63,674 nucleotides of DNA from a virus: the IMG/VR virus record IMGVR_UViG_3300048839_000884, positions 1 through 63,674 of that record; one strand, written 5' to 3'. Numbering within the stretch: the stretch's first letter is position 1; each line of letters starts with the position of its first letter. The notes under the pieces are model-generated. The model saw nothing but the letters and a program-made list of their open reading frames with translations. It was not told where the DNA came from and did not search any database. A program made the translations under genes and the position numbers. Below are positions 1-63,674 of the stretch, piece after piece.

Positions 1-1
1 G

Positions 2-250
2 AGCGCGGCCCGGACGGCCGCGTCGAGCGGGTCGAAGGCGCTCGCCGGAACGTGGGAGGACACCTCCGCGAACGCCGGCGGCACCGCGGCGCACTGGCGC
101 CTCAAGGACAGCGGAGGCTCGACCTGCCACATGCAGGGCAACATCACGGCGGACGGCGGCGGCGGTGATCTCGAACTCATCACCACGACCATCACCGCCG
201 GCCAGCCGGTGACCATTACCGCGTGGACCTTCACCGAGCCGGGCGCGTAA
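2..250 (+). CDS. Small virion-type protein, 3' part (5' part at 63377)
   Basis: This is the 3' end of the gene that starts at 63377. From base 141 to the TAA at 248-250 it adds 36 residues, giving a 135-aa protein when the terminal repeat is collapsed. The deduced protein is rich in Thr, Ala and Gly, typical of beta-structured phage surface or minor head proteins found next to portal genes. Codons before base 15 are not authentic because those bases derive from the portal gene. The function is unproven; the position between portal and head genes suggests a small structural or decoration protein. Confidence 0.75.
   Translation, partial: SAARTAASSGSKALAGTWEDTSANAGGTAAHWRLKDSGGSTCHMQGNITADGGGGDLELITTTITAGQPVTITAWTFTEPGA
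15..140. repeat. Terminal direct repeat (copy 1; copy 2 at 63549-63674)
   Basis: Bases 15-140 are identical to 63549-63674 (126 bp). Joining the copies restores one 135-codon reading frame, so the repeat marks closure of a circular or circularly permuted map and not a biological duplication. Bases 1-25 instead match 63185-63209 in the portal gene, so the first 14 bases are a chimeric join through the 11-bp sequence CGGCCGCGTCG shared by both places. This is either an assembly artefact or a rare deletion variant. Confidence 0.93.
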
Positions 251-273
251 GGCCGGGCTGAGGGGCGGGGCGG

Positions 274-2790
274 ATGACGCGCTGGTACATCAAGGGCGGG
301 GATAGCGCCGTCATCGCGTCGGGGTCGGCGGATTTCGACTTCGTTCCCGCATCGACGATCCGACCGGGCGATACCTTCATCGCCCGCGTCGCCACGCGCG
401 ACAACGTCACGCCGGCCCCGGTCACCAGCGGCGACTGGACGTCGATCACCTCGTCCCCGGACGCATCGAACAGCACGTCCGGGTCCGACGCGGCGCTGTC
501 CAAGGACTTCGTCTGGTACACGACCTTCACCGACGCGAAAGACCTGACGTGGTCGCGCGGCGGCACGGCGGTCCAGTTGCGCGGCGCCTTCGCCGTGGCG
601 CCGGCCATGGGCTACGAGATCGAACTGGTCGCGTCGTCCAGCGGGACGAACGCCTCCGGCTCGACGGCGAGCGTCCTCACCAGCCTGACTACGGCCGAAG
701 ACGACGAACTGATCGTCTGCTTCGGGTCGAGCGGCCGGAACACGTCGTGGACGAACTGGGACGCAGCGACTGACCCATCCGTCGCGTCGGGTTCCGGCGG
801 CTCCAGCCAGATCGGCCTGTTTTCGCCGACGTCTACGTGGCAGCGGCACCAGTCCAACGGCTCGACGTCCGGCTCGGACATCTCCGGATCCATCGGTGTC
901 GCGGTCAAGGATACCGCCGGCTCGACCGGCAACATTCAGGTCACCACCGGCGTCGGTGTCCGCCTCGCGTGGGTCACGACGCGCTGGCGGCAGGTGCAGG
1001 CGACCACCCTCAAGGTGGTGAACAACGGCGGCGGCGGCGTCTACCCCGGCACGGGCGACACCAACGCGGCGGCGCTGCCGTTCACGCCGACGAGCGGAAA
1101 TACCCTGTTCGCCTTCGTCGCCATCGACAAGGACGCGACCAGCGACGTCACGGCGACAGGCTGGACGCGGGAGATGCAGGAGCGCAGCGGCTCGGCCGTC
1201 AGCGCCGCCCTGTTCCGCAAGGTCTCCGACGGCACCGAGACGGAGATCGAGGTCACCTACACCTCGTCGGCTTCGCAGGGCTTCTCGTTGTTCGTGGTCG
1301 AGATCGAGGGCGAGGTCGAGATCGACGTCTCGGCGACGTCGACGACGAACCTCTCGACGCCGGCCAAGACGTCCGGCACCGCGACGACGGCCAATACCAC
1401 GGCGGCCGGCGGCCTCGCCATCGGCCTCTGGGCGAACGACAGCTACGGGTCGTGCGACACCGGTACTCTTGAGACGTGGTCTGACGGCTTCATCGCCAAC
1501 CCCGGCCCGAAGACCCGGCAGTATTTCGGCCCCGCCGACGTCGGCTCGCCGGCCATCGCGGTCGGGTGGAAGGAGATCCCGAGCAGCGGTACGGCCGTCT
1601 CGACGTCCTACACCTACACGGGCGACACCGACGACGAGAACCTTCTGTTCCTCGTCGTGCTCAAGGAAAGCGCGAGCGGCGTCACCGGCGACGCGGCGAT
1701 CACGCTCGGGAACGTCACCACGGCGGCGGACGGCACGCCGGAGATCATCGGCGACGCGGCCATCACGCTCGGGAACGTCACCACGGCGGCGGACGGCTGG
1801 CAACCGGCTCTCGGCGACGCGGCGATCACGCTCGGGCTCGTCACCACGGCGGCGGACGGCACACCGGAGATCATCGGCGACGCGGCGCCGACGCTTGGGC
1901 TGGTCACCACCTCCGCCGACGGGGCGCCGGAGGTCATCGGCGATTCGGCTGTCACTCTCGGGCTGGTGACCACGGCAGCGGACGGCACGCCGGAGGTGAC
2001 GGGCGATCTGGCCAAGACGCTGGGGCTGGTGACCACGGCAGCGGACGGCACGCCGGAGATCGTCGGCGACGCGGCCATCACCCTTGGGCTGGTGACCACG
2101 GCGACCGACGGCGCGCCTGAGATCATCGGCGACGCGGCCATCACGCTCCAGCTTATGACGCTGGAGACGCAGACGCTCTCCGAGGTCTCCGGCGACGCGG
2201 CCATCACGATGCCGCTCCTGACCACGGAGGCCGACGGCACGCCGGAGATCATCGGCGACGCGGCGCCGACGCTTGGGCTTGTCACACTCTCGGCCGACGG
2301 CGAGGCGAGCGCCGGCACCATCGAGGGCGACGCGGCGATCACGCTCGGGCTCGTCACCACGGACACCTACGGCTACCCCGGTGACGCGCCGCGGGTCGGG
2401 GGAGGTGGCGGCGGCCGGCCATCGAAGAAGAAGCGCCGCAAGCGGCCCAAGTACGAGCACGAGATCGAGGAGGAGGCCGAGGAGGAGGCCGAGTCCGCAA
2501 AAACGACAGAACCCGAAATCCGGCCGGAAATAGTACCCTCCTCCGAGGTCGACTTCCCGGCCGCGGCGGCGGGCCTGCCGGCACCGGATCTCGATCTCGA
2601 CCAGCGCCAGCCGGCGCCGCCGATCACGGTCGACCGGTCGAACCGCGGGCCGCTCCGGGTTCGGCGCGAGAACGAACAGGTTCGCGCGTTCATCTCGCAG
2701 GTTCGCGCCAAGGCGGCCGAGGAGCGGGCGCGGCGCGAGTACGAAGCCGCGCTCGACGACGACGACGACGCGCTCCTCCTCCTCCTGTGA
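274..2790 (+). CDS. Large repetitive structural protein (838 aa)
   Basis: The protein is 838 aa. Residues 1-470 are Ser/Thr/Gly-rich and resemble tandem beta-sandwich domains. Residues about 472-705 hold eleven repeats of about 21 residues beginning GDAAITLG and ending in a DGTPEII-type turn. The C-terminus is basic (SKKKRRKRP, about residue 715) and then strongly acidic, ending in five Asp, Ala and five Leu. It lies between the small portal-adjacent protein and the head genes, which suggests a virion surface fibre or head-associated protein. No enzyme motif is visible. The ATG at 274 follows a GGGGCGG purine stretch. The repeats could bind a surface or act as a spacer; that is inference. Confidence 0.7.
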   Translation: MTRWYIKGGDSAVIASGSADFDFVPASTIRPGDTFIARVATRDNVTPAPVTSGDWTSITSSPDASNSTSGSDAALSKDFVWYTTFTDAKDLTWSRGGTAVQLRGAFAVAPAMGYEIELVASSSGTNASGSTASVLTSLTTAEDDELIVCFGSSGRNTSWTNWDAATDPSVASGSGGSSQIGLFSPTSTWQRHQSNGSTSGSDISGSIGVAVKDTAGSTGNIQVTTGVGVRLAWVTTRWRQVQATTLKVVNNGGGGVYPGTGDTNAAALPFTPTSGNTLFAFVAIDKDATSDVTATGWTREMQERSGSAVSAALFRKVSDGTETEIEVTYTSSASQGFSLFVVEIEGEVEIDVSATSTTNLSTPAKTSGTATTANTTAAGGLAIGLWANDSYGSCDTGTLETWSDGFIANPGPKTRQYFGPADVGSPAIAVGWKEIPSSGTAVSTSYTYTGDTDDENLLFLVVLKESASGVTGDAAITLGNVTTAADGTPEIIGDAAITLGNVTTAADGWQPALGDAAITLGLVTTAADGTPEIIGDAAPTLGLVTTSADGAPEVIGDSAVTLGLVTTAADGTPEVTGDLAKTLGLVTTAADGTPEIVGDAAITLGLVTTATDGAPEIIGDAAITLQLMTLETQTLSEVSGDAAITMPLLTTEADGTPEIIGDAAPTLGLVTLSADGEASAGTIEGDAAITLGLVTTDTYGYPGDAPRVGGGGGGRPSKKKRRKRPKYEHEIEEEAEEEAESAKTTEPEIRPEIVPSSEVDFPAAAAGLPAPDLDLDQRQPAPPITVDRSNRGPLRVRRENEQVRAFISQVRAKAAEERARREYEAALDDDDDALLLLL
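1687..2388 (+). repeat. Eleven tandem 63-bp coding repeats
   Basis: Eleven units, each mostly 63 bp and encoding GDxAxTLGxVTT plus a variable tail. Some are nearly identical at the DNA level, such as the units around 1687, 1750 and 1813. Units 8 and 9 are diverged (QLMT, MPLLT) and unit 10 is three residues longer. Such arrays can expand or contract by slippage or recombination, so copy number may vary among relatives. Confidence 0.9.
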
Positions 2791-2847
2791 CCGGCTGTCA
2801 TATCTCGCGCGCTGCGCTATGCAGGGCCGTTCTTCGGCGGAGGACAC

Positions 2848-3255
2848 ATGCAGGAACAGGCACTTGATGCCGCCTACTCGGGCGGCGCCCTGCCTTGGGC
2901 GGTGGACATGATCGTCCACCAGCAGCTTCATCTCCTGAACGACAGGCTCGTCGCGCAGATCGTTGCAGATACCTACCTGCGGACGGCACCCCATGAGCGC
3001 GTCGCCGACATGCACGCGCATCTCCTCGCTCGACCGGTCCCCCTCGTCGACCGCCGCTTCGAGCGGTGCGTCTTCTACGCGGCGCCGGTCACCTTCGACA
3101 ATCTGACCGAGGACAGGAACGGATCCTCCATCGTCGTCTACCGCCCGGTGCGGGACGGCGACGGGATCACCGTCGCGTTCTTCCCAAGGGTCCACATCAA
3201 GGCCCTCTCTGGCCCCTCGCGGGTCAGATGGCCGGAAGGGCTATTCGACCTATGA
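2848..3255 (+). CDS. Hypothetical protein, 135 aa
   Basis: Unrecognised soluble 135-aa protein. It starts at ATG 2848 after a GGAGGAC ribosome binding site at 2839-2845, and its stop overlaps the next start (TATGA, 3251-3255), so the two are probably translationally coupled. It lies upstream of the scaffold and capsid genes in the morphogenesis operon. No transmembrane segment, signal peptide or catalytic motif is visible. It could be a small head-assembly or late accessory protein. Confidence 0.7.
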   Translation: MQEQALDAAYSGGALPWAVDMIVHQQLHLLNDRLVAQIVADTYLRTAPHERVADMHAHLLARPVPLVDRRFERCVFYAAPVTFDNLTEDRNGSSIVVYRPVRDGDGITVAFFPRVHIKALSGPSRVRWPEGLFDL

Positions 3256-3656
3256 GCGAACGATTCTTCGACCGCGTCGCGCACCTCGCCGTGGATGGCT
3301 TCACTGCCGGCCAGACGCTCGACATCGCCACCATGCTCGGCGACCAACTCAACCCGCGGCGCGACGGCGCGCCGAAGACCGCGCTTCTCGTCGTCCGGGG
3401 CACGCTGCACCTCGAAGCCGTGGACGCGCTCCAGAAGCTCGTCGCCATCGCCCCGACCGATGCCGCCGGCATATCCGCCTTGCAGGCGCAGGTGAAAGCG
3501 TACATGGCAGTAGAGGACACGATCCGCCGGATCGTGGGAGCCGGCGCCGAGATATGGGCCGAGATGGATCGGGAGGACCGCGAAGTCCTCGCCGAGCACA
3601 TGGGCCTCGACATCGACGATGAGGCGGAACTGAGCAGGGGCTTCGACAATGATTGA
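3252..3656 (+). CDS. Hypothetical protein, 134 aa, upstream of the scaffold gene
   Basis: 134 aa, starting MSERFFDRV at ATG 3252, which overlaps the previous stop. A longer upstream reading in this frame would run through the preceding gene and is not used. It is mainly helical by composition with an acidic C-terminus. The stop overlaps the next ATG at 3649, continuing the coupled string 2848-3255, 3252-3656, 3649-4995. No family is recognised. The position suggests a role in head assembly, but this is only context. Confidence 0.7.
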   Translation: MSERFFDRVAHLAVDGFTAGQTLDIATMLGDQLNPRRDGAPKTALLVVRGTLHLEAVDALQKLVAIAPTDAAGISALQAQVKAYMAVEDTIRRIVGAGAEIWAEMDREDREVLAEHMGLDIDDEAELSRGFDND

Positions 3657-4995
3657 CATCGACGGTGGCGACGAGGACGAGCGCGGACTTTCCGACGCTG
3701 AGATCCGGGAACTCGCGCAGGCGCGAGAACTGAACTACGCCGACCGGCAGGAGGAACCCGAGCCGGTCGTCCGCGGGCAGGTCGAGGAGCCGGAGGAGGA
3801 CGAGGAGCCGGCTCCCCGCGTCCCGGTCGGCAGCGAGCGGGACGATCTCGCCGAGGAGATCGCCGAGCGCAACGAGCGCCGGCAGAGTGAGCAATCCCGC
3901 GAGTTCGACGAAGACCTGTCGAAGATGCGGAACCAGATCGGGGCCTTCGCCGATGACGACGAAGGCACCGAGGCCCCGCCGGACGATGAAGCCCCACCGT
4001 CCGGCGGGGACCAGCCAGCGCCGCGGTTGGCCGAGGACGACATGCTCGTCGAGGTCACCGTCCGCGGCGAGAAGCGGCTGGTCCCGCTCGGGGAACTCAA
4101 GGCATCCGCGCAGAAGATGGAGGCGGCGGACAGCTACCTCGCCGACAGCCGGCGCATCTTCGACGAGGCGCGCGCTCTCCGCGAGCAGATCGCGCAGGGC
4201 AAGGTGGTCCAGCCGGAAACGCCTGAGCAGCGGGCCGCCGCCGAGCGCGGGCTGACCGACGAGCAGAAGGAAGCCCGCCGGAGCCTCATCAACGCCCTGA
4301 CCTACGGAACCGAGGACGAAGGCGCCGCCGCGCTGGAGCGGTTCCAGCAGGAGACCGAGGAGCGCGCGATCCAGCGCCTCGAAGCCCGGCAGCAGATGAA
4401 GGAGCGCCGGGACATCTTCCTGAACAGGATGAACGTCGCGCAGCAGTACATCTCCGAGAACATGCCGGACATCGCCGGCAACCCGGCCATGCTCAAGGTC
4501 TTCGGTGTGAACCTCACCGAAGGTCAGAAGTTCCTCCTCGCGAAATTTGTGGAAAACCTTCCCGACCATGAACGGGCGCGCATGGCCCGGCATAACCTGA
4601 CCCCGGATCGAATCCGGAGCCTCACCTCGCCCCGGAAGATCATGGAAGTCTACGCTGACTTCGCCGTGAAGGGGTATCCAGTCCCCAACATCGACGAGGT
4701 CATGGTCCGGGCGGGTCAGATCACCCGAGACGAGGCAGGCTTCACGAACAGGAATCCGGCGCAGCCGGGCCGCGGCACCACCCCCGCCGATGGCCAAGGA
4801 CGCGGGAACGTCAGGCTCTCATCCGACCGCATGGCTCGGAAGGAGTCTCTTACCCCTCAACCCACACGCGCTGGCGTCGGGCAGGGGCCGTCCTCGCAGG
4901 CAGAGCAGCGCCGCGGAGTTTCCGAGTCCGACTTCCATCGCGAGGCCATGGCCGAGCGCATGGAGCAGGGCTACACCCTCCCCCGACGCAGGTAA
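3649..4995 (+). CDS. Probable capsid scaffolding protein
   Basis: 448 aa, highly charged and largely helical. The N-terminal third (to about residue 125) is Glu/Asp/Pro-rich and probably disordered. Residues 140-300 are rich in Glu, Arg, Gln and Ala in a coiled-coil pattern. The C-terminus is basic (LPRRR). Composition, size and location directly before the major capsid gene are characteristic of the internal scaffolds of podoviruses. No protease motif is seen, so a protease-scaffold fusion is unlikely. The family was assigned by context and composition, not by a sequence signature. Confidence 0.72.
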   Translation: MIDIDGGDEDERGLSDAEIRELAQARELNYADRQEEPEPVVRGQVEEPEEDEEPAPRVPVGSERDDLAEEIAERNERRQSEQSREFDEDLSKMRNQIGAFADDDEGTEAPPDDEAPPSGGDQPAPRLAEDDMLVEVTVRGEKRLVPLGELKASAQKMEAADSYLADSRRIFDEARALREQIAQGKVVQPETPEQRAAAERGLTDEQKEARRSLINALTYGTEDEGAAALERFQQETEERAIQRLEARQQMKERRDIFLNRMNVAQQYISENMPDIAGNPAMLKVFGVNLTEGQKFLLAKFVENLPDHERARMARHNLTPDRIRSLTSPRKIMEVYADFAVKGYPVPNIDEVMVRAGQITRDEAGFTNRNPAQPGRGTTPADGQGRGNVRLSSDRMARKESLTPQPTRAGVGQGPSSQAEQRRGVSESDFHREAMAERMEQGYTLPRRR

Positions 4996-5005
4996 GCAGC
5001 GAACC

Positions 5006-5043
5006 GGCCTCCCTCGACAGGCGCATAGCCGACAAGGGAGGCC
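5006..5043 (+). promoter_or_regulatory. Hairpin that sequesters the capsid gene ribosome binding site
   Basis: GGCCTCCCT (5006-5014) pairs perfectly with AGGGAGGCC (5035-5043) across a 20-nt loop. The right arm contains GGGAGG, the Shine-Dalgarno sequence of the GTG start at 5047. In mRNA the capsid ribosome binding site would be buried in a 9-bp stem, which implies translational control or coupling to the scaffold gene ending at 4995. Confidence 0.7.
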
Positions 5044-5046
5044 GAC

Positions 5047-6039
5047 GTGGCCGGTCAGCTTTGGTCCGTTCCCGCCGAAGGCGGGTATCTCTGGAGCGCG
5101 AATCTCTCGAAGAAGCTCCGGATGTCGCTTCGTCCAATGACGAAGTTCCGTCAGTTTTCGCAGCCGCACGACGGTCAGAAGCGCGGAATGCTTCATTCCG
5201 GCGAGACTTTCTCGTGGAATGTCTATAAGAAGGTCGGGCGTCAGGGACGGAGACTTGCGGAAACGCAGCCGATGCCTGAGACCGGCTTCGAGATCATCCA
5301 GAATAGTCTCACGGTTACTGAGGCTGGTCAATCCGTTCCTTTCACCGGGAAGCTGGACGCTCTCGCCGAGCATGAGGTTCAGGCGATCATCGACGCCAAC
5401 CTCAAGCACGACGCCGCCTGCTACTTCGACATCGAGGTCTTCCTCCAGATGAAGCGCACGCCGCTGCGTGCGTCGGCGGCGGCCTCGACCACGGCCGTGA
5501 CCTTCGACACGGACGGCACCGCGACCGAGACGAACAACATCGAACTCGGCACGGGGCACATCAAGGCCATCGTCGACTACATGAAGGAGCGGAACATCCC
5601 GCCCTACTTCGACGACGGCTCCTACGCCTGCATCAGCCACGTCTCGACGTTCCGGACGTTCAAGAACTCGCTGGAGTCGATCCACCAGTACACCGAGTCC
5701 GGCATCAACCGGATCATGTACGGCGAGATCGGCCGCTACGAGGACATCCGCTTCGTCGAGCAGAACCAGATCCCGAAGGGTGGCGCGCTCGACTCGACCA
5801 CGTTCGATGCGTGGGAGAAGACGGCGGATGCGTGGAACAACGCCAAGTCGTCGTGGGCGTTCTTCTTCGGCGGCGACACCGTCGCCGAGGCCGTGGTGAT
5901 CGCGGAGCAGATCCGCGCGAAGATCCCGTCCGACTTCGGTCGGTCGAAGGGTATCGCGTGGTACTACCTCGGCGGCTTCGGCCTGACCCACCCCGACGCG
6001 GACAACGCCCGCGTGGTGATGTGGGACTCCGCCGCCTGA
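5047..6039 (+). CDS. Major capsid protein (probable)
   Basis: 330 aa, starting at GTG 5047 with GGGAGG seven bases upstream; no ATG lies near the ribosome binding site. It follows the scaffold gene and precedes small head proteins, the standard place for the coat protein. It lacks transmembrane segments and enzyme motifs. The C-terminus is rich in aromatic residues and Gly (around GIAWYYLGGFG), like the last strands of HK97-fold coat proteins. The size fits unprocessed coat proteins of N4-gp56 or DUF4043-like families; which of these is uncertain. A strong hairpin follows the stop and another covers the start, suggesting separate control of this abundant product. Confidence 0.75.
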   Translation: MAGQLWSVPAEGGYLWSANLSKKLRMSLRPMTKFRQFSQPHDGQKRGMLHSGETFSWNVYKKVGRQGRRLAETQPMPETGFEIIQNSLTVTEAGQSVPFTGKLDALAEHEVQAIIDANLKHDAACYFDIEVFLQMKRTPLRASAAASTTAVTFDTDGTATETNNIELGTGHIKAIVDYMKERNIPPYFDDGSYACISHVSTFRTFKNSLESIHQYTESGINRIMYGEIGRYEDIRFVEQNQIPKGGALDSTTFDAWEKTADAWNNAKSSWAFFFGGDTVAEAVVIAEQIRAKIPSDFGRSKGIAWYYLGGFGLTHPDADNARVVMWDSAA

Positions 6040-6056
6040 CGATGGGCTCATGAACC

Positions 6057-6076
6057 GGAGGGGCTACGGCCCCTCC
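6057..6076 (+). terminator. UACG-tetraloop hairpin after the capsid gene
   Basis: GGAGGGGC (6057-6064), loop TACG, GCCCCTCC (6069-6076): a perfect 8-bp stem closed by a C(UACG)G tetraloop, one of the most stable RNA loops known. No T-tract follows, so it is better read as a partial terminator or an mRNA 3'-end stabiliser for the capsid transcript. Confidence 0.65.
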
Positions 6077-6101
6077 TCCTCGACATCAAGGAACCGCTCC
6101 C

Positions 6102-6515
6102 ATGTACGACGGCAGCACCCGGACCTACTACCTCGGGTCCATCACCCTCACCTCGGACAAGGTGTTCGACTTCGACGCGCCGGACAACGGTCGCTGGCGC
6201 GTGGTCGACATCCAGTACCGCGTCTCGACGACCTTCGCCGGCGCCACCCGCACGCCGGGCGTCAAGGCCGGATCGACCACGGACGATGACCTCCTGATCG
6301 ACGACACCCAGCTTGGGCTCGTCGCGAACGGGAACACCGTCCGCTCGATGCGGATCGAGAACCCGACCGCCTTCAACGACCGCGAGGGCTACGGCGCGGA
6401 GGTTCTGGAGAACGGCGACACGCTGCGTCTCTCGATCCTCGCGGCCACGGGCTCGGGCGCCGCTGGCGTCGCGGAGTTTTGGGCCGTGCTCCAGCTTTGC
6501 GGCGGCGACCTCTAA
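6102..6515 (+). CDS. Small head protein, possible decoration protein (137 aa)
   Basis: 137 aa, ATG at 6102 after AAGGA (6089-6093). It is beta-rich in composition with many Thr, Asp and Gly residues and no hydrophobic segment. It follows the capsid gene directly, which is where decoration or cement proteins are encoded in many phages. A contiguous pattern of alternating polar and hydrophobic residues (about 20-110) fits a jelly-roll or similar sandwich. The role is inferred from position and composition only. Confidence 0.68.
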   Translation: MYDGSTRTYYLGSITLTSDKVFDFDAPDNGRWRVVDIQYRVSTTFAGATRTPGVKAGSTTDDDLLIDDTQLGLVANGNTVRSMRIENPTAFNDREGYGAEVLENGDTLRLSILAATGSGAAGVAEFWAVLQLCGGDL

Positions 6516-6733
6516 TGCCCCGCGCCCGCTATGTCCGCTCGGCCGGTAACGGCCGGGCGGATGACGGCTTCGAGCCGACAGCGCGAGAGCGCAACCCCTC
6601 CATGGCCCGAGACGGCTATGAGGTGCTGACCGAGCGGAGCTACGACGAGTATGGTCTCCGCTCGGAGAGCAAGAAGCTCTCGGAGACCAAGTACGAGCCG
6701 GCCCTGCGGGGCGGCTACAACGAGGAGTGCTGA
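6515..6733 (+). CDS. Hypothetical small protein, 72 aa
   Basis: 72 aa, starting MPRARYVR at ATG 6515, which overlaps the stop of the preceding gene (TAATG). Strongly charged, rich in Arg, Glu, Ser and Tyr, with no hydrophobic core apparent; it may be an unstructured assembly factor. Its own stop overlaps the next start at 6733. G or C at most third codon positions supports coding. Confidence 0.6.
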   Translation: MPRARYVRSAGNGRADDGFEPTARERNPSMARDGYEVLTERSYDEYGLRSESKKLSETKYEPALRGGYNEEC

Positions 6734-6942
6734 TGATGAAGGAATCCAAGGGGAAGCTCGGCGGCACCGTCACCGAGTCGACCGCCCGCGGTGGCCAGAT
6801 GGTCCACTCCTACGGTCGCGACAACTCCGACTACGTCGGGTCCAAGAAGATGGCCCGCTCCGGGTCGGACGGCTTCGGCGGCGGGATGGACGACCTGTCG
6901 CACAGCCTGTCCGGCAACCGCGCGAACCAGACCTCGGAGTAA
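6733..6942 (+). CDS. Hypothetical small protein, 69 aa
   Basis: 69 aa, MMKESKG; the ATG at 6733 or 6736 follows GAGGAG. Rich in Gly, Ser and Lys, low in hydrophobics and probably disordered. It belongs to the capsid-adjacent string of small coupled genes. No family recognised. Confidence 0.6.
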   Translation: MMKESKGKLGGTVTESTARGGQMVHSYGRDNSDYVGSKKMARSGSDGFGGGMDDLSHSLSGNRANQTSE

Positions 6943-6948
6943 CGGCCC

Positions 6949-7665
6949 ATGGGCCGGGCGCTCCCGACGCTCGATAGGGGACGGTCGTTCGCGACCGTCT
7001 TCCCCATCGGCGAGCATGGCGTTGCGTTCAAGCAGCGCCATTTCTCGCTTCCGACGCCCTACTGGTTCGACTCCATGGGGCAGTGCATTCAGGAAGCCCT
7101 GACGGAAGACCAGAAGGCATACCATTTCGGCTCGGGCGACGAGGAGTACGCCCGCATCATCGGCAGCACCTCTTTCCCCGACCCCATCCCCCTTTCGGAA
7201 GGGGTTGCGCTCCCGCTCGATCAGGCAGTCGCGCGGGCTCACACCACCTCCGGCCTCTCCATCGCGAAGTGGAATGCGCTCCCGCAGAAGCAGCGGGACA
7301 AGCACATCTCCTCGCTCGTCGAGGGCTTGAAGGCGAGCCTCGTCCCGGCCAAGGCGGACACCCGCCCGCGGCGGTTCGTCGGCACCAAGGACGAAGCGGA
7401 ACCGGAAGCCGAAGCCGAGCGGGAGACCCCGACGGTGGAGGTGAAGCGGCCGTCCGGTCCGAAGGCGCCGCCGGAGGAGGACGAGGCGCCGTTGGCGGCC
7501 GGCATGGTGTCGGACGAGGCGCTGGCGCAGTGGGTGAAGGGCGAGATCACCCTGTCCGTGCAGGATCTCAAGTCCACGGTGAAGAAGCGGTGGGGCGTCG
7601 GGCTCCGCACCGCGACGCAGATCCGCGAGTACCTGATTTCCGAGCACGGCTACACCAAGGGCTGA
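6949..7665 (+). CDS. Hypothetical virion-region protein, 238 aa
   Basis: 238 aa. The N-terminal 120 residues look folded, followed by a Glu/Pro/Lys-rich linker (about 125-180) and a small C-terminal helical domain of about 50 residues (VSDEALAQWVKGEITLSV and onward). ATG 6949 lies 7 bp after the previous stop. A factor-independent terminator follows the gene, marking the end of the head-protein transcript. No recognised family; head completion or assembly is likely by position. Confidence 0.65.
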   Translation: MGRALPTLDRGRSFATVFPIGEHGVAFKQRHFSLPTPYWFDSMGQCIQEALTEDQKAYHFGSGDEEYARIIGSTSFPDPIPLSEGVALPLDQAVARAHTTSGLSIAKWNALPQKQRDKHISSLVEGLKASLVPAKADTRPRRFVGTKDEAEPEAEAERETPTVEVKRPSGPKAPPEEDEAPLAAGMVSDEALAQWVKGEITLSVQDLKSTVKKRWGVGLRTATQIREYLISEHGYTKG

Positions 7666-7687
7666 CGCCGGCGGATGACCAAGCCAC

Positions 7688-7714
7688 GGGGCCGGCCTGA
7701 CGCCGGCCCCTTTT
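7688..7714 (+). terminator. Rho-independent terminator after the head genes
   Basis: GGGGCCGGC (7688-7696), loop CTGAC, GCCGGCCCC (7702-7710), then TTTT (7711-7714). A perfect 9-bp G+C stem with a T-run, the clearest intrinsic terminator in the window. It separates the head genes from the tail genes starting at 7733. Confidence 0.88.
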
Positions 7715-7732
7715 CGCGTGAAGGAGCGGTAG

Positions 7733-8395
7733 ATGGCCGTCAGCTACACGACGCTCATCGGGACGAAGGCGACCGCCGGCTCGATCCTGAACTGGACCAA
7801 CATCGTTCGCGTCGACCCGGCTACCTGCGTGGCCATGGCGGAGGACATCATCTTCGCCGGCTACCTTGGCTTCGGCGGCCGGGCGTCGGCGCTGCGCGTG
7901 CGCGAGATGCGGACGAGCGTCGACTTCACGGTGGCGGCCGGCGCCTCGACCTACGCGCTGCCGACACGGTTCCTCGACCCGATCACCCTCTACGACCGGA
8001 CCAACTCCGGATGGATCGGCCCGGTCCACGAGGAGGCCCTGATCGGCCATCGGAGCTACGACGAGAACGGCGACATCGAGGCCGGCTACCCGTCCTACTA
8101 CGCCATCTTCAACGAGCTTCTACAGTTCGACGTGGCGTTCGAGGAGGACGCCGAGATGACCTTCCTTCACTACGCCCGGCCGGCGCCTCTTTCGGGGGGA
8201 AACCCGACCAACTGGCTGACCGACCGGTACGGCCGCATCCTGTTCTTGGCATCGTGCGCCATGGCCTACGAGTTCGACGACGACCAACAGAACTTCGCCA
8301 AGTGCATGGGGCAGGTCTTCAACGCCATCACCGCGGCCAACGCCGAGTCGGATCTGTCCCGCCGTGGAATGCTGATCGACCGGGAGATCCCGTGA
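7733..8395 (+). CDS. Head-tail adaptor protein, gp4/gp11-like
   Basis: 220 aa. The size, helical composition and placement between head genes and the gp10-like and fibre genes match the podovirus adaptor family (P22 gp4 or T7 gp11 type), which forms the ring below the portal. Features include the early Trp-containing helix and repeated aromatic residues in the middle (residues 85-155). ATG 7733 has GGAGCGG upstream. The stop overlaps the next start region (TGACATGA). The family is assigned from overall pattern, without a diagnostic motif. Confidence 0.7.
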   Translation: MAVSYTTLIGTKATAGSILNWTNIVRVDPATCVAMAEDIIFAGYLGFGGRASALRVREMRTSVDFTVAAGASTYALPTRFLDPITLYDRTNSGWIGPVHEEALIGHRSYDENGDIEAGYPSYYAIFNELLQFDVAFEEDAEMTFLHYARPAPLSGGNPTNWLTDRYGRILFLASCAMAYEFDDDQQNFAKCMGQVFNAITAANAESDLSRRGMLIDREIP

Positions 8396-8396
8396 C

Positions 8397-11237
8397 ATGA
8401 CCCGCGCCCTCTCCACGCTCTCCGCCTCGATCCCGGAGGCGTCCGATCCCGCCGATACCGATACTTGGGGCGCGACGACCGAGACGCTTCACGAGGCCAT
8501 CGACCGCGCCGTCGGCGGCGACCACGAGATCGCGACCACCGGCGGGACGACCGACCTCTCGGACGCGCAGAACGACTGCCTCCAGCTATTCGTCACCGGC
8601 ACGCTGGTCTCGAACGCGATCATCGAGGTGAAGGCGCGGCCGAAGGTCTGGCTGGTCCGGAACGAGACGTCCGGATCCTACACGGTCACCTTCCGGGTCG
8701 ACGGCGGCGCCGGCGCGTCCGTCGTGGTGAATCAGGGCAAGAGCGCCATCGTCCACACCGACGGCGCCGACTGCTTCATCATCGACCTCGGCACGGCGTC
8801 GGGCTCGCCGCCGTCGGTCTCCGGCCCGGTCGAGTACCCGGACGGGACGGAAGGGTCGCCGTCGATCACCAACACCGGCGACACCAACACCGGCATCTTC
8901 TTTCCCGACACCGACGCGGTCGGCATCTCGACCGGCGGCAGCGAGCGGATGCGCTTTGACGCCAGCGGCTACGTCGTGGTCGGCTACAAGGGCGCCGGCC
9001 GCACCTTCGGCGACAGCGTCGTCCCGAAGATGCAGGTCCACGGCACCAACGCGGCGTCCGCGGTCGGTGTCGGCCGCTTCTCCGCCGACGCACTGCCGGC
9101 GCACGTCCGCATGGCCAAGTCGCGCAACGCGACCGCGGGCTCGCACACCGTCGTGGTGAACAACGACGTCCTCGGCGCGATCTCCTTCGACGGGTCGGAC
9201 GGAACGAACTTCATTCCGGCCGCGCAGATCACCGGCATCGTGAACGGCACGCCCGGCACCAACGACATGCCCGGCGCCCTGATCTTCTCGACGACCGCAG
9301 ACGGCGGCGCGACGCCGGCGGAGTCGATGCGGCTCGACGCCAACGCCTTCCTGTCGCTGGACGGGGACACCGACACCGGTCTCCAGAACGGCGGGACGAA
9401 CATCCTCAACGTCTACACTGGCGGCACGCTCGCCGGATCGTTCGATGCCTCGCAGCGCCTCCTGCTTGGCGCCACGACGGCGCAGACGCTCGCCGGCTCC
9501 CGGTCGGTCAAGCTACAGGTCGCGGCCACCGGCGCCACCGCGGGCGCGTCCGTGGCGCGCTACTCGAACGACTCCACCGGCCCCTACCTCTCCCTCTACA
9601 AGTCGCGCGGCGCGGCCATCGGGACGAACACGGGGGTGAACGACGCTGATGAGCTTGGGACGATCTCCTTCGAGGGGGCGGACAGCGCCGGCAACCGCTT
9701 CGCCGGCGCCACGATCCAAGCATACGTCGCGGATGCCGTCGGCGCCGCGGAGATGCCGGGCGGCCTGATCTTCTCGACGACCCCAAACGCATCGACCACG
9801 CTCACGGAGGCGATGCGGATCAACGACGCGCAGCAGGTCATCGTCGGCGGGCTCACCGACGGCCTGACCCTGACCGTCGCCGGGGACTCCTACACCCCGA
9901 AGTTCCAGATCCGCGGGCAGGGCATGGCGCTCTCCAGCATCGCGTCCGCGTCGGACGAGGCCGCGGTGATCGCCTTCGCCAAGGGCAACGGCGGGCTTAC
10001 GCAGGTTGACGACGACGAGACGTTGGGCATCATCTCGTGGTCCGGCTACACGGACACCGGCTGGGCGAACGCGGCGCTCATCAAGGCGGAGGTTGACGGT
10101 ACGCCGGGCAGCGGCGACATCCCGACCCGCATCACGTTCTGGACGTCTCCCGACGGCAGCGCCACGCCGGTGGAGGCCATGCGGATCACGCAAGCCGGCA
10201 AGGTCATCGTCGGCGCCCATGACCCCGTCACGAACTACTTCTCCGCGGAATCGCCGCTACAGGTGCTCGGAACGAGCTACGGTACGGCGACCGCGTTCTT
10301 GGGGCGCTGGTCGAACGACAATGCCGGGGCGTCGCTCATCGGCTACAAGAGCCGCAACGCGACCGTCGGGTCTCACACCGTCGTGCAGAACGGCGACGTC
10401 GCGCTCCGCCTTGAGGCGACCGTTTCCGACGGGACGAACCCGAAGGGTGTCGCTGCAATCCTGATGCGCGTCGACGGCACGCCGGGCACGAACGACACGC
10501 CGGGCAGGATCGAGTTCTACACGACGCCCGATGGGTCATCGTCCCTTGGGCTGGCGCTGACCATCGACGAGGCCAAGGCCGCTGCGTTCGTCGGCGCCGT
10601 TTCTGTCGGGTCGACGCTGGACGTCACCTCGACGGCGACGTTCGATGCCGGCGTTGTCCTCACCGGCGGCCAGCTCAACGCGACGCGGGATGCCGGAACC
10701 GTCGGCGTCTTCAACCGGACGTCCTATACCAGCGGCACCAACACCGTCGTCTCCATCTCTATCAACGGCTCGCAGCAGGGCGACATCGCCTACGATGGAT
10801 CCAACGTTCTCTACCGCGCCTTCTGCGGCGCTCACTGGTCGCAGATGGTGCCCGGCCAGACAAACGATATCCCGCTCGGGACCATCGTCGACAGCGTCGC
10901 GGAGCTTGCGACATGGGAGGGCGAGGAGAACCTGCACCTTCCATGCTTCAAGGTCTCGGACGTCCCCGGCTCGAAGGCGGTCTACGGTGTCTACCGCGGG
11001 CTCGATGAAGACGGCGATGCCTCCATCGCCTCCCTCGGCGCTACGACGATCCGCATCGCCGCTGGCCAGACGCCGGCCATCGGCGACTACATCGAGAGCG
11101 ACGGGAACGGCTGCGGAAGGGTGCAGGCGGACGACATCCTGCGAGCCTCGACGGTCGCCAAGGTGACATCGACCGCGGTCGCGGCCACCTACCCGGACGG
11201 CTCGTTCCTGCTTCCCTGCACCCTGCACTGCGGATGA
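8397..11237 (+). CDS. Tail fibre-like protein with tandem beta modules (946 aa)
   Basis: 946 aa. Residues about 145-190 carry the NTGDTNTGIFFP and MRFDASG pattern common in phage fibre shafts. Four related modules follow (about 198-348, 365-485, 498-608, 618-735), each with a KSRNAT..SHTVV-like element, a VDGTPGTND-like turn and an FSTTPDG..EAMRI strand. The C-terminal 200 residues differ and may form the tip. The repeats fit a trimeric beta-rich fibre or a long tail-needle-like structure. Its position between adaptor and gp10-like genes supports a tail component. Receptor specificity cannot be read from sequence. Confidence 0.72.
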   Translation: MTRALSTLSASIPEASDPADTDTWGATTETLHEAIDRAVGGDHEIATTGGTTDLSDAQNDCLQLFVTGTLVSNAIIEVKARPKVWLVRNETSGSYTVTFRVDGGAGASVVVNQGKSAIVHTDGADCFIIDLGTASGSPPSVSGPVEYPDGTEGSPSITNTGDTNTGIFFPDTDAVGISTGGSERMRFDASGYVVVGYKGAGRTFGDSVVPKMQVHGTNAASAVGVGRFSADALPAHVRMAKSRNATAGSHTVVVNNDVLGAISFDGSDGTNFIPAAQITGIVNGTPGTNDMPGALIFSTTADGGATPAESMRLDANAFLSLDGDTDTGLQNGGTNILNVYTGGTLAGSFDASQRLLLGATTAQTLAGSRSVKLQVAATGATAGASVARYSNDSTGPYLSLYKSRGAAIGTNTGVNDADELGTISFEGADSAGNRFAGATIQAYVADAVGAAEMPGGLIFSTTPNASTTLTEAMRINDAQQVIVGGLTDGLTLTVAGDSYTPKFQIRGQGMALSSIASASDEAAVIAFAKGNGGLTQVDDDETLGIISWSGYTDTGWANAALIKAEVDGTPGSGDIPTRITFWTSPDGSATPVEAMRITQAGKVIVGAHDPVTNYFSAESPLQVLGTSYGTATAFLGRWSNDNAGASLIGYKSRNATVGSHTVVQNGDVALRLEATVSDGTNPKGVAAILMRVDGTPGTNDTPGRIEFYTTPDGSSSLGLALTIDEAKAAAFVGAVSVGSTLDVTSTATFDAGVVLTGGQLNATRDAGTVGVFNRTSYTSGTNTVVSISINGSQQGDIAYDGSNVLYRAFCGAHWSQMVPGQTNDIPLGTIVDSVAELATWEGEENLHLPCFKVSDVPGSKAVYGVYRGLDEDGDASIASLGATTIRIAAGQTPAIGDYIESDGNGCGRVQADDILRASTVAKVTSTAVAATYPDGSFLLPCTLHCG

Positions 11238-11241
11238 CCCC

Positions 11242-13305
11242 ATGGAGTCGCGGCCGATCCCCCTCAAGATCCGGCCCGGCGTCCACCTGACGAACAGTCA
11301 GGAGGCGTCGTCGGGAAGGTTCACGGAAGCGCAATGGGTGCGCTTTGTCGACGGGCTCCCGGAGAAGATCGGCGGGTGGGAGAAGCGCAGCGCCCTACAG
11401 GCGTCGGGTATCCCGCGCGGGTGCCTGTGCTGGAACACGCGCTACGGCGACGCGCTCTACGCCTTCGGCACGTCGAAGCGGTTCTACGTGTCGGACGCGG
11501 ACGGGGCCGACTTCGCCGACGCCACGCCGACGGTGACCACGGACTTCCTGACCAACGCGGCGTCGGTGACCAACCTCGACGCGACGGTCACCATCACCCA
11601 CACCAGCCACGGCCGCTCGGTCGGGGACAAGGTGCGGCTCCGCGGCGCCAAGCACACCGGCGGCGGGCTGATCGGCGGCCTCGATCTCGACGGCGTGTGG
11701 ACCATCGCGACCGTGCCGGACGCGAACACCTACACGTTCGAGCACACCAGCAACGCCACCTCGACCGTCTCGGGCGGCGGCGGGGACATCTTCTATGTCT
11801 ACTCGACCGCGGACCCGTTCGAGACGACGAGTGGAAGCGCCACGGTCACGGTCAACAAGACCAGCCACGGTCTCGCCGAAGGGCAGCTTGTCGAGATCAG
11901 CGGCGCCTCCGCCGTCGGCGGGCTGACCATCGACGGCGTCTACACCGTCGGCACGGCGAGCGCGAACGAGTTCACCATCACGGCCGCCTCGAACGCCTCC
12001 AGCACGACGACCGGCGGCGGCGAGACCGTGATCGAGGCGCTTCTCCGCGAGGGCGCGTCCGTCGTTGGCGGCGGCATCGGCGGCGGCGGCGTCTACGGCG
12101 CCGGGGTCTACGGCGAAGGCCCCTACGGCACGGGCGCGGTCGACGAGATCGACGTGATCTATGTCGAGCCGCGGTTCTGGAGCATCGACAACTACGGCGA
12201 GGATCTGGTCCTCAACCCGCTCGGCGAGGGCATCTACTACTACGACACCAGCCGCGGCGGCCGGCCGACCCTCATCCACGAGGCGCCGCGGAGCGTCCGC
12301 TTCGTCTTCGTCACCGACGAGCGCATCGTCCACGCGCTCGGCATCGACGGCGACCCGCTCAAGTTCGCGTGGTCGGATCAGGGCGTTCTGAGCGATTGGG
12401 TGGCGACCGAGATCAACCAAGCCTCCGCCGGCCGGAACGTGCAGTCGGGCTCGCGGCTTCTCGCCGGCGTCTCGGTCGGCAACGGGCTGTCGCTCCTCTG
12501 GACGGACACGCACTGCTACATCCACCAGTACACCGGCGGCGAACTGGTCTACGACACCCGCATCGCGCCCGGCGGCGTCGACGGCGGCATCATCGGGCCG
12601 CTCGCGTTCGAGGCCACCGGCCCGTCCGGCGGCGTCTACTGGATGAGCCCCAACGGCTTCCGGATGTTCGACGGCTCGGTGCGCGGGATCCCGCAGTCGG
12701 AGGATGTCGAGAGCTACGTCTACGGCCGCCTCAACCGGACGCAGCAGGTCAAGACGGCCGCCTTCGCGGTCCCGGCCGAGGACGAGGTCTGGTTCTCGAT
12801 CCCGATGGATGGCGAGAGCGAACCCGGCTACTACGCCATGGTCAACCTCAAGGACTATGCGTGGTCCTTCGGGACGCTGACGCGGACCTGCGGCTCCTAC
12901 TTCGACATCGACACGCAGAACCCGGTCTGGTTCGGCAACGACGGCTACGTCTACACCCATGAGACCGGCGTCGACGCCAACGGCGCCGCGCTGCCGTGGG
13001 CGCTGGCCTATGCCGCGCTCGGCGACGGGTCGAGCTTCATCGAGATCGACTCCATCGACTTGGACTGGCAGCGCGACGCCGGCGAGATCACCGTGGCGCT
13101 CACGGGCTACGATTCCGACCCGGCCACGACCATAGACACCGACACGATGACCTACGACAGTTCGGTCGACGCGGCGGCGCTCCAGCCCCGGATTCACGCG
13201 CGCTTCATCAAAATGAGGATGACCGGCGGGACCGCGGTCGGTGACGACTTCCGCATGGGCGTCCCGAAGATCGCCTTCCGGCAGACCGGGCGGAGGCGGG
13301 CATGA
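11242..13305 (+). CDS. Tail hub / DNA-stabilisation protein, gp10-like, with two inserted repeat domains
   Basis: 687 aa. The N-terminus (residues 1-90) and the C-terminal 380 residues have the beta-propeller-like, Gly/Trp/Tyr-rich pattern of podovirus tail hub proteins such as P22 gp10. Two related domains are inserted at about 96-186 and 191-273, each with the order SHG-x-G-x-VRL/VEI, GVWTI/GVYTV and a final Thr/Ser/Gly run; this resembles the small FCCH-type beta fold common in phage tail proteins. ATG 11242 is 4 bp after the fibre gene. The stop overlaps the next ATG at 13302. Confidence 0.65.
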   Translation: MESRPIPLKIRPGVHLTNSQEASSGRFTEAQWVRFVDGLPEKIGGWEKRSALQASGIPRGCLCWNTRYGDALYAFGTSKRFYVSDADGADFADATPTVTTDFLTNAASVTNLDATVTITHTSHGRSVGDKVRLRGAKHTGGGLIGGLDLDGVWTIATVPDANTYTFEHTSNATSTVSGGGGDIFYVYSTADPFETTSGSATVTVNKTSHGLAEGQLVEISGASAVGGLTIDGVYTVGTASANEFTITAASNASSTTTGGGETVIEALLREGASVVGGGIGGGGVYGAGVYGEGPYGTGAVDEIDVIYVEPRFWSIDNYGEDLVLNPLGEGIYYYDTSRGGRPTLIHEAPRSVRFVFVTDERIVHALGIDGDPLKFAWSDQGVLSDWVATEINQASAGRNVQSGSRLLAGVSVGNGLSLLWTDTHCYIHQYTGGELVYDTRIAPGGVDGGIIGPLAFEATGPSGGVYWMSPNGFRMFDGSVRGIPQSEDVESYVYGRLNRTQQVKTAAFAVPAEDEVWFSIPMDGESEPGYYAMVNLKDYAWSFGTLTRTCGSYFDIDTQNPVWFGNDGYVYTHETGVDANGAALPWALAYAALGDGSSFIEIDSIDLDWQRDAGEITVALTGYDSDPATTIDTDTMTYDSSVDAAALQPRIHARFIKMRMTGGTAVGDDFRMGVPKIAFRQTGRRRA

Positions 13306-13577
13306 GCGGGAAGCGGCCATTCAACTTCGGCACGCCGCCAGTCGGCGCCCGAGACCCCATGGTTCAGTGGATAGACCGGGCCTTCCGCCAAATCGAGATC
13401 GCGTCGCAGGAAGACCTGTCTACCGTGTTCGACGAGTACAGCTACACAGGAACGCTGACCGAGACGCGAGAAGTGGACCTGACGACGCCGTCCGTCGCGA
13501 ATCTTGCTGCGGTGCTGGCGACGCTTATCGTGGACATCAAGAAGCGCGGCTCCCGCCGCAAGCGCGAGGAAACCTGA
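13302..13577 (+). CDS. Hypothetical small tail-region protein, 91 aa
   Basis: 91 aa. ATG 13302 overlaps the gp10-like stop (GCATGAG). The first half is soluble, and residues about 62-80 (VANLAAVLATLIVDI) are hydrophobic and helical, ending in a basic tail (KKRGSRRKRE). It may be a short tail or membrane-contact protein. No family recognised. Confidence 0.62.
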   Translation: MSGKRPFNFGTPPVGARDPMVQWIDRAFRQIEIASQEDLSTVFDEYSYTGTLTETREVDLTTPSVANLAAVLATLIVDIKKRGSRRKREET

Positions 13578-13579
13578 CC

Positions 13580-14374
13580 ATGGCCGATCCGATCATGTCG
13601 AGGCTGATCCCGCAGGGAACGAGCCCGGAGATGCTGGACTACATGCAGCGCCCCGGCGCCGGCGGCCCGAACCCCAACAACATGGCCGGCCTGATCGACT
13701 CGATCATGCCGACTGGCTGGCAGGGGCTCCTCAAGCAGATGCCGCGGCCGAATGGTGGCGGCGGTGGCGCTGGTGGCGGCGCCCCGGCCGCGCGCATGGC
13801 GCCTGCGGCGCCGGGTGGCGGCATCTCGGCTCTCGCGGCCGGTCGCATGGCCGGCGGCGGCGGCATCGGCGGGAGCGCCGTCGAGCGCCCCGGTATGCCG
13901 GCGGTGAAGCCCGGCCCCGTCCCCAAGGGCGGCAGCGGCGGCGGGCAGATCGACTCCGCGGCCGGGTGGGCATCCGATCTCCTGAACCCGGAAGCGAAGT
14001 ACCCGCCGGGCATGAAGGAGTTCTTGAAGGACTACTTCAAGAAGTCCCGGTCGGTGCTCAACATCAAGGCCCCGAACTACAAGGGCGACCGCGTCGCCAA
14101 CGCGACGCAGCGCCTAGACCGCGCGCGCAATGCCTACAACGAGGCCGGTAGGCGCATCCTGAACCCGGACAAGGCATACACCTCCGCGGTGAAGAAGCAC
14201 CTTGACCCGACGCAGTACGCGACGGGCGGCGCGCAGAACCGCTACGCCGCGCCGGTGAACATCCCGGCCCCGGTCGCGAACGCCGGTGGCGGGGCCTATG
14301 GCCAGCCGACGCGCACTCCGATGCCACCCCAGCCCGAGCTTCCGCCGGGGCTCGCCCGGCCGACCGGCTATTGA
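13580..14374 (+). CDS. Probable internal virion protein, Gly/Pro-rich, 264 aa
   Basis: 264 aa, starting MADPIMSRL at ATG 13580 just after the preceding stop. Residues 58-130 are low-complexity Gly/Ala/Pro. Residues 135-215 form a basic helical segment with several Lys-Tyr pairs, and the C-terminus is again Pro-rich. It begins the group of disordered, helix-containing proteins before the giant polyvalent protein, the usual place for ejected internal proteins of podoviruses. Role inferred from context. Confidence 0.65.
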   Translation: MADPIMSRLIPQGTSPEMLDYMQRPGAGGPNPNNMAGLIDSIMPTGWQGLLKQMPRPNGGGGGAGGGAPAARMAPAAPGGGISALAAGRMAGGGGIGGSAVERPGMPAVKPGPVPKGGSGGGQIDSAAGWASDLLNPEAKYPPGMKEFLKDYFKKSRSVLNIKAPNYKGDRVANATQRLDRARNAYNEAGRRILNPDKAYTSAVKKHLDPTQYATGGAQNRYAAPVNIPAPVANAGGGAYGQPTRTPMPPQPELPPGLARPTGY

Positions 14375-14383
14375 GGACACACC

Positions 14384-15643
14384 ATGGCGCTCTCCTCCTC
14401 GCAGGTGATGCCGAAACCGTCCCCGACGATCTCCAGTCTCGCGGTGATGCCCGGCACCACGCCGCAGACCCGGACGAACACGCAGACCCGGACGCCGACG
14501 TCGGCGCCGCCGCCGGCCGCGCAGCCGAAGCCGGCGACCCAGCCGGGGATCAGCACGTCGCCGGGCGGGCAGGCTACGAACACGCGCACGTCGGCGCCTT
14601 CCCCACAGGGGCTTTCGCCAACCATCAGCGGGCTCCCCGGCGGGTCGTCGAGCGGCCCGACGTTATCCGGGCTCCCCGGCGGCGCCGTGCAGGGCAAGCC
14701 GGTGATCGAGCCGCCGCTTCCTCCGATCTACCCGCCGCCGGCCGACCCTCGCCAGCCGACCCCCCCGCCGCAGGACACCGGGCCGAAGCAGCGCGGCTAC
14801 CCGGACGGCGGCAACTACAACCCCGGCCCCTACGCCCCGCCCGGACAGCAGAACCCGCGCGGCTGGAGCGAGCAGCCGCTCCCGACCGAAGGGTCGGCGT
14901 GGAACGGCGGCCGCGCGCCGAGCCTCTACACCGCCGGCGGCGCGCCGCAGGTCGGCGTGGATCAGGTGAACGTCGGCGCCTTCATGAACCCCTACATCAA
15001 GGACTTCATGGAGCCGACGCTTCGGGACATCGAGCAGCGGTTCTCGAAGCAGCGGCGCGACATCGGGGCGACCGCGGCGACGTCCGGCGCCTTCGGCGAC
15101 GACCGGCACCGGATGCTCGACCAGTCCTCGTACAAGGACGAGCGCAGCCAGCTTGCCGACACCATGTCGAGCCTTCTCAAGCAGGGGTGGGACACCTCGC
15201 TCGGGGCGGCCGAGCGCGACACCGACCGCCTTCTCGGCGCCTCGCAGTTCAATGCCGGGATGCAGGACAGGTCGGTCGACCGGCAGGTCGGCGTGCAGGA
15301 GAACGCGGCCAACCGCGATATGTCGTGGAACCAGTTCCTCAACCAGCTTGACCAGCAGGAGCAGGACCGAGCCCTCCGCGCGTCCGAACTCGGGAACGCA
15401 ATGGAGATGGCGCAGAACGGCCAGATGCTCCAGTACGGGCAGGAGGAGATGGGCTTCGACAACTACCAGCGCGGCTGGGACCAGCAGCAGAAGAACGCCG
15501 ACTACGAGGACTACATGCAGAAGATCATGTGGCCGATGACCGTGCTCAAGGGGTCCGGCGGCACCGGCGGGAACCCGTATGGGCAGCAGGGCGACAACGG
15601 CCTCGCGTCGCTGATCGGGTCTCTCATCGGCGGCTTCTTCTGA
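14384..15643 (+). CDS. Probable internal virion (ejection) protein, 419 aa
   Basis: 419 aa. Residues 1-180 are Pro/Thr/Gly/Ser-rich and probably disordered. Residues 195-370 are Gln/Asp/Arg/Met-rich helices with coiled-coil character. The C-terminus is Gly-rich and ends in a hydrophobic stretch (LASLIGSLIGGFF). The layout of a disordered head, long helices and a membrane-active tail suits a protein ejected with the DNA. ATG 14384 follows GAGGACAC. Confidence 0.65.
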   Translation: MALSSSQVMPKPSPTISSLAVMPGTTPQTRTNTQTRTPTSAPPPAAQPKPATQPGISTSPGGQATNTRTSAPSPQGLSPTISGLPGGSSSGPTLSGLPGGAVQGKPVIEPPLPPIYPPPADPRQPTPPPQDTGPKQRGYPDGGNYNPGPYAPPGQQNPRGWSEQPLPTEGSAWNGGRAPSLYTAGGAPQVGVDQVNVGAFMNPYIKDFMEPTLRDIEQRFSKQRRDIGATAATSGAFGDDRHRMLDQSSYKDERSQLADTMSSLLKQGWDTSLGAAERDTDRLLGASQFNAGMQDRSVDRQVGVQENAANRDMSWNQFLNQLDQQEQDRALRASELGNAMEMAQNGQMLQYGQEEMGFDNYQRGWDQQQKNADYEDYMQKIMWPMTVLKGSGGTGGNPYGQQGDNGLASLIGSLIGGFF

Positions 15644-15653
15644 GGAGGATCTG

Positions 15654-16838
15654 ATGCCCCCTTACCGCGTCGCTCCCGTCAACGTTCCGATCCCGCGCCC
15701 GCGGCCACCCGAGATGGGGCCGTCGGTCGCGGCGGCTCGGGCGCCGTCGCTCGCCGGCAACGCCCCGACCGCGGCGCCAATCGCGGACCCGATGATGCTC
15801 GAAGACGAGGCGGCCCCGGCCGTGCCGCCGATGCAGGGCACCGACCCCTTTTGGGGCGGGATCGCCGAGGGCGTCGCCGGCTACAGGCCCCGCGGCGAGG
15901 CTCCGCTGGTGGCCGGCGCGGAGGCGTTTTTCCGCGCGAAGGCGGCGGGCGACCGCATCAAGTCGGAGAACGAGCGGCAGGCATACGAGGACCGGCGCCG
16001 CGACGAGGAATGGGACTGGCGCAAGAGCGAGCGCGAGGAGATCCGCCGCGACCGCGCCGAGGACCGGGCGCTCCGCCGCGAGGAGAGCGCCGCCAGCCGG
16101 CTCTACCGCGAGAAGGCGTTCGGGTTGCAGGAGCGGGCGGCCGACCGCGCCGACCGCGCCGACGCGCGCACGGCGCAGAGCCACGACTACGAAATCCTCG
16201 ACACGGCGATCCAGATCGAGACCGCGCGGCGGGCGCTCATGTCCGGCGCCACGCTGTCGGCCGACGACACGCTGAACCTCGCCAACGCCCGCAAGGTCGA
16301 ACTGGAGAGCATCGAGAACAACTACGACCTGACGGCGGAGGAGAAGGCCGCGGCGAAGGCGCGGATCAACGCCAAGATCGACCAGCTTCTCCAGCTATCG
16401 GACCAGAACGCGCGCGACGCGGCGGCCGACGCCGAGGCCGGGAATGTGGTCGGGCAGGCGAAGGGCAACCCCGGCGCCACGTCGAACACGGACGAGGGCG
16501 CCATCGACGAGGACGCCGACATCGGCGCCGTGCCGGAGCCGGAGGCGCCGGTCGATCTGAACAGCTTGGGCGGCGAGGGGATGCTGGGCGCGGAGGACAC
16601 CGGTCCGGCCCCGCCCGTCGCCAAGGGCGACCCGGCCGCGCCGCCGAAGGCGTCGGACTACTTCTCCAAGCCGCCGAAATTCTCGGGGACAGGGACCAAG
16701 GACGACCCCCTCGACATGGGGAATGCGCCAGTGTCCGAGGAGGACATGCGCCAGATCATGTACCTCTACGTGAAGCCGGGGCAGTGGATCCGCTTCGGCG
16801 ACGAGGTCATCATGAGGGCACCGCGGACGGGGAATTAA
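15654..16838 (+). CDS. Probable internal virion protein with coiled coil, 394 aa
   Basis: 394 aa. Short Pro-rich N-terminus; residues 90-165 are almost entirely Arg, Glu, Asp, Lys and Ala, a long charged helix. A second helical region runs 175-265, then an acidic and Pro-rich linker, and a small folded C-terminal segment (330-390). ATG 15654 follows GGAGGATCTG. The gene abuts the giant polyvalent protein, with the next ATG overlapping the TAA region. Likely part of the internal core. Confidence 0.65.
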   Translation: MPPYRVAPVNVPIPRPRPPEMGPSVAAARAPSLAGNAPTAAPIADPMMLEDEAAPAVPPMQGTDPFWGGIAEGVAGYRPRGEAPLVAGAEAFFRAKAAGDRIKSENERQAYEDRRRDEEWDWRKSEREEIRRDRAEDRALRREESAASRLYREKAFGLQERAADRADRADARTAQSHDYEILDTAIQIETARRALMSGATLSADDTLNLANARKVELESIENNYDLTAEEKAAAKARINAKIDQLLQLSDQNARDAAADAEAGNVVGQAKGNPGATSNTDEGAIDEDADIGAVPEPEAPVDLNSLGGEGMLGAEDTGPAPPVAKGDPAAPPKASDYFSKPPKFSGTGTKDDPLDMGNAPVSEEDMRQIMYLYVKPGQWIRFGDEVIMRAPRTGN

Positions 16839-19800
16839 ATGGCCGACGACGTGTTCCGGCGGCGCCTCGAAGAACTCATGCTGAGGGACTTCGGGGTGGC
16901 CAACGTAGGGGCGGTTCCCCTGCCGGGCTTCGAGGACCGACTGCCAGACATCCCGGCGGAGGACCCCCCTCCGAGGCCGCGCCCGCGACCGACCGATCCC
17001 GCGACCGAGATCCCGAGCCTCGACGAACTGATCGGCGACCGCACCACCGCGCCGCGGCCGAAGTCGAAGCCGTCCTCGCCCATGGACGGTATCCCCACAC
17101 TCGAAGAGATGACCGGCGCCCGCGTCCCGACCGGGTACGTCGATTCCGCGCTGAACGCGCTTGGCCGCGGGTGGAATCAGGCGCAGCAGGGCATCGCGGT
17201 CATCGGCGAGTCGACCGGCCTCCTGACGCCGGCGGAGGCCGCGCGCGATCTCGTCCAGAACCAGCGCGACCTTGAGCAGTACCCCACGTCCGCCGACGAG
17301 GATCAGGCGTGGAAGGATTGGGAGAACGCCAAGGGCTTTTGGGAGTCCGCGGGCGTCGCCCTGAGCAACCCCTTCGACATCGCCGCGCAGACGATGATCT
17401 CGTCGCTCCCGCACTCGATCCCGTCGGTGGCCGGCGGCCTCGCCGGCGCGGCGGGCGGGACGATGGCTGGCGGCCCGGTCGGCGGCACGGCCGGCCTCGT
17501 TGGCGGCATGTTCGCCGGTGGCATCGCGCCCGAGTATGCGGCCTCGCTTCTCGACGTCATGCGCGAGGAAGGCGTCGACACCAACGACGAACTGTCGATC
17601 CAGAAGGCGTTCGAGGATCCGCTCCTCATGGCGCGCGCCAAGGCCGAGGCCCTGCGCCGGGGCGTCGCCGTCTCCGCCTTCGACGCGGCGACGGCTCTTG
17701 TCGGCGGCAAGCTCGTCCCGGCGGCGGTCAAGCGCGGCATCTCGAAGCCTCTTACGACGCTCCTCGCCGGCGGCATCGAAATGGCCGGCGGCGCGGCCGG
17801 CGAGGCGGCTGGCCAGCTTGCGGCCAAGGGCGAGATCACCGACGCCGGCGACATCGGCCTCGAAGCCATCGCCGAAGGGCCGGGCATCGTCACCGACACC
17901 GGCGTCGCCGCGGCCACGGAGGCCATCAACCGCGGCGTCCAGCCGTCCGCTCCAGCCCCGGCGCCCGCCCCGGCGCCGACGACAGCCGCGCCCACGGCGC
18001 CTCCGGCGCCGACGACAGCCGGCCCGACGCAGATGGTCATCTCCGATCCGGGCGGCCCGCGCGACGGGCAGGTCGTCACGGTCGACCCGAACCAGCCGCA
18101 GGACCAGCCGACCCTTATCGTCACGGACGATCAGGGCCGGCAGTTCCGCGTCGGCAAGCGCGTTCTCACCGAATCCGGTGCTGCCCCGCCGATGGCGGCA
18201 CCGGTAGGGGCAGGGTCGCAGGCAGCGGGCGGACCTCCTCCGACGCCCCAAGCCTCCCCTGCCCCGTCCTCCCCCTCCGCGATCACGCCGGAGCAGCGCG
18301 CGCTCCTGCGGAATATGGGCTACCCGGACGACGACATCGACGTCATGGATCCGGAGCAGGCCCGCTACGAGGCCGAGGCGGCATTGGAGGACGGCGTCAC
18401 GGCGACGCCCGACGACATCGAGCGCGCGCGTGTCTACCAGCCGCCGGCGGCTGAACCGATCATCATGGGGGACGAGGAAGATGAGCGAGGCGTACCGCTC
18501 GACCAGCGAGGCGACCCGGTCGTCGGGACCACTGAGGATGCACCGGGCGTACCTTCTGGAGACGGCAATACCGGACCCGGTGGCCGTGGCGGTGCTGGCG
18601 TCGGGGACGTACCAGTACGGCCCGATGCGCCGGTTGGTGGAGTCCCCGACGCCGAAGGACTGGATCCTCAATCTGGTGCTCGACCCGCGCAACAGGATAC
18701 CGCAGGACGAGTTCCTGTCGGCTCTCCTGTAGTCGAGCCCGGCCGCACCGGACCGGAGGAGTCGCCCGAGGACGACGTCACGGTCGACGACATCAACGAC
18801 CTCGACATGGACCCCGACGCCATGCGGCGCCGGCTGGAGAAGGCCGGCGTAGACCCGGACCGCGCCGTCCTCATCGCGACCGGCGCACAGACGGACGAAG
18901 CCGGCAACGACATCATGCTCGACTCCGCGGAGGAGCGGCGGCTCTACGAGGTGATCGTCGACGAGATCCGGGAGCGCCGGGCGGCTGCGCGTCAGGCGGC
19001 CGTCGACGCGCCCATGCCGCCGGCGACCGTTCCCGAAGGCACCGGCACCCGCAAGCGGCCGGCCAAGGTCACCACCGAGGACGATCTCGCGCCGGCGCGC
19101 GAAGTCGTCGCCGAGCCGACGGATGCGCAGGCGCAGGCCGGCAACTACCAGAAGGGACACGTCCGCATCGCGGGCATGGACGTCTCCATCGAGACGCCGA
19201 AGGGTGGCACGCGGCGCTCGAAGGATCCGGCGAACCCGTGGGAGGCGGTCTCCCCGGCGGACTACGGCTACTTCAAGAACACGACGGGGAAGGATGGCGA
19301 CCATCTCGACGTCTTCATCGGCCCGAAGCCAGACAACGGGCAGGCGTTCGTCATCGACCAATACGACCCGGCGACCGGGCGCTTCGACGAGCACAAGGTC
19401 GTGCTCGGCGTCGACTCGGCCGAGGAAGCCCAAGCCCTCTACGATGCCGCGTTCAGCGACGGCAGCGGCCCGACGCGCCGCGGCGGCATCAAGGCCATGT
19501 CGACGGACGACCTGCGCGGTCGCCTCGCCGTCCGCAAGTCCCTCGGGCGCCGCCCGCTGGGCGGCCCGCGTCCACAGGCGCCGGCCCCGGCACCCGCGCC
19601 GGCCGCGCCGCCGGCCGCCCCGACGAACCCGGCACAGGTGGAAGGGGCGGGAAGGCCGAACGTGTGGGCACGCGGGAGCGAGTTGCAGGGCCGTGACCTT
19701 GACACGGTGCTCGCGACCCTCGCGGATGAGGGCTATTCAGACGACGAGATCGCCACCCGCGGCGTCGCCGGGTGGCTCGGCGAGGACGACCCGTCCCCCG

Positions 19801-22800
19801 ATCCAGTCGACATCCCCATGCCGCCTATCGCGGACATGGCCCGCGCGAAAATCTACGACGGCAAAAGCGACGAGCGTGTTCTTCGGGAACTGCGTGACGA
19901 CGGCTACCCCGAGGAGCAGATCGTCAGCGAGGCGATCCCCGCGATAGAGAAGGTCCGCCGCGAACTTGCGGACGAAGCCGAGCGCAACAAGGCGCGCGCC
20001 GACGAGAAGAAGGCAAAGGCAGCGGAGGCCGCGACCGCGGCCGAGAGCCCGCAACTGACGAACCGCCAGAAGGCGGAGGCCGGCAGGGTGTGGGACAGCC
20101 TTTCCCCCGGCGAACGGCTGCGTCAGATCGCCGATGCCGGGATCTATGCAGACGACCAGAGCAGCCGGAACGCCTCGCAGAGTTCATGGGATGAACTGGC
20201 GCCCGGAATCCGCGAGAACGTCGCTCGCGAACTCCTCATCCCGAAGCCGCCGCGTCCGACCCCGACGCAGGATCCCAAGGACTTCGCCCTCGACTACGTC
20301 CGGGACAAGGGGACGATGGTCGGCTTGGGGACGGCGATGATCGACGCCGGCTACGAGCCAGACGTTGTCGAGGACGCCGCGCGTGCCGCACAGGAGAGTA
20401 TGAACGCCCCGGCCAAGCCCGACGCAGCGGATGACGAGGAGACGATTCCGGAGGGCGTATGGGAGGAGGCGCGGGACGCGCTGGTCGGCGCCCTCATCGA
20501 GCGCATCGACGGCGAGGGTATGACCATCGTCGAGGCGCGCAAGATCGCCCGCGAGGTCGACCCGAGCCTGACGAACAAGCAGGTCGAGGAATTGGTCGAG
20601 GCCGCGATGGTCGACATCGGCCGCTCGACAGCGAGGGGCGCGCAGAACCGCGGCCGTGCGCCACTCGACGTCTTCCGCTCCTTCGTCCGCCTCTACAGCG
20701 TCCAGCCGCGTCTGGATCAGCGCACGTCGACGTCGATGGAGCAGCAGGCGTATTCGACGCCGCTCCCACTCGCCTACCTCGCGGCGAACCTCGCTGAGAT
20801 CGGCCCGAAGGATACCGTCTACGAGCCGACCGCGGGCAACGGGATGCTCCTCATCACGGCGAGCCCGTCGAACATCATCGCCAACGAACTGAACCCCGAC
20901 CGGTTCGCTTCGCTGGAGCGTTCACTGCCGTCGGCCAATCTCCATCAGGGCGACGCGATGGCCTACGCTCCGAGCGAGAAGGTCGACGCCGTCATCACGA
21001 ACCCGCCGTTCGGCAAGGTGAAGCGCGACGATCAGACGTCGGTGCGCTGGAATATCGACGGCCGGTTCACGCCACTGGTCGACCATGCGATTGCGTGGCG
21101 TGCCCTCAAGTCGATGCGGAAAGGCGGGCGCGCGGTCCTCATCATCGGTGGACAGCGTGGAACCACCGACGAGCGCCGCAACGGATACAGGAATGACGAC
21201 GTCCGGGCCTTCTTCAAGAAGCTCTACGACGCCTACAATGTGGTCGACCACTTCACGGTCGACGGAAAGCTCTACGAGCGGCAGGGGGCGAGTTGGCCGG
21301 TCGACGTGATCGTGATCGACGGGCAGGGGGCAAGCAAATTCTCCTACCCGATGGCCGAGCCGCCCCCCATTTATTCGTCGTGGGATGCTCTGGAGGAGAA
21401 GTTCGATGATCGCGTGGCAACCCCCCGGAAGCCAGAGGAACGCGGGAGCGGTGCTGATACCGGACCCGCCGGCGCGGCTGACGCCGGACCAGTATCGAGC
21501 CCTGTTGGCCGACCGGATCGACCGGCTGGTCAGGAAGGTGGAGGACAAGAAGGAGGCGTACCGGCTTCTGGAGGAGCGGCTGGTGGGCGAGGGGCTGACG
21601 CTGAACCAGCGGCTCGCGGTGGCAGGGATGCTGATGGCGGAGCACAGCAACGCCCTGATCGGAGCGGCGGGGTCGCCGACGGCGCCGGTGCCGCGGCGGG
21701 AACTGGAGCACGATCCGGCTCTCGCGAAGGCGCTGGAGGAGGAGACGCTGGAGGAGTTTCTGGACGCGGTCTACCAGTAGACCCGGAGGTCGAGGCCGCC
21801 TTCGACGAGGCCATGGCCGAAGTGTTCGGCGAGCCGGCCGCGGAGCCTGACGAGGCGTCCGAGGCCGCCGAGGCGTTGGACGAGGTCGCGAAGGCGCTGT
21901 CCGCCGCCGCCAAGCGGATTGGCGGCAAGAAGAAGAAGGCTTCAACGGCACCGGCCGCGGAGCCGGCGCCGGAGCCGACTGTCGGCGAAGCCGCGGCGTC
22001 GGCGGTGTCGAACGCCGCCACCGGTCTCGACGAGGTCGCGAGCGGCTTGTTCCAGCTATTCGGCGGCCCGAAGGTGTCGTCCGGGTTCTCCTTCGATGAG
22101 GAGACGTGGGCGAAGGCAAAGCCGTTGTTCCTCTCCGGCCTGTCGCACATGCGCGCGGCCGGGCGCGACGTCGTCGACATGATGAAGGCGCTTCTGCGCT
22201 ACCTCCAAGAGAAGGCGAACTTCACCGCGGACATGGTCCGCGCGATGCGGCCCTACATCACCCGCGTCATCACCGAGGTGAAGGCGGGCGTTCTGGCGAT
22301 CCCGCAGGCACAGGTCGACCCGGCATCGCAGAAGAAGGCGACGAAGGAGAAGGTCCGCCGGGAGAACCTTGAGCGCGAGACGACCTATCAGGTCGCCTAT
22401 GAGCCGACGTCGGCCGCGCGCTTCGCCGTCGGCACCCTTGTGCCGAACAACATGCAGACGGCGATCAAGGACTCGCTGGCAAAGCTCTCCGAGCGGGTCG
22501 GGGACATCGACGAGTATGTGGCCGGGAAACTCGGCTACACGCTGGACGAACTTCTCGGGACGGATTCCAAGCCGGGCTACTTCTCGGCGGAGCAGGTCGA
22601 CGCTCTCGCGCTCGCCATCTCCAACGTCGAGGATGGCGGCGGGTTCATCATCGGCGACCAGACCGGCGTCGGGAAGGGCCGGTTCGTCGCTGCGATGATC
22701 CGCTACGCCATGCGGGCCGGGAAGATCCCGGTGTTCTTCACCAAGCAGCCGGGGCTCTACGGCGACATGGTGCGCGATCTGCGCGACATCGGCATGGCCG

Positions 22801-25800
22801 GGATCGAGAAACGGATCTTCCTCACGAACAAGGATCTGACCGGGTCGAAGACGATCCCTCTGTCCGAAGATCCGACGGACGTCCTGCGGTCGCCGACGGC
22901 GGCGCAGATGACGCGCGCTCTGGCGCAGATGCAGAACGGCGGGACGCTAGGGCCGGAGTTCGACGTCGTCTTCACGACCTACGCGCAGGTGAATTTCGGC
23001 GGGAAGGGGAAGCCATACGACCGCCATCACGCGCTCCGCGGGATCGCGCCGTCGGCGATGTTCATCCTCGATGAATCGCACCTCGCCGGAGGCAGCGATG
23101 CGAAGCCGCAGGTCGACAAGGCGACGGGGAACCCGATCCCGCGGCGGCAGGATTTCGTGCGTGAACTTCTCGGCGCCTCGCAGGGTGCGGTCTACTCCTC
23201 CGCGACCTACGCCAAGAACCCCTATGTCATGAGCCTCTACTTCAAGACGGCGCTCGGTCAGGCAATGCCGAACCCCGAGCGGCTGTCCGAAGTCATCAAG
23301 GCCGGCGGTGTCCCGCTCCAGCAGGTCGTGGCGAACATGCTGGTCGAGGGCGGCCAATACGTCCGCCGCGAGCGTTCTTTCGACGGCGTCGAAATGAACA
23401 TGGAGCAGCTTCCGACCGACGTCGCGAAGGCCGACAGGGCCGCGGAGACGCTGGGGGAGGTGTTCGGTCTCGACCGGGATTTCATGGAAGGCGTGCGCCA
23501 AGCCTACATCGAGGAGATGGCCTCGGAAGGCATGTCGGCCATGGGAGACGAGGCGGTCGGGGAAAACTCCGCGTCGTCCGTCGGCTTCGCGAACGTGATG
23601 CACAACGTCGTCGCGCAGATGCTCCTCGCCCTCAAGGCCCCTGCCGTCGCGGATCGGGCTATCGCGCTGCACAAGGCGGGCGAGAAGCCGATCATCGCGC
23701 TTGCGAACACCAACGAGTCGATCATCAACGACTTCATCGAGGACCAGAAGCTCAAGGAAGGTGACGAGGCGCCGATCACGTTCAACCGCATCCTCGACAG
23801 GTACGTCAACAGGCTTCGCCGGATCGGACTCAAGGACGAGAACGACAAGCGCACGTACTACTACCTGACCGACGACGACATCGAGCGGCTGGGCGGAGAG
23901 GCGGCTCTGGAGGCGTTCAAGGAGGTCGAGCGCAAGGTCAAGGAGGCGGACCTTTCCGGCCTGCCGGCGTCCCCTATCGACTACGTCATGGACCGGCTGG
24001 AACAGGCCGGGATTCAGGTCGACGAGATCACCGGGCGCCAGAACACCCTCCGCGGTGGCGTGGTGACGAAGCGCGTCAGCACAGACCGGTCGAAGAAGTT
24101 GGTCATGAACGCCTTCAACGCCGGCCGGGTGAACGCGCTCATCATCAACAAGTCGGGCTCGACCGGGTTCTCCCTTCACGCCACCGCGGCGAAGAACAAC
24201 GACGGCAAGCAGCGGCACATGCTCCTGCTCCAGCCGGACCCGAACATCGACGACTTCATGCAGATGCTCGGCCGCATCCACCGGACCGGCCAGATCAAGC
24301 TGCCGAAGTATACCCTCGCCATCTCGGATCTTGCGGTCGAGAAGCGCGTCGCCGCCGTCCTCATGAAGAAGATGGCGAGCCTGAACGCCAACACGACGGG
24401 CGGGAAGAAGTCCGCGGTATCTCTCGAAGCCGTCGACTTCATGAACGAGTACGGCGACGACGTGGTCACGGATTTCCTGCGCGACAACCCTGACATCGCG
24501 CAGCGGATTGCCGTTTACCCCCCGAGCGGGGAGGAGAAGACGTCGAGCGATAGCAGCATCGCGGCTCGGTTCACCGGCCGCCTTGCCATACTGCCGTCCG
24601 CAGAAGTCCAGCGGATCTACGACGAGATCGAGAAGACCTACGTCGACTACGTCAAGTCGCTGGAGAACATGGGCATCAACACCCTTGAGGCCCGGACGAT
24701 CCCGCTCGACGCCGAGACGAAGTCGACCATGGAGATGGTCCCGGCGCGCGACGGCGACGGGCCGTTCGACGCCGCGGCCAACGTCGAGACGGTGTCCGTG
24801 GCCCGGCTCGGGTCGCCGTACAAGAGCGATGAGGTCAGGAAGCAGCTTGAGGACGCGCTGGCCGGCCGCACGCCGAGGCAGGTGATCGAGGAGGCGATCT
24901 CGTCCCTGCGGGACAAGATGCCCGGCTACCTGTCGCAGATCGACGAGGCTATCGCCCGCAAGGAAGAGGAACGCGACTCGACGGAGAGTGAAGCGCGGCA
25001 GGGTCGCGCCAACGTGGCCATCGACCACCTCCAGAAGAAGCGCGCTGAGGCCGAGGCTGCGCTGGAGTCGGTCATCGACATGCTCCGCACCATGGCGCCC
25101 GGCAATACCGGGAACCTTGGGGTGAACATCGGCGAGGTCAGCGCCAACCTCCCGGCGGTCATTCTCGACATCGACACCCGAAGGGTCAGGGCCAACCCGA
25201 CCGCCAAGTCGGCGATCATCATCCGGGTAGCCATCGGCGACGCGAGCCGAGAGCTTCGCGCGCCGCTGTCGAAGTTCCGGCCCGCGGTTCTTGCCGCCAA
25301 CTCCGACGTCGCGGAAGACCTGCCGACGGGCTACTTCTTCATCCCGAACGGCGGGAACATCGCCGGGTCTCCGCCCAAGGTCGTCGCGACCATCGGCGAA
25401 AACGAGACCCCCGTCTACGTCGGGGACAGGATCAGGGTCGACAGCTACTCGACCGGACAGTTCGAGGGAACCATCACGGAGGCCGCGCCCTATGGGCAGG
25501 TCCGTGTCCAGAACTACCGGGAACCGGTGTCGTCTTGGCAGATCGCGGAGGTCACCAAGGAGGGGCCGAGGGAATGGGGACCGGCGGACGAGGCGTCCCT
25601 GAGTTTTTGGGACAACAACGTCGATCAGGACGACACGCAGACCCGCGAGGAGCGGCAGATCATCACCGGCAACCTCCTCGCCGGGTTCGAGACGTTCCGC
25701 CGCGGGCAGTTCATTTTCTACACGACGTCGGCCGGCGAGGTTCGGCAGGGCATCCTGATGCCGCGGAACTTCGACGCGCAGCGGGAACTGGACAGTCAAG

Positions 25801-28800
25801 CGTTCCGGTTCTCCTCGGCGGAGACCGCCGCGCAGTTCCTGTTCGACGGCCCGCGCGCGATGCGGATGATCCTGTCGGAAGACGGGCTCTTCTCGGCGTC
25901 CATGAACGACGCCGGCGGATTCGCGATGAATGTCCGCGTTCAGGGTGGGCGCCCGTGGATGCTCCTCCGGCCGGCGCGCGATGCCTTCGCCGGCGACTTC
26001 GAGCAGCGTCGCGGCCAGCCGCTTGCGAAGCTCACGGTGATGAGCCGCGAGCGGTTCGTCCGGGGCCTCAAGGCATACGAGGAAAACCTCGGCGCGGTCT
26101 TCATCACCAACGCCAACCGGGCCGAGGCGCGCGCGGTGGAAGACGCTGCCGCCAGCCGCGGCCAGAACGAATCCGCGTCGATCAGGGGCCGCGCCTCGGC
26201 GCGCGCCGCCGTCCCGAAGCCCGCCGTCGCGCTCTCCGATGAGCAGCGCGAGATAGTCAACATGGTGTCGAGCATCGTCGGGTTCGCCGCCCCGGTCGGG
26301 TTCGAGAGCGAGATCCGCGTTCGCGGCTTCGGCGCGCAGCAATGGGGCGTAGACGAAACGAGCGCGGACGGGTCGTTCAACTGGACGACGAACGTCATCA
26401 AAATCGCGATGGACGGCCCGGATCGGCGGCGGGCGGCGCGCCACGAGATCGGGCACGCGCTCCAGACGCTCTACACGGATCAGGAGCGCGCCGTCCTCAA
26501 GGCCGAGATCGACCGCCTCCGCGAGTTCGTCCGCTCGCACCCGGAAGGGCACCCGGACATCGCAACCGCCTCACCGGCGGAGGTCGAGGCCGAGGCGTTC
26601 GCCCTGTATTGGGCCGACCGGCAGGCACAGCGGCCGACCGGGTCCGGGATCCACATCGTCATCCGGCGGGCGTGGGAGCGGATCATCGCGACCTTCGGGC
26701 GCGTCAGGAACGCCTTGCAGGGCCGCGGCTACCAGACAGCCGAGGACGTGTTCAAGCGCGCGCTGGCCGGCGGGATGCGCCGGCGCGACCGCAATCCGAT
26801 GTCGGCGGCGCAGCGGCGCTACCTGTTCGGAACGGGAGAGCCGGAGGCGAGCCCCGCTGCCCCGCAGCCGGGGTCTGGGACGACGCAGGTCGCCACGACA
26901 GCAGGCTCATACCGCAAGGCCGCGGCCATCATTGCGGGAATGGGTGGGCGCCGCGTCCTAGACTACGGCGCCGGGCTTGGTCTCGGCAGCGATGCTATGT
27001 CCGAGCGCGGGCTCGATGTCTCGTCCTTCGAGCCGAACCCGCAACGGTGGTCCGGCAAGACCCCGGTCACCTTCACCGACTCTGACCAGATCACCGGCCA
27101 GTACGACGGTGTCGTCAGCCTCAACGTCCTGAACGTTCTGGAGCCCGAACTCCGCGACGAGGTCACCGCTGACATCCTCGCGCGCGTCGCGCCGGGCGGG
27201 TCCGCCTTGATCGGAGCGCGCCGATGGGAGGGGGACGTCGGCGCCACCAAGAACGCCGAGGTGACCGGCGAGCCAGATGCGATATGGGTCAACAAGAGCG
27301 GCGTGCGCGTCTACCAGAAGGGGTTCTCCGGGAACGAACTGGTCGACTACGTGACGAGGATGGCCGGCGAAGGCTGGACCGTGCGCCGGGTGAACGGGAT
27401 CGGCGCTGTTGGGGTCATCGCGACCCGGAGCGCAGATATGGTCTCCGCGGTGCGCCGGCTTCGCCCCGGACAGCAGATCAACACCCCGGTCGCCCCGACG
27501 CCGCAGCAGACGTTGGCGCAGGCGCAGGCGGTCTTGCAGCGCACCCGGCGCCATTTCAGCGGGCTGTCCAGAATGGATAAGCTTCGCGTCAAGGTGCAGG
27601 ACCGGTTCCTCGCCGTCCGCCGCGATCAGGAGCGCATGGTCGCGTCCGGGTTCCAGATGCGGGCCGCCAACGACACCTACGAGGCGGAGGAAAGGTTCCC
27701 CGGCAAGGCCGGAGAGCGCATCGCGCTTCTGGAGGAACGGGCTCTCCAGCCGTTCGTCAGGCATCTTCGGGAGTCCGGGATCAGCATCGAGGAACTGGAC
27801 GACTACCTGATCGCCCGGCACGCGGAGGAGCGGACGGACCGGATCGCGCAGATCACCAACGGGCAGAACATGGAAGGCGCCGGCGTCGATCTCCAGTCGG
27901 CGAATGACGTGCTGGCGGATGTGGCCGCCGACGCGCGCCATCAGGATTTTCTCCGGGCGGCGGCGATGATCGACAAGGTGATCCGGGATACCCGCGACCG
28001 CCAGTTCCAGTCCGGCCTGATCTCCCGCGAGGAGTACGACTCGTTGCGGACCATGTACCAGCACTATGTCCCGCTCCGTGGGTGGGAAGCCGACCCCGAG
28101 CTTGCGGAAGACCAGCCGCTCGGCACCGGCCGCGGCTTCGACATTCGCGGGAAGGAGAACAAAGCGGCGTTCGGGCGCACGACGAAGTCGGACTCCCCGA
28201 CCGCCTACGTCTTCATGGCGGCGCAGCAGTCGATCATCCGGTCGGAGAAGAACCGCGTTCTCCGCACGTTCCTCCGGTACGTCGACGAGGTGAACGACCC
28301 GACCCGGTTCGAGCGGGTCAAGGGCCAGTACCGGAAGCGGATCAACCCGCGGACCGGGTTCGTCGAGGTCTACTTCGTCCCGGCGCAGGCGATGGACGAC
28401 CGGGACATGGTCTCCATAAAGCAGGGCGGCCGGGAGATCCGCGTCAGGGTCCACGACCGGGACATCCTCCGCGCGCTCCAGCAGTTCGGCTCGGTGGAGG
28501 TGAACGGGTTCCTGCGCGGGCTGATGCGCGTGGCGCGCATCTACGCCCAACTCCAGACGCAGTGGAACCCGAGCTTCATCGTCCCGAACTTCTTCCGTGA
28601 CGTCGAGACGGCGCTCATCAACATCTCGGACGTCGAGAACCTGCCGCCCGGCACCCGCCGGCGCCTGACTGGAAAGCTCGGCAAGAGCATATGGGGGATC
28701 ATGAAGGCGCTCCGGGAGTCCCGGAAGACGGGGCGCCCGCCGACCGGGGCCGTAGGCCAGTTCTACGAGGAGTTCCGCCTCGCCGGCGGCAAGGTCTCGT

Positions 28801-30176
28801 TCGGGATGGTCGACCCGGTCGAGCGGATCAAGGATCGCATCGACGACGCGCTCGACACCTCGAAGTGGGGAGGCGTCAAGCGCGCCGCGCGCGATAACCC
28901 TGTCTTCCGACTCATCACGGACGCGAACGAGGCGGTCGAGAACGGCGTGCGCCTCGCCGCCTACATCGCGCTCCGGGAAGCCGCGGTGCCGCAGACCAAG
29001 GCGGCATCCATCGTCCGGAACCTGACGACGAACTTCAACCGCCGCGGCGAGTACGGGCCGGCGATCAACGCCCTCTACATCTTCTTCAATGCCTCGCTCC
29101 AAGGCACGACGAGGATGCTCCACTCGATCCGCCGGTCGAGGACGACGCAGGCCATCGTCGTGTCTCTCGTCGGCGCCGGCTTCGCCATGGACGCCTTCAA
29201 CATCCTCGTCTCTGAACTGTTCGGCGACGACGACGAGGAGAAGCGCGCCTACGACGAGATTCCGGACTACGTGAAGGAGCGGAACTTCGTCCTGATGATT
29301 CCGGGGACGAAGGAGTATCTGAAGCTCCCTCTGGCCTTCGGCTACTCGTGGTTCTACAACACCGGCCGCCTCGTTTCGGCGACGATGCGCGGGGCTGTAG
29401 AGCCGGGCGAGGCGGCCAAGCAGACCGTTCTCTCCGCGCTCGATGCCTTCAACCCCATGGGCACCGCGCCGAGTATTGGGCAGTACATCACGCCGACGCT
29501 CGCCGACCCTGCGGTCCAGATCGGCGAGAACCTGAACTTCTTCGGCTCGCCGATCCGGCCGGAGAACTTCGACCGCTCGGTGCCGGCGTCGCAGACGGCC
29601 TACGATAGCGTCGGCGCGCCGTGGCGCGTGATTGCCGAAGGACTGAACAGCATCACCGGCGGCACGGCCGGGCGGCCGGGCGCCATCGACGTGAGCCCGG
29701 AGGACATCGAGCACATCGTCGAGTTCGCGACCGGCGGCGCGGGGCGGTTCATCGCCAACACGATCAAGGCTGGCGGGGCCTTGCTGGGCGCCACGGACAC
29801 CGAATGGCTTCCGGAAAAGACCCCGATCCTCAACTCCTTCTACGGCTCCGGCGGCACGGTGCAGGCGCAGCGCGACGCCTTCTACCGGGCATGGCGCGAA
29901 GTCGATCAGGCGGACCACGAGGTCAAGGAGTTGAAGAAGCGCGGCGACATCGAAATGATGCGCCAGCGCCAGCGCGAGTACCGCACCGAGATCGCCGCCT
30001 ACCCGCACTTCTCGAAGGTCTACAAGGAGCTTGGCGAGATCCGGCGGGAGAAGTCCCGCATCCGCGACAAGCTCTCCGGAGCCGAGCGGCGCACCGCGCT
30101 GGAGCGGCTGGAGGAGCGGGAGAAGCGGCTCATCAGCGGCGTCATGCGCCGGCTTGAGGTCGAGGAGGCGAACTGA
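16839..30176 (+). CDS. Giant polyvalent (DarB-like) virion protein: pyrophosphatase-like, two methyltransferases, SNO-type helicase, zincin, LPD38
   Basis: 4,445 aa in one open frame. Segments in order: Gly/Ala-rich possible membrane-active region (about 188-370); pyrophosphatase-like domain with GDHLDVFIGP near 820; class I methyltransferase with EPTAGNG (about 1328) and NPPF (1388-1391), N6-adenine type; Strawberry-notch-like helicase with GDQTGVGKG (1939-1947), DESH (2078-2081) and HRTGQ (2481-2485); zincin with HEIGH (3202-3206) and a downstream Glu-rich ligand helix; a second class I methyltransferase (VLDYGAGLGLG near 3373); and a C-terminal region of about 3700-4370 resembling LPD38. 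This order is known for polyvalent proteins injected with phage DNA to protect or modify it against host restriction (P1 DarB is the studied case). Injection is inferred. Linkers near 550-630 and 1525-1645 are overprinted by two other-frame genes. Confidence 0.88.
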   Translation: MADDVFRRRLEELMLRDFGVANVGAVPLPGFEDRLPDIPAEDPPPRPRPRPTDPATEIPSLDELIGDRTTAPRPKSKPSSPMDGIPTLEEMTGARVPTGYVDSALNALGRGWNQAQQGIAVIGESTGLLTPAEAARDLVQNQRDLEQYPTSADEDQAWKDWENAKGFWESAGVALSNPFDIAAQTMISSLPHSIPSVAGGLAGAAGGTMAGGPVGGTAGLVGGMFAGGIAPEYAASLLDVMREEGVDTNDELSIQKAFEDPLLMARAKAEALRRGVAVSAFDAATALVGGKLVPAAVKRGISKPLTTLLAGGIEMAGGAAGEAAGQLAAKGEITDAGDIGLEAIAEGPGIVTDTGVAAATEAINRGVQPSAPAPAPAPAPTTAAPTAPPAPTTAGPTQMVISDPGGPRDGQVVTVDPNQPQDQPTLIVTDDQGRQFRVGKRVLTESGAAPPMAAPVGAGSQAAGGPPPTPQASPAPSSPSAITPEQRALLRNMGYPDDDIDVMDPEQARYEAEAALEDGVTATPDDIERARVYQPPAAEPIIMGDEEDERGVPLDQRGDPVVGTTEDAPGVPSGDGNTGPGGRGGAGVGDVPVRPDAPVGGVPDAEGLDPQSGARPAQQDTAGRVPVGSPVVEPGRTGPEESPEDDVTVDDINDLDMDPDAMRRRLEKAGVDPDRAVLIATGAQTDEAGNDIMLDSAEERRLYEVIVDEIRERRAAARQAAVDAPMPPATVPEGTGTRKRPAKVTTEDDLAPAREVVAEPTDAQAQAGNYQKGHVRIAGMDVSIETPKGGTRRSKDPANPWEAVSPADYGYFKNTTGKDGDHLDVFIGPKPDNGQAFVIDQYDPATGRFDEHKVVLGVDSAEEAQALYDAAFSDGSGPTRRGGIKAMSTDDLRGRLAVRKSLGRRPLGGPRPQAPAPAPAPAAPPAAPTNPAQVEGAGRPNVWARGSELQGRDLDTVLATLADEGYSDDEIATRGVAGWLGEDDPSPDPVDIPMPPIADMARAKIYDGKSDERVLRELRDDGYPEEQIVSEAIPAIEKVRRELADEAERNKARADEKKAKAAEAATAAESPQLTNRQKAEAGRVWDSLSPGERLRQIADAGIYADDQSSRNASQSSWDELAPGIRENVARELLIPKPPRPTPTQDPKDFALDYVRDKGTMVGLGTAMIDAGYEPDVVEDAARAAQESMNAPAKPDAADDEETIPEGVWEEARDALVGALIERIDGEGMTIVEARKIAREVDPSLTNKQVEELVEAAMVDIGRSTARGAQNRGRAPLDVFRSFVRLYSVQPRLDQRTSTSMEQQAYSTPLPLAYLAANLAEIGPKDTVYEPTAGNGMLLITASPSNIIANELNPDRFASLERSLPSANLHQGDAMAYAPSEKVDAVITNPPFGKVKRDDQTSVRWNIDGRFTPLVDHAIAWRALKSMRKGGRAVLIIGGQRGTTDERRNGYRNDDVRAFFKKLYDAYNVVDHFTVDGKLYERQGASWPVDVIVIDGQGASKFSYPMAEPPPIYSSWDALEEKFDDRVATPRKPEERGSGADTGPAGAADAGPVSSPVGRPDRPAGQEGGGQEGGVPASGGAAGGRGADAEPAARGGRDADGGAQQRPDRSGGVADGAGAAAGTGARSGSREGAGGGDAGGVSGRGLPVDPEVEAAFDEAMAEVFGEPAAEPDEASEAAEALDEVAKALSAAAKRIGGKKKKASTAPAAEPAPEPTVGEAAASAVSNAATGLDEVASGLFQLFGGPKVSSGFSFDEETWAKAKPLFLSGLSHMRAAGRDVVDMMKALLRYLQEKANFTADMVRAMRPYITRVITEVKAGVLAIPQAQVDPASQKKATKEKVRRENLERETTYQVAYEPTSAARFAVGTLVPNNMQTAIKDSLAKLSERVGDIDEYVAGKLGYTLDELLGTDSKPGYFSAEQVDALALAISNVEDGGGFIIGDQTGVGKGRFVAAMIRYAMRAGKIPVFFTKQPGLYGDMVRDLRDIGMAGIEKRIFLTNKDLTGSKTIPLSEDPTDVLRSPTAAQMTRALAQMQNGGTLGPEFDVVFTTYAQVNFGGKGKPYDRHHALRGIAPSAMFILDESHLAGGSDAKPQVDKATGNPIPRRQDFVRELLGASQGAVYSSATYAKNPYVMSLYFKTALGQAMPNPERLSEVIKAGGVPLQQVVANMLVEGGQYVRRERSFDGVEMNMEQLPTDVAKADRAAETLGEVFGLDRDFMEGVRQAYIEEMASEGMSAMGDEAVGENSASSVGFANVMHNVVAQMLLALKAPAVADRAIALHKAGEKPIIALANTNESIINDFIEDQKLKEGDEAPITFNRILDRYVNRLRRIGLKDENDKRTYYYLTDDDIERLGGEAALEAFKEVERKVKEADLSGLPASPIDYVMDRLEQAGIQVDEITGRQNTLRGGVVTKRVSTDRSKKLVMNAFNAGRVNALIINKSGSTGFSLHATAAKNNDGKQRHMLLLQPDPNIDDFMQMLGRIHRTGQIKLPKYTLAISDLAVEKRVAAVLMKKMASLNANTTGGKKSAVSLEAVDFMNEYGDDVVTDFLRDNPDIAQRIAVYPPSGEEKTSSDSSIAARFTGRLAILPSAEVQRIYDEIEKTYVDYVKSLENMGINTLEARTIPLDAETKSTMEMVPARDGDGPFDAAANVETVSVARLGSPYKSDEVRKQLEDALAGRTPRQVIEEAISSLRDKMPGYLSQIDEAIARKEEERDSTESEARQGRANVAIDHLQKKRAEAEAALESVIDMLRTMAPGNTGNLGVNIGEVSANLPAVILDIDTRRVRANPTAKSAIIIRVAIGDASRELRAPLSKFRPAVLAANSDVAEDLPTGYFFIPNGGNIAGSPPKVVATIGENETPVYVGDRIRVDSYSTGQFEGTITEAAPYGQVRVQNYREPVSSWQIAEVTKEGPREWGPADEASLSFWDNNVDQDDTQTREERQIITGNLLAGFETFRRGQFIFYTTSAGEVRQGILMPRNFDAQRELDSQAFRFSSAETAAQFLFDGPRAMRMILSEDGLFSASMNDAGGFAMNVRVQGGRPWMLLRPARDAFAGDFEQRRGQPLAKLTVMSRERFVRGLKAYEENLGAVFITNANRAEARAVEDAAASRGQNESASIRGRASARAAVPKPAVALSDEQREIVNMVSSIVGFAAPVGFESEIRVRGFGAQQWGVDETSADGSFNWTTNVIKIAMDGPDRRRAARHEIGHALQTLYTDQERAVLKAEIDRLREFVRSHPEGHPDIATASPAEVEAEAFALYWADRQAQRPTGSGIHIVIRRAWERIIATFGRVRNALQGRGYQTAEDVFKRALAGGMRRRDRNPMSAAQRRYLFGTGEPEASPAAPQPGSGTTQVATTAGSYRKAAAIIAGMGGRRVLDYGAGLGLGSDAMSERGLDVSSFEPNPQRWSGKTPVTFTDSDQITGQYDGVVSLNVLNVLEPELRDEVTADILARVAPGGSALIGARRWEGDVGATKNAEVTGEPDAIWVNKSGVRVYQKGFSGNELVDYVTRMAGEGWTVRRVNGIGAVGVIATRSADMVSAVRRLRPGQQINTPVAPTPQQTLAQAQAVLQRTRRHFSGLSRMDKLRVKVQDRFLAVRRDQERMVASGFQMRAANDTYEAEERFPGKAGERIALLEERALQPFVRHLRESGISIEELDDYLIARHAEERTDRIAQITNGQNMEGAGVDLQSANDVLADVAADARHQDFLRAAAMIDKVIRDTRDRQFQSGLISREEYDSLRTMYQHYVPLRGWEADPELAEDQPLGTGRGFDIRGKENKAAFGRTTKSDSPTAYVFMAAQQSIIRSEKNRVLRTFLRYVDEVNDPTRFERVKGQYRKRINPRTGFVEVYFVPAQAMDDRDMVSIKQGGREIRVRVHDRDILRALQQFGSVEVNGFLRGLMRVARIYAQLQTQWNPSFIVPNFFRDVETALINISDVENLPPGTRRRLTGKLGKSIWGIMKALRESRKTGRPPTGAVGQFYEEFRLAGGKVSFGMVDPVERIKDRIDDALDTSKWGGVKRAARDNPVFRLITDANEAVENGVRLAAYIALREAAVPQTKAASIVRNLTTNFNRRGEYGPAINALYIFFNASLQGTTRMLHSIRRSRTTQAIVVSLVGAGFAMDAFNILVSELFGDDDEEKRAYDEIPDYVKERNFVLMIPGTKEYLKLPLAFGYSWFYNTGRLVSATMRGAVEPGEAAKQTVLSALDAFNPMGTAPSIGQYITPTLADPAVQIGENLNFFGSPIRPENFDRSVPASQTAYDSVGAPWRVIAEGLNSITGGTAGRPGAIDVSPEDIEHIVEFATGGAGRFIANTIKAGGALLGATDTEWLPEKTPILNSFYGSGGTVQAQRDAFYRAWREVDQADHEVKELKKRGDIEMMRQRQREYRTEIAAYPHFSKVYKELGEIRREKSRIRDKLSGAERRTALERLEEREKRLISGVMRRLEVEEAN
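18481..18732 (+). CDS. Overprinted small gene inside the polyvalent ORF (83 aa)
   Basis: Another-frame gene, ATG 18481 with GACGAGGAAG just upstream, TAG at 18730-18732. It encodes 83 residues starting MSEAYRSTSE, with a hydrophobic middle (AYLLETAIPDPVAVAVLA) and folded-looking composition. Third codon positions in this frame are almost all G or C, as in other genes here. The giant ORF read through the same bases gives a Gly/Pro/Ala/Asp low-complexity linker with many A or T third positions. Both signs say this frame is the one under coding selection. Function unknown. Confidence 0.72.
   Translation: MSEAYRSTSEATRSSGPLRMHRAYLLETAIPDPVAVAVLASGTYQYGPMRRLVESPTPKDWILNLVLDPRNRIPQDEFLSALL
21406..21780 (+). 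CDS. Overprinted gene inside the polyvalent ORF (124 aa)
   Basis: Another-frame gene, ATG 21406 preceded by GGAGGAG (21391-21397), stop TAG 21778-21780. It encodes 124 residues (MIAWQPPGSQ...) with a long charged helix (RIDRLVRKVEDKKEAYRLL, about 42-60) and an acidic C-terminus. Third positions are overwhelmingly G/C. The giant ORF across the same DNA reads as a Gly/Ala/Arg/Asp low-complexity linker with poor third-position bias. It lies just after the N6-adenine methyltransferase domain. Family unknown; the GAVLIPDPPARLTPDQ element shares an IPDP core with the other overprinted gene. Confidence 0.78.
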   Translation: MIAWQPPGSQRNAGAVLIPDPPARLTPDQYRALLADRIDRLVRKVEDKKEAYRLLEERLVGEGLTLNQRLAVAGMLMAEHSNALIGAAGSPTAPVPRRELEHDPALAKALEEETLEEFLDAVYQ

Positions 30177-33082
30177 TGCGCGCGTCGTGGCAGGACATCA
30201 GCGCCATCGCGGATGCGATCTACGCCGAGGCCCGCGGCGACGGTGTGCGCTCGATGCGCGCGGTCGGCCACGTCGTCATGAACCGGGCGGCCATCGCCGG
30301 CGTTTCGCCGGCGCAGGCGGCCTATGCGGAGGCGCAGTTCTCCGGACTCATGCCGGGCGACCCGAACCGGGACGTCGTCGAGAAGGCCGACCTGTCGGAC
30401 CCGGCCTACGCCAAGGCGGTTCAGATCGCCACCGAGATCGCCTCCAAGCAGTCCGTCGACCCGACCGACGGGGCGACCTACTACCACACGACGACGATCA
30501 AGCCGGATTGGTCGGGCTCGCAGGAGTTCGAGGACGTCGGCACCATCGGCTCCCACCAGTTCTACAAGGCGCCCGAGCGCGAGGTCCGCGCGGTCACGCG
30601 GCAGGCGGCCGTCGACATGCCGGCCCGCGACGAGGCGTTCGTCACCGGGCTCCAGCAGGCCGTCTCGCAGGTCGCCGCGGCGCCGGTAGACGCCGAGACG
30701 GGCGAGTTCGTCTTCGCCGAGGCGTCGCCGCGGCCCTACGATCAGACGGAGGAGCGCCCGGACCCGCCGTCCACCTTCATGGCCTACGCCGGCATGACGC
30801 CGGCCAGCGCCAAGACGGAGCGTCAGATCGACGCCATGACGCCGGAGGGGCAGGCGCTCCTCTCGCAGACCGAGGCGAACCTGTCCCGCATGGGCGAGCT
30901 TGGCTACGAGGTGCCCGAGCAGAGCGTCGTCACCAGCGGGATGCGCGACTACAGCACGGACCGCAGGACTCACCCGACGGGTGGCGCCTTCGATCTCCGC
31001 ACCCGCGGGCTGACGGACGATCAGGTGCGCTCGACCGCGCTCGCGGCGCTCGGCGCCGGCGCGCAGGGGCTCGGCGTCTTCGACGGCAACAAGGACCGGT
31101 TCGCGACCCACATGCACGTCGACAACGTCGGCGCATGGGGGCCGGACGTGGCGCTCGGCTCCGCCGTCCCGGCCGACATCCGGAACACCGTGCGCGGCGC
31201 CGGCGTGCGCCCGACCGGGGAGAAGATCGCCGAGGCGCTACAGGCGGGCGTCGTCCTCCCGGACGGCACCCTCTCGCCCGACTTCGTCACGCAGGGCACG
31301 ATCCCGCGCGAGGGACCGCGGGCGCGGCCGGAGCCGGAGGCGATGGTCGCCGATCTCGGGGCGGGGATGCCGTCGTGGGCGGCTGAGGGGATGGCTGCGC
31401 CCTACGCCGAGGAGGAGATGGTCGCCGCGGTGCCGGAGATGGATCCGGGGCAGCGGGTGACGCAGGCGTGGAACGAGATGGCCGGCGACATCCGGACGCT
31501 CCCGCGGGAGTCGATGATCGGCGCCATGGCGGACGAGATGCCGGTCGACGTCCCGGCGCCGGACTACGCCGGCGACGGCCTCGCCACGCCCTACGCCCCG
31601 GACGAGAGGATGGTCCGGACCGAATCCATGCCGGCCGACATCGCCGGCCGCGTCGAGCAGGGCTTCGGTGCCTTCGGCGGCGACATCAAGACATTGCCCT
31701 CGCCCGGCCTCATGGCGGCCCAAGCGGCGCCCGTAGAGACCGTTCCGGGGTATGACCCCCTCTCCTCTCCCATGGTGCCCCAGCAAGCTCCTGTGGCCCC
31801 GCAATACGATCCCCTGTCGTCGCCCATGGCGCCGGGTCCGATCCCGACGGCGCGTCCGGGCGGCCCCGCCCCTCCGCTCACCGGCCCGAACACGGTCGCG
31901 GCGGCTCCGATTCCGGCCGTGCCGGCGGCGCCGGTGGCCCCCGTCGACGAGGAAGCCGACATCGTCGGCGCCGTCCCGGACCCCACCACGGCGACGCGGC
32001 CGGACGACATCGGCCATCTGACGGGCGACTACAGCGTCGCCGCGGCCGGCACTCCGATCCCACCGGACCGGCCGGAGCGCGACACTTTCATGGGGAACAT
32101 CATCGGGCAGGGCTTCGGCATGGTCGGCGGCGGCATCATGGCCGGTATCCCCGGCGCCATGCTCGGCCGGAAGGTCGGCGGCGCGCTCGGGCGCGGCGCG
32201 TCCCGGCTCGGGCTCGGCGACTGGATGGACGACGTCGTGCAGGCCGACCCGCGGCTGGAGGCCGGCATCGAGGCCGGCTGGTCGTCGCCGGACGGCTCGC
32301 TGAACAGCGAGTGGGACGACAAGCGGTACTGGTCGGAGATCAGCAAGAACGGCTACACGAACAACGAGCGTAACATCCAGCTTGCCATGTCGCGGGAGCA
32401 GCGCGAGCGCGCGGCGGCCGGCCAGAAGACGTGGGCCGACGCCTTCGGGATCAATCAGGACACCTCGATCCTCGACGCCGGCAAGGACGCGCTCGGCAGG
32501 ATGGTCTCGGATCTCGCTGCGCCTATCGTCGACCCGATCAAGGAGAACGTGACGACGCCGATCCGCGAGGCGTGGGAGGACAACGTCACCGAGCCGATCA
32601 AGACGAACGTCACCGAGCCGATCAAGTCGGCGGTGCGCGGCGTGACCGACCCGATCCGGTCGACCGTGCGCGGCGTGACGTCGGCCATCACCACGCCGAT
32701 CTCCAACACGGTCGATGCGGCCACGGAATCCATCGGCGAGGCGACGAAGTCGGTCCTCTCCGACGTGACGTCGTCGGTGTCTTCGTCGAACGTGACCCCG
32801 CCGACCGACCCGCAGCGCATGGAGGCGCAGCGGACGGTCGAGAAGGCGTCCGAGCAGGCGGCCGAGCAGGCGGCCGAATCGCAGTCCTCGTCCTCGTCGT
32901 CCGACTCCTCGTCCTCGTCGTCCGGCGACAGCGCAGGATCCGGGAACCCGAACGAGAATGGCGGCGGTGGCAGCGACGAGGAGAGCCGGAACACGAACGG
33001 CACGGGCGGGCTCTATTCTCTGGAGATGCGCGACAAGGAGCGCCGCAGGAACCGAGGCGGCCCGGTCAGCGTCACGATCTAG
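30176..33082 (+). CDS. Virion murein hydrolase with SleB-like and M15 peptidase-like domains (968 aa)
   Basis: 968 aa; ATG 30176 overlaps the polyvalent stop (TGATG). Residues 8-130 match the SleB-type cell-wall hydrolase pattern (AIYAEARGDG with Glu18, then VVMNRA). Residues about 215-320 match M15 D,D-peptidases: SGMRD, His266 of HPTGGAFDLR, and HMHVD at 312-316, the expected Zn ligands. Residues 380-640 are Pro/Met-rich and disordered. Around 645-670 lies a Gly-rich hydrophobic segment. Residues 780-880 hold degenerate VTEPIK/VTDPIR helical repeats, and the end is Ser/Gly-rich. Likely a virion-associated lysin for DNA entry, made with the ejection proteins. It could also aid lysis. Confidence 0.82.
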   Translation: MRASWQDISAIADAIYAEARGDGVRSMRAVGHVVMNRAAIAGVSPAQAAYAEAQFSGLMPGDPNRDVVEKADLSDPAYAKAVQIATEIASKQSVDPTDGATYYHTTTIKPDWSGSQEFEDVGTIGSHQFYKAPEREVRAVTRQAAVDMPARDEAFVTGLQQAVSQVAAAPVDAETGEFVFAEASPRPYDQTEERPDPPSTFMAYAGMTPASAKTERQIDAMTPEGQALLSQTEANLSRMGELGYEVPEQSVVTSGMRDYSTDRRTHPTGGAFDLRTRGLTDDQVRSTALAALGAGAQGLGVFDGNKDRFATHMHVDNVGAWGPDVALGSAVPADIRNTVRGAGVRPTGEKIAEALQAGVVLPDGTLSPDFVTQGTIPREGPRARPEPEAMVADLGAGMPSWAAEGMAAPYAEEEMVAAVPEMDPGQRVTQAWNEMAGDIRTLPRESMIGAMADEMPVDVPAPDYAGDGLATPYAPDERMVRTESMPADIAGRVEQGFGAFGGDIKTLPSPGLMAAQAAPVETVPGYDPLSSPMVPQQAPVAPQYDPLSSPMAPGPIPTARPGGPAPPLTGPNTVAAAPIPAVPAAPVAPVDEEADIVGAVPDPTTATRPDDIGHLTGDYSVAAAGTPIPPDRPERDTFMGNIIGQGFGMVGGGIMAGIPGAMLGRKVGGALGRGASRLGLGDWMDDVVQADPRLEAGIEAGWSSPDGSLNSEWDDKRYWSEISKNGYTNNERNIQLAMSREQRERAAAGQKTWADAFGINQDTSILDAGKDALGRMVSDLAAPIVDPIKENVTTPIREAWEDNVTEPIKTNVTEPIKSAVRGVTDPIRSTVRGVTSAITTPISNTVDAATESIGEATKSVLSDVTSSVSSSNVTPPTDPQRMEAQRTVEKASEQAAEQAAESQSSSSSSDSSSSSSGDSAGSGNPNENGGGGSDEESRNTNGTGGLYSLEMRDKERRRNRGGPVSVTI

Positions 33083-33174
33083 TTGGTGGACAGCGGCGCC
33101 TAACCGCCACGGTGCGGTAGATCGGCCACGCGATGAAGGTTCAAGGTTTTCGCGCCAAACCGACGGGGTGCCCC

Positions 33175-33423
33175 ATGAAGCTCATCGACAACTGGAAGGA
33201 AATCGCGCGCGACGCCTACTCGATGCGCTGGCTCTACCTCCTGTCCATCGTGGCCGGCATCGAGGTCGCCCTCCCGTTCTTCCTATCCGGCTTCATGGTC
33301 CCGCCGATCTGGTCGGGGCTTCTCACGCTCGTCATTGCCATCGCGGCGATGGTCGGGCGGATCACCTACCAGTCGCACCTGACGCGGCCGAAGCCGCAGG
33401 TCGAGGAGGAGCCATGGGTGTAG
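33175..33423 (+). CDS. Holin-like small membrane protein (DUF7940-like)
   Basis: 82 aa, starting MKLIDNWKEIARDAYSMRW. Two hydrophobic helices (WLYLLSIVAGIEVALPFF and a second at about 46-65) with a short basic C-terminus. The sequence closely follows the small phage holin-like family that begins M-K-L-I-x-N-W and precedes GH24 endolysins. An in-frame ATG at 33133 would add 14 residues but spoils the family N-terminus, so 33175 is preferred. Overlaps the endolysin start at 33414. Confidence 0.75.
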   Translation: MKLIDNWKEIARDAYSMRWLYLLSIVAGIEVALPFFLSGFMVPPIWSGLLTLVIAIAAMVGRITYQSHLTRPKPQVEEEPWV

Positions 33424-33926
33424 AGCATCGCTCTCGCTTCCGCGTCGGCGCCAAGACAACGGCGGCCGGCGCGGCCATCATCGCGCTCGTCGCCGGCTTC
33501 GAGGGGCTTCGGCAGACCGTCTATGCCGACCCGGTCGGGATCCCAACCGTGTGCTTCGGCTCGACCAAGGGGCTGACCAAGGACATGGTCGGGAAGGTGA
33601 CGTTCACGCGCCCGGAGTGCGACGCCCTTCTCGTCGAGGAGATCGTCGAGCATGAGCAGCGGGTGCGAGCGTGCTTGAAGAACCCCGACTCGCTCCCGGC
33701 CGGCGTCTACGAGGCGTCCGTTTCGTTCGCCTTCAACGTGGGCACTGGTGCCTTCTGCGCTTCGACGATGAAGCGCCTTCTCGATGCCGCGAACTGGCGC
33801 GCGGCGTGCGACCAGCTTCCGAAGTGGAACAAGGCGCGCAAGCTCGGGGTGCTCATCACGCTCCCCGGCCTCACGAAGCGCCGCGCGGTCGAGCGCGAGC
33901 GGTGTCTGGAGGGCCTGCCGACATGA
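33414..33926 (+). CDS. Endolysin, GH24 lysozyme with SAR-like anchor
   Basis: 170 aa. The T4-lysozyme-type catalytic triad has exact spacing: Glu30, Asp39, Thr45 (FEGLRQTVYADPVGIPT). Residues 15-28 (TTAAGAAIIALVAG) form a weakly hydrophobic, Ala/Gly-rich N-terminal segment as in SAR endolysins of the P21 type, so it may be exported by Sec and released on membrane depolarisation. ATG 33414 overlaps the holin-like stop by 10 bp and the stop overlaps the spanin start. It degrades peptidoglycan glycan strands at lysis. Confidence 0.93.
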   Translation: MGVEHRSRFRVGAKTTAAGAAIIALVAGFEGLRQTVYADPVGIPTVCFGSTKGLTKDMVGKVTFTRPECDALLVEEIVEHEQRVRACLKNPDSLPAGVYEASVSFAFNVGTGAFCASTMKRLLDAANWRAACDQLPKWNKARKLGVLITLPGLTKRRAVERERCLEGLPT

Positions 33927-34417
33927 TCCCGCTCTGGATGATCGTCGCCGGCGGCGCCGCGGCCTTCACGGTCGGGGGGGTGACAGGATTTGCCGCCGGG
34001 TGGTGGGCCGGCGACACGTCGCAGGCGATCATCACCATGCAGGAGACCTTGAAGGCGGCCGAGCTTCGGGCGGCGGCCGCCCGGCAGGAGGCCGAGATCG
34101 CGGCCGTCACCATCGCCGAGCAGACCAAGCAGATCGCGATTCTGGAGCAGACCAAGGCGACCGGCGCCCTCCTCGCGGCGCGCATCGCACGAGACGAGCG
34201 GGAGGCGCTGGATCGGGCGAGGGAACTGGAGGAGCAGATCGATGACGTCACAGCGAGACTGGAGCAGGCGCAAGCGGCTCGCGGCGGGTGCTCTTGCGTG
34301 TTCGATGATGATGATCTCCGCCGGCTGCGCTCCCTCGAAAGGACCGTCGCCCCGCCCGGTGCAAGTCGCCCTGCCAGCGACGGCGCCGCGCGTCCCGGTT
34401 CCACCGTTGCCCGCTGA
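33923..34417 (+). CDS. Inner-membrane spanin, Rz-like
   Basis: 164 aa. One N-terminal transmembrane segment (residues 4-28), then a long Ala/Glu/Arg/Gln coiled coil (30-110) and a short Cys-containing, Arg-rich C-terminus, the standard Rz architecture. ATG 33923 overlaps the endolysin stop. A lipoprotein gene begins inside it in another frame at 34242, the classic nested Rz/Rz1 layout. It would join inner and outer membranes for the final lysis step. Confidence 0.82.
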   Translation: MIPLWMIVAGGAAAFTVGGVTGFAAGWWAGDTSQAIITMQETLKAAELRAAAARQEAEIAAVTIAEQTKQIAILEQTKATGALLAARIARDEREALDRARELEEQIDDVTARLEQAQAARGGCSCVFDDDDLRRLRSLERTVAPPGASRPASDGAARPGSTVAR

Positions 34418-34607
34418 GGTCGCGCAGCCATGTACGCTCGGGACCATTCCCCGCAAGATGGAGGCGGCCGCGGCGCATCTGGCCGGCCGCGTCGTTGCCT
34501 GCGAGGAGAGGAGGCGCGCCGCCGTCTGCGCCTATCAGCGCGTCGAGACGGCTTTCGGTGTGGGTGCGCGCGATGACGAACGAGGAAATCCAGAAGATTG
34601 CCCATGA
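34242..34607 (+). CDS. Outer-membrane spanin lipoprotein, Rz1-like
   Basis: 121 aa, nested in another frame in the 3' end of the Rz-like gene and running 190 bp past it. The signal peptide is basic (RDWSRRKR), then hydrophobic, ending at a lipobox-like site MISAGC (Cys29), and the mature part starts Pro-rich (around PVPPLP), as in Rz1 proteins. It is longer than most Rz1 proteins and has several further Cys residues. Position -3 of the lipobox is Ser instead of Leu, slightly unusual. Confidence 0.75.
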   Translation: MTSQRDWSRRKRLAAGALACSMMMISAGCAPSKGPSPRPVQVALPATAPRVPVPPLPAEVAQPCTLGTIPRKMEAAAAHLAGRVVACEERRRAAVCAYQRVETAFGVGARDDERGNPEDCP

Positions 34608-34830
34608 CGCGGCCGAGCTTGCCGCGAAGAAGGCCGTGCGCGAGACCTTGACCGCGCTCGGGATCAACGGCGACAACCCGCTGGAGTTCCAAGAGCAAAT
34701 GCACTTCGTCCGGACCCTTCGGTCCGCGGCGGCAACAGTAGGCCGGCAGACCCTCACGGTCATGATCGGCGCAATCGTGATGGGTGTGCTATGGTCGGTG
34801 TGGGGGAAGATCGGGGGGCCGCCGAAATGA
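34573..34830 (+). CDS. Small C-tail membrane protein, possible second holin (85 aa)
   Basis: 85 aa, starting MTNEEIQKIAHD at ATG 34573; the frame is open further upstream, but this ATG gives the natural charged N-terminus. One transmembrane helix near the C-terminus (QTLTVMIGAIVMGVLWSVW) and an amphipathic helix before it. It overlaps the Rz1-like gene by 35 bp and couples to the next gene (ATGA). It sits inside the lysis cassette, so a holin, antiholin or pinholin-like role is plausible but unproven. Confidence 0.65.
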   Translation: MTNEEIQKIAHDAAELAAKKAVRETLTALGINGDNPLEFQEQMHFVRTLRSAAATVGRQTLTVMIGAIVMGVLWSVWGKIGGPPK

Positions 34831-35384
34831 GCGTGACCGCCGTCAAATTGATCGCCGGGACAGGAGTGTGGATCACGTTTGCACTGCTTCTCATGAGCGG
34901 TTTCTCGACGTGGTACATCATCGACCGCATCGTCAATCCGACCGATAAAGCCTTTGAAATACAGGACTTTACGGTCATAAATCCCGTCGTAGCGCCGGGC
35001 GAGGTCGTCGTCTTCTCCCTGACCGGCGCGCGCTACCACAACTGCCCGTCCATCATCGCGAGCTTCTGGATGGACGAGGACGGCGCACCGGTTACCCGGT
35101 TCCCGCCACTCACGGGTGGCTACACGCCCCTCGATCCGGACGGCTACACGATTCCGGTCCGGATCCCGGCGCCTGACCGGGACACGGTCACAGGCGAGCC
35201 TGTGCCGCCGGGGATCTACCACTACCGATCCCTCAACGCGCCGCTCTGCCGGCACCTGTCCCCGACCGAGACGCCGGACGCGGTGATCTGCCTCGTTCGC
35301 CCCGACCAGCCGAAGCCGCCCTGCGCTACTGATCCGGGCGCTCTGGAGGCCGCGGTGCAGCGATGGTCTGTCCAGTCGCCGTAG
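34827..35384 (+). CDS. Membrane-anchored periplasmic protein, 185 aa
   Basis: 185 aa. ATG 34827 overlaps the previous stop. An N-terminal signal anchor (residues 5-31) is followed by a beta-rich domain with conserved-looking Cys and Pro residues and no catalytic motif. It is the last plus-strand gene of the late arm and its 3' end overlaps the convergent lipoprotein gene by 59 bp. Possibly a lysis accessory or superinfection-exclusion protein, by place and topology only. Confidence 0.65.
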   Translation: MSVTAVKLIAGTGVWITFALLLMSGFSTWYIIDRIVNPTDKAFEIQDFTVINPVVAPGEVVVFSLTGARYHNCPSIIASFWMDEDGAPVTRFPPLTGGYTPLDPDGYTIPVRIPAPDRDTVTGEPVPPGIYHYRSLNAPLCRHLSPTETPDAVICLVRPDQPKPPCATDPGALEAAVQRWSVQSP

Positions 35385-35508
35385 CGACGCCGGACCAGTA
35401 ATTCGATTCACGGGACGCGCAGCCGCCGAGAATGGCGAAGAGGACCACGGCGCCGACTGCGATGAGCAGGGCGACGTGGCTGGTCACGGCTGGATCAGGC
35501 CATCGCAT
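35326..35508 (-). CDS. Small lipoprotein overlapping the terminase 3' end (60 aa)
   Basis: 60 aa, starting MRWPDPAVTS. The ATG at 35508-35506 lies inside the last codons of the terminase gene, with AGGAG seven bases upstream, and its 3' end overlaps the plus-strand gene ending at 35384. It has a hydrophobic signal segment (HVALLIAVGAVVLFAILGG) with lipobox ILGGC, then a short 29-residue mature part. This is the form of small Rz1-like or exclusion lipoproteins. A signal peptide with a good lipobox and a well-spaced ribosome binding site make it likely real. Confidence 0.72.
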   Translation of the reverse strand: MRWPDPAVTSHVALLIAVGAVVLFAILGGCASRESNYWSGVATATGQTIAAPRPPERPDQ

Positions 35509-37234
35509 CGTTGATCTCCTTGGCAAGCCGGTCCTCGCGGGGATTCGCGGGCCGGGGCTCCATGTCGTAGAGGCGTGAGCAGGCGTCGACGAGGTCGTCA
35601 TGCGGCGCGAAGGGGAACAACGTCATCTCCTCGATGAGCATGACCGTCAGGTCGTACACCTCCCGGTTCTCGTTCTGCCGCTTGATCGGCCGCGCGATCC
35701 GGTGCGCCTGCCCGGTCTCCATCATCCGCCGGGCTGCGCCGGACTGCGAGACGACCGGCTTGTAGAGGATCGCGTTGCCCTTCAACTCCCATGTGCATTC
35801 GGTGTGGTGCTGCGGCGACCAGACGACGGCCGGGAGCCAGAACCGGCTGTGCCGGACGTCCGGCTCCAGCCGCTCGACACGGTCCTTCTTGGACTGCGAG
35901 ATCGAGTCCCGGCTCCAGTTCAGTTCCGTGATGTGGAAGTTCGGCCCGTGGGTCATCTGTTGCTCGCGGACGTATTCGAGGTCCACGGCCATGCCGTACT
36001 GTTCCCAACCGACCTTGATGAGCGCGACGCCGGGCCGGTCCTTCCATTTCCTGTAGAGGTCGCGGACGTGCTGCCATCGCTCGGACAGCGCCATGCGGTG
36101 ACAGTAGCCGTCCAACAGGTATTTGTTCCCCTCCGCGTCGATGCCGATCACGGCGATGGCGGTCCGGTCGGACGTCGCCGAGCGGCCCTTCGACGGGTCG
36201 ACCATGATGTAGACGTTCACGGTCGCCGGCCGGACGTCGTAGTGCCGCAGCCAGTCCGGGCGGAAGACGTTCTCCTTGCCCGCGGTCGGGTTCTGGAGCA
36301 TCTGCGCGGCCACCGTGGTGCGCTGGTCGCGGACGACTTCCATCCACTTCTCGGGCGAGAGGAACACCGGCTTGCCGTCCACCTCACCGGTGTCGGTCGC
36401 CGGGTAGATCCGCTGCTTCACCGAGCCGCGCTGGATGAGGACGCCGTAGGTGTCGTTGTAGCTGTAGCGGGTGCCGACGTGCCACTTCCTCGTCCCCTCT
36501 CCGACGCCGAGGTTGTCGGAGAGTTCCCACGCGGTCGTCACCTTCAAGACCATGTCCGGGTTGGAGACGAGATCCTGATCGACGAGATCGTCGTAGACGA
36601 GAAGGCGGAAGTGGCGGCCGGTCGGCGAGCCCTGCACCAGCCCGAACGCCTCGACGGTCGCCTCCTTGGGGTTCGACTGCCGCTTGACGACGATCCCCTC
36701 GTCCGACCACTTCGGCGCCTCCTTCGCCGGGTTGTCCCATAGGACGTCCGGGAACACCGCCTTGAGGAGTTCGTTCGATTCGAGTTCGCGCTTGATCTGC
36801 TGGAGGAAGGGGATCGCGATCTTCGAGGTGCCGGCGAAGATGCCGACCGTGATCTCCGGATCGCGCAGGATCTCCTGAATGACGCCGGCGAAGGTGATGA
36901 ACGTGCTCTTGTAGTGGTAGCGCGCCCACAGATCGAGGTAGCCGTCTGGCTCCGCCTCCACCTCCCGGCAGCGGTCGTAAAGCCACGGGTGCAGCGCGTC
37001 GTGGCGCCGCAGGAGGACGGTCGTCAGGTAGAAGCGGTCTTGGCAGGCCGCATAGGCTTGCTCGTAGCGGGACATGATCGGCGCCGCGCGCCGGACCCAA
37101 TCGAAATACTCGTCGAAGGAGAGGTAGGGCAGTTCGTCCCGGATGAAGTCGATGACGTCGGGATGCGGGCGCTTGAGCGGGTCAGGGTCCGCGGCGCCCA
37201 TGGTCAGGTATCGCTCGCCGTGGTCGACCATCAT
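35495..37234 (-). CDS. Terminase large subunit
   Basis: 579 aa. The ATPase domain has a deviant Walker A (ARYHYKST, residues 104-111) and Walker B LLVYDD (211-216). The RNase H-fold nuclease domain begins at IMVDPSKG (Asp347) and ends with the acidic HDDLVDA motif near 555. Length is normal for the family. It drives DNA packaging at the portal. Unusually it is on the strand opposite to portal and capsid and closes the ERF operon; no small subunit is adjacent. Two ATGs (37234, 37231) share the ribosome binding site; the first is used here. Confidence 0.93.
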   Translation of the reverse strand: MMVDHGERYLTMGAADPDPLKRPHPDVIDFIRDELPYLSFDEYFDWVRRAAPIMSRYEQAYAACQDRFYLTTVLLRRHDALHPWLYDRCREVEAEPDGYLDLWARYHYKSTFITFAGVIQEILRDPEITVGIFAGTSKIAIPFLQQIKRELESNELLKAVFPDVLWDNPAKEAPKWSDEGIVVKRQSNPKEATVEAFGLVQGSPTGRHFRLLVYDDLVDQDLVSNPDMVLKVTTAWELSDNLGVGEGTRKWHVGTRYSYNDTYGVLIQRGSVKQRIYPATDTGEVDGKPVFLSPEKWMEVVRDQRTTVAAQMLQNPTAGKENVFRPDWLRHYDVRPATVNVYIMVDPSKGRSATSDRTAIAVIGIDAEGNKYLLDGYCHRMALSERWQHVRDLYRKWKDRPGVALIKVGWEQYGMAVDLEYVREQQMTHGPNFHITELNWSRDSISQSKKDRVERLEPDVRHSRFWLPAVVWSPQHHTECTWELKGNAILYKPVVSQSGAARRMMETGQAHRIARPIKRQNENREVYDLTVMLIEEMTLFPFAPHDDLVDACSRLYDMEPRPANPREDRLAKEINDAMA

Positions 37235-37237
37235 CCC

Positions 37238-37438
37238 TCACCGGTCGGACGTCTTCTCGCTGCGAAGATATACTCGATCCGACGCCGCGCCGCACACGGG
37301 GCACTTCGCGTCCTTGAACGCCCGTGCCGTCACCGCGATGGCGCACAGGCGCGGGATGATGATGTCGCTGTCCTCGCCGCAGTCCCGGCAATGTGCCGGG
37401 ACCACCGAGAAGAAGCGAGGGTTCGACGGGCGGCCCAC
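37238..37438 (-). CDS. Zinc-ribbon-like small protein (66 aa, GTG start)
   Basis: 66 aa. GTG at 37438-37436 overlaps the TAG of the upstream gene. Two Cys pairs, CRDC (residues 17-20) and CPVC (46-49), form a zinc-ribbon-like pattern around a 25-residue spacer. It ends 3 bp before the terminase start, so translation is probably coupled. It could be a small packaging or transcription factor; no family is identified. Confidence 0.68.
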   Translation of the reverse strand: MGRPSNPRFFSVVPAHCRDCGEDSDIIIPRLCAIAVTARAFKDAKCPVCGAASDRVYLRSEKTSDR

Positions 37439-37575
37439 TACCAGCCCGTCCACATGAAGACGATGAGCCGCAGCGCCCCCGACGAAACGGTGATGATCGC
37501 CGTCGTCGCCACGGCGGCGAGCGCGATATCCTCGCCGTCGGCGCGAATGAACCAGTCGTAGACCCGGCGGATCAT
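37438..37575 (-). CDS. Single-span membrane peptide (45 aa)
   Basis: 45 aa, MIRRVYDWFIRADGEDIALA, one hydrophobic helix from about residue 17 to 44. The ATG overlaps the upstream stop (CAATGA) and GGAAGGAG lies 7-10 bases upstream. The stop overlaps the next GTG. The signals at both ends and coupling on both sides support it despite its size. Function unknown. Confidence 0.62.
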   Translation of the reverse strand: MIRRVYDWFIRADGEDIALAAVATTAIITVSSGALRLIVFMWTGW

Positions 37576-37919
37576 TGCAGTTGCTCCTTCCACGAGTGCG
37601 GCGGGTTCGCGGCCCGCTTGGCTGCGTAGCGCGCGACAACGTCGCGGCCGGCGGCGGTCGGCCAATAGCCGCTGTCCCTCTCATCACCCCTGACCCATTC
37701 GATCCAGCCTAGCCGTTCCATGGCCATAAGCTCGTCAGGCGTCGGTTCCTTCCCCTCCTCCGCGAACTTTACGAAGCGGGGGAGGACGATCATCAGAAGG
37801 GACTCCGTGGCAAGGTCGAGTTGGTCTTTAAGCTCGGCGAGCCGGGCGATGGTCTCGTCGATCAGGGCGTTCGCGGCGAACTGGCGGAGCCTCGCCATCA
37901 GGTCGGTGTCGTCGCTCAT
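37572..37919 (-). CDS. Hypothetical soluble protein, 115 aa
   Basis: 115 aa, starting MSDDTDLMARLRQF at 37919, overlapping the preceding stop (AAATGAG). Residues 1-70 are helical; the C-terminal half (LGWIEWVRGD... YWPTAAGRDVVARYAAKR) has the layout of a winged-helix or similar small domain. Part of the minus-strand operon. Family not recognised. Confidence 0.65.
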   Translation of the reverse strand: MSDDTDLMARLRQFAANALIDETIARLAELKDQLDLATESLLMIVLPRFVKFAEEGKEPTPDELMAMERLGWIEWVRGDERDSGYWPTAAGRDVVARYAAKRAANPPHSWKEQLQ

Positions 37920-38347
37920 TTCTCTCCAAGCTCCTTGTCGATGCGGGCGAGGAGCCCGGCTGCGAGTTCCGACCCGACGCCGGCGATGCGCTGCCAGTCC
38001 TCGACGTACCATCGCGCGTCCTTGAGTAGTTCGCGCAGGCGCTCCGCCGGCTCCGCCAGCCTGCGTTCGCGCTCCCGCGCGCGGGCGATGTCCGCCTCGA
38101 TCTTCTCGTGCATCTTCCGGTCGCTCTCGGCCCGGCGGCGAAGGACGGCGACCGGGTCGTGCTGCCCGCAGTAGCGGAGCTTCCCGTAGGTGTGCTTCGG
38201 CTCCCGGCTACACTGTGTCGGGAACAGGCCGCGACCGTGCCAGACGGACGCGCAACATCGGTCCGGGTTGTGGCGGAACGCGCCGCCCCTCCACCCGGAG
38301 ATCGGCGGCGAGACCCGCGCGGCTTCATCCTCGGTCATGTCACTCAT
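37916..38347 (-). CDS. Cys/His-rich protein with GcrA-like tail motif, 143 aa
   Basis: 143 aa. Residues 30-66 contain Cys-Cys, a lone Cys and a YCGQHDP motif, the same kind of YC-x-x-H ending seen in the protein at 42360 and in the C-terminal motif of GcrA. Residues 67-125 form a charged helix. It probably binds a metal ion or DNA. It overlaps its neighbours at both ends by a few bases. The relation to GcrA is a motif-level guess. Confidence 0.62.
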   Translation of the reverse strand: MSDMTEDEAARVSPPISGWRGGAFRHNPDRCCASVWHGRGLFPTQCSREPKHTYGKLRYCGQHDPVAVLRRRAESDRKMHEKIEADIARARERERRLAEPAERLRELLKDARWYVEDWQRIAGVGSELAAGLLARIDKELGEK

Positions 38348-38801
38348 CGTCGAAATCCTCCGAGAAGATGTTCTTCGTCGGCCCGGCGCAGGTCGGCTTG
38401 ACCCGGCCGTAGCCGATCAGGCCGTGGATCTGCCAGTCGCCTTGCTTCTGGAGCCCGAGCGTGAGGTTCCCGGTGAAGCCGATATAGCCCCGGACCTGCG
38501 CCTTCGACCGCTTCTTGCGGTCGACGATGTCGAGCGTCCCGGTCACCTCGCCCATGGCGCTGACGAGGAGCCGACCGTCGAGGATCCGCATCGGCCGCGG
38601 CGCGCAGGTCGCGGTCTGGATGTGCGCCTTCCGGCCGAACTTGAGGTGGCACTCCATCGAGTTGCCCTGCACATGCAGGACCGTGATGCGGTGCAGGCCG
38701 CAGATGAGTGGTTCCGGCCACTCGTCCGCGGCGGCGTCGCCCGGCGAGGCCGCGGCGACCGTGGCTGCGATCAGGGCAGCGAGGAAGGTGCGACGATTCA
38801 T
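38340..38801 (-). CDS. Exported protein with twin-arginine-type signal, 153 aa
   Basis: 153 aa, starting MNRRTFLAALIAATVAAASP. The signal peptide has a twin-Arg motif (NRRTFL), a hydrophobic core and a likely cleavage after AAADA/AAA near residue 26. The mature 125 residues carry three Cys and a beta-rich pattern (LTLGLQKQGDWQIHG). A periplasmic or envelope role is likely. The start at 38801 overlaps the upstream stop (CAATGA). Upstream in-frame codons are out-of-frame shadow of the previous gene. Confidence 0.68.
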   Translation of the reverse strand: MNRRTFLAALIAATVAAASPGDAAADEWPEPLICGLHRITVLHVQGNSMECHLKFGRKAHIQTATCAPRPMRILDGRLLVSAMGEVTGTLDIVDRKKRSKAQVRGYIGFTGNLTLGLQKQGDWQIHGLIGYGRVKPTCAGPTKNIFSEDFDDE

Positions 38802-38980
38802 TGGTCGCGCCTCCTCTTCACGAGGTAGACCCACGCGCCCACCGCCGCGACGGGCAGAACGAGCACGCCCCACCCGGCCACGAGGATGGCCATCGTTGCG
38901 ACTACGATCAGGATGATCGTGACCACGATCACGATCAGGTAGTCGGTGGCGTCGAGTTGCGGATCCGGTTCCCACGTCAT
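38798..38980 (-). CDS. Two-helix membrane protein, 60 aa
   Basis: 60 aa, starting MTWEPDPQLDATDY. Two hydrophobic segments, about 14-32 and 33-52, then a basic end (KRRRDQ). It couples to both neighbours by 4-bp overlaps. It might be a small inner-membrane effector; no family recognised. Confidence 0.65.
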   Translation of the reverse strand: MTWEPDPQLDATDYLIVIVVTIILIVVATMAILVAGWGVLVLPVAAVGAWVYLVKRRRDQ

Positions 38981-39477
38981 GCCGCACCCCCGATCTCGCC
39001 GGCGGCGAAGCGGCGCGCGACCTCCGCATGAAGGTCGGAGAGCGGCACCTCCGAGAGCGGCGTGCCGCACACGACCCGGCGCATCGTCTTCTCGACGAAG
39101 CCGTGGATCATGTGGTTGGCCTCCTCCAGCGTCAGCGACCCCTCGTCGACCTTGCCGACGTCACCGACCCATTTCTCCTGCATCCCGCGATAGGTCGTTG
39201 GGAGGAGCGGATGCAGGATGATGAAGCGCGGGCGCTTCGGAGCCGACTTGAGGCGGAACGGCCGGGCGTAGCCCCACACCGAAAGGTAGTAGAAAACCGT
39301 CAGGCAGACCGTCCGGCCGGCGTTGGACTCGGTGCGGGTTATGTTCGCCTGCGGCGCGTAGATGGCGCGGTAGACGTCTTCCGGGTCGACCTCCTGTCCG
39401 ACGCTGACGGTGCTCCGGATGAAGGCGTAGATTTTTTCGGACAGCGTCTCGGTGTCCGTGTTGTCGATCAGCGACAT
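38977..39477 (-). CDS. Hypothetical protein, 166 aa
   Basis: 166 aa. The start at 39477 has the GGAGGGATCC ribosome binding site used throughout the 46-51 kb block. Soluble, mixed helix and sheet; residues 60-95 are aromatic-rich (VFYYLSVWGYARPF). No motif recognised. It lies between ERF and the small membrane genes in the recombination/packaging operon. Confidence 0.68.
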   Translation of the reverse strand: MSLIDNTDTETLSEKIYAFIRSTVSVGQEVDPEDVYRAIYAPQANITRTESNAGRTVCLTVFYYLSVWGYARPFRLKSAPKRPRFIILHPLLPTTYRGMQEKWVGDVGKVDEGSLTLEEANHMIHGFVEKTMRRVVCGTPLSEVPLSDLHAEVARRFAAGEIGGAA

Positions 39478-39493
39478 GGATCCCTCCTGTTGG

Positions 39494-40270
39494 TCAGGCT
39501 GACTGCATCACGCGGCGGAGCGCGCCGCGGGTGTGCTCGTACATCGCGGCGACGATGGCCTCGCTCATCGTTTCCTGAAACCGCGGCTTCCACTTCTTCC
39601 AGACGGCCTCGACGTCGGTCTTCGATTCCGCGACGTCGAGATCCATGAGGTAGGCGTCTTCGTCGGCGCGCTGCTCGGTCGTCAGCACGATCTCGGGCTC
39701 GCCCGGCACCTGCGGCTCGCCCGGCCGCTCGTCTCGCTCCTGCGGCAGCGGATCCTCCCGCGGCGGCGGCGGCGGCCGGCGGGGCGGCTGGCGCACGGGT
39801 GGCGGCGCCGGCGGCGCCCGCCGTGGCAGGCTCGGCTCCGGCCGCCGGTCGTCGTAGGCGGCGCCGATGTCCGCGTCCTCGTCGCTGGCCACGCCCAGCG
39901 CCACGCAGGCGGCGTAGCGGCGCGCGTAGGTCAGGTTGCCGCCGATCTGCTGCATGGCGGCGCCCGCCTGCCCGGCCGGCATCCGGCCGGCGTCGATCAC
40001 TCCGCCGCCCCGGTGCAGGATGCGGGTGCAGACGACGAGGCCGCCGTTCTGCGTGATCTCGACCGACTGCGCGAGCGCGAGCCCGTGCTTGGCCAGCACC
40101 GGCAGCGCCACGGCGAGGACGTCGGCGATGTCGGCGTACTTGTAGCTGTAGCCCTGCCGCCCGTCCTTGCCCGGCACCTTCGCCTCCTTGTTCTTCGGGA
40201 TCGCCGGCACCTCGCCCTGAAAGGCCGACAGGGCGGCGTAGGCTTCGGCGAGCGGGTCACCGGCGGACAT
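39494..40270 (-). CDS. erf: ERF-family single-strand annealing protein
   Basis: 258 aa. The N-terminal 140 residues match the ERF superfamily: YKYADIADVLAVALPVLAKH near 43-62, and the signature GGNLTYARRYAACVALGV near 113-130. Residues 145-190 are a Pro/Arg-rich linker, and the C-terminus is a small helical domain. ERF proteins anneal single-stranded DNA and circularise or recombine phage genomes. ATG 40270 follows GGAGGTCG; it overlaps the upstream gene by 14 bp, its likely partner. Confidence 0.92.
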   Translation of the reverse strand: MSAGDPLAEAYAALSAFQGEVPAIPKNKEAKVPGKDGRQGYSYKYADIADVLAVALPVLAKHGLALAQSVEITQNGGLVVCTRILHRGGGVIDAGRMPAGQAGAAMQQIGGNLTYARRYAACVALGVASDEDADIGAAYDDRRPEPSLPRRAPPAPPPVRQPPRRPPPPPREDPLPQERDERPGEPQVPGEPEIVLTTEQRADEDAYLMDLDVAESKTDVEAVWKKWKPRFQETMSEAIVAAMYEHTRGALRRVMQSA

Positions 40271-41219
40271 CGGCGACCTCCTCGATCTCGACGCCGTCGA
40301 CGACGAGCCCGCGCTTCACGTCCGCCTCGACCAGCCTCTTGAGCACGTCGACGAAGGCCGGCTCCATCCGGTAGCGGGCGATCACCTTGTCCATGTCGAC
40401 GATGCGCGGGATGCGCTTGATCCCGACCGACGACGCGCGGCCGGTGACGGTCTGGATCCGCTGCGGCAGGATCTCCGGCGCCGGCTCCGGGGTGGGCTCC
40501 ACGGGCTCTGGCGCGGGCGCTGACGCCCGTTCCGCTTCGGCGGCCCTCCGGGCCTCCTCCTCCGCAAGGCGCCGCTGGCGGGCCTCCTCCTCGCGCTGTG
40601 CGCGGAGCTTGGCGGTCATGTAGGCGTCCAGCATCGCCTTAAGCGAGGCGTCGGCGGTCTTCGACCGGGCGATCAGCGGGCGAAAGTGCTCGTCGACCGC
40701 CTGCCCGGCGCGCAGGTGCGGTTCCTTGCGCTCCGAGCGCAGCTTGTCCAGCTTCGACCCGATCTTGCCGATGGACGAGCGCAGGCCGGCCACCTTCGTG
40801 GCCTCCTCGTCGGTCCGGATCTCCTCGTAGCGCGCCGCGGCGACCTCAAGCTCGATCAGGTTCTCGACCAGCAACGTCTCCTCGTCGACCGTCTCGGCGT
40901 TCCGGCGCACGACGGTGGCCGCCGCCTCGTCGACGTCCGGCCACTCGCCGGTCTCCATGCGCCGCTCGTAGACGAAGTGCGCTATCGGATGCCGGCAGGA
41001 CCGCTGGAAGATCGACCAGACCCGGTCCGGGTCGCAGGTCGGTTCGTTGTGGTCGACCTGCGCCCACATCGTCCCGTCGTCTTCCTTCCAGATCGCCACC
41101 GCGGACGGCAGTCCGTCGCGGTTGTTCCGCCGGTAGTAGCCGATGTGCGGCTCGCCTTCATGAACGGGCATGTCTTCGCCGGCGAGCGAGCGCCGCCAGT
41201 ACGTCCAGTCCGCTGTCAT
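40257..41219 (-). CDS. ERF-operon first gene, coiled-coil protein (320 aa)
   Basis: 320 aa from ATG 41219, which follows GGAGGGAAGC; an upstream in-frame ATG at 41261 lies in the promoter and is rejected. The N-terminal 90 residues look folded with several Trp, residues 105-235 are Arg/Glu/Ala coiled coil, then a Pro-rich linker and a C-terminal 60-residue domain (RIPRIVDMDKVIARYRMEP). Its place directly before ERF suggests a recombination partner. Family not named. Confidence 0.7.
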   Translation of the reverse strand: MTADWTYWRRSLAGEDMPVHEGEPHIGYYRRNNRDGLPSAVAIWKEDDGTMWAQVDHNEPTCDPDRVWSIFQRSCRHPIAHFVYERRMETGEWPDVDEAAATVVRRNAETVDEETLLVENLIELEVAAARYEEIRTDEEATKVAGLRSSIGKIGSKLDKLRSERKEPHLRAGQAVDEHFRPLIARSKTADASLKAMLDAYMTAKLRAQREEEARQRRLAEEEARRAAEAERASAPAPEPVEPTPEPAPEILPQRIQTVTGRASSVGIKRIPRIVDMDKVIARYRMEPAFVDVLKRLVEADVKRGLVVDGVEIEEVADVRR

Positions 41220-41243
41220 GCTTCCCTCCTGTGCCGAAGCAGC

Positions 41244-41272
41244 ATCTTGCACCGGCTTCACCGACGTGTCAA
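41244..41272 (-). promoter_or_regulatory. Promoter of the ERF-terminase operon
   Basis: On the minus strand: TTGACA (41272-41267, perfect -35), 17-bp spacer, CAAGAT (41249-41244, -10). Transcription would begin about 41237, 18 bp before the 41219 start codon. A direct repeat TCAACA-TGCGC-TCAACA (41269-41285) overlaps the -35 side and may be an operator for the divergent HTH gene. Confidence 0.7.
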
Positions 41273-41297
41273 CATGCGCTCAACACAGGAGGCGACC

Positions 41298-41741
41298 ATG
41301 GACCAGATACGGCGGCGCGAGCAGCCGGCCAAGACCATAGACGAGATCGTGCGCGATCACCTGCACCAAGTCGTCAGCCGGCGCGGCTTCGCCTACAAGG
41401 CGCTCCGCAGGCGGGTGCTCGACAACGGGGTGATCCCCGAGCACCTGTGGCTCCCGCTGGAGGCGACCGGCGTCTCGTGGGACGACATCTGCGCGATCCA
41501 CGGCATCAGCGCCGGCCCGGCCCGCATCATCAAGCGGTTCGGCCTCATGCGCGTCGACGGCAAGCGCGGCCGGCAGCACATGATGGATCGCCTCGGGGTC
41601 TGCAAGACCGCCATCAGCCATTGGGCGGGGAAGAACCACGTCCCATGGGGCCGGCGTTTCGAGTTCATCAAGATGGCGTTGGAGGACTTCGGGCTTGTCC
41701 TCGACGTCGAAGACCTGAGCCCCGGAGGACGTCGGTCATGA
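41298..41741 (+). CDS. HTH regulator, 147 aa
   Basis: 147 aa; ATG 41298 with AGGAGG at 41288-41293. The C-terminal half has a helix-turn-helix pattern (RLGVCKTAISHWAGKNHVP, about 98-116), and a second helical element with SAGPARIIKRFGL near 71-84 could be another. It lies divergent to the ERF operon and leads the replication/regulation operon, the usual place for a Cro/CI-type or early regulator. No repressor C-terminal domain is seen. The next ATG overlaps its stop. Confidence 0.75.
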   Translation: MDQIRRREQPAKTIDEIVRDHLHQVVSRRGFAYKALRRRVLDNGVIPEHLWLPLEATGVSWDDICAIHGISAGPARIIKRFGLMRVDGKRGRQHMMDRLGVCKTAISHWAGKNHVPWGRRFEFIKMALEDFGLVLDVEDLSPGGRRS

Positions 41742-42016
41742 AGCCGCAGCAGATGGAAGCGTTCGAGCCGAAGGAGACCGGCGAGGTGGTGGCCGGCGCC
41801 GAGATCAAGCAATTCGTCGAGCGGGTCGAGCGGCTGGCCGAGGAGAAGAAGGCGATCAGCGACGACATTCGGGACGTCTTCGCCGAGGCGAAGGGGCGTG
41901 GGTTCGACGTCAAGGCGCTCCGGACGATCATCCGCCTACGCGCCAAGGAGCCGCACGAGCGCGAGGAGGAGGAGGCGATGGTCGACCTCTACAAGTCGGC
42001 GCGCGGGATGCGCTGA
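41738..42016 (+). CDS. gapR-like: GapR-like DUF2312 DNA-binding protein
   Basis: 92 aa. Residues 22-92 follow the DUF2312/GapR family along nearly the whole length (FVERVERLAEEKKAISDDI and FDVKALRTIIRLRAK, ending near LYKSARGM). GapR of Caulobacter forms a clamp on overtwisted DNA ahead of the replication fork and is confined to Alphaproteobacteria and their phages. The ATG overlaps the HTH stop and the gene is coupled to VRR-NUC. A phage copy might aid replication or displace host GapR. Confidence 0.9.
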   Translation: MKPQQMEAFEPKETGEVVAGAEIKQFVERVERLAEEKKAISDDIRDVFAEAKGRGFDVKALRTIIRLRAKEPHEREEEEAMVDLYKSARGMR

Positions 42017-42420
42017 TGCTCCGCATCCCCCGCCACCAGCAGGCGGCGCCGCCGCGCGAGGACGAGATCCAGCGAAGCATCGTGTCGCTCCTCACCGTCG
42101 TCCTGCGTCGCGATGTCATCATGTTCCATCCGGCCAACGGGGGCAGTCGGCACGGCGTTGAGGCGGCGAAGTTCAAGGGGCTCGGCGTCGTGCCGGGGGT
42201 GGCGGATCTCATCTTCCTCGCGGACGGTCGTGGGTACGCGATGGAGGTGAAGCGACCGAAGCTCGGGCGCCAGTCGCCCAGCCAAGAGACGTTCGAGGCC
42301 CGGTGCATCGGTACGGGCATCCCGTACCGGATCGTCACCAGTGCAGAGGAGGCGCTGCAATGCGCGAGGGATTGGGGATTGGTGAGGGCGACGCTGCCGG
42401 CGTCCCCATCACGGGACTGA
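42016..42420 (+). CDS. VRR-NUC nuclease
   Basis: 134 aa. VRR-NUC family signatures: the N-terminal helix (EDEIQRSIVSLL), NGGSRHG, GVVPGVADLIFL with the catalytic Asp, and YAMEVKRPK (Glu and Lys of the PD-(D/E)XK core), followed by the Gln-containing helix (SPSQETF). Such phage VRR-NUC proteins cut branched or flap DNA; a role in recombination or replication is likely. TGATG overlap with the gene upstream. Confidence 0.9.
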   Translation: MLRIPRHQQAAPPREDEIQRSIVSLLTVVLRRDVIMFHPANGGSRHGVEAAKFKGLGVVPGVADLIFLADGRGYAMEVKRPKLGRQSPSQETFEARCIGTGIPYRIVTSAEEALQCARDWGLVRATLPASPSRD

Positions 42421-42617
42421 GCGAATGCACCTGCCGCTGGCCGCTGTGGCCGGTGGTGCGGCGCCGGATCCGCTTCGAGGAAATCCGGTACTGCGGCCGG
42501 GCGGTGTCTCCCGCCCGCGCCTATTGCGAGCAGCATGACGCGGTCGCCCATGGCCGGGCGGCCCTCGACGACGTCGACTTCCGCGTCGGCGACGAGGTGC
42601 TGCATGACGAGGAGTAG
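42360..42617 (+). CDS. GcrA C-terminal-motif protein, 85 aa
   Basis: 85 aa; ATG 42360 with AGAGGAGG nine bases upstream, overlapping VRR-NUC by 61 bp in another frame. Residues 19-62 carry ECTCRWPLW, RYCGRAV and ARAYCEQHDAVAHG, matching the C-terminal Cys/His motif of the alphaproteobacterial cell-cycle regulator GcrA, but the GcrA N-terminal DNA-binding helix-turn-helix is missing. It may bind sigma-70 or zinc without promoter targeting. The match is by pattern, not by search. Confidence 0.72.
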   Translation: MREGLGIGEGDAAGVPITGLSECTCRWPLWPVVRRRIRFEEIRYCGRAVSPARAYCEQHDAVAHGRAALDDVDFRVGDEVLHDEE

Positions 42618-42801
42618 GCTTCCCAGCCTCGTCGAGACGAGGGACGGGCTTGCCCTGATGATCTCCCGCGCCGAGCGCGCGGGTGACACCGGCCGGGTGG
42701 CGATGATCCACGCGGCCGACATCGACATCCTGCGGTCCGCTTGGCACCGGCTTCTCGAAGTCGAGGCGCAGCAGATCCGTGACAGATTGCGTGGCCGTTA
42801 G
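42604..42801 (+). CDS. Hypothetical protein, 65 aa
   Basis: 65 aa, starting MTRSRLPSLVETR at ATG 42604, which overlaps the previous gene by 14 bp. Helical and charged, no motif. It belongs to the coupled run between the GcrA-like and DnaA-like genes. Confidence 0.6.
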   Translation: MTRSRLPSLVETRDGLALMISRAERAGDTGRVAMIHAADIDILRSAWHRLLEVEAQQIRDRLRGR

Positions 42802-42824
42802 ACGGCGAAATTTGGAGGGACACC

Positions 42825-43577
42825 ATGTCGAGCATCGGACCAGTCGAGCAAGCCGCACGCGCCCGCCGGCAGCAGCTTCGCGCCAAGTTCTTCCCCGACC
42901 GGGAACACCTCATCGCCCGGTCGCGTCACAGAGCCTCACCGCACCCGGTCGACGTCGTTCAAGGCTGCGTCCTGATGGAGATGGCCGAGGAGCCCGAGGC
43001 CCCAAAGGTCACCGAGGTGGAGGCGATGATCGTCCCGCCGGTCGGCATGGACGTAACCCCGGAGGTGCTGTCCTTCGTCGGCTCCTATCCCGTCACGATG
43101 TACCTGCACGAGCCGACCACGAAGCGCAGCGCGAAGGCGATCATCAAGCTAACAGCCGCGGCGCACGGGTTCCGCGTCGATGCCTTGGCCGGCCCGCGCC
43201 GACAGAAGGATCTCGTCTTCGCGCGCCACGAGGCGATATGGCGCGTCGCGATGGCCTGCCCGCACCTGAGCCTCCTAAGCATCGGCCGGCTGATCGGGAA
43301 CCGCGACCACACGACGATCCTGCACGCGATCCACGCCTACGACGAGATACTGCGCGCGCAGGGCCGCACCGCCTTCGTGGCGCAGTGCATAGAATGGGGC
43401 GGGCTCACAGCCGACGAAGCGGAGCGGACCTTCGACAGCGGCGCGCAGGCGCTCCGGCGAGAGCGGGTGAAGGCGAAGGCCGACCGCGACGCGATGAAGA
43501 AGCGGCTGGAGCGCGAGGCGCAGCGGGCCGCCCGTGCTGTGGAAAACGGGGACAGCGCGAAGGGGGGTGCGAAGTGA
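42825..43577 (+). CDS. DnaA domain IV-like DNA-binding protein (250 aa)
   Basis: 250 aa. Residues about 113-178 match the DnaA C-terminal DNA-binding domain, with SLLSIGRLIGNRDHTTILHA at 149-168 keeping the RDHTT signature that reads DnaA boxes. The AAA+ ATPase domain of DnaA is absent. The N-terminus (1-110) is unlike DnaA and the C-terminus is a basic helix. ATG 42825 follows GGAGGGACACC. It may mark the phage origin, recruit the host replisome or compete at host DnaA boxes. Confidence 0.88.
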   Translation: MSSIGPVEQAARARRQQLRAKFFPDREHLIARSRHRASPHPVDVVQGCVLMEMAEEPEAPKVTEVEAMIVPPVGMDVTPEVLSFVGSYPVTMYLHEPTTKRSAKAIIKLTAAAHGFRVDALAGPRRQKDLVFARHEAIWRVAMACPHLSLLSIGRLIGNRDHTTILHAIHAYDEILRAQGRTAFVAQCIEWGGLTADEAERTFDSGAQALRRERVKAKADRDAMKKRLEREAQRAARAVENGDSAKGGAK

Positions 43578-43741
43578 TCGGCAAGCGCACGGCGGCGAGA
43601 CTGCGTCGCGAAAAGATCAACGAAAACAAGGTCTGGCGCCTCATACACGACCAGAAGATCGCCGGGATCGAAAACGAGGTCGTGACCCGGCTGATCGAGA
43701 ATCGGAAAAGCCCAATGGAATCAAAGGGGACGCGCCAATGA
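43574..43741 (+). CDS. Basic helical 55-aa protein (GTG start), paralogue of the next N-terminus
   Basis: 55 aa; GTG 43574 overlaps the DnaA-like stop (AAGTGA). Highly basic helix. Residues 9-38 (RLRREKINENKVWRL then QKIAGIENEV) closely parallel the first 40 residues of the following gene (RQRKENVNEIKRWLL then QKIAGIDEKV), so the two arose by tandem duplication. Possibly a DNA-binding or partner peptide. Confidence 0.65.
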   Translation: MIGKRTAARLRREKINENKVWRLIHDQKIAGIENEVVTRLIENRKSPMESKGTRQ

Positions 43742-44640
43742 ACCGCCGGGCTTTATCGAGGCAGCGGAAGGAAAACGTCAATGAAATCAAGCGATGGTTG
43801 CTTCTTCTGGAGCAGAAGATCGCCGGGATCGACGAAAAAGTGGCACAGAAACGGGTCCGGCGGGGCGAAAAGCCCAATGAAATCAGCGTCCCGTGCCCAA
43901 AGCGCCTCGCGCGCACATACGTATGGGTGCCCGCGCGCGTAGTTGTTTCTTTCTCCTCACTACGTTCGGAGGATAGGGATCCACCTTCGGTGTCTCCCTC
44001 TCCTCCTCCACTTCGTTCAGAGGTTAGCCTCGCTTCGCTCGGCCCGCTCGCTTCGCTCGCTGACCCCCTGACTGATTTTTCAAATCCTTCGGATTGTGAA
44101 GAAATCAGTCCTCCCCCGCTGCCGGCGGCCGATCCGGAACCCGGTCCGACCCGGACATCGCGGGTTTCGGGGAAAAGTCGGATCGGGCTTGCGTCTCCCG
44201 GCTGGGATGTGTTCTGGTCGGTCTACCCCAAGCGGGCCGGCCGAGTGGCGGCGGAGCGGGCGTGGCGGGTGGTGGTCGAGCGTGGCGGCGTCGACCCGGA
44301 GATGGTCATCGAAGCGGCCCGGCGGTACGCGGCCAGCCGGGTGAGGCAAGACCCGAGGTACACGCTCCACCCGGCATCGTGGATCCGGGGACGGCGGTTC
44401 GAGGACGAGGAGGGATCCGGCAGTGAACAGCATCGTGGCGCATCGTGGTCCTTCTCCGGACGAGACCTCCTTGAGGCGGTCCGTCGCGGTCCTTCTGGCG
44501 GAGATCCAGTCCCGGCCGGGAGTGCGCGTCCCGCCGATCAGCCGGCCGCTGACGGACGCGGAGCGCGAGTGGGCGGACGCCCGGCTGCGGGAGATCCGCG
44601 CGGACCTCGCGCCGAAGGAGTTCGACGTCCCGGTCGCTGA
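43738..44640 (+). CDS. Replication-type protein with hairpin-rich linker; 3' end reads into the next gene
   Basis: 300 aa. Residues 1-45 duplicate the preceding 55-aa protein. Residues 65-125 are a Ser/Leu/Pro linker encoded by a pyrimidine-rich hairpin cluster. Residues 155-228 (WDVFWSVYPKRAGRVAAERAW and ending HPASWIRGRRFEDE) match the C-terminal domain of phage replication proteins. The last 75 residues read low-complexity and overlap the next gene by 218 bp; a stop seems to have been lost after residue 230. ATG 43738 overlaps the previous stop. Confidence 0.7.
   Translation: MNRRALSRQRKENVNEIKRWLLLLEQKIAGIDEKVAQKRVRRGEKPNEISVPCPKRLARTYVWVPARVVVSFSSLRSEDRDPPSVSPSPPPLRSEVSLASLGPLASLADPLTDFSNPSDCEEISPPPLPAADPEPGPTRTSRVSGKSRIGLASPGWDVFWSVYPKRAGRVAAERAWRVVVERGGVDPEMVIEAARRYAASRVRQDPRYTLHPASWIRGRRFEDEEGSGSEQHRGASWSFSGRDLLEAVRRGPSGGDPVPAGSARPADQPAADGRGARVGGRPAAGDPRGPRAEGVRRPGR
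43954..44109 (+). other. Cluster of TTCG-loop hairpins inside the replication gene
   Basis: Hairpins in order: TCCTC/GAGGA (43954-43973); AGGGA-tc-CACC, loop TTC, GGTG-tc-TCCCT (43975-43999); CCTC/GAGG near 44007-44023; GCTTCGCTCG repeats near 44031-44060; and a long imperfect stem ACTGATTTTTCAAATCC, loop TTC, GGATTGTGAAGAAATCAGT (44071-44109). Base composition is pyrimidine-rich and more A+T-rich than its surroundings. Compare lambda, where the origin lies inside gene O. Origin, RNA structure or selfish repeat are all possible. Confidence 0.7.
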
Positions 44641-45142
44641 CGCCTTCGTGGACTTCTTCATGGCTTTCGAGAGGATCCCGTTCGAGGTGGCCGAGCGCGT
44701 GGTCCGGGTCTATTGGGACGCGGTCGCGGAGTTCCCGGAGTGGGCGACGCTCGCCGTGCTGCGCGAGTTCCGGACGGGCGTGATCCAGCATGACGGCCAT
44801 CGTGCCCCGTCGGCTGCACAGGTCGCGCAGGCGCTCCGCGCCCGTGTCGCCCCGCTCAGGGCCGAGGCGTTCGCGCTGGAGCGGCTTCTGGCGGCGCGTC
44901 CCGTGGATGAGATTCGCGGCGAGGTGCGGGCCGTGGCGCCCGCTCCGGCGCCCGTGCTGCCGTTGCGGCGTGACCCGGCGAAGGCGAGTGGGGCGGAGGC
45001 CACGCCTCGCTCGCCTGTGGTCTTCGTCCCGCGCGACGACGAGCGTTTCCCGGACCTCGCGGCGCGCTGGAGCGCCGAGGCCGGCAAGGTGATCCCGGAC
45101 GACGGCGAGGGGTGGCTGTTCCCCTCGCGCTGGGTCGTCTGA
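44423..45142 (+). CDS. Hypothetical replication-region protein, 239 aa (GTG start)
   Basis: 239 aa; GTG 44423 is preceded by GGAGGGATCC, the same motif as in the minus-strand small-gene block. Third positions are strongly G/C in this frame from the start, so it is the true coding frame over the overlap with the previous gene. Helical, with Pro/Ala linker near 165-185. No motif recognised; the position after a replication protein suggests a helicase-loader or partner role, by context only. Confidence 0.7.
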   Translation: MNSIVAHRGPSPDETSLRRSVAVLLAEIQSRPGVRVPPISRPLTDAEREWADARLREIRADLAPKEFDVPVADAFVDFFMAFERIPFEVAERVVRVYWDAVAEFPEWATLAVLREFRTGVIQHDGHRAPSAAQVAQALRARVAPLRAEAFALERLLAARPVDEIRGEVRAVAPAPAPVLPLRRDPAKASGAEATPRSPVVFVPRDDERFPDLAARWSAEAGKVIPDDGEGWLFPSRWVV

Positions 45143-45186
45143 CGAGATGGTCGCGCGCGGGGCCGATCCCTCCTTCGCGCTCGACC

Positions 45187-45215
45187 GGGGTGGCGTCGCC
45201 TCGAAACGCCACCCC
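45187..45215 (+). terminator. Strong hairpin after the replication operon
   Basis: GGGGTGGCGT (45187-45196), 9-nt loop, ACGCCACCCC (45206-45215): a perfect 10-bp stem in the 287-bp space between convergent genes (45143-45429). No T-run, but pyrimidines follow. Probably a Rho-type or processing 3' end. A second, imperfect stem (CGGCGGCCGG / CCGGTCGCCG) lies around 45320-45358 before TTCTTT. Confidence 0.6.
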
Positions 45216-45422
45216 ACCCTTCCCCCTCCCGGCGGCGGCTTCGCAACCCTCTCCCGTTCAGGCGCCGGGGAATCGAGCTACGGCGCGCATCATCTGCCCC
45301 GCGCGGACCGGGCTTGATCGGGGCGGCGGCCGGTTTGTCTCCATGGGCCGGTCGCCGTTCTTTCGTCTCGGGCACGGGACGATCCCCCGGAGGTTCCTCC
45401 TCCCCCTCCGGGCAAACTGAAA

Positions 45423-45443
45423 GGGCCGGCTACGCGCCGGCCC
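45423..45443 (-). terminator. Terminator of the minus-strand small-gene block
   Basis: On the minus strand GGGCCGGC, loop GCGTA, GCCGGCCC, followed by TTTCAGTTT. The stop codon of the 45430 gene lies in the loop, so translation ends inside the terminator. The palindromic stem is flanked by CTCCTTTCTT on the plus strand, so it could work in both directions. Confidence 0.78.
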
Positions 45444-45615
45444 TCCTTTCTTCCTCGATGGTCTTCATCGTTGCGACCACGGTCTCCGGGATCCGGATCG
45501 TCCCGGTCTCCCATCGCCAGAGCGTGATCCGGTCCCGGCTGAGCGCCCGCGCGGCGGCGCTCCTGTTGCCGGCAAAAACCCTATCCATCCACGCGCGGAA
45601 ATCCTTCGGGCTCAT
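45430..45615 (-). CDS. Small HTH regulator, 61 aa
   Basis: 61 aa, starting MSPKDFRAWMDRVF at 45615 with AGAGGTG upstream. Residues 17-45 (SAAARALSRDRITLWRWETG then RIPETVV) form a Cro/YdaS-like helix-turn-helix. It is the last gene of the minus-strand block and a good candidate for the protein that reads the GTTGCA..TGCAAC palindromes, although that pairing is untested. Its stop is inside the block terminator. Confidence 0.8.
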   Translation of the reverse strand: MSPKDFRAWMDRVFAGNRSAAARALSRDRITLWRWETGTIRIPETVVATMKTIEEERRAGA

Positions 45616-45617
45616 GG

Positions 45618-45980
45618 TCACCTCTTGAGGAAGGGGATGACGTCCCCTCCGTGCTCCCGGCTCACGCCGATTGCCCGCGCGACCTTCCGGCGGACCTCCG
45701 TCGATCCGGGCGGGACGTAGGATCCGGGTTCGACCTTGAGCCCGAGGTTGCGCGACAGGCGCACGAGCGCGTGCCACGTCAGGTCGACGTCGACGATGGC
45801 CGGCACGATCCGCCGGGTGTCGGTCGCCGTGCAGGCCGGCACGGCGGCGAGCGTGTCGTCTCCCCGCTTGACGACCACGTAGAGGGCCGCTGCCGGCTCT
45901 CCACCGGTCGCGGCGGGGTCGAGCGGCTTGGCCAGCAGTTCGAGTCTCACGGGCTCGCTGCGCGTCCGGAATGGCCACAT
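45618..45980 (-). CDS. Hypothetical protein, 120 aa
   Basis: 120 aa, ATG 45980 with AGGTCTG upstream. Mixed alpha/beta, soluble, no Cys pair or catalytic motif. It is 2 bp from the HTH gene and 2 bp from the gene before it, so this part of the block is an ordinary compact operon without the spacer modules seen further upstream. Confidence 0.65.
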   Translation of the reverse strand: MWPFRTRSEPVRLELLAKPLDPAATGGEPAAALYVVVKRGDDTLAAVPACTATDTRRIVPAIVDVDLTWHALVRLSRNLGLKVEPGSYVPPGSTEVRRKVARAIGVSREHGGDVIPFLKR

Positions 45981-45982
45981 GA

Positions 45983-46279
45983 TCAGACCTCCCCCTCGCC
46001 GGCCGAGCCGTCGACGTACCGGAGATAGCTCACGCGGCCCTCGCCGGCGTTCCCCGGTCCATTCCAGCCGTCGAACTTCGGCAATCCCTGCGTGACCGGG
46101 TGCGCGGCGCCCGACCGGACCGTGCCGACGCGGGCGGAGCCGCGCGCGGCCATCGCCTTTTCGAGATCGGCGACGGCGACCTCGACGCGGACATCCCGGA
46201 CGCCGGGGATCCGCTCGATCAGCACGGCGGTGGTGGCCGGCGCGACCCGGCCAAGGAAGGCGTAGCGTGACGTTCCCAT
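45983..46279 (-). CDS. Hypothetical protein, 98 aa
   Basis: 98 aa, starting MGTSRYAFLGRVAP at 46279 with GGAGGGAACC upstream, a variant of the block's usual ribosome binding site. Soluble with an acidic C-terminus. No motif recognised. Confidence 0.63.
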   Translation of the reverse strand: MGTSRYAFLGRVAPATTAVLIERIPGVRDVRVEVAVADLEKAMAARGSARVGTVRSGAAHPVTQGLPKFDGWNGPGNAGEGRVSYLRYVDGSAGEGEV

Positions 46280-46296
46280 GGTTCCCTCCTCTCGCC

Positions 46297-46503
46297 TCAC
46301 GGCGCGTCCCAATGCACGTTCCGGAGCGCCTGCGCGGCGCGCTCGATGCCGGCCAGCCATTCCGTGTAGGCGGCGCCCTGCGGCCCGTCCTGCCAGCGGA
46401 TCGGCTGGCGGTTCAGCCATTGGCGGCCGTGCCCCAGCGACATCTCCAGCGCCTCCAACGTCTCGTCGAGCAGCTTCGCCGTGTGCCTGTCCAGACTCTT
46501 CAT
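46297..46503 (-). CDS. Hypothetical helical protein, 68 aa
   Basis: 68 aa, start 46503 with GGAGGGATCC. Two likely helices separated by a Trp-rich turn (RQWLNRQPIRWQDG). Small early-type accessory protein; no family recognised. Confidence 0.63.
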   Translation of the reverse strand: MKSLDRHTAKLLDETLEALEMSLGHGRQWLNRQPIRWQDGPQGAAYTEWLAGIERAAQALRNVHWDAP

Positions 46504-46538
46504 GGATCCCTCCTATGCGGGCGGGTGGTGCCCGAGAA

Positions 46539-46563
46539 GGCCGGCGGATCGCACCCGCCGGCC
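46539..46563 (-). repeat. 25-bp G+C hairpin identical to that at 47888
   Basis: GGCCGGCGG / CCGCCGGCC stem with a 7-nt loop; all 25 bases are identical to 47888-47912 in another spacer 1.3 kb away. It lies in the 70-bp space between the genes 46297-46503 and 46574-46873, which shares the start-proximal GGAGGGATCC but not the GGAGC hairpin of the other spacers. Confidence 0.75.
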
Positions 46564-46573
46564 GGCTCTCGCA

Positions 46574-46873
46574 TCACTCGTAGCGCGGGCGGAACTCCGG
46601 GAAGTGCTTCGGCGCCTTCCCGACCGGATGCACCTCAAGGCAGTAGCGGCCTCCGGAGTAGGCCATGGACGAGAGCGGGCGCAGGCTGCGGTTCCGGTCC
46701 TGCATCCGCTCCAGCAGGTCGCCCATCCGCCGGCAGGCCCGTGCGGCCTCGCCCTTGGTCTTCCAGCGGCGCCTGAGGGTCCGCCGAAGGTCGCCGTAGG
46801 TGAACCACCAGCCGCCCTCCTCCGGGCCGCCGTAGCCCATGCCTAGCTCGTAGACGTGGATTGCGTAGCGCAT
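46574..46873 (-). CDS. Hypothetical protein, 99 aa
   Basis: 99 aa, starting MRYAIHVYELGMG; the ATG overlaps the stop region of the upstream gene. Tyr/Gly/Arg-rich, with a helix at about 38-60 and a C-terminal basic/aromatic strand. Shares the pattern of a short N-terminal beta strand with other members of the block. No family recognised. Confidence 0.62.
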   Translation of the reverse strand: MRYAIHVYELGMGYGGPEEGGWWFTYGDLRRTLRRRWKTKGEAARACRRMGDLLERMQDRNRSLRPLSSMAYSGGRYCLEVHPVGKAPKHFPEFRPRYE

Positions 46874-47145
46874 CACGACGCCCTCCTCTCGCCGGCGTAG
46901 TAGCGCCGCCACGACCCGCCCATTTCGTCGAAGTCGCGGATCGAGACGTGGTCGCGGGCGGTGCGCTTGCGCGCCGGGTGCTCGGCGATGACGACGTAGC
47001 GCATCTCCTCGCGGTCGAGCGCGGCGCGCTGGATCGCCTCCGCCTGATCGAGCGTGTCGCAGCGGACGGACAGGCGGGAGACCCCGCCCTTCGCCTCGCC
47101 CCAGCCGCTCAAGAACCTGTCGACCATGTTGACGTAGAAGCTCAT
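46873..47145 (-). CDS. Hypothetical protein, 90 aa, first gene after a promoter
   Basis: 90 aa, start 47145 with GGAGGGATCC. Mixed alpha/beta; residues 25-57 (LSVRCDTLDQAEAIQRAALD) resemble a small fold with a strand and helix. It is the first gene downstream of the palindromic promoter at 47192-47220, with a leader of about 40 nt that can form a GC hairpin. Confidence 0.65.
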   Translation of the reverse strand: MSFYVNMVDRFLSGWGEAKGGVSRLSVRCDTLDQAEAIQRAALDREEMRYVVIAEHPARKRTARDHVSIRDFDEMGGSWRRYYAGERRAS

Positions 47146-47191
47146 GGATCCCTCCGGGTGGTGGCGCCGGGCAACCCGCCCGACGCCCTCG

Positions 47192-47220
47192 ACTATACAC
47201 GAAACTGTTGCATATGCAAC
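47192..47220 (-). promoter_or_regulatory. Minus-strand promoter with GTTGCATATGCAAC operator
   Basis: Perfect 14-bp palindrome GTTGCATATGCAAC (47207-47220). Its TTGCAT (47219-47214) serves as -35, a 16-bp spacer follows, then TATAGT (47197-47192) as -10. A repressor dimer on the palindrome would cover the -35. The same design occurs at 49606-49635. It would drive the 46873 and downstream genes. Confidence 0.8.
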
Positions 47221-47224
47221 GGTG

Positions 47225-47434
47225 TCACCAATCCTGCACCCGCACCTCGACGGTCAGACCGGGGCGGAGAAGGGTCCGGGGGACGGTGAACTCCAGCCCG
47301 GAGGCTGTCGCCATGACGGCGCGCGAGCGCGGCCACGTCTCGCGGACGTAGCCGATGGCTTCGTGCAGCGTCGGGAACTCCGCGACGCGGTTCATGGTGG
47401 TGGGCGTGAAGCCGCGAAGCACGACGGTGGTCAT
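47225..47434 (-). CDS. Hypothetical protein, 69 aa
   Basis: 69 aa, starting MTTVVLRGFTPTT at 47434 with GGAGGGATCC three bases further upstream than usual. Beta-rich with one helix (TLHEAIGYVRETW). It ends just before the palindromic promoter. No motif recognised. Confidence 0.63.
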   Translation of the reverse strand: MTTVVLRGFTPTTMNRVAEFPTLHEAIGYVRETWPRSRAVMATASGLEFTVPRTLLRPGLTVEVRVQDW

Positions 47435-47655
47435 CTGGATCCCTCCGAGCGGATGGCGCGCCGCAGGTGCGCGATGAAGGACTGCCGGCTCCCGTAGTCG
47501 TGCCGGCAGGCGGGCGAGTGTGAGACGACCGCGACGAGGCGGCCGTCGATCCGGACCTGTAGGTGCTTGCCCCCGACCCGCACGTCGACGCGGTCGCCAA
47601 GCGGATCGAGGATAGCGCGCACGCGCGGGTCCGCGAGGATGCGGTGCCGCGCCAT
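47431..47655 (-). CDS. Hypothetical protein, 74 aa
   Basis: 74 aa, starting MARHRILADPRVR; the start overlaps the upstream stop region at 47655 and the end overlaps the next gene by 4 bp. Basic, beta then helix. Directly coupled to both neighbours, with no spacer module. No motif recognised. Confidence 0.62.
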   Translation of the reverse strand: MARHRILADPRVRAILDPLGDRVDVRVGGKHLQVRIDGRLVAVVSHSPACRHDYGSRQSFIAHLRRAIRSEGSR

Positions 47656-47852
47656 CAGTCCTCGTCCTTCTCGGTCGCCGCAAAGGACAGGATGCCGATG
47701 CGGTTCCCGTTGAAGTCGCGAAGCGGCGTGTAGATCACCTCGCCCCCGGATTCGAGGTGGGCAAGCGCGACGCGGAGGACGCTCATCGCCACTTCGCGCG
47801 GCATGGCGGTCGCGTCGGCGCCGTACGACCGGACGTCGATCAGAAGTCTCAT
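47655..47852 (-). CDS. Hypothetical protein, 65 aa
   Basis: 65 aa, starting MRLLIDVRSYGAD at 47852 with AGGAGGGATCC. Strand-helix-strand pattern (helix REVAMSVLRVALAHLESG), acidic end. First coding segment downstream of spacer module A. Confidence 0.65.
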   Translation of the reverse strand: MRLLIDVRSYGADATAMPREVAMSVLRVALAHLESGGEVIYTPLRDFNGNRIGILSFAATEKDED

Positions 47853-47922
47853 GGATCCCTCCTGTATGGAGCACTGGCGCTCCGGGAGGCCGGCGGATCG
47901 CACCCGCCGGCCGACCGCTGCG
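47853..47922 (-). repeat. Spacer module A
   Basis: 70 bp. In minus orientation: stop-proximal CGCAGCG, GC hairpin (47888-47912, 9-bp stem), GGAGC-GCCAGT-GCTCC hairpin (47868-47883), then AGGAGGGATCC before ATG. Confidence 0.88.
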
Positions 47923-48162
47923 TCAGGCGAGACGGCGAACTTCGGCGATCAGGTCCGGGCGAAGGCGCAGGTGATCCACGCCGACACCGACCGGCTCCCG
48001 GACGACGGCGCCAAGCACCCCGTCGGTGATCCACGCTCGGCCGCCGTAGGCAGTCACGCAGCCCGAATCAGACAGCGTGAAGGTGCCTATCCCCTTCGGG
48101 CAGGCAAATTCCACCTCGATGCCGAAGAAGCCCGGGCGGGCCGAAATGATTCTGATGCTCAT
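47923..48162 (-). CDS. Hypothetical protein, 79 aa
   Basis: 79 aa, starting MSIRIISARPGFFG at 48162 with GGAGGGATCC. Beta-rich (FGIEVEFACPKGIGTFTL) with a C-terminal helix. Flanked on both sides by spacer modules. The end (CTCGCC-TGA-CGCAGCG) follows the rule shared by the block. Function unknown. Confidence 0.65.
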   Translation of the reverse strand: MSIRIISARPGFFGIEVEFACPKGIGTFTLSDSGCVTAYGGRAWITDGVLGAVVREPVGVGVDHLRLRPDLIAEVRRLA

Positions 48163-48232
48163 GGATCCCTCCATCGTGGAGCACTGGCGCTCCGGGAGAG
48201 GCAGGGCACGCGGCCCTGCCCCGACCGCTGCG
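48163..48232 (-). repeat. Spacer module B
   Basis: 70 bp with CGCAGCG, GC hairpin GGCAGGGC/GCCCTGCC (48200-48220), the GGAGC/GCTCC hairpin (48178-48193) and GGAGGGATCC. Its GC hairpin is identical to that of module D. Confidence 0.88.
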
Positions 48233-48493
48233 TCAGGCGAACGGGAACGGGCCGAAGCCGTCCGGCCCGAAAAGCCCCCCGCGCGGAGGCTTCCGCCCGA
48301 CGCACAGGTAGGCCCCGCGCCAAATCTGGACCGCCTCTTTCCGGGTGACGGCGCGGGCGCGGCGGTTGCTCTCCATGGCGACGAAGGCGTCGCGCTCCTC
48401 GCGGGTGGCGAACCGGGCGACCTCCCAAGTGTTCGCGAATCCCCGGTTTCCCCGGTCTAGGTCGGCGTAGATGTTGTAGGTAGCGTAGAACAT
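48233..48493 (-). CDS. Hypothetical protein, 86 aa
   Basis: 86 aa, start 48493 with AGGAGGGATCC. N-terminal aromatic strand (FYATYNIYADLD), central charged helix, basic Gly/Pro-rich end. Between modules B and C. No motif recognised. Confidence 0.65.
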   Translation of the reverse strand: MFYATYNIYADLDRGNRGFANTWEVARFATREERDAFVAMESNRRARAVTRKEAVQIWRGAYLCVGRKPPRGGLFGPDGFGPFPFA

Positions 48494-48563
48494 GGATCCC
48501 TCCTGTATGGAGCACTGGCGCTCCGGGAGAGGCCCCGCCGGCGGCGAGGCCCCGACCGCTGCG
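48494..48563 (-). repeat. Spacer module C
   Basis: 70 bp; GGAGC/GCTCC hairpin at 48509-48524, GC hairpin at 48531-48551 with one G-U type pair, CGCAGCG next to the upstream stop, GGAGGGATCC before the start. Confidence 0.88.
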
Positions 48564-48755
48564 TCAGGCGAGCCCCAACGCCTGCGTGAAGCCGTGCAGC
48601 GCGTCGTGCGTCAGGTCGGCGCGGGTGACGTCGCCGTAGACCCGGTAGACGCGGAGGCGCCCGGTCGCCGGGTCGTACTTGCTGTCGAAGTGGATGAGCA
48701 CCCCATCCTCGCGGGTGACCGGCTCGTAGGTGTAGGTGATGCGCTTGTCTGCCAT
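48564..48755 (-). CDS. Hypothetical protein, 63 aa
   Basis: 63 aa, starting MADKRITYTYEPV at 48755. Mostly beta strands, then one helix (THDALHGFTQALGLA). Between modules C and D. Function unknown. Confidence 0.64.
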   Translation of the reverse strand: MADKRITYTYEPVTREDGVLIHFDSKYDPATGRLRVYRVYGDVTRADLTHDALHGFTQALGLA

Positions 48756-48826
48756 GGATCCCTCCTGTGGTGGAGCACTGGCGCTCCGGGAGAGGCAGGG
48801 CACGCGGCCCTGCCCCGACCGCTGCG
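48756..48826 (-). repeat. Spacer module D
   Basis: 71 bp; GGAGC/GCTCC hairpin 48772-48787, GC hairpin 48794-48814 (identical to module B), CGCAGCG and GGAGGGATCC. Confidence 0.88.
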
Positions 48827-49150
48827 TCAGCCGCCGATGTGGCGCATCGCCTCCTCCCACGCCGGCCGCGCGCCCCGGCAGGGCCGATAGCTGCGGCAGG
48901 GCGCAGCCCCGCGCACGTCGGCGCCGGCGAAGACCGGGCGCGACCCAAAGGTCTGGATCACGCGCCAGATGACGACGGCGGCGTCGCAGTCCTCCTCGGC
49001 GTAGAGGGTGCCGTCGGGGCCGACGTAGCTGTACCGGGTGAGCATGTCCTCGGTGAGCCCGATTTCGTCGGCGAGCGCCGGCCCGACCATGACCCAGCCG
49101 TGCGCGGGGTCGGTGACGTGGGTGAGGCGGATGGTGGTGGTGGTGTTCAT
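48827..49150 (-). CDS. Hypothetical protein, 107 aa
   Basis: 107 aa, starting MNTTTTIRLTHVTD at 49150 with GGAGGGATCC three bases further out. Strand-rich N-terminus, helix EDMLTRY, Cys-containing C-terminus. Between modules D and E. No family recognised. Confidence 0.65.
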   Translation of the reverse strand: MNTTTTIRLTHVTDPAHGWVMVGPALADEIGLTEDMLTRYSYVGPDGTLYAEEDCDAAVVIWRVIQTFGSRPVFAGADVRGAAPCRSYRPCRGARPAWEEAMRHIGG

Positions 49151-49225
49151 GTCGGATCCCTCCGGGTGCTGGAGCATGGCGCTCCGGAGGACGCCCCGCC
49201 CGTAGGCGAGGCGCCCGCCGCTGCG
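49151..49225 (-). repeat. Spacer module E
   Basis: 75 bp; the hairpin is GGAGC-GCCAT-GCTCC (49171-49185) with a 5-nt instead of 6-nt loop, so the stem is conserved while the loop is not. GC hairpin 49193-49212. Confidence 0.82.
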
Positions 49226-49564
49226 TCAGCCGGCCATCTCGGGGTCGACTTCGGCGAGGAGCGCGTCCAGCGCCGGAGCGTTGGCGGTGCAATCGCTGAT
49301 GACGTCCGCGCCATTGCCGTGGATGAGCCAGACCCGGCCAATCTGCGCCGGGGCGACCGGGTCGCGGAAGTTGAGGGTCGTCTCGTCGGTCGCGCAGACT
49401 TCGGCCGTGATCGCTTCATAGTCGGTCGACCGCTTGAGCGACCATTCCTCGCCGTCGAACACGCTGATGGTCCAGCCACGGCCGAGCGCGGCGCGGATGA
49501 GGCGGTCGACGATAGCGCGCTCGGTGTCGAGGTGCGGGGCGAGGTAGTGTTCGGGGTAGGCCAT
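49226..49564 (-). CDS. Hypothetical protein, 112 aa, first gene after a promoter
   Basis: 112 aa, start 49564 with AGGAGGGATCC. Mixed fold: helix 14-30, strands around WTISVFDGEEW and GRVWLIHGNG, acidic helix at the end. First gene after the promoter at 49606-49635; its leader carries a CCGGGCG/CGCCCGG hairpin. Function unknown. Confidence 0.66.
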   Translation of the reverse strand: MAYPEHYLAPHLDTERAIVDRLIRAALGRGWTISVFDGEEWSLKRSTDYEAITAEVCATDETTLNFRDPVAPAQIGRVWLIHGNGADVISDCTANAPALDALLAEVDPEMAG

Positions 49565-49605
49565 GGATCCCTCCTTGGTGCTGCCGGGCGACGCCCGGTC
49601 CGAGA

Positions 49606-49635
49606 GTTATAGCGCCAGAGCGTTGCACATGCAAC
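49606..49635 (-). promoter_or_regulatory. Minus-strand promoter with GTTGCA..TGCAAC operator
   Basis: Palindrome GTTGCA-TG-TGCAAC (49635-49622). TTGCAT (49634-49629) is the -35, 17-bp spacer, TATAAC (49611-49606) the -10. The palindrome is further framed by AGCGCCA/TGGCGCT arms (49610-49616 and 49639-49645). Same architecture as 47192-47220, so a shared regulator is likely. Confidence 0.82.
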
Positions 49636-49657
49636 ACCATGGCGCTTTTCTGACAGG

Positions 49658-49999
49658 CTAGATCGCCCTTGGGATGTTGGCGAGGATCGCCTGCCGGACC
49701 TTGTCGACGCCGGCGTTGGTGACGTCGTCCAGAACCTTGCTCTCGACGACGCGCCGGCCGCCGTCGGGGCGGACGCGGATCGTCAGGCTTGCGACATGGC
49801 CGCACATGCCGGCCATGGTGGCGGCGCCCATGACCGCGCCGACGATGGCGATGGTCATCTCCTCGCGGGTGCGGCACAGGACCGGGTGCGCGTCCAGCAG
49901 GTCGACAATCTCGTCGCTGCGCCGCGCGGTCGTCGCGTTGACCCACATCCAGAAGTCGTCGCCCGTGCCATCGGCGTTGACGTTGATGTTGATGCTCAT
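49658..49999 (-). CDS. Hypothetical protein, 113 aa
   Basis: 113 aa, starting MSININVNADGTGD at 49999 with AGGAGGGATCC. A central Ala/Gly/Met-rich hydrophobic stretch (MTIAIVGAVMGAATMAGMCG, 48-67) could be a membrane helix or buried helix. Ends just before the 49606 promoter. No family recognised. Confidence 0.64.
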   Translation of the reverse strand: MSININVNADGTGDDFWMWVNATTARRSDEIVDLLDAHPVLCRTREEMTIAIVGAVMGAATMAGMCGHVASLTIRVRPDGGRRVVESKVLDDVTNAGVDKVRQAILANIPRAI

Positions 50000-50066
50000 G
50001 GATCCCTCCTGTGTGAAGCACTGGCGCTTCGGAAGGCCCCGCCCGTAGGCGAGGCCGGCCGCTGCG
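50000..50066 (-). repeat. Spacer module F (covariant hairpin)
   Basis: 67 bp; hairpin GAAGC-GCCAGT-GCTTC (50015-50030): both sides of one pair changed (G-C to A-T) relative to modules A-E. GC hairpin 50035-50056, stop-proximal CGCAGCG, AGGAGGGATCC. Confidence 0.88.
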
Positions 50067-50441
50067 TCAGCCCCAGCGGTAGTCCCCGGCGCCGGCCCAA
50101 GCCGCGAAGTTCCCGTCCTCCATCGCCGCGAGGCGCCGATCCGCCGCGTTGCGCTCCAGCTCGCCCATCCGGTCGTCGGTGACGACCCGCTCGCCCTTGC
50201 AGGCGCCGCAGACCACGTCGTAGTCACCACGCCAGTAGGATTCCTCGAAGTCCGGGTCGTCGTCGAAGTCCTCGGCCGTGAGCCCGTTGCAGTCGATGGA
50301 CGGGTTGACCGTGGTCCCCTCACCGTCGCAGACCGGGCAGACCATGTACTTGCGGCGGTGCGGGCGGCGGTGCGCCGGCTCCTCGTCGTCCTCGGTGCGG
50401 CACTCGTCGTCCGGGTGGACGGAAATGATCGTGATGCTCAT
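50067..50441 (-). CDS. DnaJ-type zinc-finger protein, 124 aa
   Basis: 124 aa, start 50441 with AGGAGGGATCC. Two Cys pairs, CPVCDGEG (35-42) and CGACKGE (78-84), match the CxxCxGxG repeats of DnaJ-like zinc fingers, with a very acidic loop between them. The N-terminus is His/Arg-rich. Probably binds zinc and a protein partner; a host-interaction role would suit an early small gene. Confidence 0.72.
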   Translation of the reverse strand: MSITIISVHPDDECRTEDDEEPAHRRPHRRKYMVCPVCDGEGTTVNPSIDCNGLTAEDFDDDPDFEESYWRGDYDVVCGACKGERVVTDDRMGELERNAADRRLAAMEDGNFAAWAGAGDYRWG

Positions 50442-50510
50442 GGATCCCTCCTGTGGTGAAGCACTGGCGCTTCGGGCGACCGGGGCGCTCGGCCCCGGCC
50501 CACCGCTGCG
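50442..50510 (-). repeat. Spacer module G (covariant hairpin)
   Basis: 69 bp; hairpin GAAGC-GCCAGT-GCTTC (50458-50473) as in module F, GC hairpin CCGGGGC/GCCCCGG (50480-50498), CGCAGCG, AGGAGGGATCC. Confidence 0.88.
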
Positions 50511-50891
50511 TCAGGCCGAAGCCCGCTCAAGCGCCGCGTCCATCCGGGCGATGGCGGCCCGCGCCTCCTCCGCGTCCATCGCGTTCATGATCGCCTTGAA
50601 CACATCGGCCCGGCTGACCCCGATCATCGCCGGCTTGATCCCGGCAAGGGCACCCGCCGCCTGCTCCAGAGCATGAGCCGCCGTGGAGGCGACGTCCGCC
50701 GCAGCCTGCGCGGTCCGGAAGTCCTTGGCATATCCGCACTGCGTGAAGGTCAGGACGTAGTCGGCGTCGGTCCGCTCGACCCCGGCATGGTCCATCATGC
50801 GGACCCAGACGGAGATCAGGAAGTCGTCGCTGTCCGCGCTCCGGATAACCGAGAGTTCAAGGTCGATGCGGATGTCGATGGGCTTGGTCAT
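50511..50891 (-). CDS. Hypothetical protein, 126 aa, leading gene of the minus block
   Basis: 126 aa, starting MTKPIDIRIDLEL at 50891 with GGAGGGATCC four bases further out. Beta-rich first half, Ala-rich helices in the second (AAADVASTAAHALEQAAG). It is the first gene of the minus-strand block after the divergent region 50892-51004. Confidence 0.66.
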   Translation of the reverse strand: MTKPIDIRIDLELSVIRSADSDDFLISVWVRMMDHAGVERTDADYVLTFTQCGYAKDFRTAQAAADVASTAAHALEQAAGALAGIKPAMIGVSRADVFKAIMNAMDAEEARAAIARMDAALERASA

Positions 50892-51004
50892 GGTCGGATC
50901 CCTCCGGTCTGGCGGGCGATCCCCTATGGACCCACCACGCCGTGCCGATAAGATGGCATGTCTCGGCATCCCGTGCAACACGGTACAAATGACAGGGGGA
51001 CCAT
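50892..51004. promoter_or_regulatory. Divergent control region between minus and plus blocks
   Basis: 113 bp between oppositely directed genes. It holds an inverted repeat CCGTG-CAA-CACGG (50971-50983), which contains a TGCAAC/GTTGCA half-site like that in the twin palindromic promoters. No promoter with good -35, spacing and -10 could be picked by eye for either strand; TTGCAC with TCTTAT on the minus strand has a 19-bp spacer. Confidence 0.5.
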
Positions 51005-51436
51005 ATGGGCAAGAGCAAGGGCAAGCGCAGGACCGCGCGCATCCCGGAAGTCGACGCCGCACTGGCCGCAGCACCGCGCCGCAGGGCGCCCAAGGCTCCA
51101 GCACCCGCACCAGAGGACATGCCGCGCTCGCGCGCAAAGGGCGTGGCCGCCGCGCAGGGCGACGCCGTCCCCGCGCCCGAGCCCGCCGGCCCGTGGACGT
51201 GGATCCACTACGTCATCAGCTTCGGCCAGTACGCACCCGCCCAGCACGCCGGCCGCTTCGCGCAGGGCCGCATCACCACGCCCGCCGACGTCGTCAACGC
51301 GCAGGAGTCGCTCCTCGCGATGGAGCGAGAGCACTTCGTCAAGGCCAACGCGGGCGTAACAGACCAGCAGCAGGTGGCGCAGGTGGCCGAGGCCATGCGG
51401 GTCACCGTGGCATCGTGGCAGGAGGGGGGCAAATGA
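51005..51436 (+). CDS. Hypothetical protein, 143 aa
   Basis: 143 aa, ATG 51005 after CAGGGGG. The first 60 residues are basic and Pro/Ala-rich (disordered, possibly DNA-binding), residues 62-140 a folded helical part (WTWIHYVISFGQY then coiled helix). First gene of the right-hand plus block. A terminase-small-subunit role was considered because none is recognised elsewhere, but nothing specific supports it. Confidence 0.65.
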   Translation: MGKSKGKRRTARIPEVDAALAAAPRRRAPKAPAPAPEDMPRSRAKGVAAAQGDAVPAPEPAGPWTWIHYVISFGQYAPAQHAGRFAQGRITTPADVVNAQESLLAMEREHFVKANAGVTDQQQVAQVAEAMRVTVASWQEGGK

Positions 51437-51493
51437 CATATGCACCGCGCACATGGGACAGGCAGGGGGGAGGGAGGGATAGATCAACCCTCC

Positions 51494-51505
51494 GGGCATA
51501 TGCCC
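51494..51505. other. GGGCATATGCCC palindrome between genes
   Basis: A perfect 12-bp palindrome in the 114-bp gap 51437-51550. A direct repeat GATCAACCC (51482-51490 and 51538-51546) flanks it. Possibly an operator for the 51551 gene; no clear promoter boxes found. Confidence 0.5.
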
Positions 51506-51550
51506 ACCGGGCGGGCGTTTGCTCATGGTTAGAAACGGATCAACCCCACC

Positions 51551-52138
51551 ATGGCTGACGACGGGGCGGCTGGCGCCCGTAAAGGCAGCAACCCGACGGG
51601 TGTCCCCAAGTCGAGCGACAAGCGCGCCAAGCAGCGGATAGACGGCATCCGCCGGCGCGGGAGTGTCGAGCACCTGAAGATCGAGACGTACAAGGACCGG
51701 CATTGGGTGCCCGAGCCGGCAACCATGCTGGCGATCAAGGAGTCCTTGCGAATACCTGACGCGATGGAGTTGACCTACGCGGAGGACGCCGAGGCGGTGA
51801 TCGAGAACAACATGCGCTACCACGCGCTCGTGGGTAAGCGGATCCTCGACGCGGCGGCGGCGATGATCGAGGATCGCACGCCGACGAGGGACGCGCTTTT
51901 CCTGATCGACGAGGGACTTCGGCACCGCAAGATCGCGCAGGCGGCGGCGGAAATCCTCCTCCCGTACCGCAAGGCGCGGAAGGCGCCGGAGAAGGCCGTG
52001 CCCGTGGACGAGCCGCAGGCGGCCATGGGGACGGAGATCGAGGCCATCGTTCGGGACCAGATCGCCGTGCAGATCGGCGAGACCTTCCTCAAGGCCAAGC
52101 GCCGGGACCAGACCGACGAAAAGCCCCCGTCGAAGTGA
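51551..52138 (+). CDS. Hypothetical protein, 195 aa, possible small terminase or DNA-binding protein
   Basis: 195 aa. Basic N-terminus (RKGSNPTGVPKSSDKRAKQ), a helical middle with IPDAMELTYAEDAEAV, and an acidic C-terminus that carries helical repeats. The size and basic head plus acidic helical oligomerisation region resemble small terminase subunits, and none is otherwise found, but no helix-turn-helix is evident. ATG 51551 has only a weak ribosome binding site. Confidence 0.6.
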   Translation: MADDGAAGARKGSNPTGVPKSSDKRAKQRIDGIRRRGSVEHLKIETYKDRHWVPEPATMLAIKESLRIPDAMELTYAEDAEAVIENNMRYHALVGKRILDAAAAMIEDRTPTRDALFLIDEGLRHRKIAQAAAEILLPYRKARKAPEKAVPVDEPQAAMGTEIEAIVRDQIAVQIGETFLKAKRRDQTDEKPPSK

Positions 52139-52225
52139 AGGCCCGACACGGGGCGGATACACCGGTTTTCGTCAGAACGGAGGGGATTTGTCGTCGAAGC
52201 GACCAGATCCGGACCGTCCTGTCCG

Positions 52226-52244
52226 GCTGTCCACCGGGGACAGC
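52226..52244 (+). other. Hairpin in the 189-bp gap before 52328
   Basis: GCTGTCC (52226-52232), loop ACCGG, GGACAGC (52238-52244), perfect 7-bp stem. The gap 52139-52327 shows no convincing gene. The hairpin has no T-run; it may be a transcript-processing or weak termination site. Confidence 0.45.
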
Positions 52245-52327
52245 GGGGATAACTCCGGCAGCGGTCGACGGGCCGTCATTCGCCGGCCATGGTGAGCCAC
52301 CCGGATCGGCCGGGCGGAGGACAGACC

Positions 52328-52792
52328 ATGGACGACAGGCAGGCGGCGCTCGTCGCCGCATCCACCGACATGCTGCGCTGGATCGAACGCGAGGCGTCGA
52401 TGATCGCCGCGCTCGCCGATGTGGCGACCAAGGAGCACGACGGGCATCGGCATGCCGATCTCCTCGCGGACCCGACCTGCCACGACTTGCTGGAGCGGGC
52501 GACCAAGGCGGCGATGGCGGTCGAGAAGACGCTGCCGGCGCTGCGCGAGGCGCTGGACAAGCTCACAAACCAACAGTCGGCAATCTGCGTGGCCATGACC
52601 GTAGCGGCCAAGGTGGCGCACCAGCAGGGCGCCGAGGCGACGGTGACCATCCGGTCCGAGGGCGTGGACTACACCTGCGTCATGTCGACGGAGCAGGCCA
52701 AGCGGATCAACGAGGCGATGGAGGACCAGCGCAAGGTGCGCGGCGCGACGCGGTCGCTGGCCGACTTCATCCGGGGAGGCGACGATGAGTGA
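52328..52792 (+). CDS. Hypothetical protein, 154 aa
   Basis: 154 aa, starting MDDRQAALVAASTD at ATG 52328, with GGAGGAC upstream; an in-frame ATG at 52289 lacks a ribosome binding site. Long helices, including LTNQQSAICVAMTVAAK. Starts a coupled run in which each start overlaps the preceding stop. No family recognised. Confidence 0.66.
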   Translation: MDDRQAALVAASTDMLRWIEREASMIAALADVATKEHDGHRHADLLADPTCHDLLERATKAAMAVEKTLPALREALDKLTNQQSAICVAMTVAAKVAHQQGAEATVTIRSEGVDYTCVMSTEQAKRINEAMEDQRKVRGATRSLADFIRGGDDE

Positions 52793-53141
52793 AGGCCGCA
52801 TCATGAGCCCGAAGGAGCAGTTGGACATGCTCTTCGGGCTGGTCGAGTCGATGCACGGCGCGCTGACGATGCTCCACCGGGCGACGTCCGACATCGTCTA
52901 CGGGGACCAGTACACGGAGGCTGAGGCCGCCGAGTTCTGGCGGGACGACGACCGGGTGCGGTCTCTCCTCATGGCGCTGGAGCGGTTCGAGGACGAGATG
53001 CCGAAAGGCTTCGGGGCGACGCTCATCACGCTCTACGCCCGCGTTCGGGCGATGGAGACGGCGCTTCGGTCGGGCATGGCGCTCGCCGGGGCGGAGGCAC
53101 TGGTGCGGAAGACGAAGGAGGACGCGGGCGATGAGCGGTGA
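52785..53141 (+). CDS. Hypothetical helical protein, 118 aa
   Basis: 118 aa; ATG 52785 overlaps the previous gene by 8 bp. Helical with two acidic loops; its C-terminal helix is Ala/Lys-rich. No motif recognised. Confidence 0.65.
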   Translation: MSEGRIMSPKEQLDMLFGLVESMHGALTMLHRATSDIVYGDQYTEAEAAEFWRDDDRVRSLLMALERFEDEMPKGFGATLITLYARVRAMETALRSGMALAGAEALVRKTKEDAGDER

Positions 53142-53457
53142 TCTCTCGCGCTTGAAGAACCGGGCGGCCGCGGCGCGCCTGAAGATGACGATGCGCCGGG
53201 TGGGCAAGCTCACGGCGGCGATGACGCGCCTTCGCAATGTGCTGGAGCAGTCCTGTGCGTCGACGGGCGGGGTGCTGGACGACGTGTTCGACGGGATCGC
53301 CGGGTGGGATTGGGGCGTCGACGCCCGGATCGACGAGCGGTTGGTCGACGTCGTGGAGCGGACGGCGACGATTCAGTCGGTCATCGACCAGATCGACGGG
53401 GCATATCATGCGGCCAAGGCCAAGGCCGCGCAGGAGGAGGAGCGGGGCGATGCTTGA
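53131..53457 (+). CDS. Hypothetical helical protein, 108 aa
   Basis: 108 aa; ATG 53131 overlaps the previous stop by 11 bp. Basic N-terminal helix (RLKNRAAAARLKMTMRR) then amphipathic helices, similar in style to the two genes before it. Possibly subunits of one complex. Confidence 0.63.
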   Translation: MSGDLSRLKNRAAAARLKMTMRRVGKLTAAMTRLRNVLEQSCASTGGVLDDVFDGIAGWDWGVDARIDERLVDVVERTATIQSVIDQIDGAYHAAKAKAAQEEERGDA

Positions 53458-54106
53458 CGCGGCGCAGGCGGGCAAGATGGTGATGCCGTTCACGACGCTG
53501 GTCGATCAGGTCCGGCAGGAGATCCTTGCCATGGGCGATGCAACGGAGGCGTTGCGCGAGATCGAGCGTCGGTTCGCGCGGATGCACAACGAGGCGTGGG
53601 ACCGTGAGCGGCACATCGCCGGGCTACAGGACCGCATCGCTCGGGCGGAGATGGAGCACGCCGAGGAGGTGAAGAAGCTCAAGGCCGAGATCGAGCGGGC
53701 GGAGACACGGGCGAAGGTCGGCGAGGCGTGGAAGACGCGGGCGCAGATAGCCGACCAGCAGATCACGCGGATGGCAGCGGATCACGCGCGGCTGCGGAAG
53801 GAACTGGACGAGGCACGGGCGGCGAGGCCGGTGATCGGGCCGCAAGAGCCGAGCGGGCCGAAGTGGGCGACGTTGCGGGATCCGGGGCTAAAGCCGGACC
53901 CGGACATCGTGGTGCGCGAGCCGGGCGTTGGCGACATCCGGATTGCCCCTCCGGCGCCGGAGGTGGACATACCGGCGCTGCTTCGCCGGCTGGCGGCGCT
54001 TGAGGTGCGGATCGGTGGCGCGGAGGATCGGCTGGGCATCATGGCGGTGCAGGTGCGGCTGATCGACGAGCGGCTGTCGCCGGTGCGGGCCGGGGAGGAG
54101 ACCTGA
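53450..54106 (+). CDS. Coiled-coil protein, 218 aa
   Basis: 218 aa, starting MLDAAQAGKMVMPF at ATG 53450, overlapping the previous stop by 8 bp. Residues 30-120 are a long Glu/Lys/Arg/Ala coiled coil, 125-165 a Pro-rich linker, 168-210 a second helical hairpin (LLRRLAALEVRIGGAEDRLG). A scaffold-like architecture for a small complex; function unknown. Confidence 0.68.
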   Translation: MLDAAQAGKMVMPFTTLVDQVRQEILAMGDATEALREIERRFARMHNEAWDRERHIAGLQDRIARAEMEHAEEVKKLKAEIERAETRAKVGEAWKTRAQIADQQITRMAADHARLRKELDEARAARPVIGPQEPSGPKWATLRDPGLKPDPDIVVREPGVGDIRIAPPAPEVDIPALLRRLAALEVRIGGAEDRLGIMAVQVRLIDERLSPVRAGEET

Positions 54107-54465
54107 TGCGGACGCCGAAGGGGCTGGCGGACCCGGAGGGGACGAACCGGGCGATCATCCAGCACAACGCGAAGCTCAAGCTGGACGAGATCGGGGTGAT
54201 GGTGGACCCCGAGCATCTGGATGAGGCGGTGGGCATCGCCTACGCGATCCGGGCGGCGAGCCTGAAACCGAGCACGCGGACGGTGCCGCCGCATCTGGAC
54301 GCGGTGCTGATCGTGCTGCGGGACAAGGAGTGGCCGCACCGGCTGGCGTGCGAGCGGATCGGCGTAGACCGGCGCCGTGCGATGGACACCTACAACTTCG
54401 CGGTCCGGCGCCGGGAGGTGCGCGCGCTGAGGAGGATGGCCGATGGGCAGCCTGATCGAGGATAG
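54106..54465 (+). CDS. Hypothetical protein with HTH-like end, 119 aa
   Basis: 119 aa; ATG 54106 overlaps the previous stop (TGATG). C-terminal residues 65-105 (VLIVLRDKEWPHRLACERIGVDRRR) have a helix-turn-helix-like layout. It overlaps the next gene by 23 bp. May be DNA-binding; weak evidence. Confidence 0.63.
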   Translation: MRTPKGLADPEGTNRAIIQHNAKLKLDEIGVMVDPEHLDEAVGIAYAIRAASLKPSTRTVPPHLDAVLIVLRDKEWPHRLACERIGVDRRRAMDTYNFAVRRREVRALRRMADGQPDRG

Positions 54466-54781
54466 CGGGGACATGCTGGGCCGGATGCAGCAACTCACGG
54501 CATTCTGGCGCATACCGGAGGCGCATGAGGAGGAGGTGGCTGCGGCGGTCGCGGCGGCGAACGAGTACCGGGCAGCGACGAAGCCCGGCGTCGGGTTCCG
54601 CCTGTCGGCCTACGAGGAGGTGGCGATCTGGTTCCTGCACGGTCGCGGGATGCGCCGGACGGCGATCTCCGAGCGGCTTGGGATCTCGCGGAACACGGTG
54701 TCGCAGCGGCTTCTGCCGGGGCGGCGCGAGGACAACCGGCGGCGGTCGTCGGAGTGGCGCTGGGACAGGAGGGCGAAATGA
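54443..54781 (+). CDS. HTH protein, 112 aa
   Basis: 112 aa. Residues 63-92 (LHGRGMRRTAISERLGISRNTVSQRL) form a clear helix-turn-helix of the sigma-factor or MarR/resolvase kind, with a basic end (RREDNRRRSSEWRWDRR). ATG 54443 follows GAGGAGG. Likely a regulator or transposase-like DNA binder of the right arm. Confidence 0.75.
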   Translation: MGSLIEDSGDMLGRMQQLTAFWRIPEAHEEEVAAAVAAANEYRAATKPGVGFRLSAYEEVAIWFLHGRGMRRTAISERLGISRNTVSQRLLPGRREDNRRRSSEWRWDRRAK

Positions 54782-54993
54782 GCGGGATCCGGATGAATGA
54801 GGATCGGGCGCTGGCGGCCATCGAGTCGCTGGAGCGCCGGGTGATGGTCTACGAGCACTCGAACCGGGAACTGGCGCAGCGGCTGCGGGCGGCGAGCGAG
54901 AAGGCGGCGGCGATGACGCAACTCGCCGTGGCGCTCGGCGTCGCGACGGCCGGGCTGACGGTCGTGCTCTACATGAGGGCGTTCGGATGGTGA
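54778..54993 (+). CDS. Small membrane protein, 71 aa
   Basis: 71 aa; ATG 54778 overlaps the HTH stop (ATGA). A charged helix (ESLERRVMVYEHSNRELAQRL) precedes one C-terminal transmembrane segment (about 47-66). Tail-anchored topology. Function unknown. Confidence 0.64.
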   Translation: MSGIRMNEDRALAAIESLERRVMVYEHSNRELAQRLRAASEKAAAMTQLAVALGVATAGLTVVLYMRAFGW

Positions 54994-55475
54994 CCCCGAT
55001 CTACGAGACGATCTCGGACCGCCTCATTCAGGAGGCGGCGCTCCGGCGGATGGTCGGCTACATGCCGGGCTGCACGGTGGCGTTCACGCACAAGCTCGCG
55101 GGCGTGGACGGGGTGATCGAGCGCGATGGCCGCGTCTTCGGGGTCGTCGAGTTCAAGGACCGGGACGTCCCGGACGGTGTGAGCACGGTGTTCTTCTCGG
55201 CCGAGAAGGCGGCGCGGCTCTACATGCTGCACGTCACGCTGAAATGCCGGGCGTTCTACTGCGTCCAGCGGCTCGGCGAGCTTGGGGTGTTCGAGGTTCC
55301 GTGGGCCGGGAAGATCGGCGCGGACATCTCGGGGCGGAACGACCGGCTGAATGACCCGAAGCGCAAGGAGGTGATGCTCCATGTGCCGCTCCGGGGGTTC
55401 TGGTGGTCGCCGCAGGAGGGGGACGACGACGGGTTCGTGTTCCCGTTCATGAGCCGAGAGGAGTGGGACGAATGA
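54987..55475 (+). CDS. Possible PD-(D/E)XK nuclease-like protein, 162 aa
   Basis: 162 aa; ATG 54987 overlaps the previous stop by 7 bp. Residues 35-57 (GVDGVIERDGRVFGVVEFKDRD) show an Asp, a beta turn and Glu-x-Lys, the core pattern of PD-(D/E)XK nucleases, followed by helices that could hold the rest of the fold. Length fits a minimal nuclease. Not proven; other alpha/beta folds can show this pattern. Confidence 0.62.
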   Translation: MVTPIYETISDRLIQEAALRRMVGYMPGCTVAFTHKLAGVDGVIERDGRVFGVVEFKDRDVPDGVSTVFFSAEKAARLYMLHVTLKCRAFYCVQRLGELGVFEVPWAGKIGADISGRNDRLNDPKRKEVMLHVPLRGFWWSPQEGDDDGFVFPFMSREEWDE

Positions 55476-55648
55476 GCAGCAACACGGGCGAGCCGGCGCA
55501 GGGGTTGACGTCGGTAACCGTGACCTTGGTCGCGAACAATGGCGTCATCATCACGCACGCGCGGTCCGCGAACGTCATCGCCGCGTTCTCGGAACTCGAT
55601 GCCGCGCTGGACTGGTTGAAGACGCAGGTGTGGAGGCCGTCGCCATGA
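55472..55648 (+). CDS. Hypothetical protein, 58 aa
   Basis: 58 aa; ATG 55472 overlaps the previous stop (GAATGAG). Two strands and a C-terminal helix (FSELDAALDWLKTQ). Coupled to the next gene by ATGA. Confidence 0.62.
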   Translation: MSSNTGEPAQGLTSVTVTLVANNGVIITHARSANVIAAFSELDAALDWLKTQVWRPSP

Positions 55649-56109
55649 CCGTCCACGCCGACCTGATTGCCCGGATGGAAGAAATCGCAACCCGACCTGA
55701 CTGCACCTACCCCGGACACATGCTCGACGCCGCCATGATCATCAAGGCGCTGGTGTGCGAGCGGGACGAAGCCCTGCGCCACGTAGAACAGCTACAGGAC
55801 AAGCTCGACCCGGAGCACTCCTGCGCGTGCTGCTACGACCGTCCCGACATCACCTGCGGCCACCACTCGCCGATGCTGGCGAAGGCCGAGGCCGAGCGGG
55901 ACGAAGCCCGTGCGGCGCTGCGTGAGGCTCGGGCGGCCATGCACGCCGTCGTGACGGGCGACTACCCGAATCCTCGCGACCACCGGCCGGGCCAGTGCAA
56001 GCACGGCACGTTCTACTGGGTCGACTGCGGCCAGTGCATCGACGAGTGGCTGGAGGCCGCCGTCGCCCGCATCGACACGCTGCTCGCCAAGACGGAGGGG
56101 ACGACGTGA
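55645..56109 (+). CDS. Cys/His-rich protein, 154 aa
   Basis: 154 aa; ATG 55645. Two Cys/His clusters: HSCACCYDRPDITCGHH (58-74) and QCKHG...DCGQC (about 115-133), typical of zinc-binding modules, linked by a coiled helix. Host-like hypothetical proteins with such HGxx..CGxC motifs are common in phages, but no function is known. Confidence 0.66.
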   Translation: MTVHADLIARMEEIATRPDCTYPGHMLDAAMIIKALVCERDEALRHVEQLQDKLDPEHSCACCYDRPDITCGHHSPMLAKAEAERDEARAALREARAAMHAVVTGDYPNPRDHRPGQCKHGTFYWVDCGQCIDEWLEAAVARIDTLLAKTEGTT

Positions 56110-56321
56110 GCGACCGTGACCAGATTGAGCGCGACGTGGATGTGCGCGTGATCGACCAGCGCATCGGCATGGGGATCGGCGGGTGGGATACGGTCATCCG
56201 CGTCTACCACAAGCCGACAGGCATCTTGATCGAGATGCCGAGGCTGTCGCGCAGTCAATACAAGGACCGGAAGCTGGCGCTCGACATGATCGAGTATGCA
56301 CTAGCGGAGATCACCCCATGA
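56106..56321 (+). CDS. Release-factor-like protein lacking the GGQ motif (71 aa, GTG)
   Basis: 71 aa; GTG 56106 overlaps the previous stop. Residues 21-60 follow the class I release factor core: GWDTVIRVYHKPTGILIEM and RLSRSQYKDRKLALDMIEYAL align with the VRITHIPTG and RSQHKNR segments of RF1/RF2. The catalytic GGQ is replaced by GGW and the loop around it is shortened, and no stop-codon reading domain exists. It could bind the ribosome peptidyl-transferase centre without hydrolysis. Confidence 0.72.
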   Translation: MSDRDQIERDVDVRVIDQRIGMGIGGWDTVIRVYHKPTGILIEMPRLSRSQYKDRKLALDMIEYALAEITP

Positions 56322-56686
56322 CCACCGACCTCGAAACCGCCGCCCGCGCCGCGCTGGAAACCATGAAGGGGATCCGCGACGACGACACGGCCATCGTCGT
56401 CGAGACCGGCCAGCGATATGTCGGCAAGTACGCGCGCGCATTACAGCCGCACATCGCCGCGCTGGAGTCCGCGCTGGCTTCGCCGGGTGTCGACACTAGG
56501 CTCGACACTGGCAAATCTGTCGACCCCGCCGCCATCCGCCGCGCGGCTCTTGAGGAGGCAGTGAGGCTGGCCCGTGCGGTCGCTGACAAGCATTGGGACG
56601 CCGAGGAAGATCTAAGGATGGCGGGCGCTCTTGACGCGGAGAGCGCCATCCGCGCCCTCGCCAAGAAGGAGAAGGGCGATGAATGA
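56318..56686 (+). CDS. Hypothetical protein, 122 aa
   Basis: 122 aa; ATG 56318 overlaps the previous stop. Helical and acidic (ALEEAVRLARAVADKHW). The C-terminal helix ends Lys/Glu-rich. Related in style to the next protein, which also consists of short helices with AIR motifs. Confidence 0.63.
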   Translation: MTTDLETAARAALETMKGIRDDDTAIVVETGQRYVGKYARALQPHIAALESALASPGVDTRLDTGKSVDPAAIRRAALEEAVRLARAVADKHWDAEEDLRMAGALDAESAIRALAKKEKGDE

Positions 56687-56909
56687 CCTACGCGAGCGCG
56701 TGACCGAAGCCATCCGCGCGGCCGAGTACCGCATGACCGGGATGCTGCCGGCCGGCGCGTATCACCGTGTCTTTGCCGCCGCCGCGATTGATGCAATCCG
56801 CGAGCAACTGACCGGCGACGAGGCGGTGGCGCGGGCGATCTACGCCTTCGAGGACAACGATTTCTCGATGCGCGCCGCCATCCTTGCCGCGCTGGGGGAT
56901 GAGATATGA
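56679..56909 (+). CDS. Hypothetical protein, 76 aa
   Basis: 76 aa, starting MNDLRERVTEAIRAAEY at ATG 56679 with GAGAAGGGCG upstream. All-helical. Overlaps both neighbours by a few bases, directly before the methyltransferase. No motif recognised. Confidence 0.63.
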   Translation: MNDLRERVTEAIRAAEYRMTGMLPAGAYHRVFAAAAIDAIREQLTGDEAVARAIYAFEDNDFSMRAAILAALGDEI

Positions 56910-57568
56910 GCACGGGACAGCGGTTCGCCATGGGCGCCTACCGGGCGCCGGCGCAGGACGACGGCCGGGACTTCTTCCCGACGCCGCCATGGGCGACGCG
57001 GGCGATCCTGCGCGAGATGAGCCTCTACGCGCTGATGCACCGGGACATGCGGGTGCTGGACCCGTGCGCCGGGCAGGGGCACATGACGCGGGTGCTCGGC
57101 GAGGTGTTCGGCGAGGTCCATGCGCTCGACATCGAGCGGTATCCGGCGCCGGTCTGGCCGGGGCTGATCCACGAAGCGGACTTCCTGACGATCCCGTTCG
57201 AGGCGGTGGTGCCCGGCGGCCGGGTGGACTGGACGGTGATGAACCCGCCGTTCACCGGGCTGCTGCCGTTCGTGCAGAAGGCCCTGTCGGTGTCGAAGGT
57301 GGGCGTGGCCGCGCTGATGCGGATGCAGGCGCTGGAGGGGCGCAAGCGGTACGAAGACCTGTGGACGAAGCTGATCCCGACCTTCGTCTGCCCGTTCGTC
57401 GAGCGGGTGCCGATGCACAAGGGGCGGCTGGATCCGAAGGGGTCGACGGCGACGGCCTACGTGTGGGTAGTATGGGCTCCGACGCTCGGGTTGAAGGGGA
57501 CGCGCCTGCGGTGGATCCCGCCGTGCCGCGCAGAGCTTGAGAGGCCGGGCGATTACGCGGAGGCGTGA
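56906..57568 (+). CDS. DNA methyltransferase-like protein, 220 aa
   Basis: 220 aa; ATG 56906 overlaps the previous stop. SAM-binding motif I VLDPCAGQGHM (about 50-60) and catalytic NPPF (112-115), the pattern of N6-adenine or N4-cytosine methyltransferases. It has PTPPWATR near the start, as in phage-type adenine methyltransferases, and lacks an obvious target recognition domain, so it is probably a small orphan enzyme that protects phage DNA or changes host methylation. Confidence 0.82.
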   Translation: MSTGQRFAMGAYRAPAQDDGRDFFPTPPWATRAILREMSLYALMHRDMRVLDPCAGQGHMTRVLGEVFGEVHALDIERYPAPVWPGLIHEADFLTIPFEAVVPGGRVDWTVMNPPFTGLLPFVQKALSVSKVGVAALMRMQALEGRKRYEDLWTKLIPTFVCPFVERVPMHKGRLDPKGSTATAYVWVVWAPTLGLKGTRLRWIPPCRAELERPGDYAEA

Positions 57569-57570
57569 AC

Positions 57571-57936
57571 ATGCTCGTGCGGATCATCATCCTCTACCTG
57601 ATCGTCGTCTTCCTCCTCGTCTTCTTCGTGCCCGGCATGGCCTACGTGTTCGCGCAGGCGAACCCGGCGCATCCGCCGGTCGGCTCGCCGGCGCACCAGT
57701 ACCCGGCCGCCTGCTGCGGCCTGAACGACTGCAACCCGATCCCGGACGACGCGGTGACCGAGACGCACGCCGGAGTGATCATCAACGGCACCGGCGAATT
57801 TCTCGCCTACGACGACCCGCGGATGATGGTGACCCCGCCCGAGTTCCACGAACCGGGCTGGCACTGGTGCCGGCACATCAAGGACGGCGTCGACGGCAAG
57901 ACGATCTGTCTCTACCGGCCGGATCGCGGCGTCTGA
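57571..57936 (+). CDS. Membrane-anchored Cys-motif protein, 121 aa
   Basis: 121 aa, ATG 57571 with GGAGG 7 bp upstream; GTG 57565 is only 1 bp from it and is rejected. N-terminal signal anchor (3-24), then a small domain with YPAACCGLNDCNPIP and further Cys (HWCRHI). Proteins with this CC-x3-DC motif after an N-terminal anchor occur as hypotheticals in Rhizobiales-like bacteria, so this may be host-acquired. Confidence 0.65.
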   Translation: MLVRIIILYLIVVFLLVFFVPGMAYVFAQANPAHPPVGSPAHQYPAACCGLNDCNPIPDDAVTETHAGVIINGTGEFLAYDDPRMMVTPPEFHEPGWHWCRHIKDGVDGKTICLYRPDRGV

Positions 57937-58000
57937 TTCTGGTGGATACCCCGACGTTTGTGGTCTTGCGGCCGGGCGGCGCGCGAGCGGGCAGGTAATC

Positions 58001-58022
58001 CTCCCGGTGACGTGACCGGGAG
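58001..58022 (+). other. Perfect hairpin before the 58032 GTG start
   Basis: CTCCCGGT (58001-58008), loop GACGTG, ACCGGGAG (58015-58022), 8 bp perfect. It lies 10 bp before the GTG at 58032, where a ribosome binding site should be, so it may block or shape translation, or be a weak terminator after the preceding block. No T-run. Confidence 0.6.
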
Positions 58023-58031
58023 AACGCCCCC

Positions 58032-58187
58032 GTGACCAAGCAGACCCTTACGACGCTCGACCGCGAAATCCGCAGGGTCGACCCCGACTTCGACAAGGAG
58101 CGGCGCACCGAGCTTGAATACAAGTTCGACCTGCGCGAGTTCACGGCAAACCCGGCGCAGCGCGGCGCCTACGCGCCGGAGTCCTGA
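58032..58187 (+). CDS. Hypothetical 51-aa protein (GTG start)
   Basis: 51 aa from GTG 58032, ending just before the tailspike ATG at 58191. Charged helix (LDREIRRVDPDFDKERRTELE). The open frame and coupling to the tailspike support it moderately; no clear ribosome binding site outside the hairpin. Confidence 0.5.
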   Translation: MTKQTLTTLDREIRRVDPDFDKERRTELEYKFDLREFTANPAQRGAYAPES

Positions 58188-58190
58188 GCC

Positions 58191-60020
58191 ATGCCCTACA
58201 TCATGCCCGGCCAGTTCGACATCGACGAGCTTTCGGCGACCGACTTCCTCATGGGCTTCTCCAAGCACGGGCGGATGATCGCCGTCCCGGCCGGCGGGCT
58301 CGCCGGCGGCGTGACGCCGGCGCTGCGCGAGGACAACACGGCGGCGCAGAACGGCACGCTCCTCGCGGCGGCCGTCGCGGAGGCGCAGCGGACCAACGGC
58401 TACGTCAAGCTCCCGGCCGGCCGCTACCCGATGCAGTGCTCCCTGACGAGCGGGTGCGTGATCGAGTTCTCGCCGTCGACGGTGCTGCTCCAGCCCGAGA
58501 ACGCGGCGGTGCTCGACATCGACCTGTCCGGGTCGGCGCTCGGGCCGCACACCATCACGGCGCTCGCCGTGGCGGAGAACGCGGCATCGAGCGGCGCGTC
58601 GACGAACAAGGTGCTCCGGCTGACGATGGCCGAGGCCGACGCGAGCAACTACCGGACCGGCGACGCGATCATGGTCTGCTCGCGGAACGCCCGGTCCTAC
58701 TACACCGGCGACACGAACTACGCCGGCGAGATGTTCCGGGTGCTCTCGGTCGAACTGAACGGGGCGTCCAGCTACGTCTACCTGAACGGGCAGGGCTACC
58801 TGAACGCGGCGTCGCTCTACTCCGACACGCCGGTAGCCTACCGGCTCGCGCGCGGCCAGCCGGTGCGGCTGGTCCGGCCGCAGGTCGAGGCGGACGGCGA
58901 CGTCTACGACCAGTCGCTCACCGGGTCGTGGCCCGGCTCGATCCAGATCAAGGCGGCGGCCGACGTCCAGATCGACGACATCCGGGTCAACTCGGCGTGG
59001 GGCATCGGCCTCTACCTCAAGTCCTGCGCGGACGCGAAGATCCGGGTGGACCGGATTACGGACTGCCCCGGCGATCCGGGCGACAGCCGCTTCGGCTACG
59101 GGATCCTCCTGCGCGGCGCCTGCTCGAACGCGCTGGTCTACGGCGGCTACATCGACCGCTGCCGGCACGCCTTCACCACGGACTGCCGGGAGGCGTCGGC
59201 GTGGTCGGCGGCGAACGTTTGGGACCACGGCGACTGCACGAACTGCACGGTGGTCGGGGTGGTCAGCGTCGCCAACGGCGCGCCGCCCTTCGACACGCAC
59301 GAGAACAGCGTCGGGACGACGTTCCGCAACTGCGTCGCCATCGGCGCCCATTACGCCATGACCGGCGTGACGGCGGCCAACGGCTACGGCTTCAACTTGC
59401 GCGGCCCCTACGACTCGGTGATCGACTGCCGGGCGGTCGACTGCGAGGGCGGCGCGAGCGTGGCGGCCACCGGGCTGATCCACGAGATCGTCGGCGACAA
59501 CGTCATCGACGGGCTGGAGGTGTTGCAGGAGGCGACGAACAACCTCGCCGGCTACGCGATCCAGATCGACGGGAACGCCAGCGAGTCGACGCCGCAGCGG
59601 GTCAGCATCCGCAACCTCAAGCCGGCGCGGGGCTCGCGCGGCGTGATCGTCGGGGCGAACTACGGCGGCCGGGTCAGCATCGAGTATTCGACCTTCCGGG
59701 GGTTCGTCGACACGGCGCTCCGGATTCAGGGCTCCTGCACGGTCGACGTCTTCGCGTCGATGTTCGACATGGCCGAGGGTGGCGCATCCGAGCTTCTGAT
59801 CTCGGTCGACAACTCGAACACGGTGGCGCTGAACCTCATCAACGTCGCGGTCCGGTCGCGGTCGTCCTCGTCGGCGACGGTGCTGGTCACCACGGCGTCG
59901 GGCGCCACCTCGAACATCCGGCACTACGGCTGCGTCGAGGTGAACGGGGCGAACCTGTCGGGCGGCATCTCGGGCGGCACCGGCACCAACAACGAGACCG
60001 CCATCACGGCGCTGGCATGA
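58191..60020 (+). CDS. Tailspike-like right-handed beta-helix protein (609 aa)
   Basis: 609 aa. A short N-terminal segment (1-40), a possible particle-binding head, then residues 45-560 rich in Asn, Gly, Val, Asp and Cys in repeating short strands (for example YVKLPAGRYPM, IQIDDIRVNSAWGIGLYLK, FGYGILLRGACSNALVYGG), the pattern of a right-handed beta-helix as in podovirus tailspikes and pectate-lyase-fold proteins. It probably binds or degrades a surface polysaccharide. Catalytic residues cannot be assigned by eye. Confidence 0.78.
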   Translation: MPYIMPGQFDIDELSATDFLMGFSKHGRMIAVPAGGLAGGVTPALREDNTAAQNGTLLAAAVAEAQRTNGYVKLPAGRYPMQCSLTSGCVIEFSPSTVLLQPENAAVLDIDLSGSALGPHTITALAVAENAASSGASTNKVLRLTMAEADASNYRTGDAIMVCSRNARSYYTGDTNYAGEMFRVLSVELNGASSYVYLNGQGYLNAASLYSDTPVAYRLARGQPVRLVRPQVEADGDVYDQSLTGSWPGSIQIKAAADVQIDDIRVNSAWGIGLYLKSCADAKIRVDRITDCPGDPGDSRFGYGILLRGACSNALVYGGYIDRCRHAFTTDCREASAWSAANVWDHGDCTNCTVVGVVSVANGAPPFDTHENSVGTTFRNCVAIGAHYAMTGVTAANGYGFNLRGPYDSVIDCRAVDCEGGASVAATGLIHEIVGDNVIDGLEVLQEATNNLAGYAIQIDGNASESTPQRVSIRNLKPARGSRGVIVGANYGGRVSIEYSTFRGFVDTALRIQGSCTVDVFASMFDMAEGGASELLISVDNSNTVALNLINVAVRSRSSSSATVLVTTASGATSNIRHYGCVEVNGANLSGGISGGTGTNNETAITALA

Positions 60021-60027
60021 GGACCGC

Positions 60028-60402
60028 ATGAACCGCTTCGACTTCCTCCCCGGCCGCGGCACGCCGAAGATGAACCTGTCGCCGGCGGCGCTGGAGCACT
60101 ACGAGACGCACGCGGCCGCGCGGATCCACGAGATCATCCAGCGCGCCTACCCCGGCCACCCGTTCGAGGTGACCGTGCGGCTCATGGAGATGCGGACCAT
60201 CGTCAACCACCCGCTCATGCCCGACGGCTATGCCATCACGGTGCGGCTGATGGACGAGGATCCGGACGGGAAGATTTACGTCCGCCTCTGCGGCGAACTT
60301 CTGGAGCGGTTCGGGATCCCGCGCGCGGGCATCGAGGCGAACGGCGGCGACATCTGGATCGACCCGGTGAAGCAGGCCGAAGCCCTGTCCGACATCAAGT
60401 GA
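60028..60402 (+). CDS. Hypothetical protein between tailspike and portal, 124 aa
   Basis: 124 aa; ATG 60028 follows GAGGACC. Alpha/beta, beginning with PGRGTPKMNLSPAALEHYE and ending with an acidic stretch. Its location suggests a chaperone or assembly factor for the tailspike or portal; no motif recognised. Confidence 0.65.
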   Translation: MNRFDFLPGRGTPKMNLSPAALEHYETHAAARIHEIIQRAYPGHPFEVTVRLMEMRTIVNHPLMPDGYAITVRLMDEDPDGKIYVRLCGELLERFGIPRAGIEANGGDIWIDPVKQAEALSDIK

Positions 60403-60409
60403 GGCCGAC

Positions 60410-63367
60410 ATGGGTGTGATGAACGAGCGCGACCCGCTGGAGGACAGCGACCCGAGATTCGCGGGCGGGAAGCGCGACCGGCCGACCAGCGAGGAGCCCG
60501 GCGGCCAGTCCGTCGACGACATGATCCTCGGCGAGCTTTCCGGCTACGGCGTCCTGCCCGGCGAGGCGATGCCGGGCATGGAGGAACCCGTCTTCGGCGA
60601 GCCGCCGGACGACAAGGCGGTTCTCCGGTTCATCTCGCAGGCGGAGCCCAAGGCCAACGAGTTCTTCCAAGACAAGGCGATGGACAAGGTGCTCGCAGTC
60701 TATCGCGCGGCGCGCAATGAACATCCTCTAAAATCTAAGTATTTCTCGCCGCTCTACAAGAACAGGTCGGCGTATCATCGCCCGAAGACGCGGAACGCGA
60801 TCAAGCGGGTGCAGACCGCGGCGGCGAACGCGCTGTTCGCGGCGCGCGACGTGATCGACATCTCTCCGGGCGACGAGTCGAACCCGGTCCACCGCGCCGC
60901 GGCGGCGATGCGGAAGGAACTGGTGAACTATCGCCTGTCGCGGTCGAGCGGCCGGAACGCGATCCCGTGGTTCGAGATCGCCGTCGGTGGCCGGACGGAC
61001 GCCTACTGCACCGGCTACACGATCTCGCTCCAGACGTGGCAGTACCGGCGCCGGAAGACCGGCACGGAACCGATGCGGGACGAGATGGGGCGCGAGATCA
61101 TGACGGCCGGCGGGCCGGTCATGAAGGACGTCCACGAGATACTGGCCGACCGGCCGGATATCACGCTCTACCCGATAGAGAACGTCGGCATCGACCCGGC
61201 CGCGCCGTGGCAGGATCCGGCGCAGGGCGCCGCGTTCATCTACCTCAAGGATCCCGTCTACTCGAATGACCTCAAGGCGGTCATGACGCAGGGCGGGAAC
61301 CGGTCGAACATCCCGTGGCGCGACCCGGAGTCGATCTCGTGGTCGGACGGGCGCGTCGACCCCAATCAGGACAGCCGCTCGGTGCGGACCGGCCGCGGTG
61401 ACGGCGGAACGGACCGGATGGAGGATCTGGCCGGCACGCAGGAGTACGAGGACGGCAACACGCTGGTGTGGCGCTACCTCTGGTTCTTCCGCTGGGAGGG
61501 CGAGGACTACTGCGTCTACACGCTCGGCACGCGCACACTCCTCTCCGACCCGATCCCGACCGCGGAGGCGTTCCCGCACCTCTCCGGCCAACGGCCGGTG
61601 GTGATCGGCACCGACGTCATCGCGCCGCACGACCTGATGCCGACGTCGAACGCTTCGGCGCTCCAGCCGATGCAACAGGAGATCAACGAGCAGACCAACC
61701 TCCGGATCGACGCGATCAAGCAGTCGGTCTACCCGCTGGCGAAGGTGAAGCGCGGGCGGAACGTCGACATCACGTCCCTGTCGCGGCGCGGGCCGTCCTC
61801 GAACATCCTCGTCGAGGACACCGACGACGTCACCTACGAGACGATCCCGAATGGCGCGGCGCCGCTGTTTCAGGAGATGGACCGGCTCAACAACGACTTC
61901 GACGAGAGCGCGGGCATCTTCTCGAACTCGTCGGTGCAGGGCCAGCGGGCCATGAACGAGACCGTCGGCGGGATGAAGATCCTCGCCGGCGACGCGCAGG
62001 CGGTGGCGAACCTTGAGCTTCGGGTCTGGACGGAGACGTGGGTCGAGCGCGTGATCTCGCAGATCGTGCTCCTCGAAGCCTACTACGAGACCGACGAGCG
62101 GATCCTGTCGATCTGCGGGCAGCGCGCGGACCTTGAGGGCAAGTTCGGCGTCTCGGTCATCAACGACGACCTGCTTCTCGCCGAGGTGCAGACCCTCGTC
62201 GACGTCGGCACCGGCGCCGCGGACCCCAACGAGTCCATCGGCCGCTTCAAGATGGCCTTCGACACGGTCATGCCGCTGATCGGCGCCGAGGTGCAGGCCG
62301 GCCGCGCGAGCCTCAACGTCAAGGAGATCGTCAACGAGGTGTTCGGGCACGCCGGCTACAAGGACGCCGGCGACCGCTTCATCACCGTGAACGAGGAAGG
62401 CACGCCGACGCAGGACCAGTTGAACCAGTTGCAGGCGCAGTTGGACGAGGCGAACGCCCGGCTTCAGGAACTGGAGATCGGCCGGCAGGCGGAGAAGGAC
62501 ATCACCAAGGCCAAGCTCGACACCGATCTCGCCAAGCAGGAGGCCGACCAGCGGCACGAGAAGGAGATGCTGTTCCTTCAGGCGAAGATCGACCAGATCA
62601 GCACCCTTCTTGGTGGCGTCATGGGCGCGCAGGCGGACCAGCGCAAGGCGCAGTTCGCCGAGGCCGCGGACGAGCGCAAGGCCAACACCGCCATGGAGGC
62701 GGACAAGCGCAAGCTCACCATGACCGAGCGGCAGACCCGCGCCACCGACCAGCGCGCCGCGCAGGATCGCCTGTTCCAGCTTCAGCAGCAGGCGATGACG
62801 GCCCCGCCGGCTCGCCCGAGCCCGACCGAGCAGCTTGCCGCACCGCCGCCGGCCGCAGCCGGGCCGCAGCCGGGCGCATCCGGGCCGCAGCCGGGCATGG
62901 AAGGCGCCCCGCCCGAGGGGATGCCGCCGGAGATGGGCGGGCTCCCGGCCGAGATTCCAATTCCGCCGGAGGGTATTCCGCCGGCGGAATCCACTCCGCC
63001 GCCCGACATGGGAGCGGACTTGACCAGCCCGGTGGTCGACATCGTGCAGCAGGCGCTCGCCGGCATGGCGCAGCAACTCATCCTGCCGATGCAGCAGATG
63101 ATGATGGAGGTCGCGCAGACGCAGGCGGCCCAGCAGGCGCAGATCGACATCGTGCTCCGCGCGATGACGGCGCCGCAGAAGATCGAGCGCGGCCCGGACG
63201 GCCGCGTCGCAGGCGCCCGGCGCGACCTGTCAGGAATCGACCTGTCGAGCCTCCCCGGCCCGCAGCGAGAGCAGATGGAGCGGATGATGGCCGCTCTGTC
63301 ATCCCCGGCCGTCGCGGAACGCGGCGAAGACGGTCGGGTCACCGGAACCCGTCGCGACATGAACTGA
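60410..63367 (+). CDS. Portal protein, P22-like
   Basis: 985 aa. Residues about 90-640 have the long helical and Arg/Asn/Asp-rich pattern of P22-type portal proteins, with the conserved wing and stem region around NEQTNLRIDAIKQSVYPLAK (about 425-445). Residues 660-790 form a coiled-coil barrel-like helix, 800-870 are Pro/Gly-rich, and the C-terminus is Gln/Met-rich helix. The long tail is much longer than P22 gp1 and may be the internal barrel. It forms the ring through which DNA enters. Confidence 0.85.
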   Translation: MGVMNERDPLEDSDPRFAGGKRDRPTSEEPGGQSVDDMILGELSGYGVLPGEAMPGMEEPVFGEPPDDKAVLRFISQAEPKANEFFQDKAMDKVLAVYRAARNEHPLKSKYFSPLYKNRSAYHRPKTRNAIKRVQTAAANALFAARDVIDISPGDESNPVHRAAAAMRKELVNYRLSRSSGRNAIPWFEIAVGGRTDAYCTGYTISLQTWQYRRRKTGTEPMRDEMGREIMTAGGPVMKDVHEILADRPDITLYPIENVGIDPAAPWQDPAQGAAFIYLKDPVYSNDLKAVMTQGGNRSNIPWRDPESISWSDGRVDPNQDSRSVRTGRGDGGTDRMEDLAGTQEYEDGNTLVWRYLWFFRWEGEDYCVYTLGTRTLLSDPIPTAEAFPHLSGQRPVVIGTDVIAPHDLMPTSNASALQPMQQEINEQTNLRIDAIKQSVYPLAKVKRGRNVDITSLSRRGPSSNILVEDTDDVTYETIPNGAAPLFQEMDRLNNDFDESAGIFSNSSVQGQRAMNETVGGMKILAGDAQAVANLELRVWTETWVERVISQIVLLEAYYETDERILSICGQRADLEGKFGVSVINDDLLLAEVQTLVDVGTGAADPNESIGRFKMAFDTVMPLIGAEVQAGRASLNVKEIVNEVFGHAGYKDAGDRFITVNEEGTPTQDQLNQLQAQLDEANARLQELEIGRQAEKDITKAKLDTDLAKQEADQRHEKEMLFLQAKIDQISTLLGGVMGAQADQRKAQFAEAADERKANTAMEADKRKLTMTERQTRATDQRAAQDRLFQLQQQAMTAPPARPSPTEQLAAPPPAAAGPQPGASGPQPGMEGAPPEGMPPEMGGLPAEIPIPPEGIPPAESTPPPDMGADLTSPVVDIVQQALAGMAQQLILPMQQMMMEVAQTQAAQQAQIDIVLRAMTAPQKIERGPDGRVAGARRDLSGIDLSSLPGPQREQMERMMAALSSPAVAERGEDGRVTGTRRDMN

Positions 63368-63376
63368 GGTTGACCC

Positions 63377-63674
63377 ATGGCCATCCAGATGAGCACCACG
63401 CTCCGGAATGCCCGTCTCGACGCCATCGAGACGACCATCGGAACGTCCGCGATCCTCGAAATCCGCACCGGCGCACAGCCGGCGAACTGCGCTGCCGCCG
63501 ACAGCGGAACGCTTCTCGCGTCCCTGACCCTCCCGTCGGATTGGCTGGCGGCCGCGTCGAGCGGGTCGAAGGCGCTCGCCGGAACGTGGGAGGACACCTC
63601 CGCGAACGCCGGCGGCACCGCGGCGCACTGGCGCCTCAAGGACAGCGGAGGCTCGACCTGCCACATGCAGGGCA
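63377..63674 (+). CDS. Small virion-type protein, 5' part (continues at base 141)
   Basis: First 99 residues of the 135-aa junction gene, starting MAIQMSTTLRNARLDAIE at ATG 63377, 9 bp after the portal stop. Ala/Thr/Gly/Ser-rich with a TIGTSAILEIRTGAQPANCA core, a pattern often seen in small structural proteins following phage portal genes. The 298 + 110 bp lengths sum to 136 codons, so the join is in frame. Confidence 0.8.
   Translation, partial: MAIQMSTTLRNARLDAIETTIGTSAILEIRTGAQPANCAAADSGTLLASLTLPSDWLAAASSGSKALAGTWEDTSANAGGTAAHWRLKDSGGSTCHMQG

Follow-up and report, generated by a model that had tools for sequence, protein, structure and literature searches.

A stop-anchored, structurally conserved intercistronic RNA element repeated at eight gene junctions of one phage genome

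When unrelated small genes are separated by nearly identical spacers, it has to be asked which property of the spacers is conserved and what it might do for the genes on either side. We examined this in an IMG/VR virus record of 63,674 bases, the whole of which is the window analyzed here. Its two ends are identical over 126 bases (15-140 and 63549-63674), which reflects either a terminal repeat or overlap in the assembly; bases 1-14 precede the repeated stretch. By capsid and portal, the phage lies near Escherichia phage PTXU04 and Vibrio phages such as 431E46.1, with identities to this group of 44-50% for the capsid (tblastn) and 26-27% for the portal. Elsewhere in the window we observed about ten tandem copies of a 63-nt unit inside the gene of an 838-aa protein (1623-2373, plus strand), an ERF-type recombinase (39494-40270, minus strand), and a protein with a DnaA C-terminal DNA-binding domain (42825-43577, plus strand).

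Most proteins of the gene row that contains the spacers belonged to no recognized family. These proteins were not paralogous, so that unrelated proteins share a common spacer, and gene duplication was therefore rejected as the origin of the spacer copies. The exception to this dissimilarity was the pair of genes following modules B and G, whose first bases were alike (28/36). One small protein of the row (50067-50441, minus strand) has two CxxC cysteine pairs and weakly resembles zinc ribbons and DnaJ central domains, with family matches below threshold only.

A sequence-only reading of this region had described seven spacer modules, A to G. All seven were found in the place and order claimed, on the minus strand, but an eighth copy, H, which lies outside the range considered, had been overlooked. 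H emerged when the genome was searched at the nucleotide level, and it has the architecture and fold of A to G with changed letters. The gene row and the modules are as follows.

46297-50891, minus strand: small predicted genes in a row, separated by modules (our own gene calls, uncurated)
47853-47925, minus strand: module A, consisting of stop codon, rod hairpin, small alternative hairpin, GGAGGGATCC, and ATG at 47850-47852
48163-48235, minus strand: module B, core as in D
48494-48566, minus strand: module C
48756-48829, minus strand: module D, core as in B
49151-49228, minus strand: module E, small-hairpin loop 1 base shorter, GAC between GGATCC and ATG
50000-50069, minus strand: module F, GAAGC/GCTTC variant
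50442-50513, minus strand: module G, GAAGC/GCTTC variant
46504-46576, minus strand: module H, core as in A, outer arms re-paired, CGGGC/GCCCG small hairpin

The ending AGGAGGGATCC followed by ATG, which had been attributed to every module, was exact in five of them (A, C, D, F, and G), whereas B carries TGGAGGGATCC instead and E carries CGGAGGGATCC, then GAC and ATG. Module E, said to differ in its loop only, showed further differences from the other modules. The arms and the loop GCCAGT were nearly identical in A-D, F, and G, while the cores varied. The covariance model R1, built from all eight modules, scored its own modules at 64-102 bits by construction, and the 82 bits of H are not independent because H was among the training sequences. 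Searching the genome with R1 revealed no further strong copy; the best other match (24 bits) lay on the opposite strand of a module. Judged from their sequences, the eight spacers are real copies of one repeated, structurally conserved intercistronic RNA element within a single phage genome.

RNA folding of the spacers yielded one long hairpin, called the rod here, and not two hairpins in series. The two-hairpin fold proposed earlier was thus mostly wrong: the CGCAGCG block forms one arm of a single rod and the GGAGC block the other. The upstream stop codon forms the root of this rod (cTGaCGC..CGG / CCG..GCGcCAg), and the variable GC hairpin its cap. The 5' arm of the rod comprises the base before the stop codon, the U and G of the stop codon, and the CGC and CGG of CGCAGCGG, which pair with the CCG, GCG, and CAG of CCGGAGCGCCAG in the 3' arm. 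The stem is interrupted by small internal loops and spans 22-24 steps (pairs plus mismatches) in all eight copies, corresponding to about two helical turns. The stop codon lies at the rod base in 8/8 copies, with the preceding base re-paired in H, and an unpaired AG in the 5' arm was retained in seven copies. The rod regions folded better than dinucleotide shuffles (z from -1.9 to -3.8); for H alone, a shorter folded fragment favored a mixture of the rod and the small hairpin.

The pairing was then evaluated on an eight-row MAFFT alignment, A1. Across 16 pairs, 99.2% of the cells were standard and nine pairs were doubly changed, the columns for these counts having been chosen after the folds were seen. 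None of 500 shuffles matched the rod pairing; these shuffles ignore relatedness, and the structure under test was derived from the same sequences. Sliding the columns by one to three positions lowered the paired fraction to 41-54%. Because A1 misaligns E by a single column, both in the small hairpin and over part of the core, and also shifts H in the small hairpin, pair cells are undercounted there. Within the variable core, pairing was kept across six different sequences: the core arms of each copy paired fully with each other, whereas arms swapped between copies with differing cores left 2-7 pairs. In the outer arms of H, four pairs were changed on both sides and 9/9 pairs were retained, for which the chance was 3e-4 in a fixed-register composition shuffle. 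The earlier proposal of selection on structure is upheld mainly by these two observations, on which that proposal had not drawn, and the copies are not just exact recent duplicates, as the cores and H differ. Selection on base pairing, implying that the shape of the RNA matters, is well supported by these sequence comparisons.

Where the core stems had imperfect pairs, these were G.U on the transcript strand, with A.C absent throughout (about five independent cases), which favors an RNA over a DNA dyad. If both strands were equal, such a bias would arise in roughly 3% of trials, and this argues against a DNA-level element lacking an RNA role, such as an operator, a recombination or gene-shuffling sequence, or a template-switching palindrome. 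The position and orientation of the modules are also fixed relative to stop and start codons, and a strict scan gave no promoter-like site in the region. On the other hand, mutation alone can make palindromes more perfect, and a DNA element would suit the occurrence of the same core in A and H, and in B and D, amid different surroundings, as well as the similar gene starts after B and G (28/36). Taken together, we consider a purely DNA-level role quite improbable. A and H share a core with different arms, whereas B and D share both core and arms; these common cores, together with the alike starts of the genes after B and G, indicate that the spacers move between genes, behaving as a portable cassette. 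GC-rich hairpins located directly after stop codons might further be taken for intrinsic terminators between the genes. A T run followed none of the modules and a terminator scan found none of them, so that this most improbable explanation is largely refuted by the sequence.

Downstream of the hairpins, the modules carry the start element. GGAGGGATCC occurs in 14 exact copies, against about 0.4 expected, and every copy lies shortly before a predicted gene start. The 3' end of 16S rRNA, used here for comparison, reads AGGAGGTGATCC, and AGGAGGGATCC is its complement minus one base; as a near-complete complement, it could allow unusually long pairing. The following copies of GGAGGGATCC stand apart from any module.

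47146-47155, minus strand: after a promoter-like leader with its own 10-bp hairpin
49565-49574, minus strand: after a promoter-like leader with its own 6-bp hairpin
50896-50905, minus strand: at the first gene of the gene row
47437-47446, minus strand: within the end of the upstream gene
39478-39487, minus strand: outside the gene row
44409-44418, plus strand: before a GTG at 44423

The palindrome GTTGCAYRTGCAAC is present at only two places in the window, 47207-47220 and 49622-49635. It sits at the -35 position of a promoter-like arrangement on the minus strand (TTGCAT, 16-17 nt, then TATAGT or TATAAC) that the strict promoter scan did not list. The palindrome may be an operator.

The GGAGC:GCTCC hairpin next to the start element, which had been proposed as part of the module, uses the same GGAGC as the rod, and the two folds are therefore mutually exclusive. 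The paired change in F and G from GGAGC/GCTCC to GAAGC/GCTTC is real; being common to neighboring copies, it counts as one event, weak on its own. Covariation of the small hairpin thus amounts to this event plus a shifted version in H. When the small hairpin was counted alone, 85% of the cells were paired and 7/500 shuffles reached its covariation score, and in this GC-rich genome about 14% of random positions have a hairpin of comparable strength before them. As an alternative fold in these modules, the small hairpin is plausible on folding models.

How could two exclusive folds serve a gene junction? A terminating ribosome, its A site on the stop codon, occupies roughly nine bases beyond that codon. 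Each spacer would be a cis-acting RNA element of a polycistronic phage mRNA, and a ribosome ending the upstream gene would cover the stop codon and about nine bases, a stretch that makes up the outer arm on the 5' side. This would open the lower part of the rod and leave the GC core, just outside the footprint, closed. The freed GGAGC (GAAGC, CGGGC) could then pair with GCTCC (GCTTC, GCCCG), and the small hairpin would take that pyrimidine stretch away from the Shine-Dalgarno sequence. Initiation of the next gene would in this way be tied to translation of the previous one, and the module would act as a portable gene-junction cassette. Coupling by RNA unfolding, with alternative helices and a terminating ribosome, has been described (PMC12548453). 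Tentatively, and on the strength of folding models, we put forward as the best explanation that a terminating ribosome unfolds the base of the rod, and that this base then refolds into the small hairpin, adjacent to the following ribosome-binding site.

The computed folds bear on this explanation in several ways. When the stop codon and the next 9-12 bases were removed from folding, the small hairpin formed with a probability of about 1.0 in isolated modules, except in E, where it was lost with the 12-base footprint. Footprint removal lowered Shine-Dalgarno pairing with upstream bases in 8/8 modules. Adding 45 bases of the downstream gene made the effect less regular, and with the downstream gene present the computed refolding gain was about 1 kcal/mol or nothing. 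In 8/8 copies, opening the Shine-Dalgarno sequence took less energy than with shuffled spacers, which weakened our first model, strong Shine-Dalgarno masking. It has also been reported that structure right after a stop codon can reduce coupling and that coupling across long spacers is poor (PMC12548453). A chain of eight ribosome-termination-sensing switches, in which translation of each gene is conditional on finishing the previous one across spacers of about 70 nt, with the switches spread among unrelated genes as portable cassettes, appears rather unlikely.

Since refolding is supported and strong masking of the site is not, a processing or insulating role is a close rival. According to this possible alternative, the rod would be an RNase III cleavage site or a barrier to 3' exonucleases, giving hairpin-capped gene ends while the next ribosome-binding site is kept open. 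Rods of 22-24 steps in all eight copies, with core sequences free to vary, are consistent with it, as is the greater openness of the Shine-Dalgarno sequence relative to shuffled spacers (8/8; as a mean across varied upstream sequences, 7/8). The spread of opening energy between upstream contexts was, however, not reduced, as insulation would require, and any ribosome reaching the stop codon would open the lower rod, an awkward location if the site has to remain folded. The spacers of relatives also differ from this rod length. A site at which a small RNA or an RNA-binding protein, from phage or host, controls the gene set, with arms and loop kept constant for recognition, might likewise account for the near-identity of the arms and GCCAGT loop in A-D, F, and G amid varying cores, and for the AG left unpaired in seven copies. 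H, altered in both arms and loop, still stands at a gene start, and no regulator was identified, the zinc-ribbon-like cysteines of 50067-50441 having sub-threshold matches only; such a site seems quite unlikely. Any of the roles suggested from the outset, namely translation control, processing, and homology for shuffling, may apply.

We also looked for the element beyond this genome. Searches of IMG/VR, GTDB genomes, a phage collection, and Rfam revealed no homologue of the module: matches from the IMG/VR scans and from a scan of one genome per GTDB species were judged chance on reading, distant blastn of the module against phages returned nothing, and Rfam 15 gave no family above the gathering score in the window. 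Related capsids were encoded at 71 IMG/VR loci. A covariance-model search of 41 of the relatives' records gave weak matches only (E 0.3-0.9), judged chance on reading, and the array proteins tried had no relatives in IMG/VR or in the records of the capsid relatives. Two IMG/VR records, G002 and G007, with 57% and 56% capsid identity to the window phage, resemble it in having small minus-strand genes with a hairpin soon after the stop codon and a second structure at the Shine-Dalgarno sequence. They differ in their sequences, in having no array of near-identical copies, and in rod length. Ten spacers, taken from G002, G007, and another contig, showed stronger masking of the Shine-Dalgarno sequence than their shuffles did, contrary to the window; this contrast is no more than suggestive, as these spacers were picked after reading. 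The structured spacers of the relatives are analogues at most. G002 has its own repeated start-region motif, AGCAACGGAGG (locus L098, 5500-6700), accompanied by a hairpin, of which one copy has GGGTT-AACCC and another GGATT-AATCT.

Among known systems, the element, as judged from sequence, resembles the start-associated sequences (SAS) of cluster K phages and is not a member of them. The cluster K SAS is a short element with a Shine-Dalgarno core before the starts of unrelated non-structural genes, with an inverted repeat upstream in about half of cases; both systems therefore repeat an element with this core at many unrelated gene starts. The 13-bp cluster K sequence GGGATAGGAGCCC (up to 2 mismatches) matched the window twice, against 2.2 expected. 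The cluster K ESAS is a 17-bp inverted repeat with a SigA-like promoter and without covariation, whereas the stems in the window covary and the strict scan gave no promoter in the modules. Inverted repeats that lack covariation and come with promoters favor a DNA role in cluster K. Unfolding coupling and translational attenuators (PMC12548453) share with our element mutually exclusive helices, one of which would be blocked by a ribosome in the upstream frame; our element, in contrast, recurs at eight junctions of a single genome with the stop codon as its anchor, the folding calculations give weak masking of its ribosome-binding site, and coupling is a prediction.

RNase III sites between the early genes of phage T7 are long interrupted hairpins in a polycistronic transcript, and to our knowledge they are not rooted on the stop codon. 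The window has a predicted long interrupted intergenic hairpin too, and its length of 22-24 steps would be compatible with an RNase III processing site. Phage start-associated repeats, known since 2011, have had no function assigned to them, and for the best-studied example RNA pairing was considered unlikely; the similar arrangement found here comes with clear covariation, making the structure directly testable. If the modules are switches, they would be a compact, naturally occurring means of coupling genes across long spacers; if they serve processing, a T7-like solution would have been reached via a stop-anchored element. An N4-type hairpin promoter was also considered and appears unlikely, since a virion RNA polymerase was unmatched and the 4445-aa protein of the window has no polymerase family match, although a missing match does not prove that the enzyme is lacking. 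This protein (16839-30176, plus strand) matched the DarB-like antirestriction, pyrophosphatase, DNA methylase, strawberry-notch helicase, and LPD38 families.
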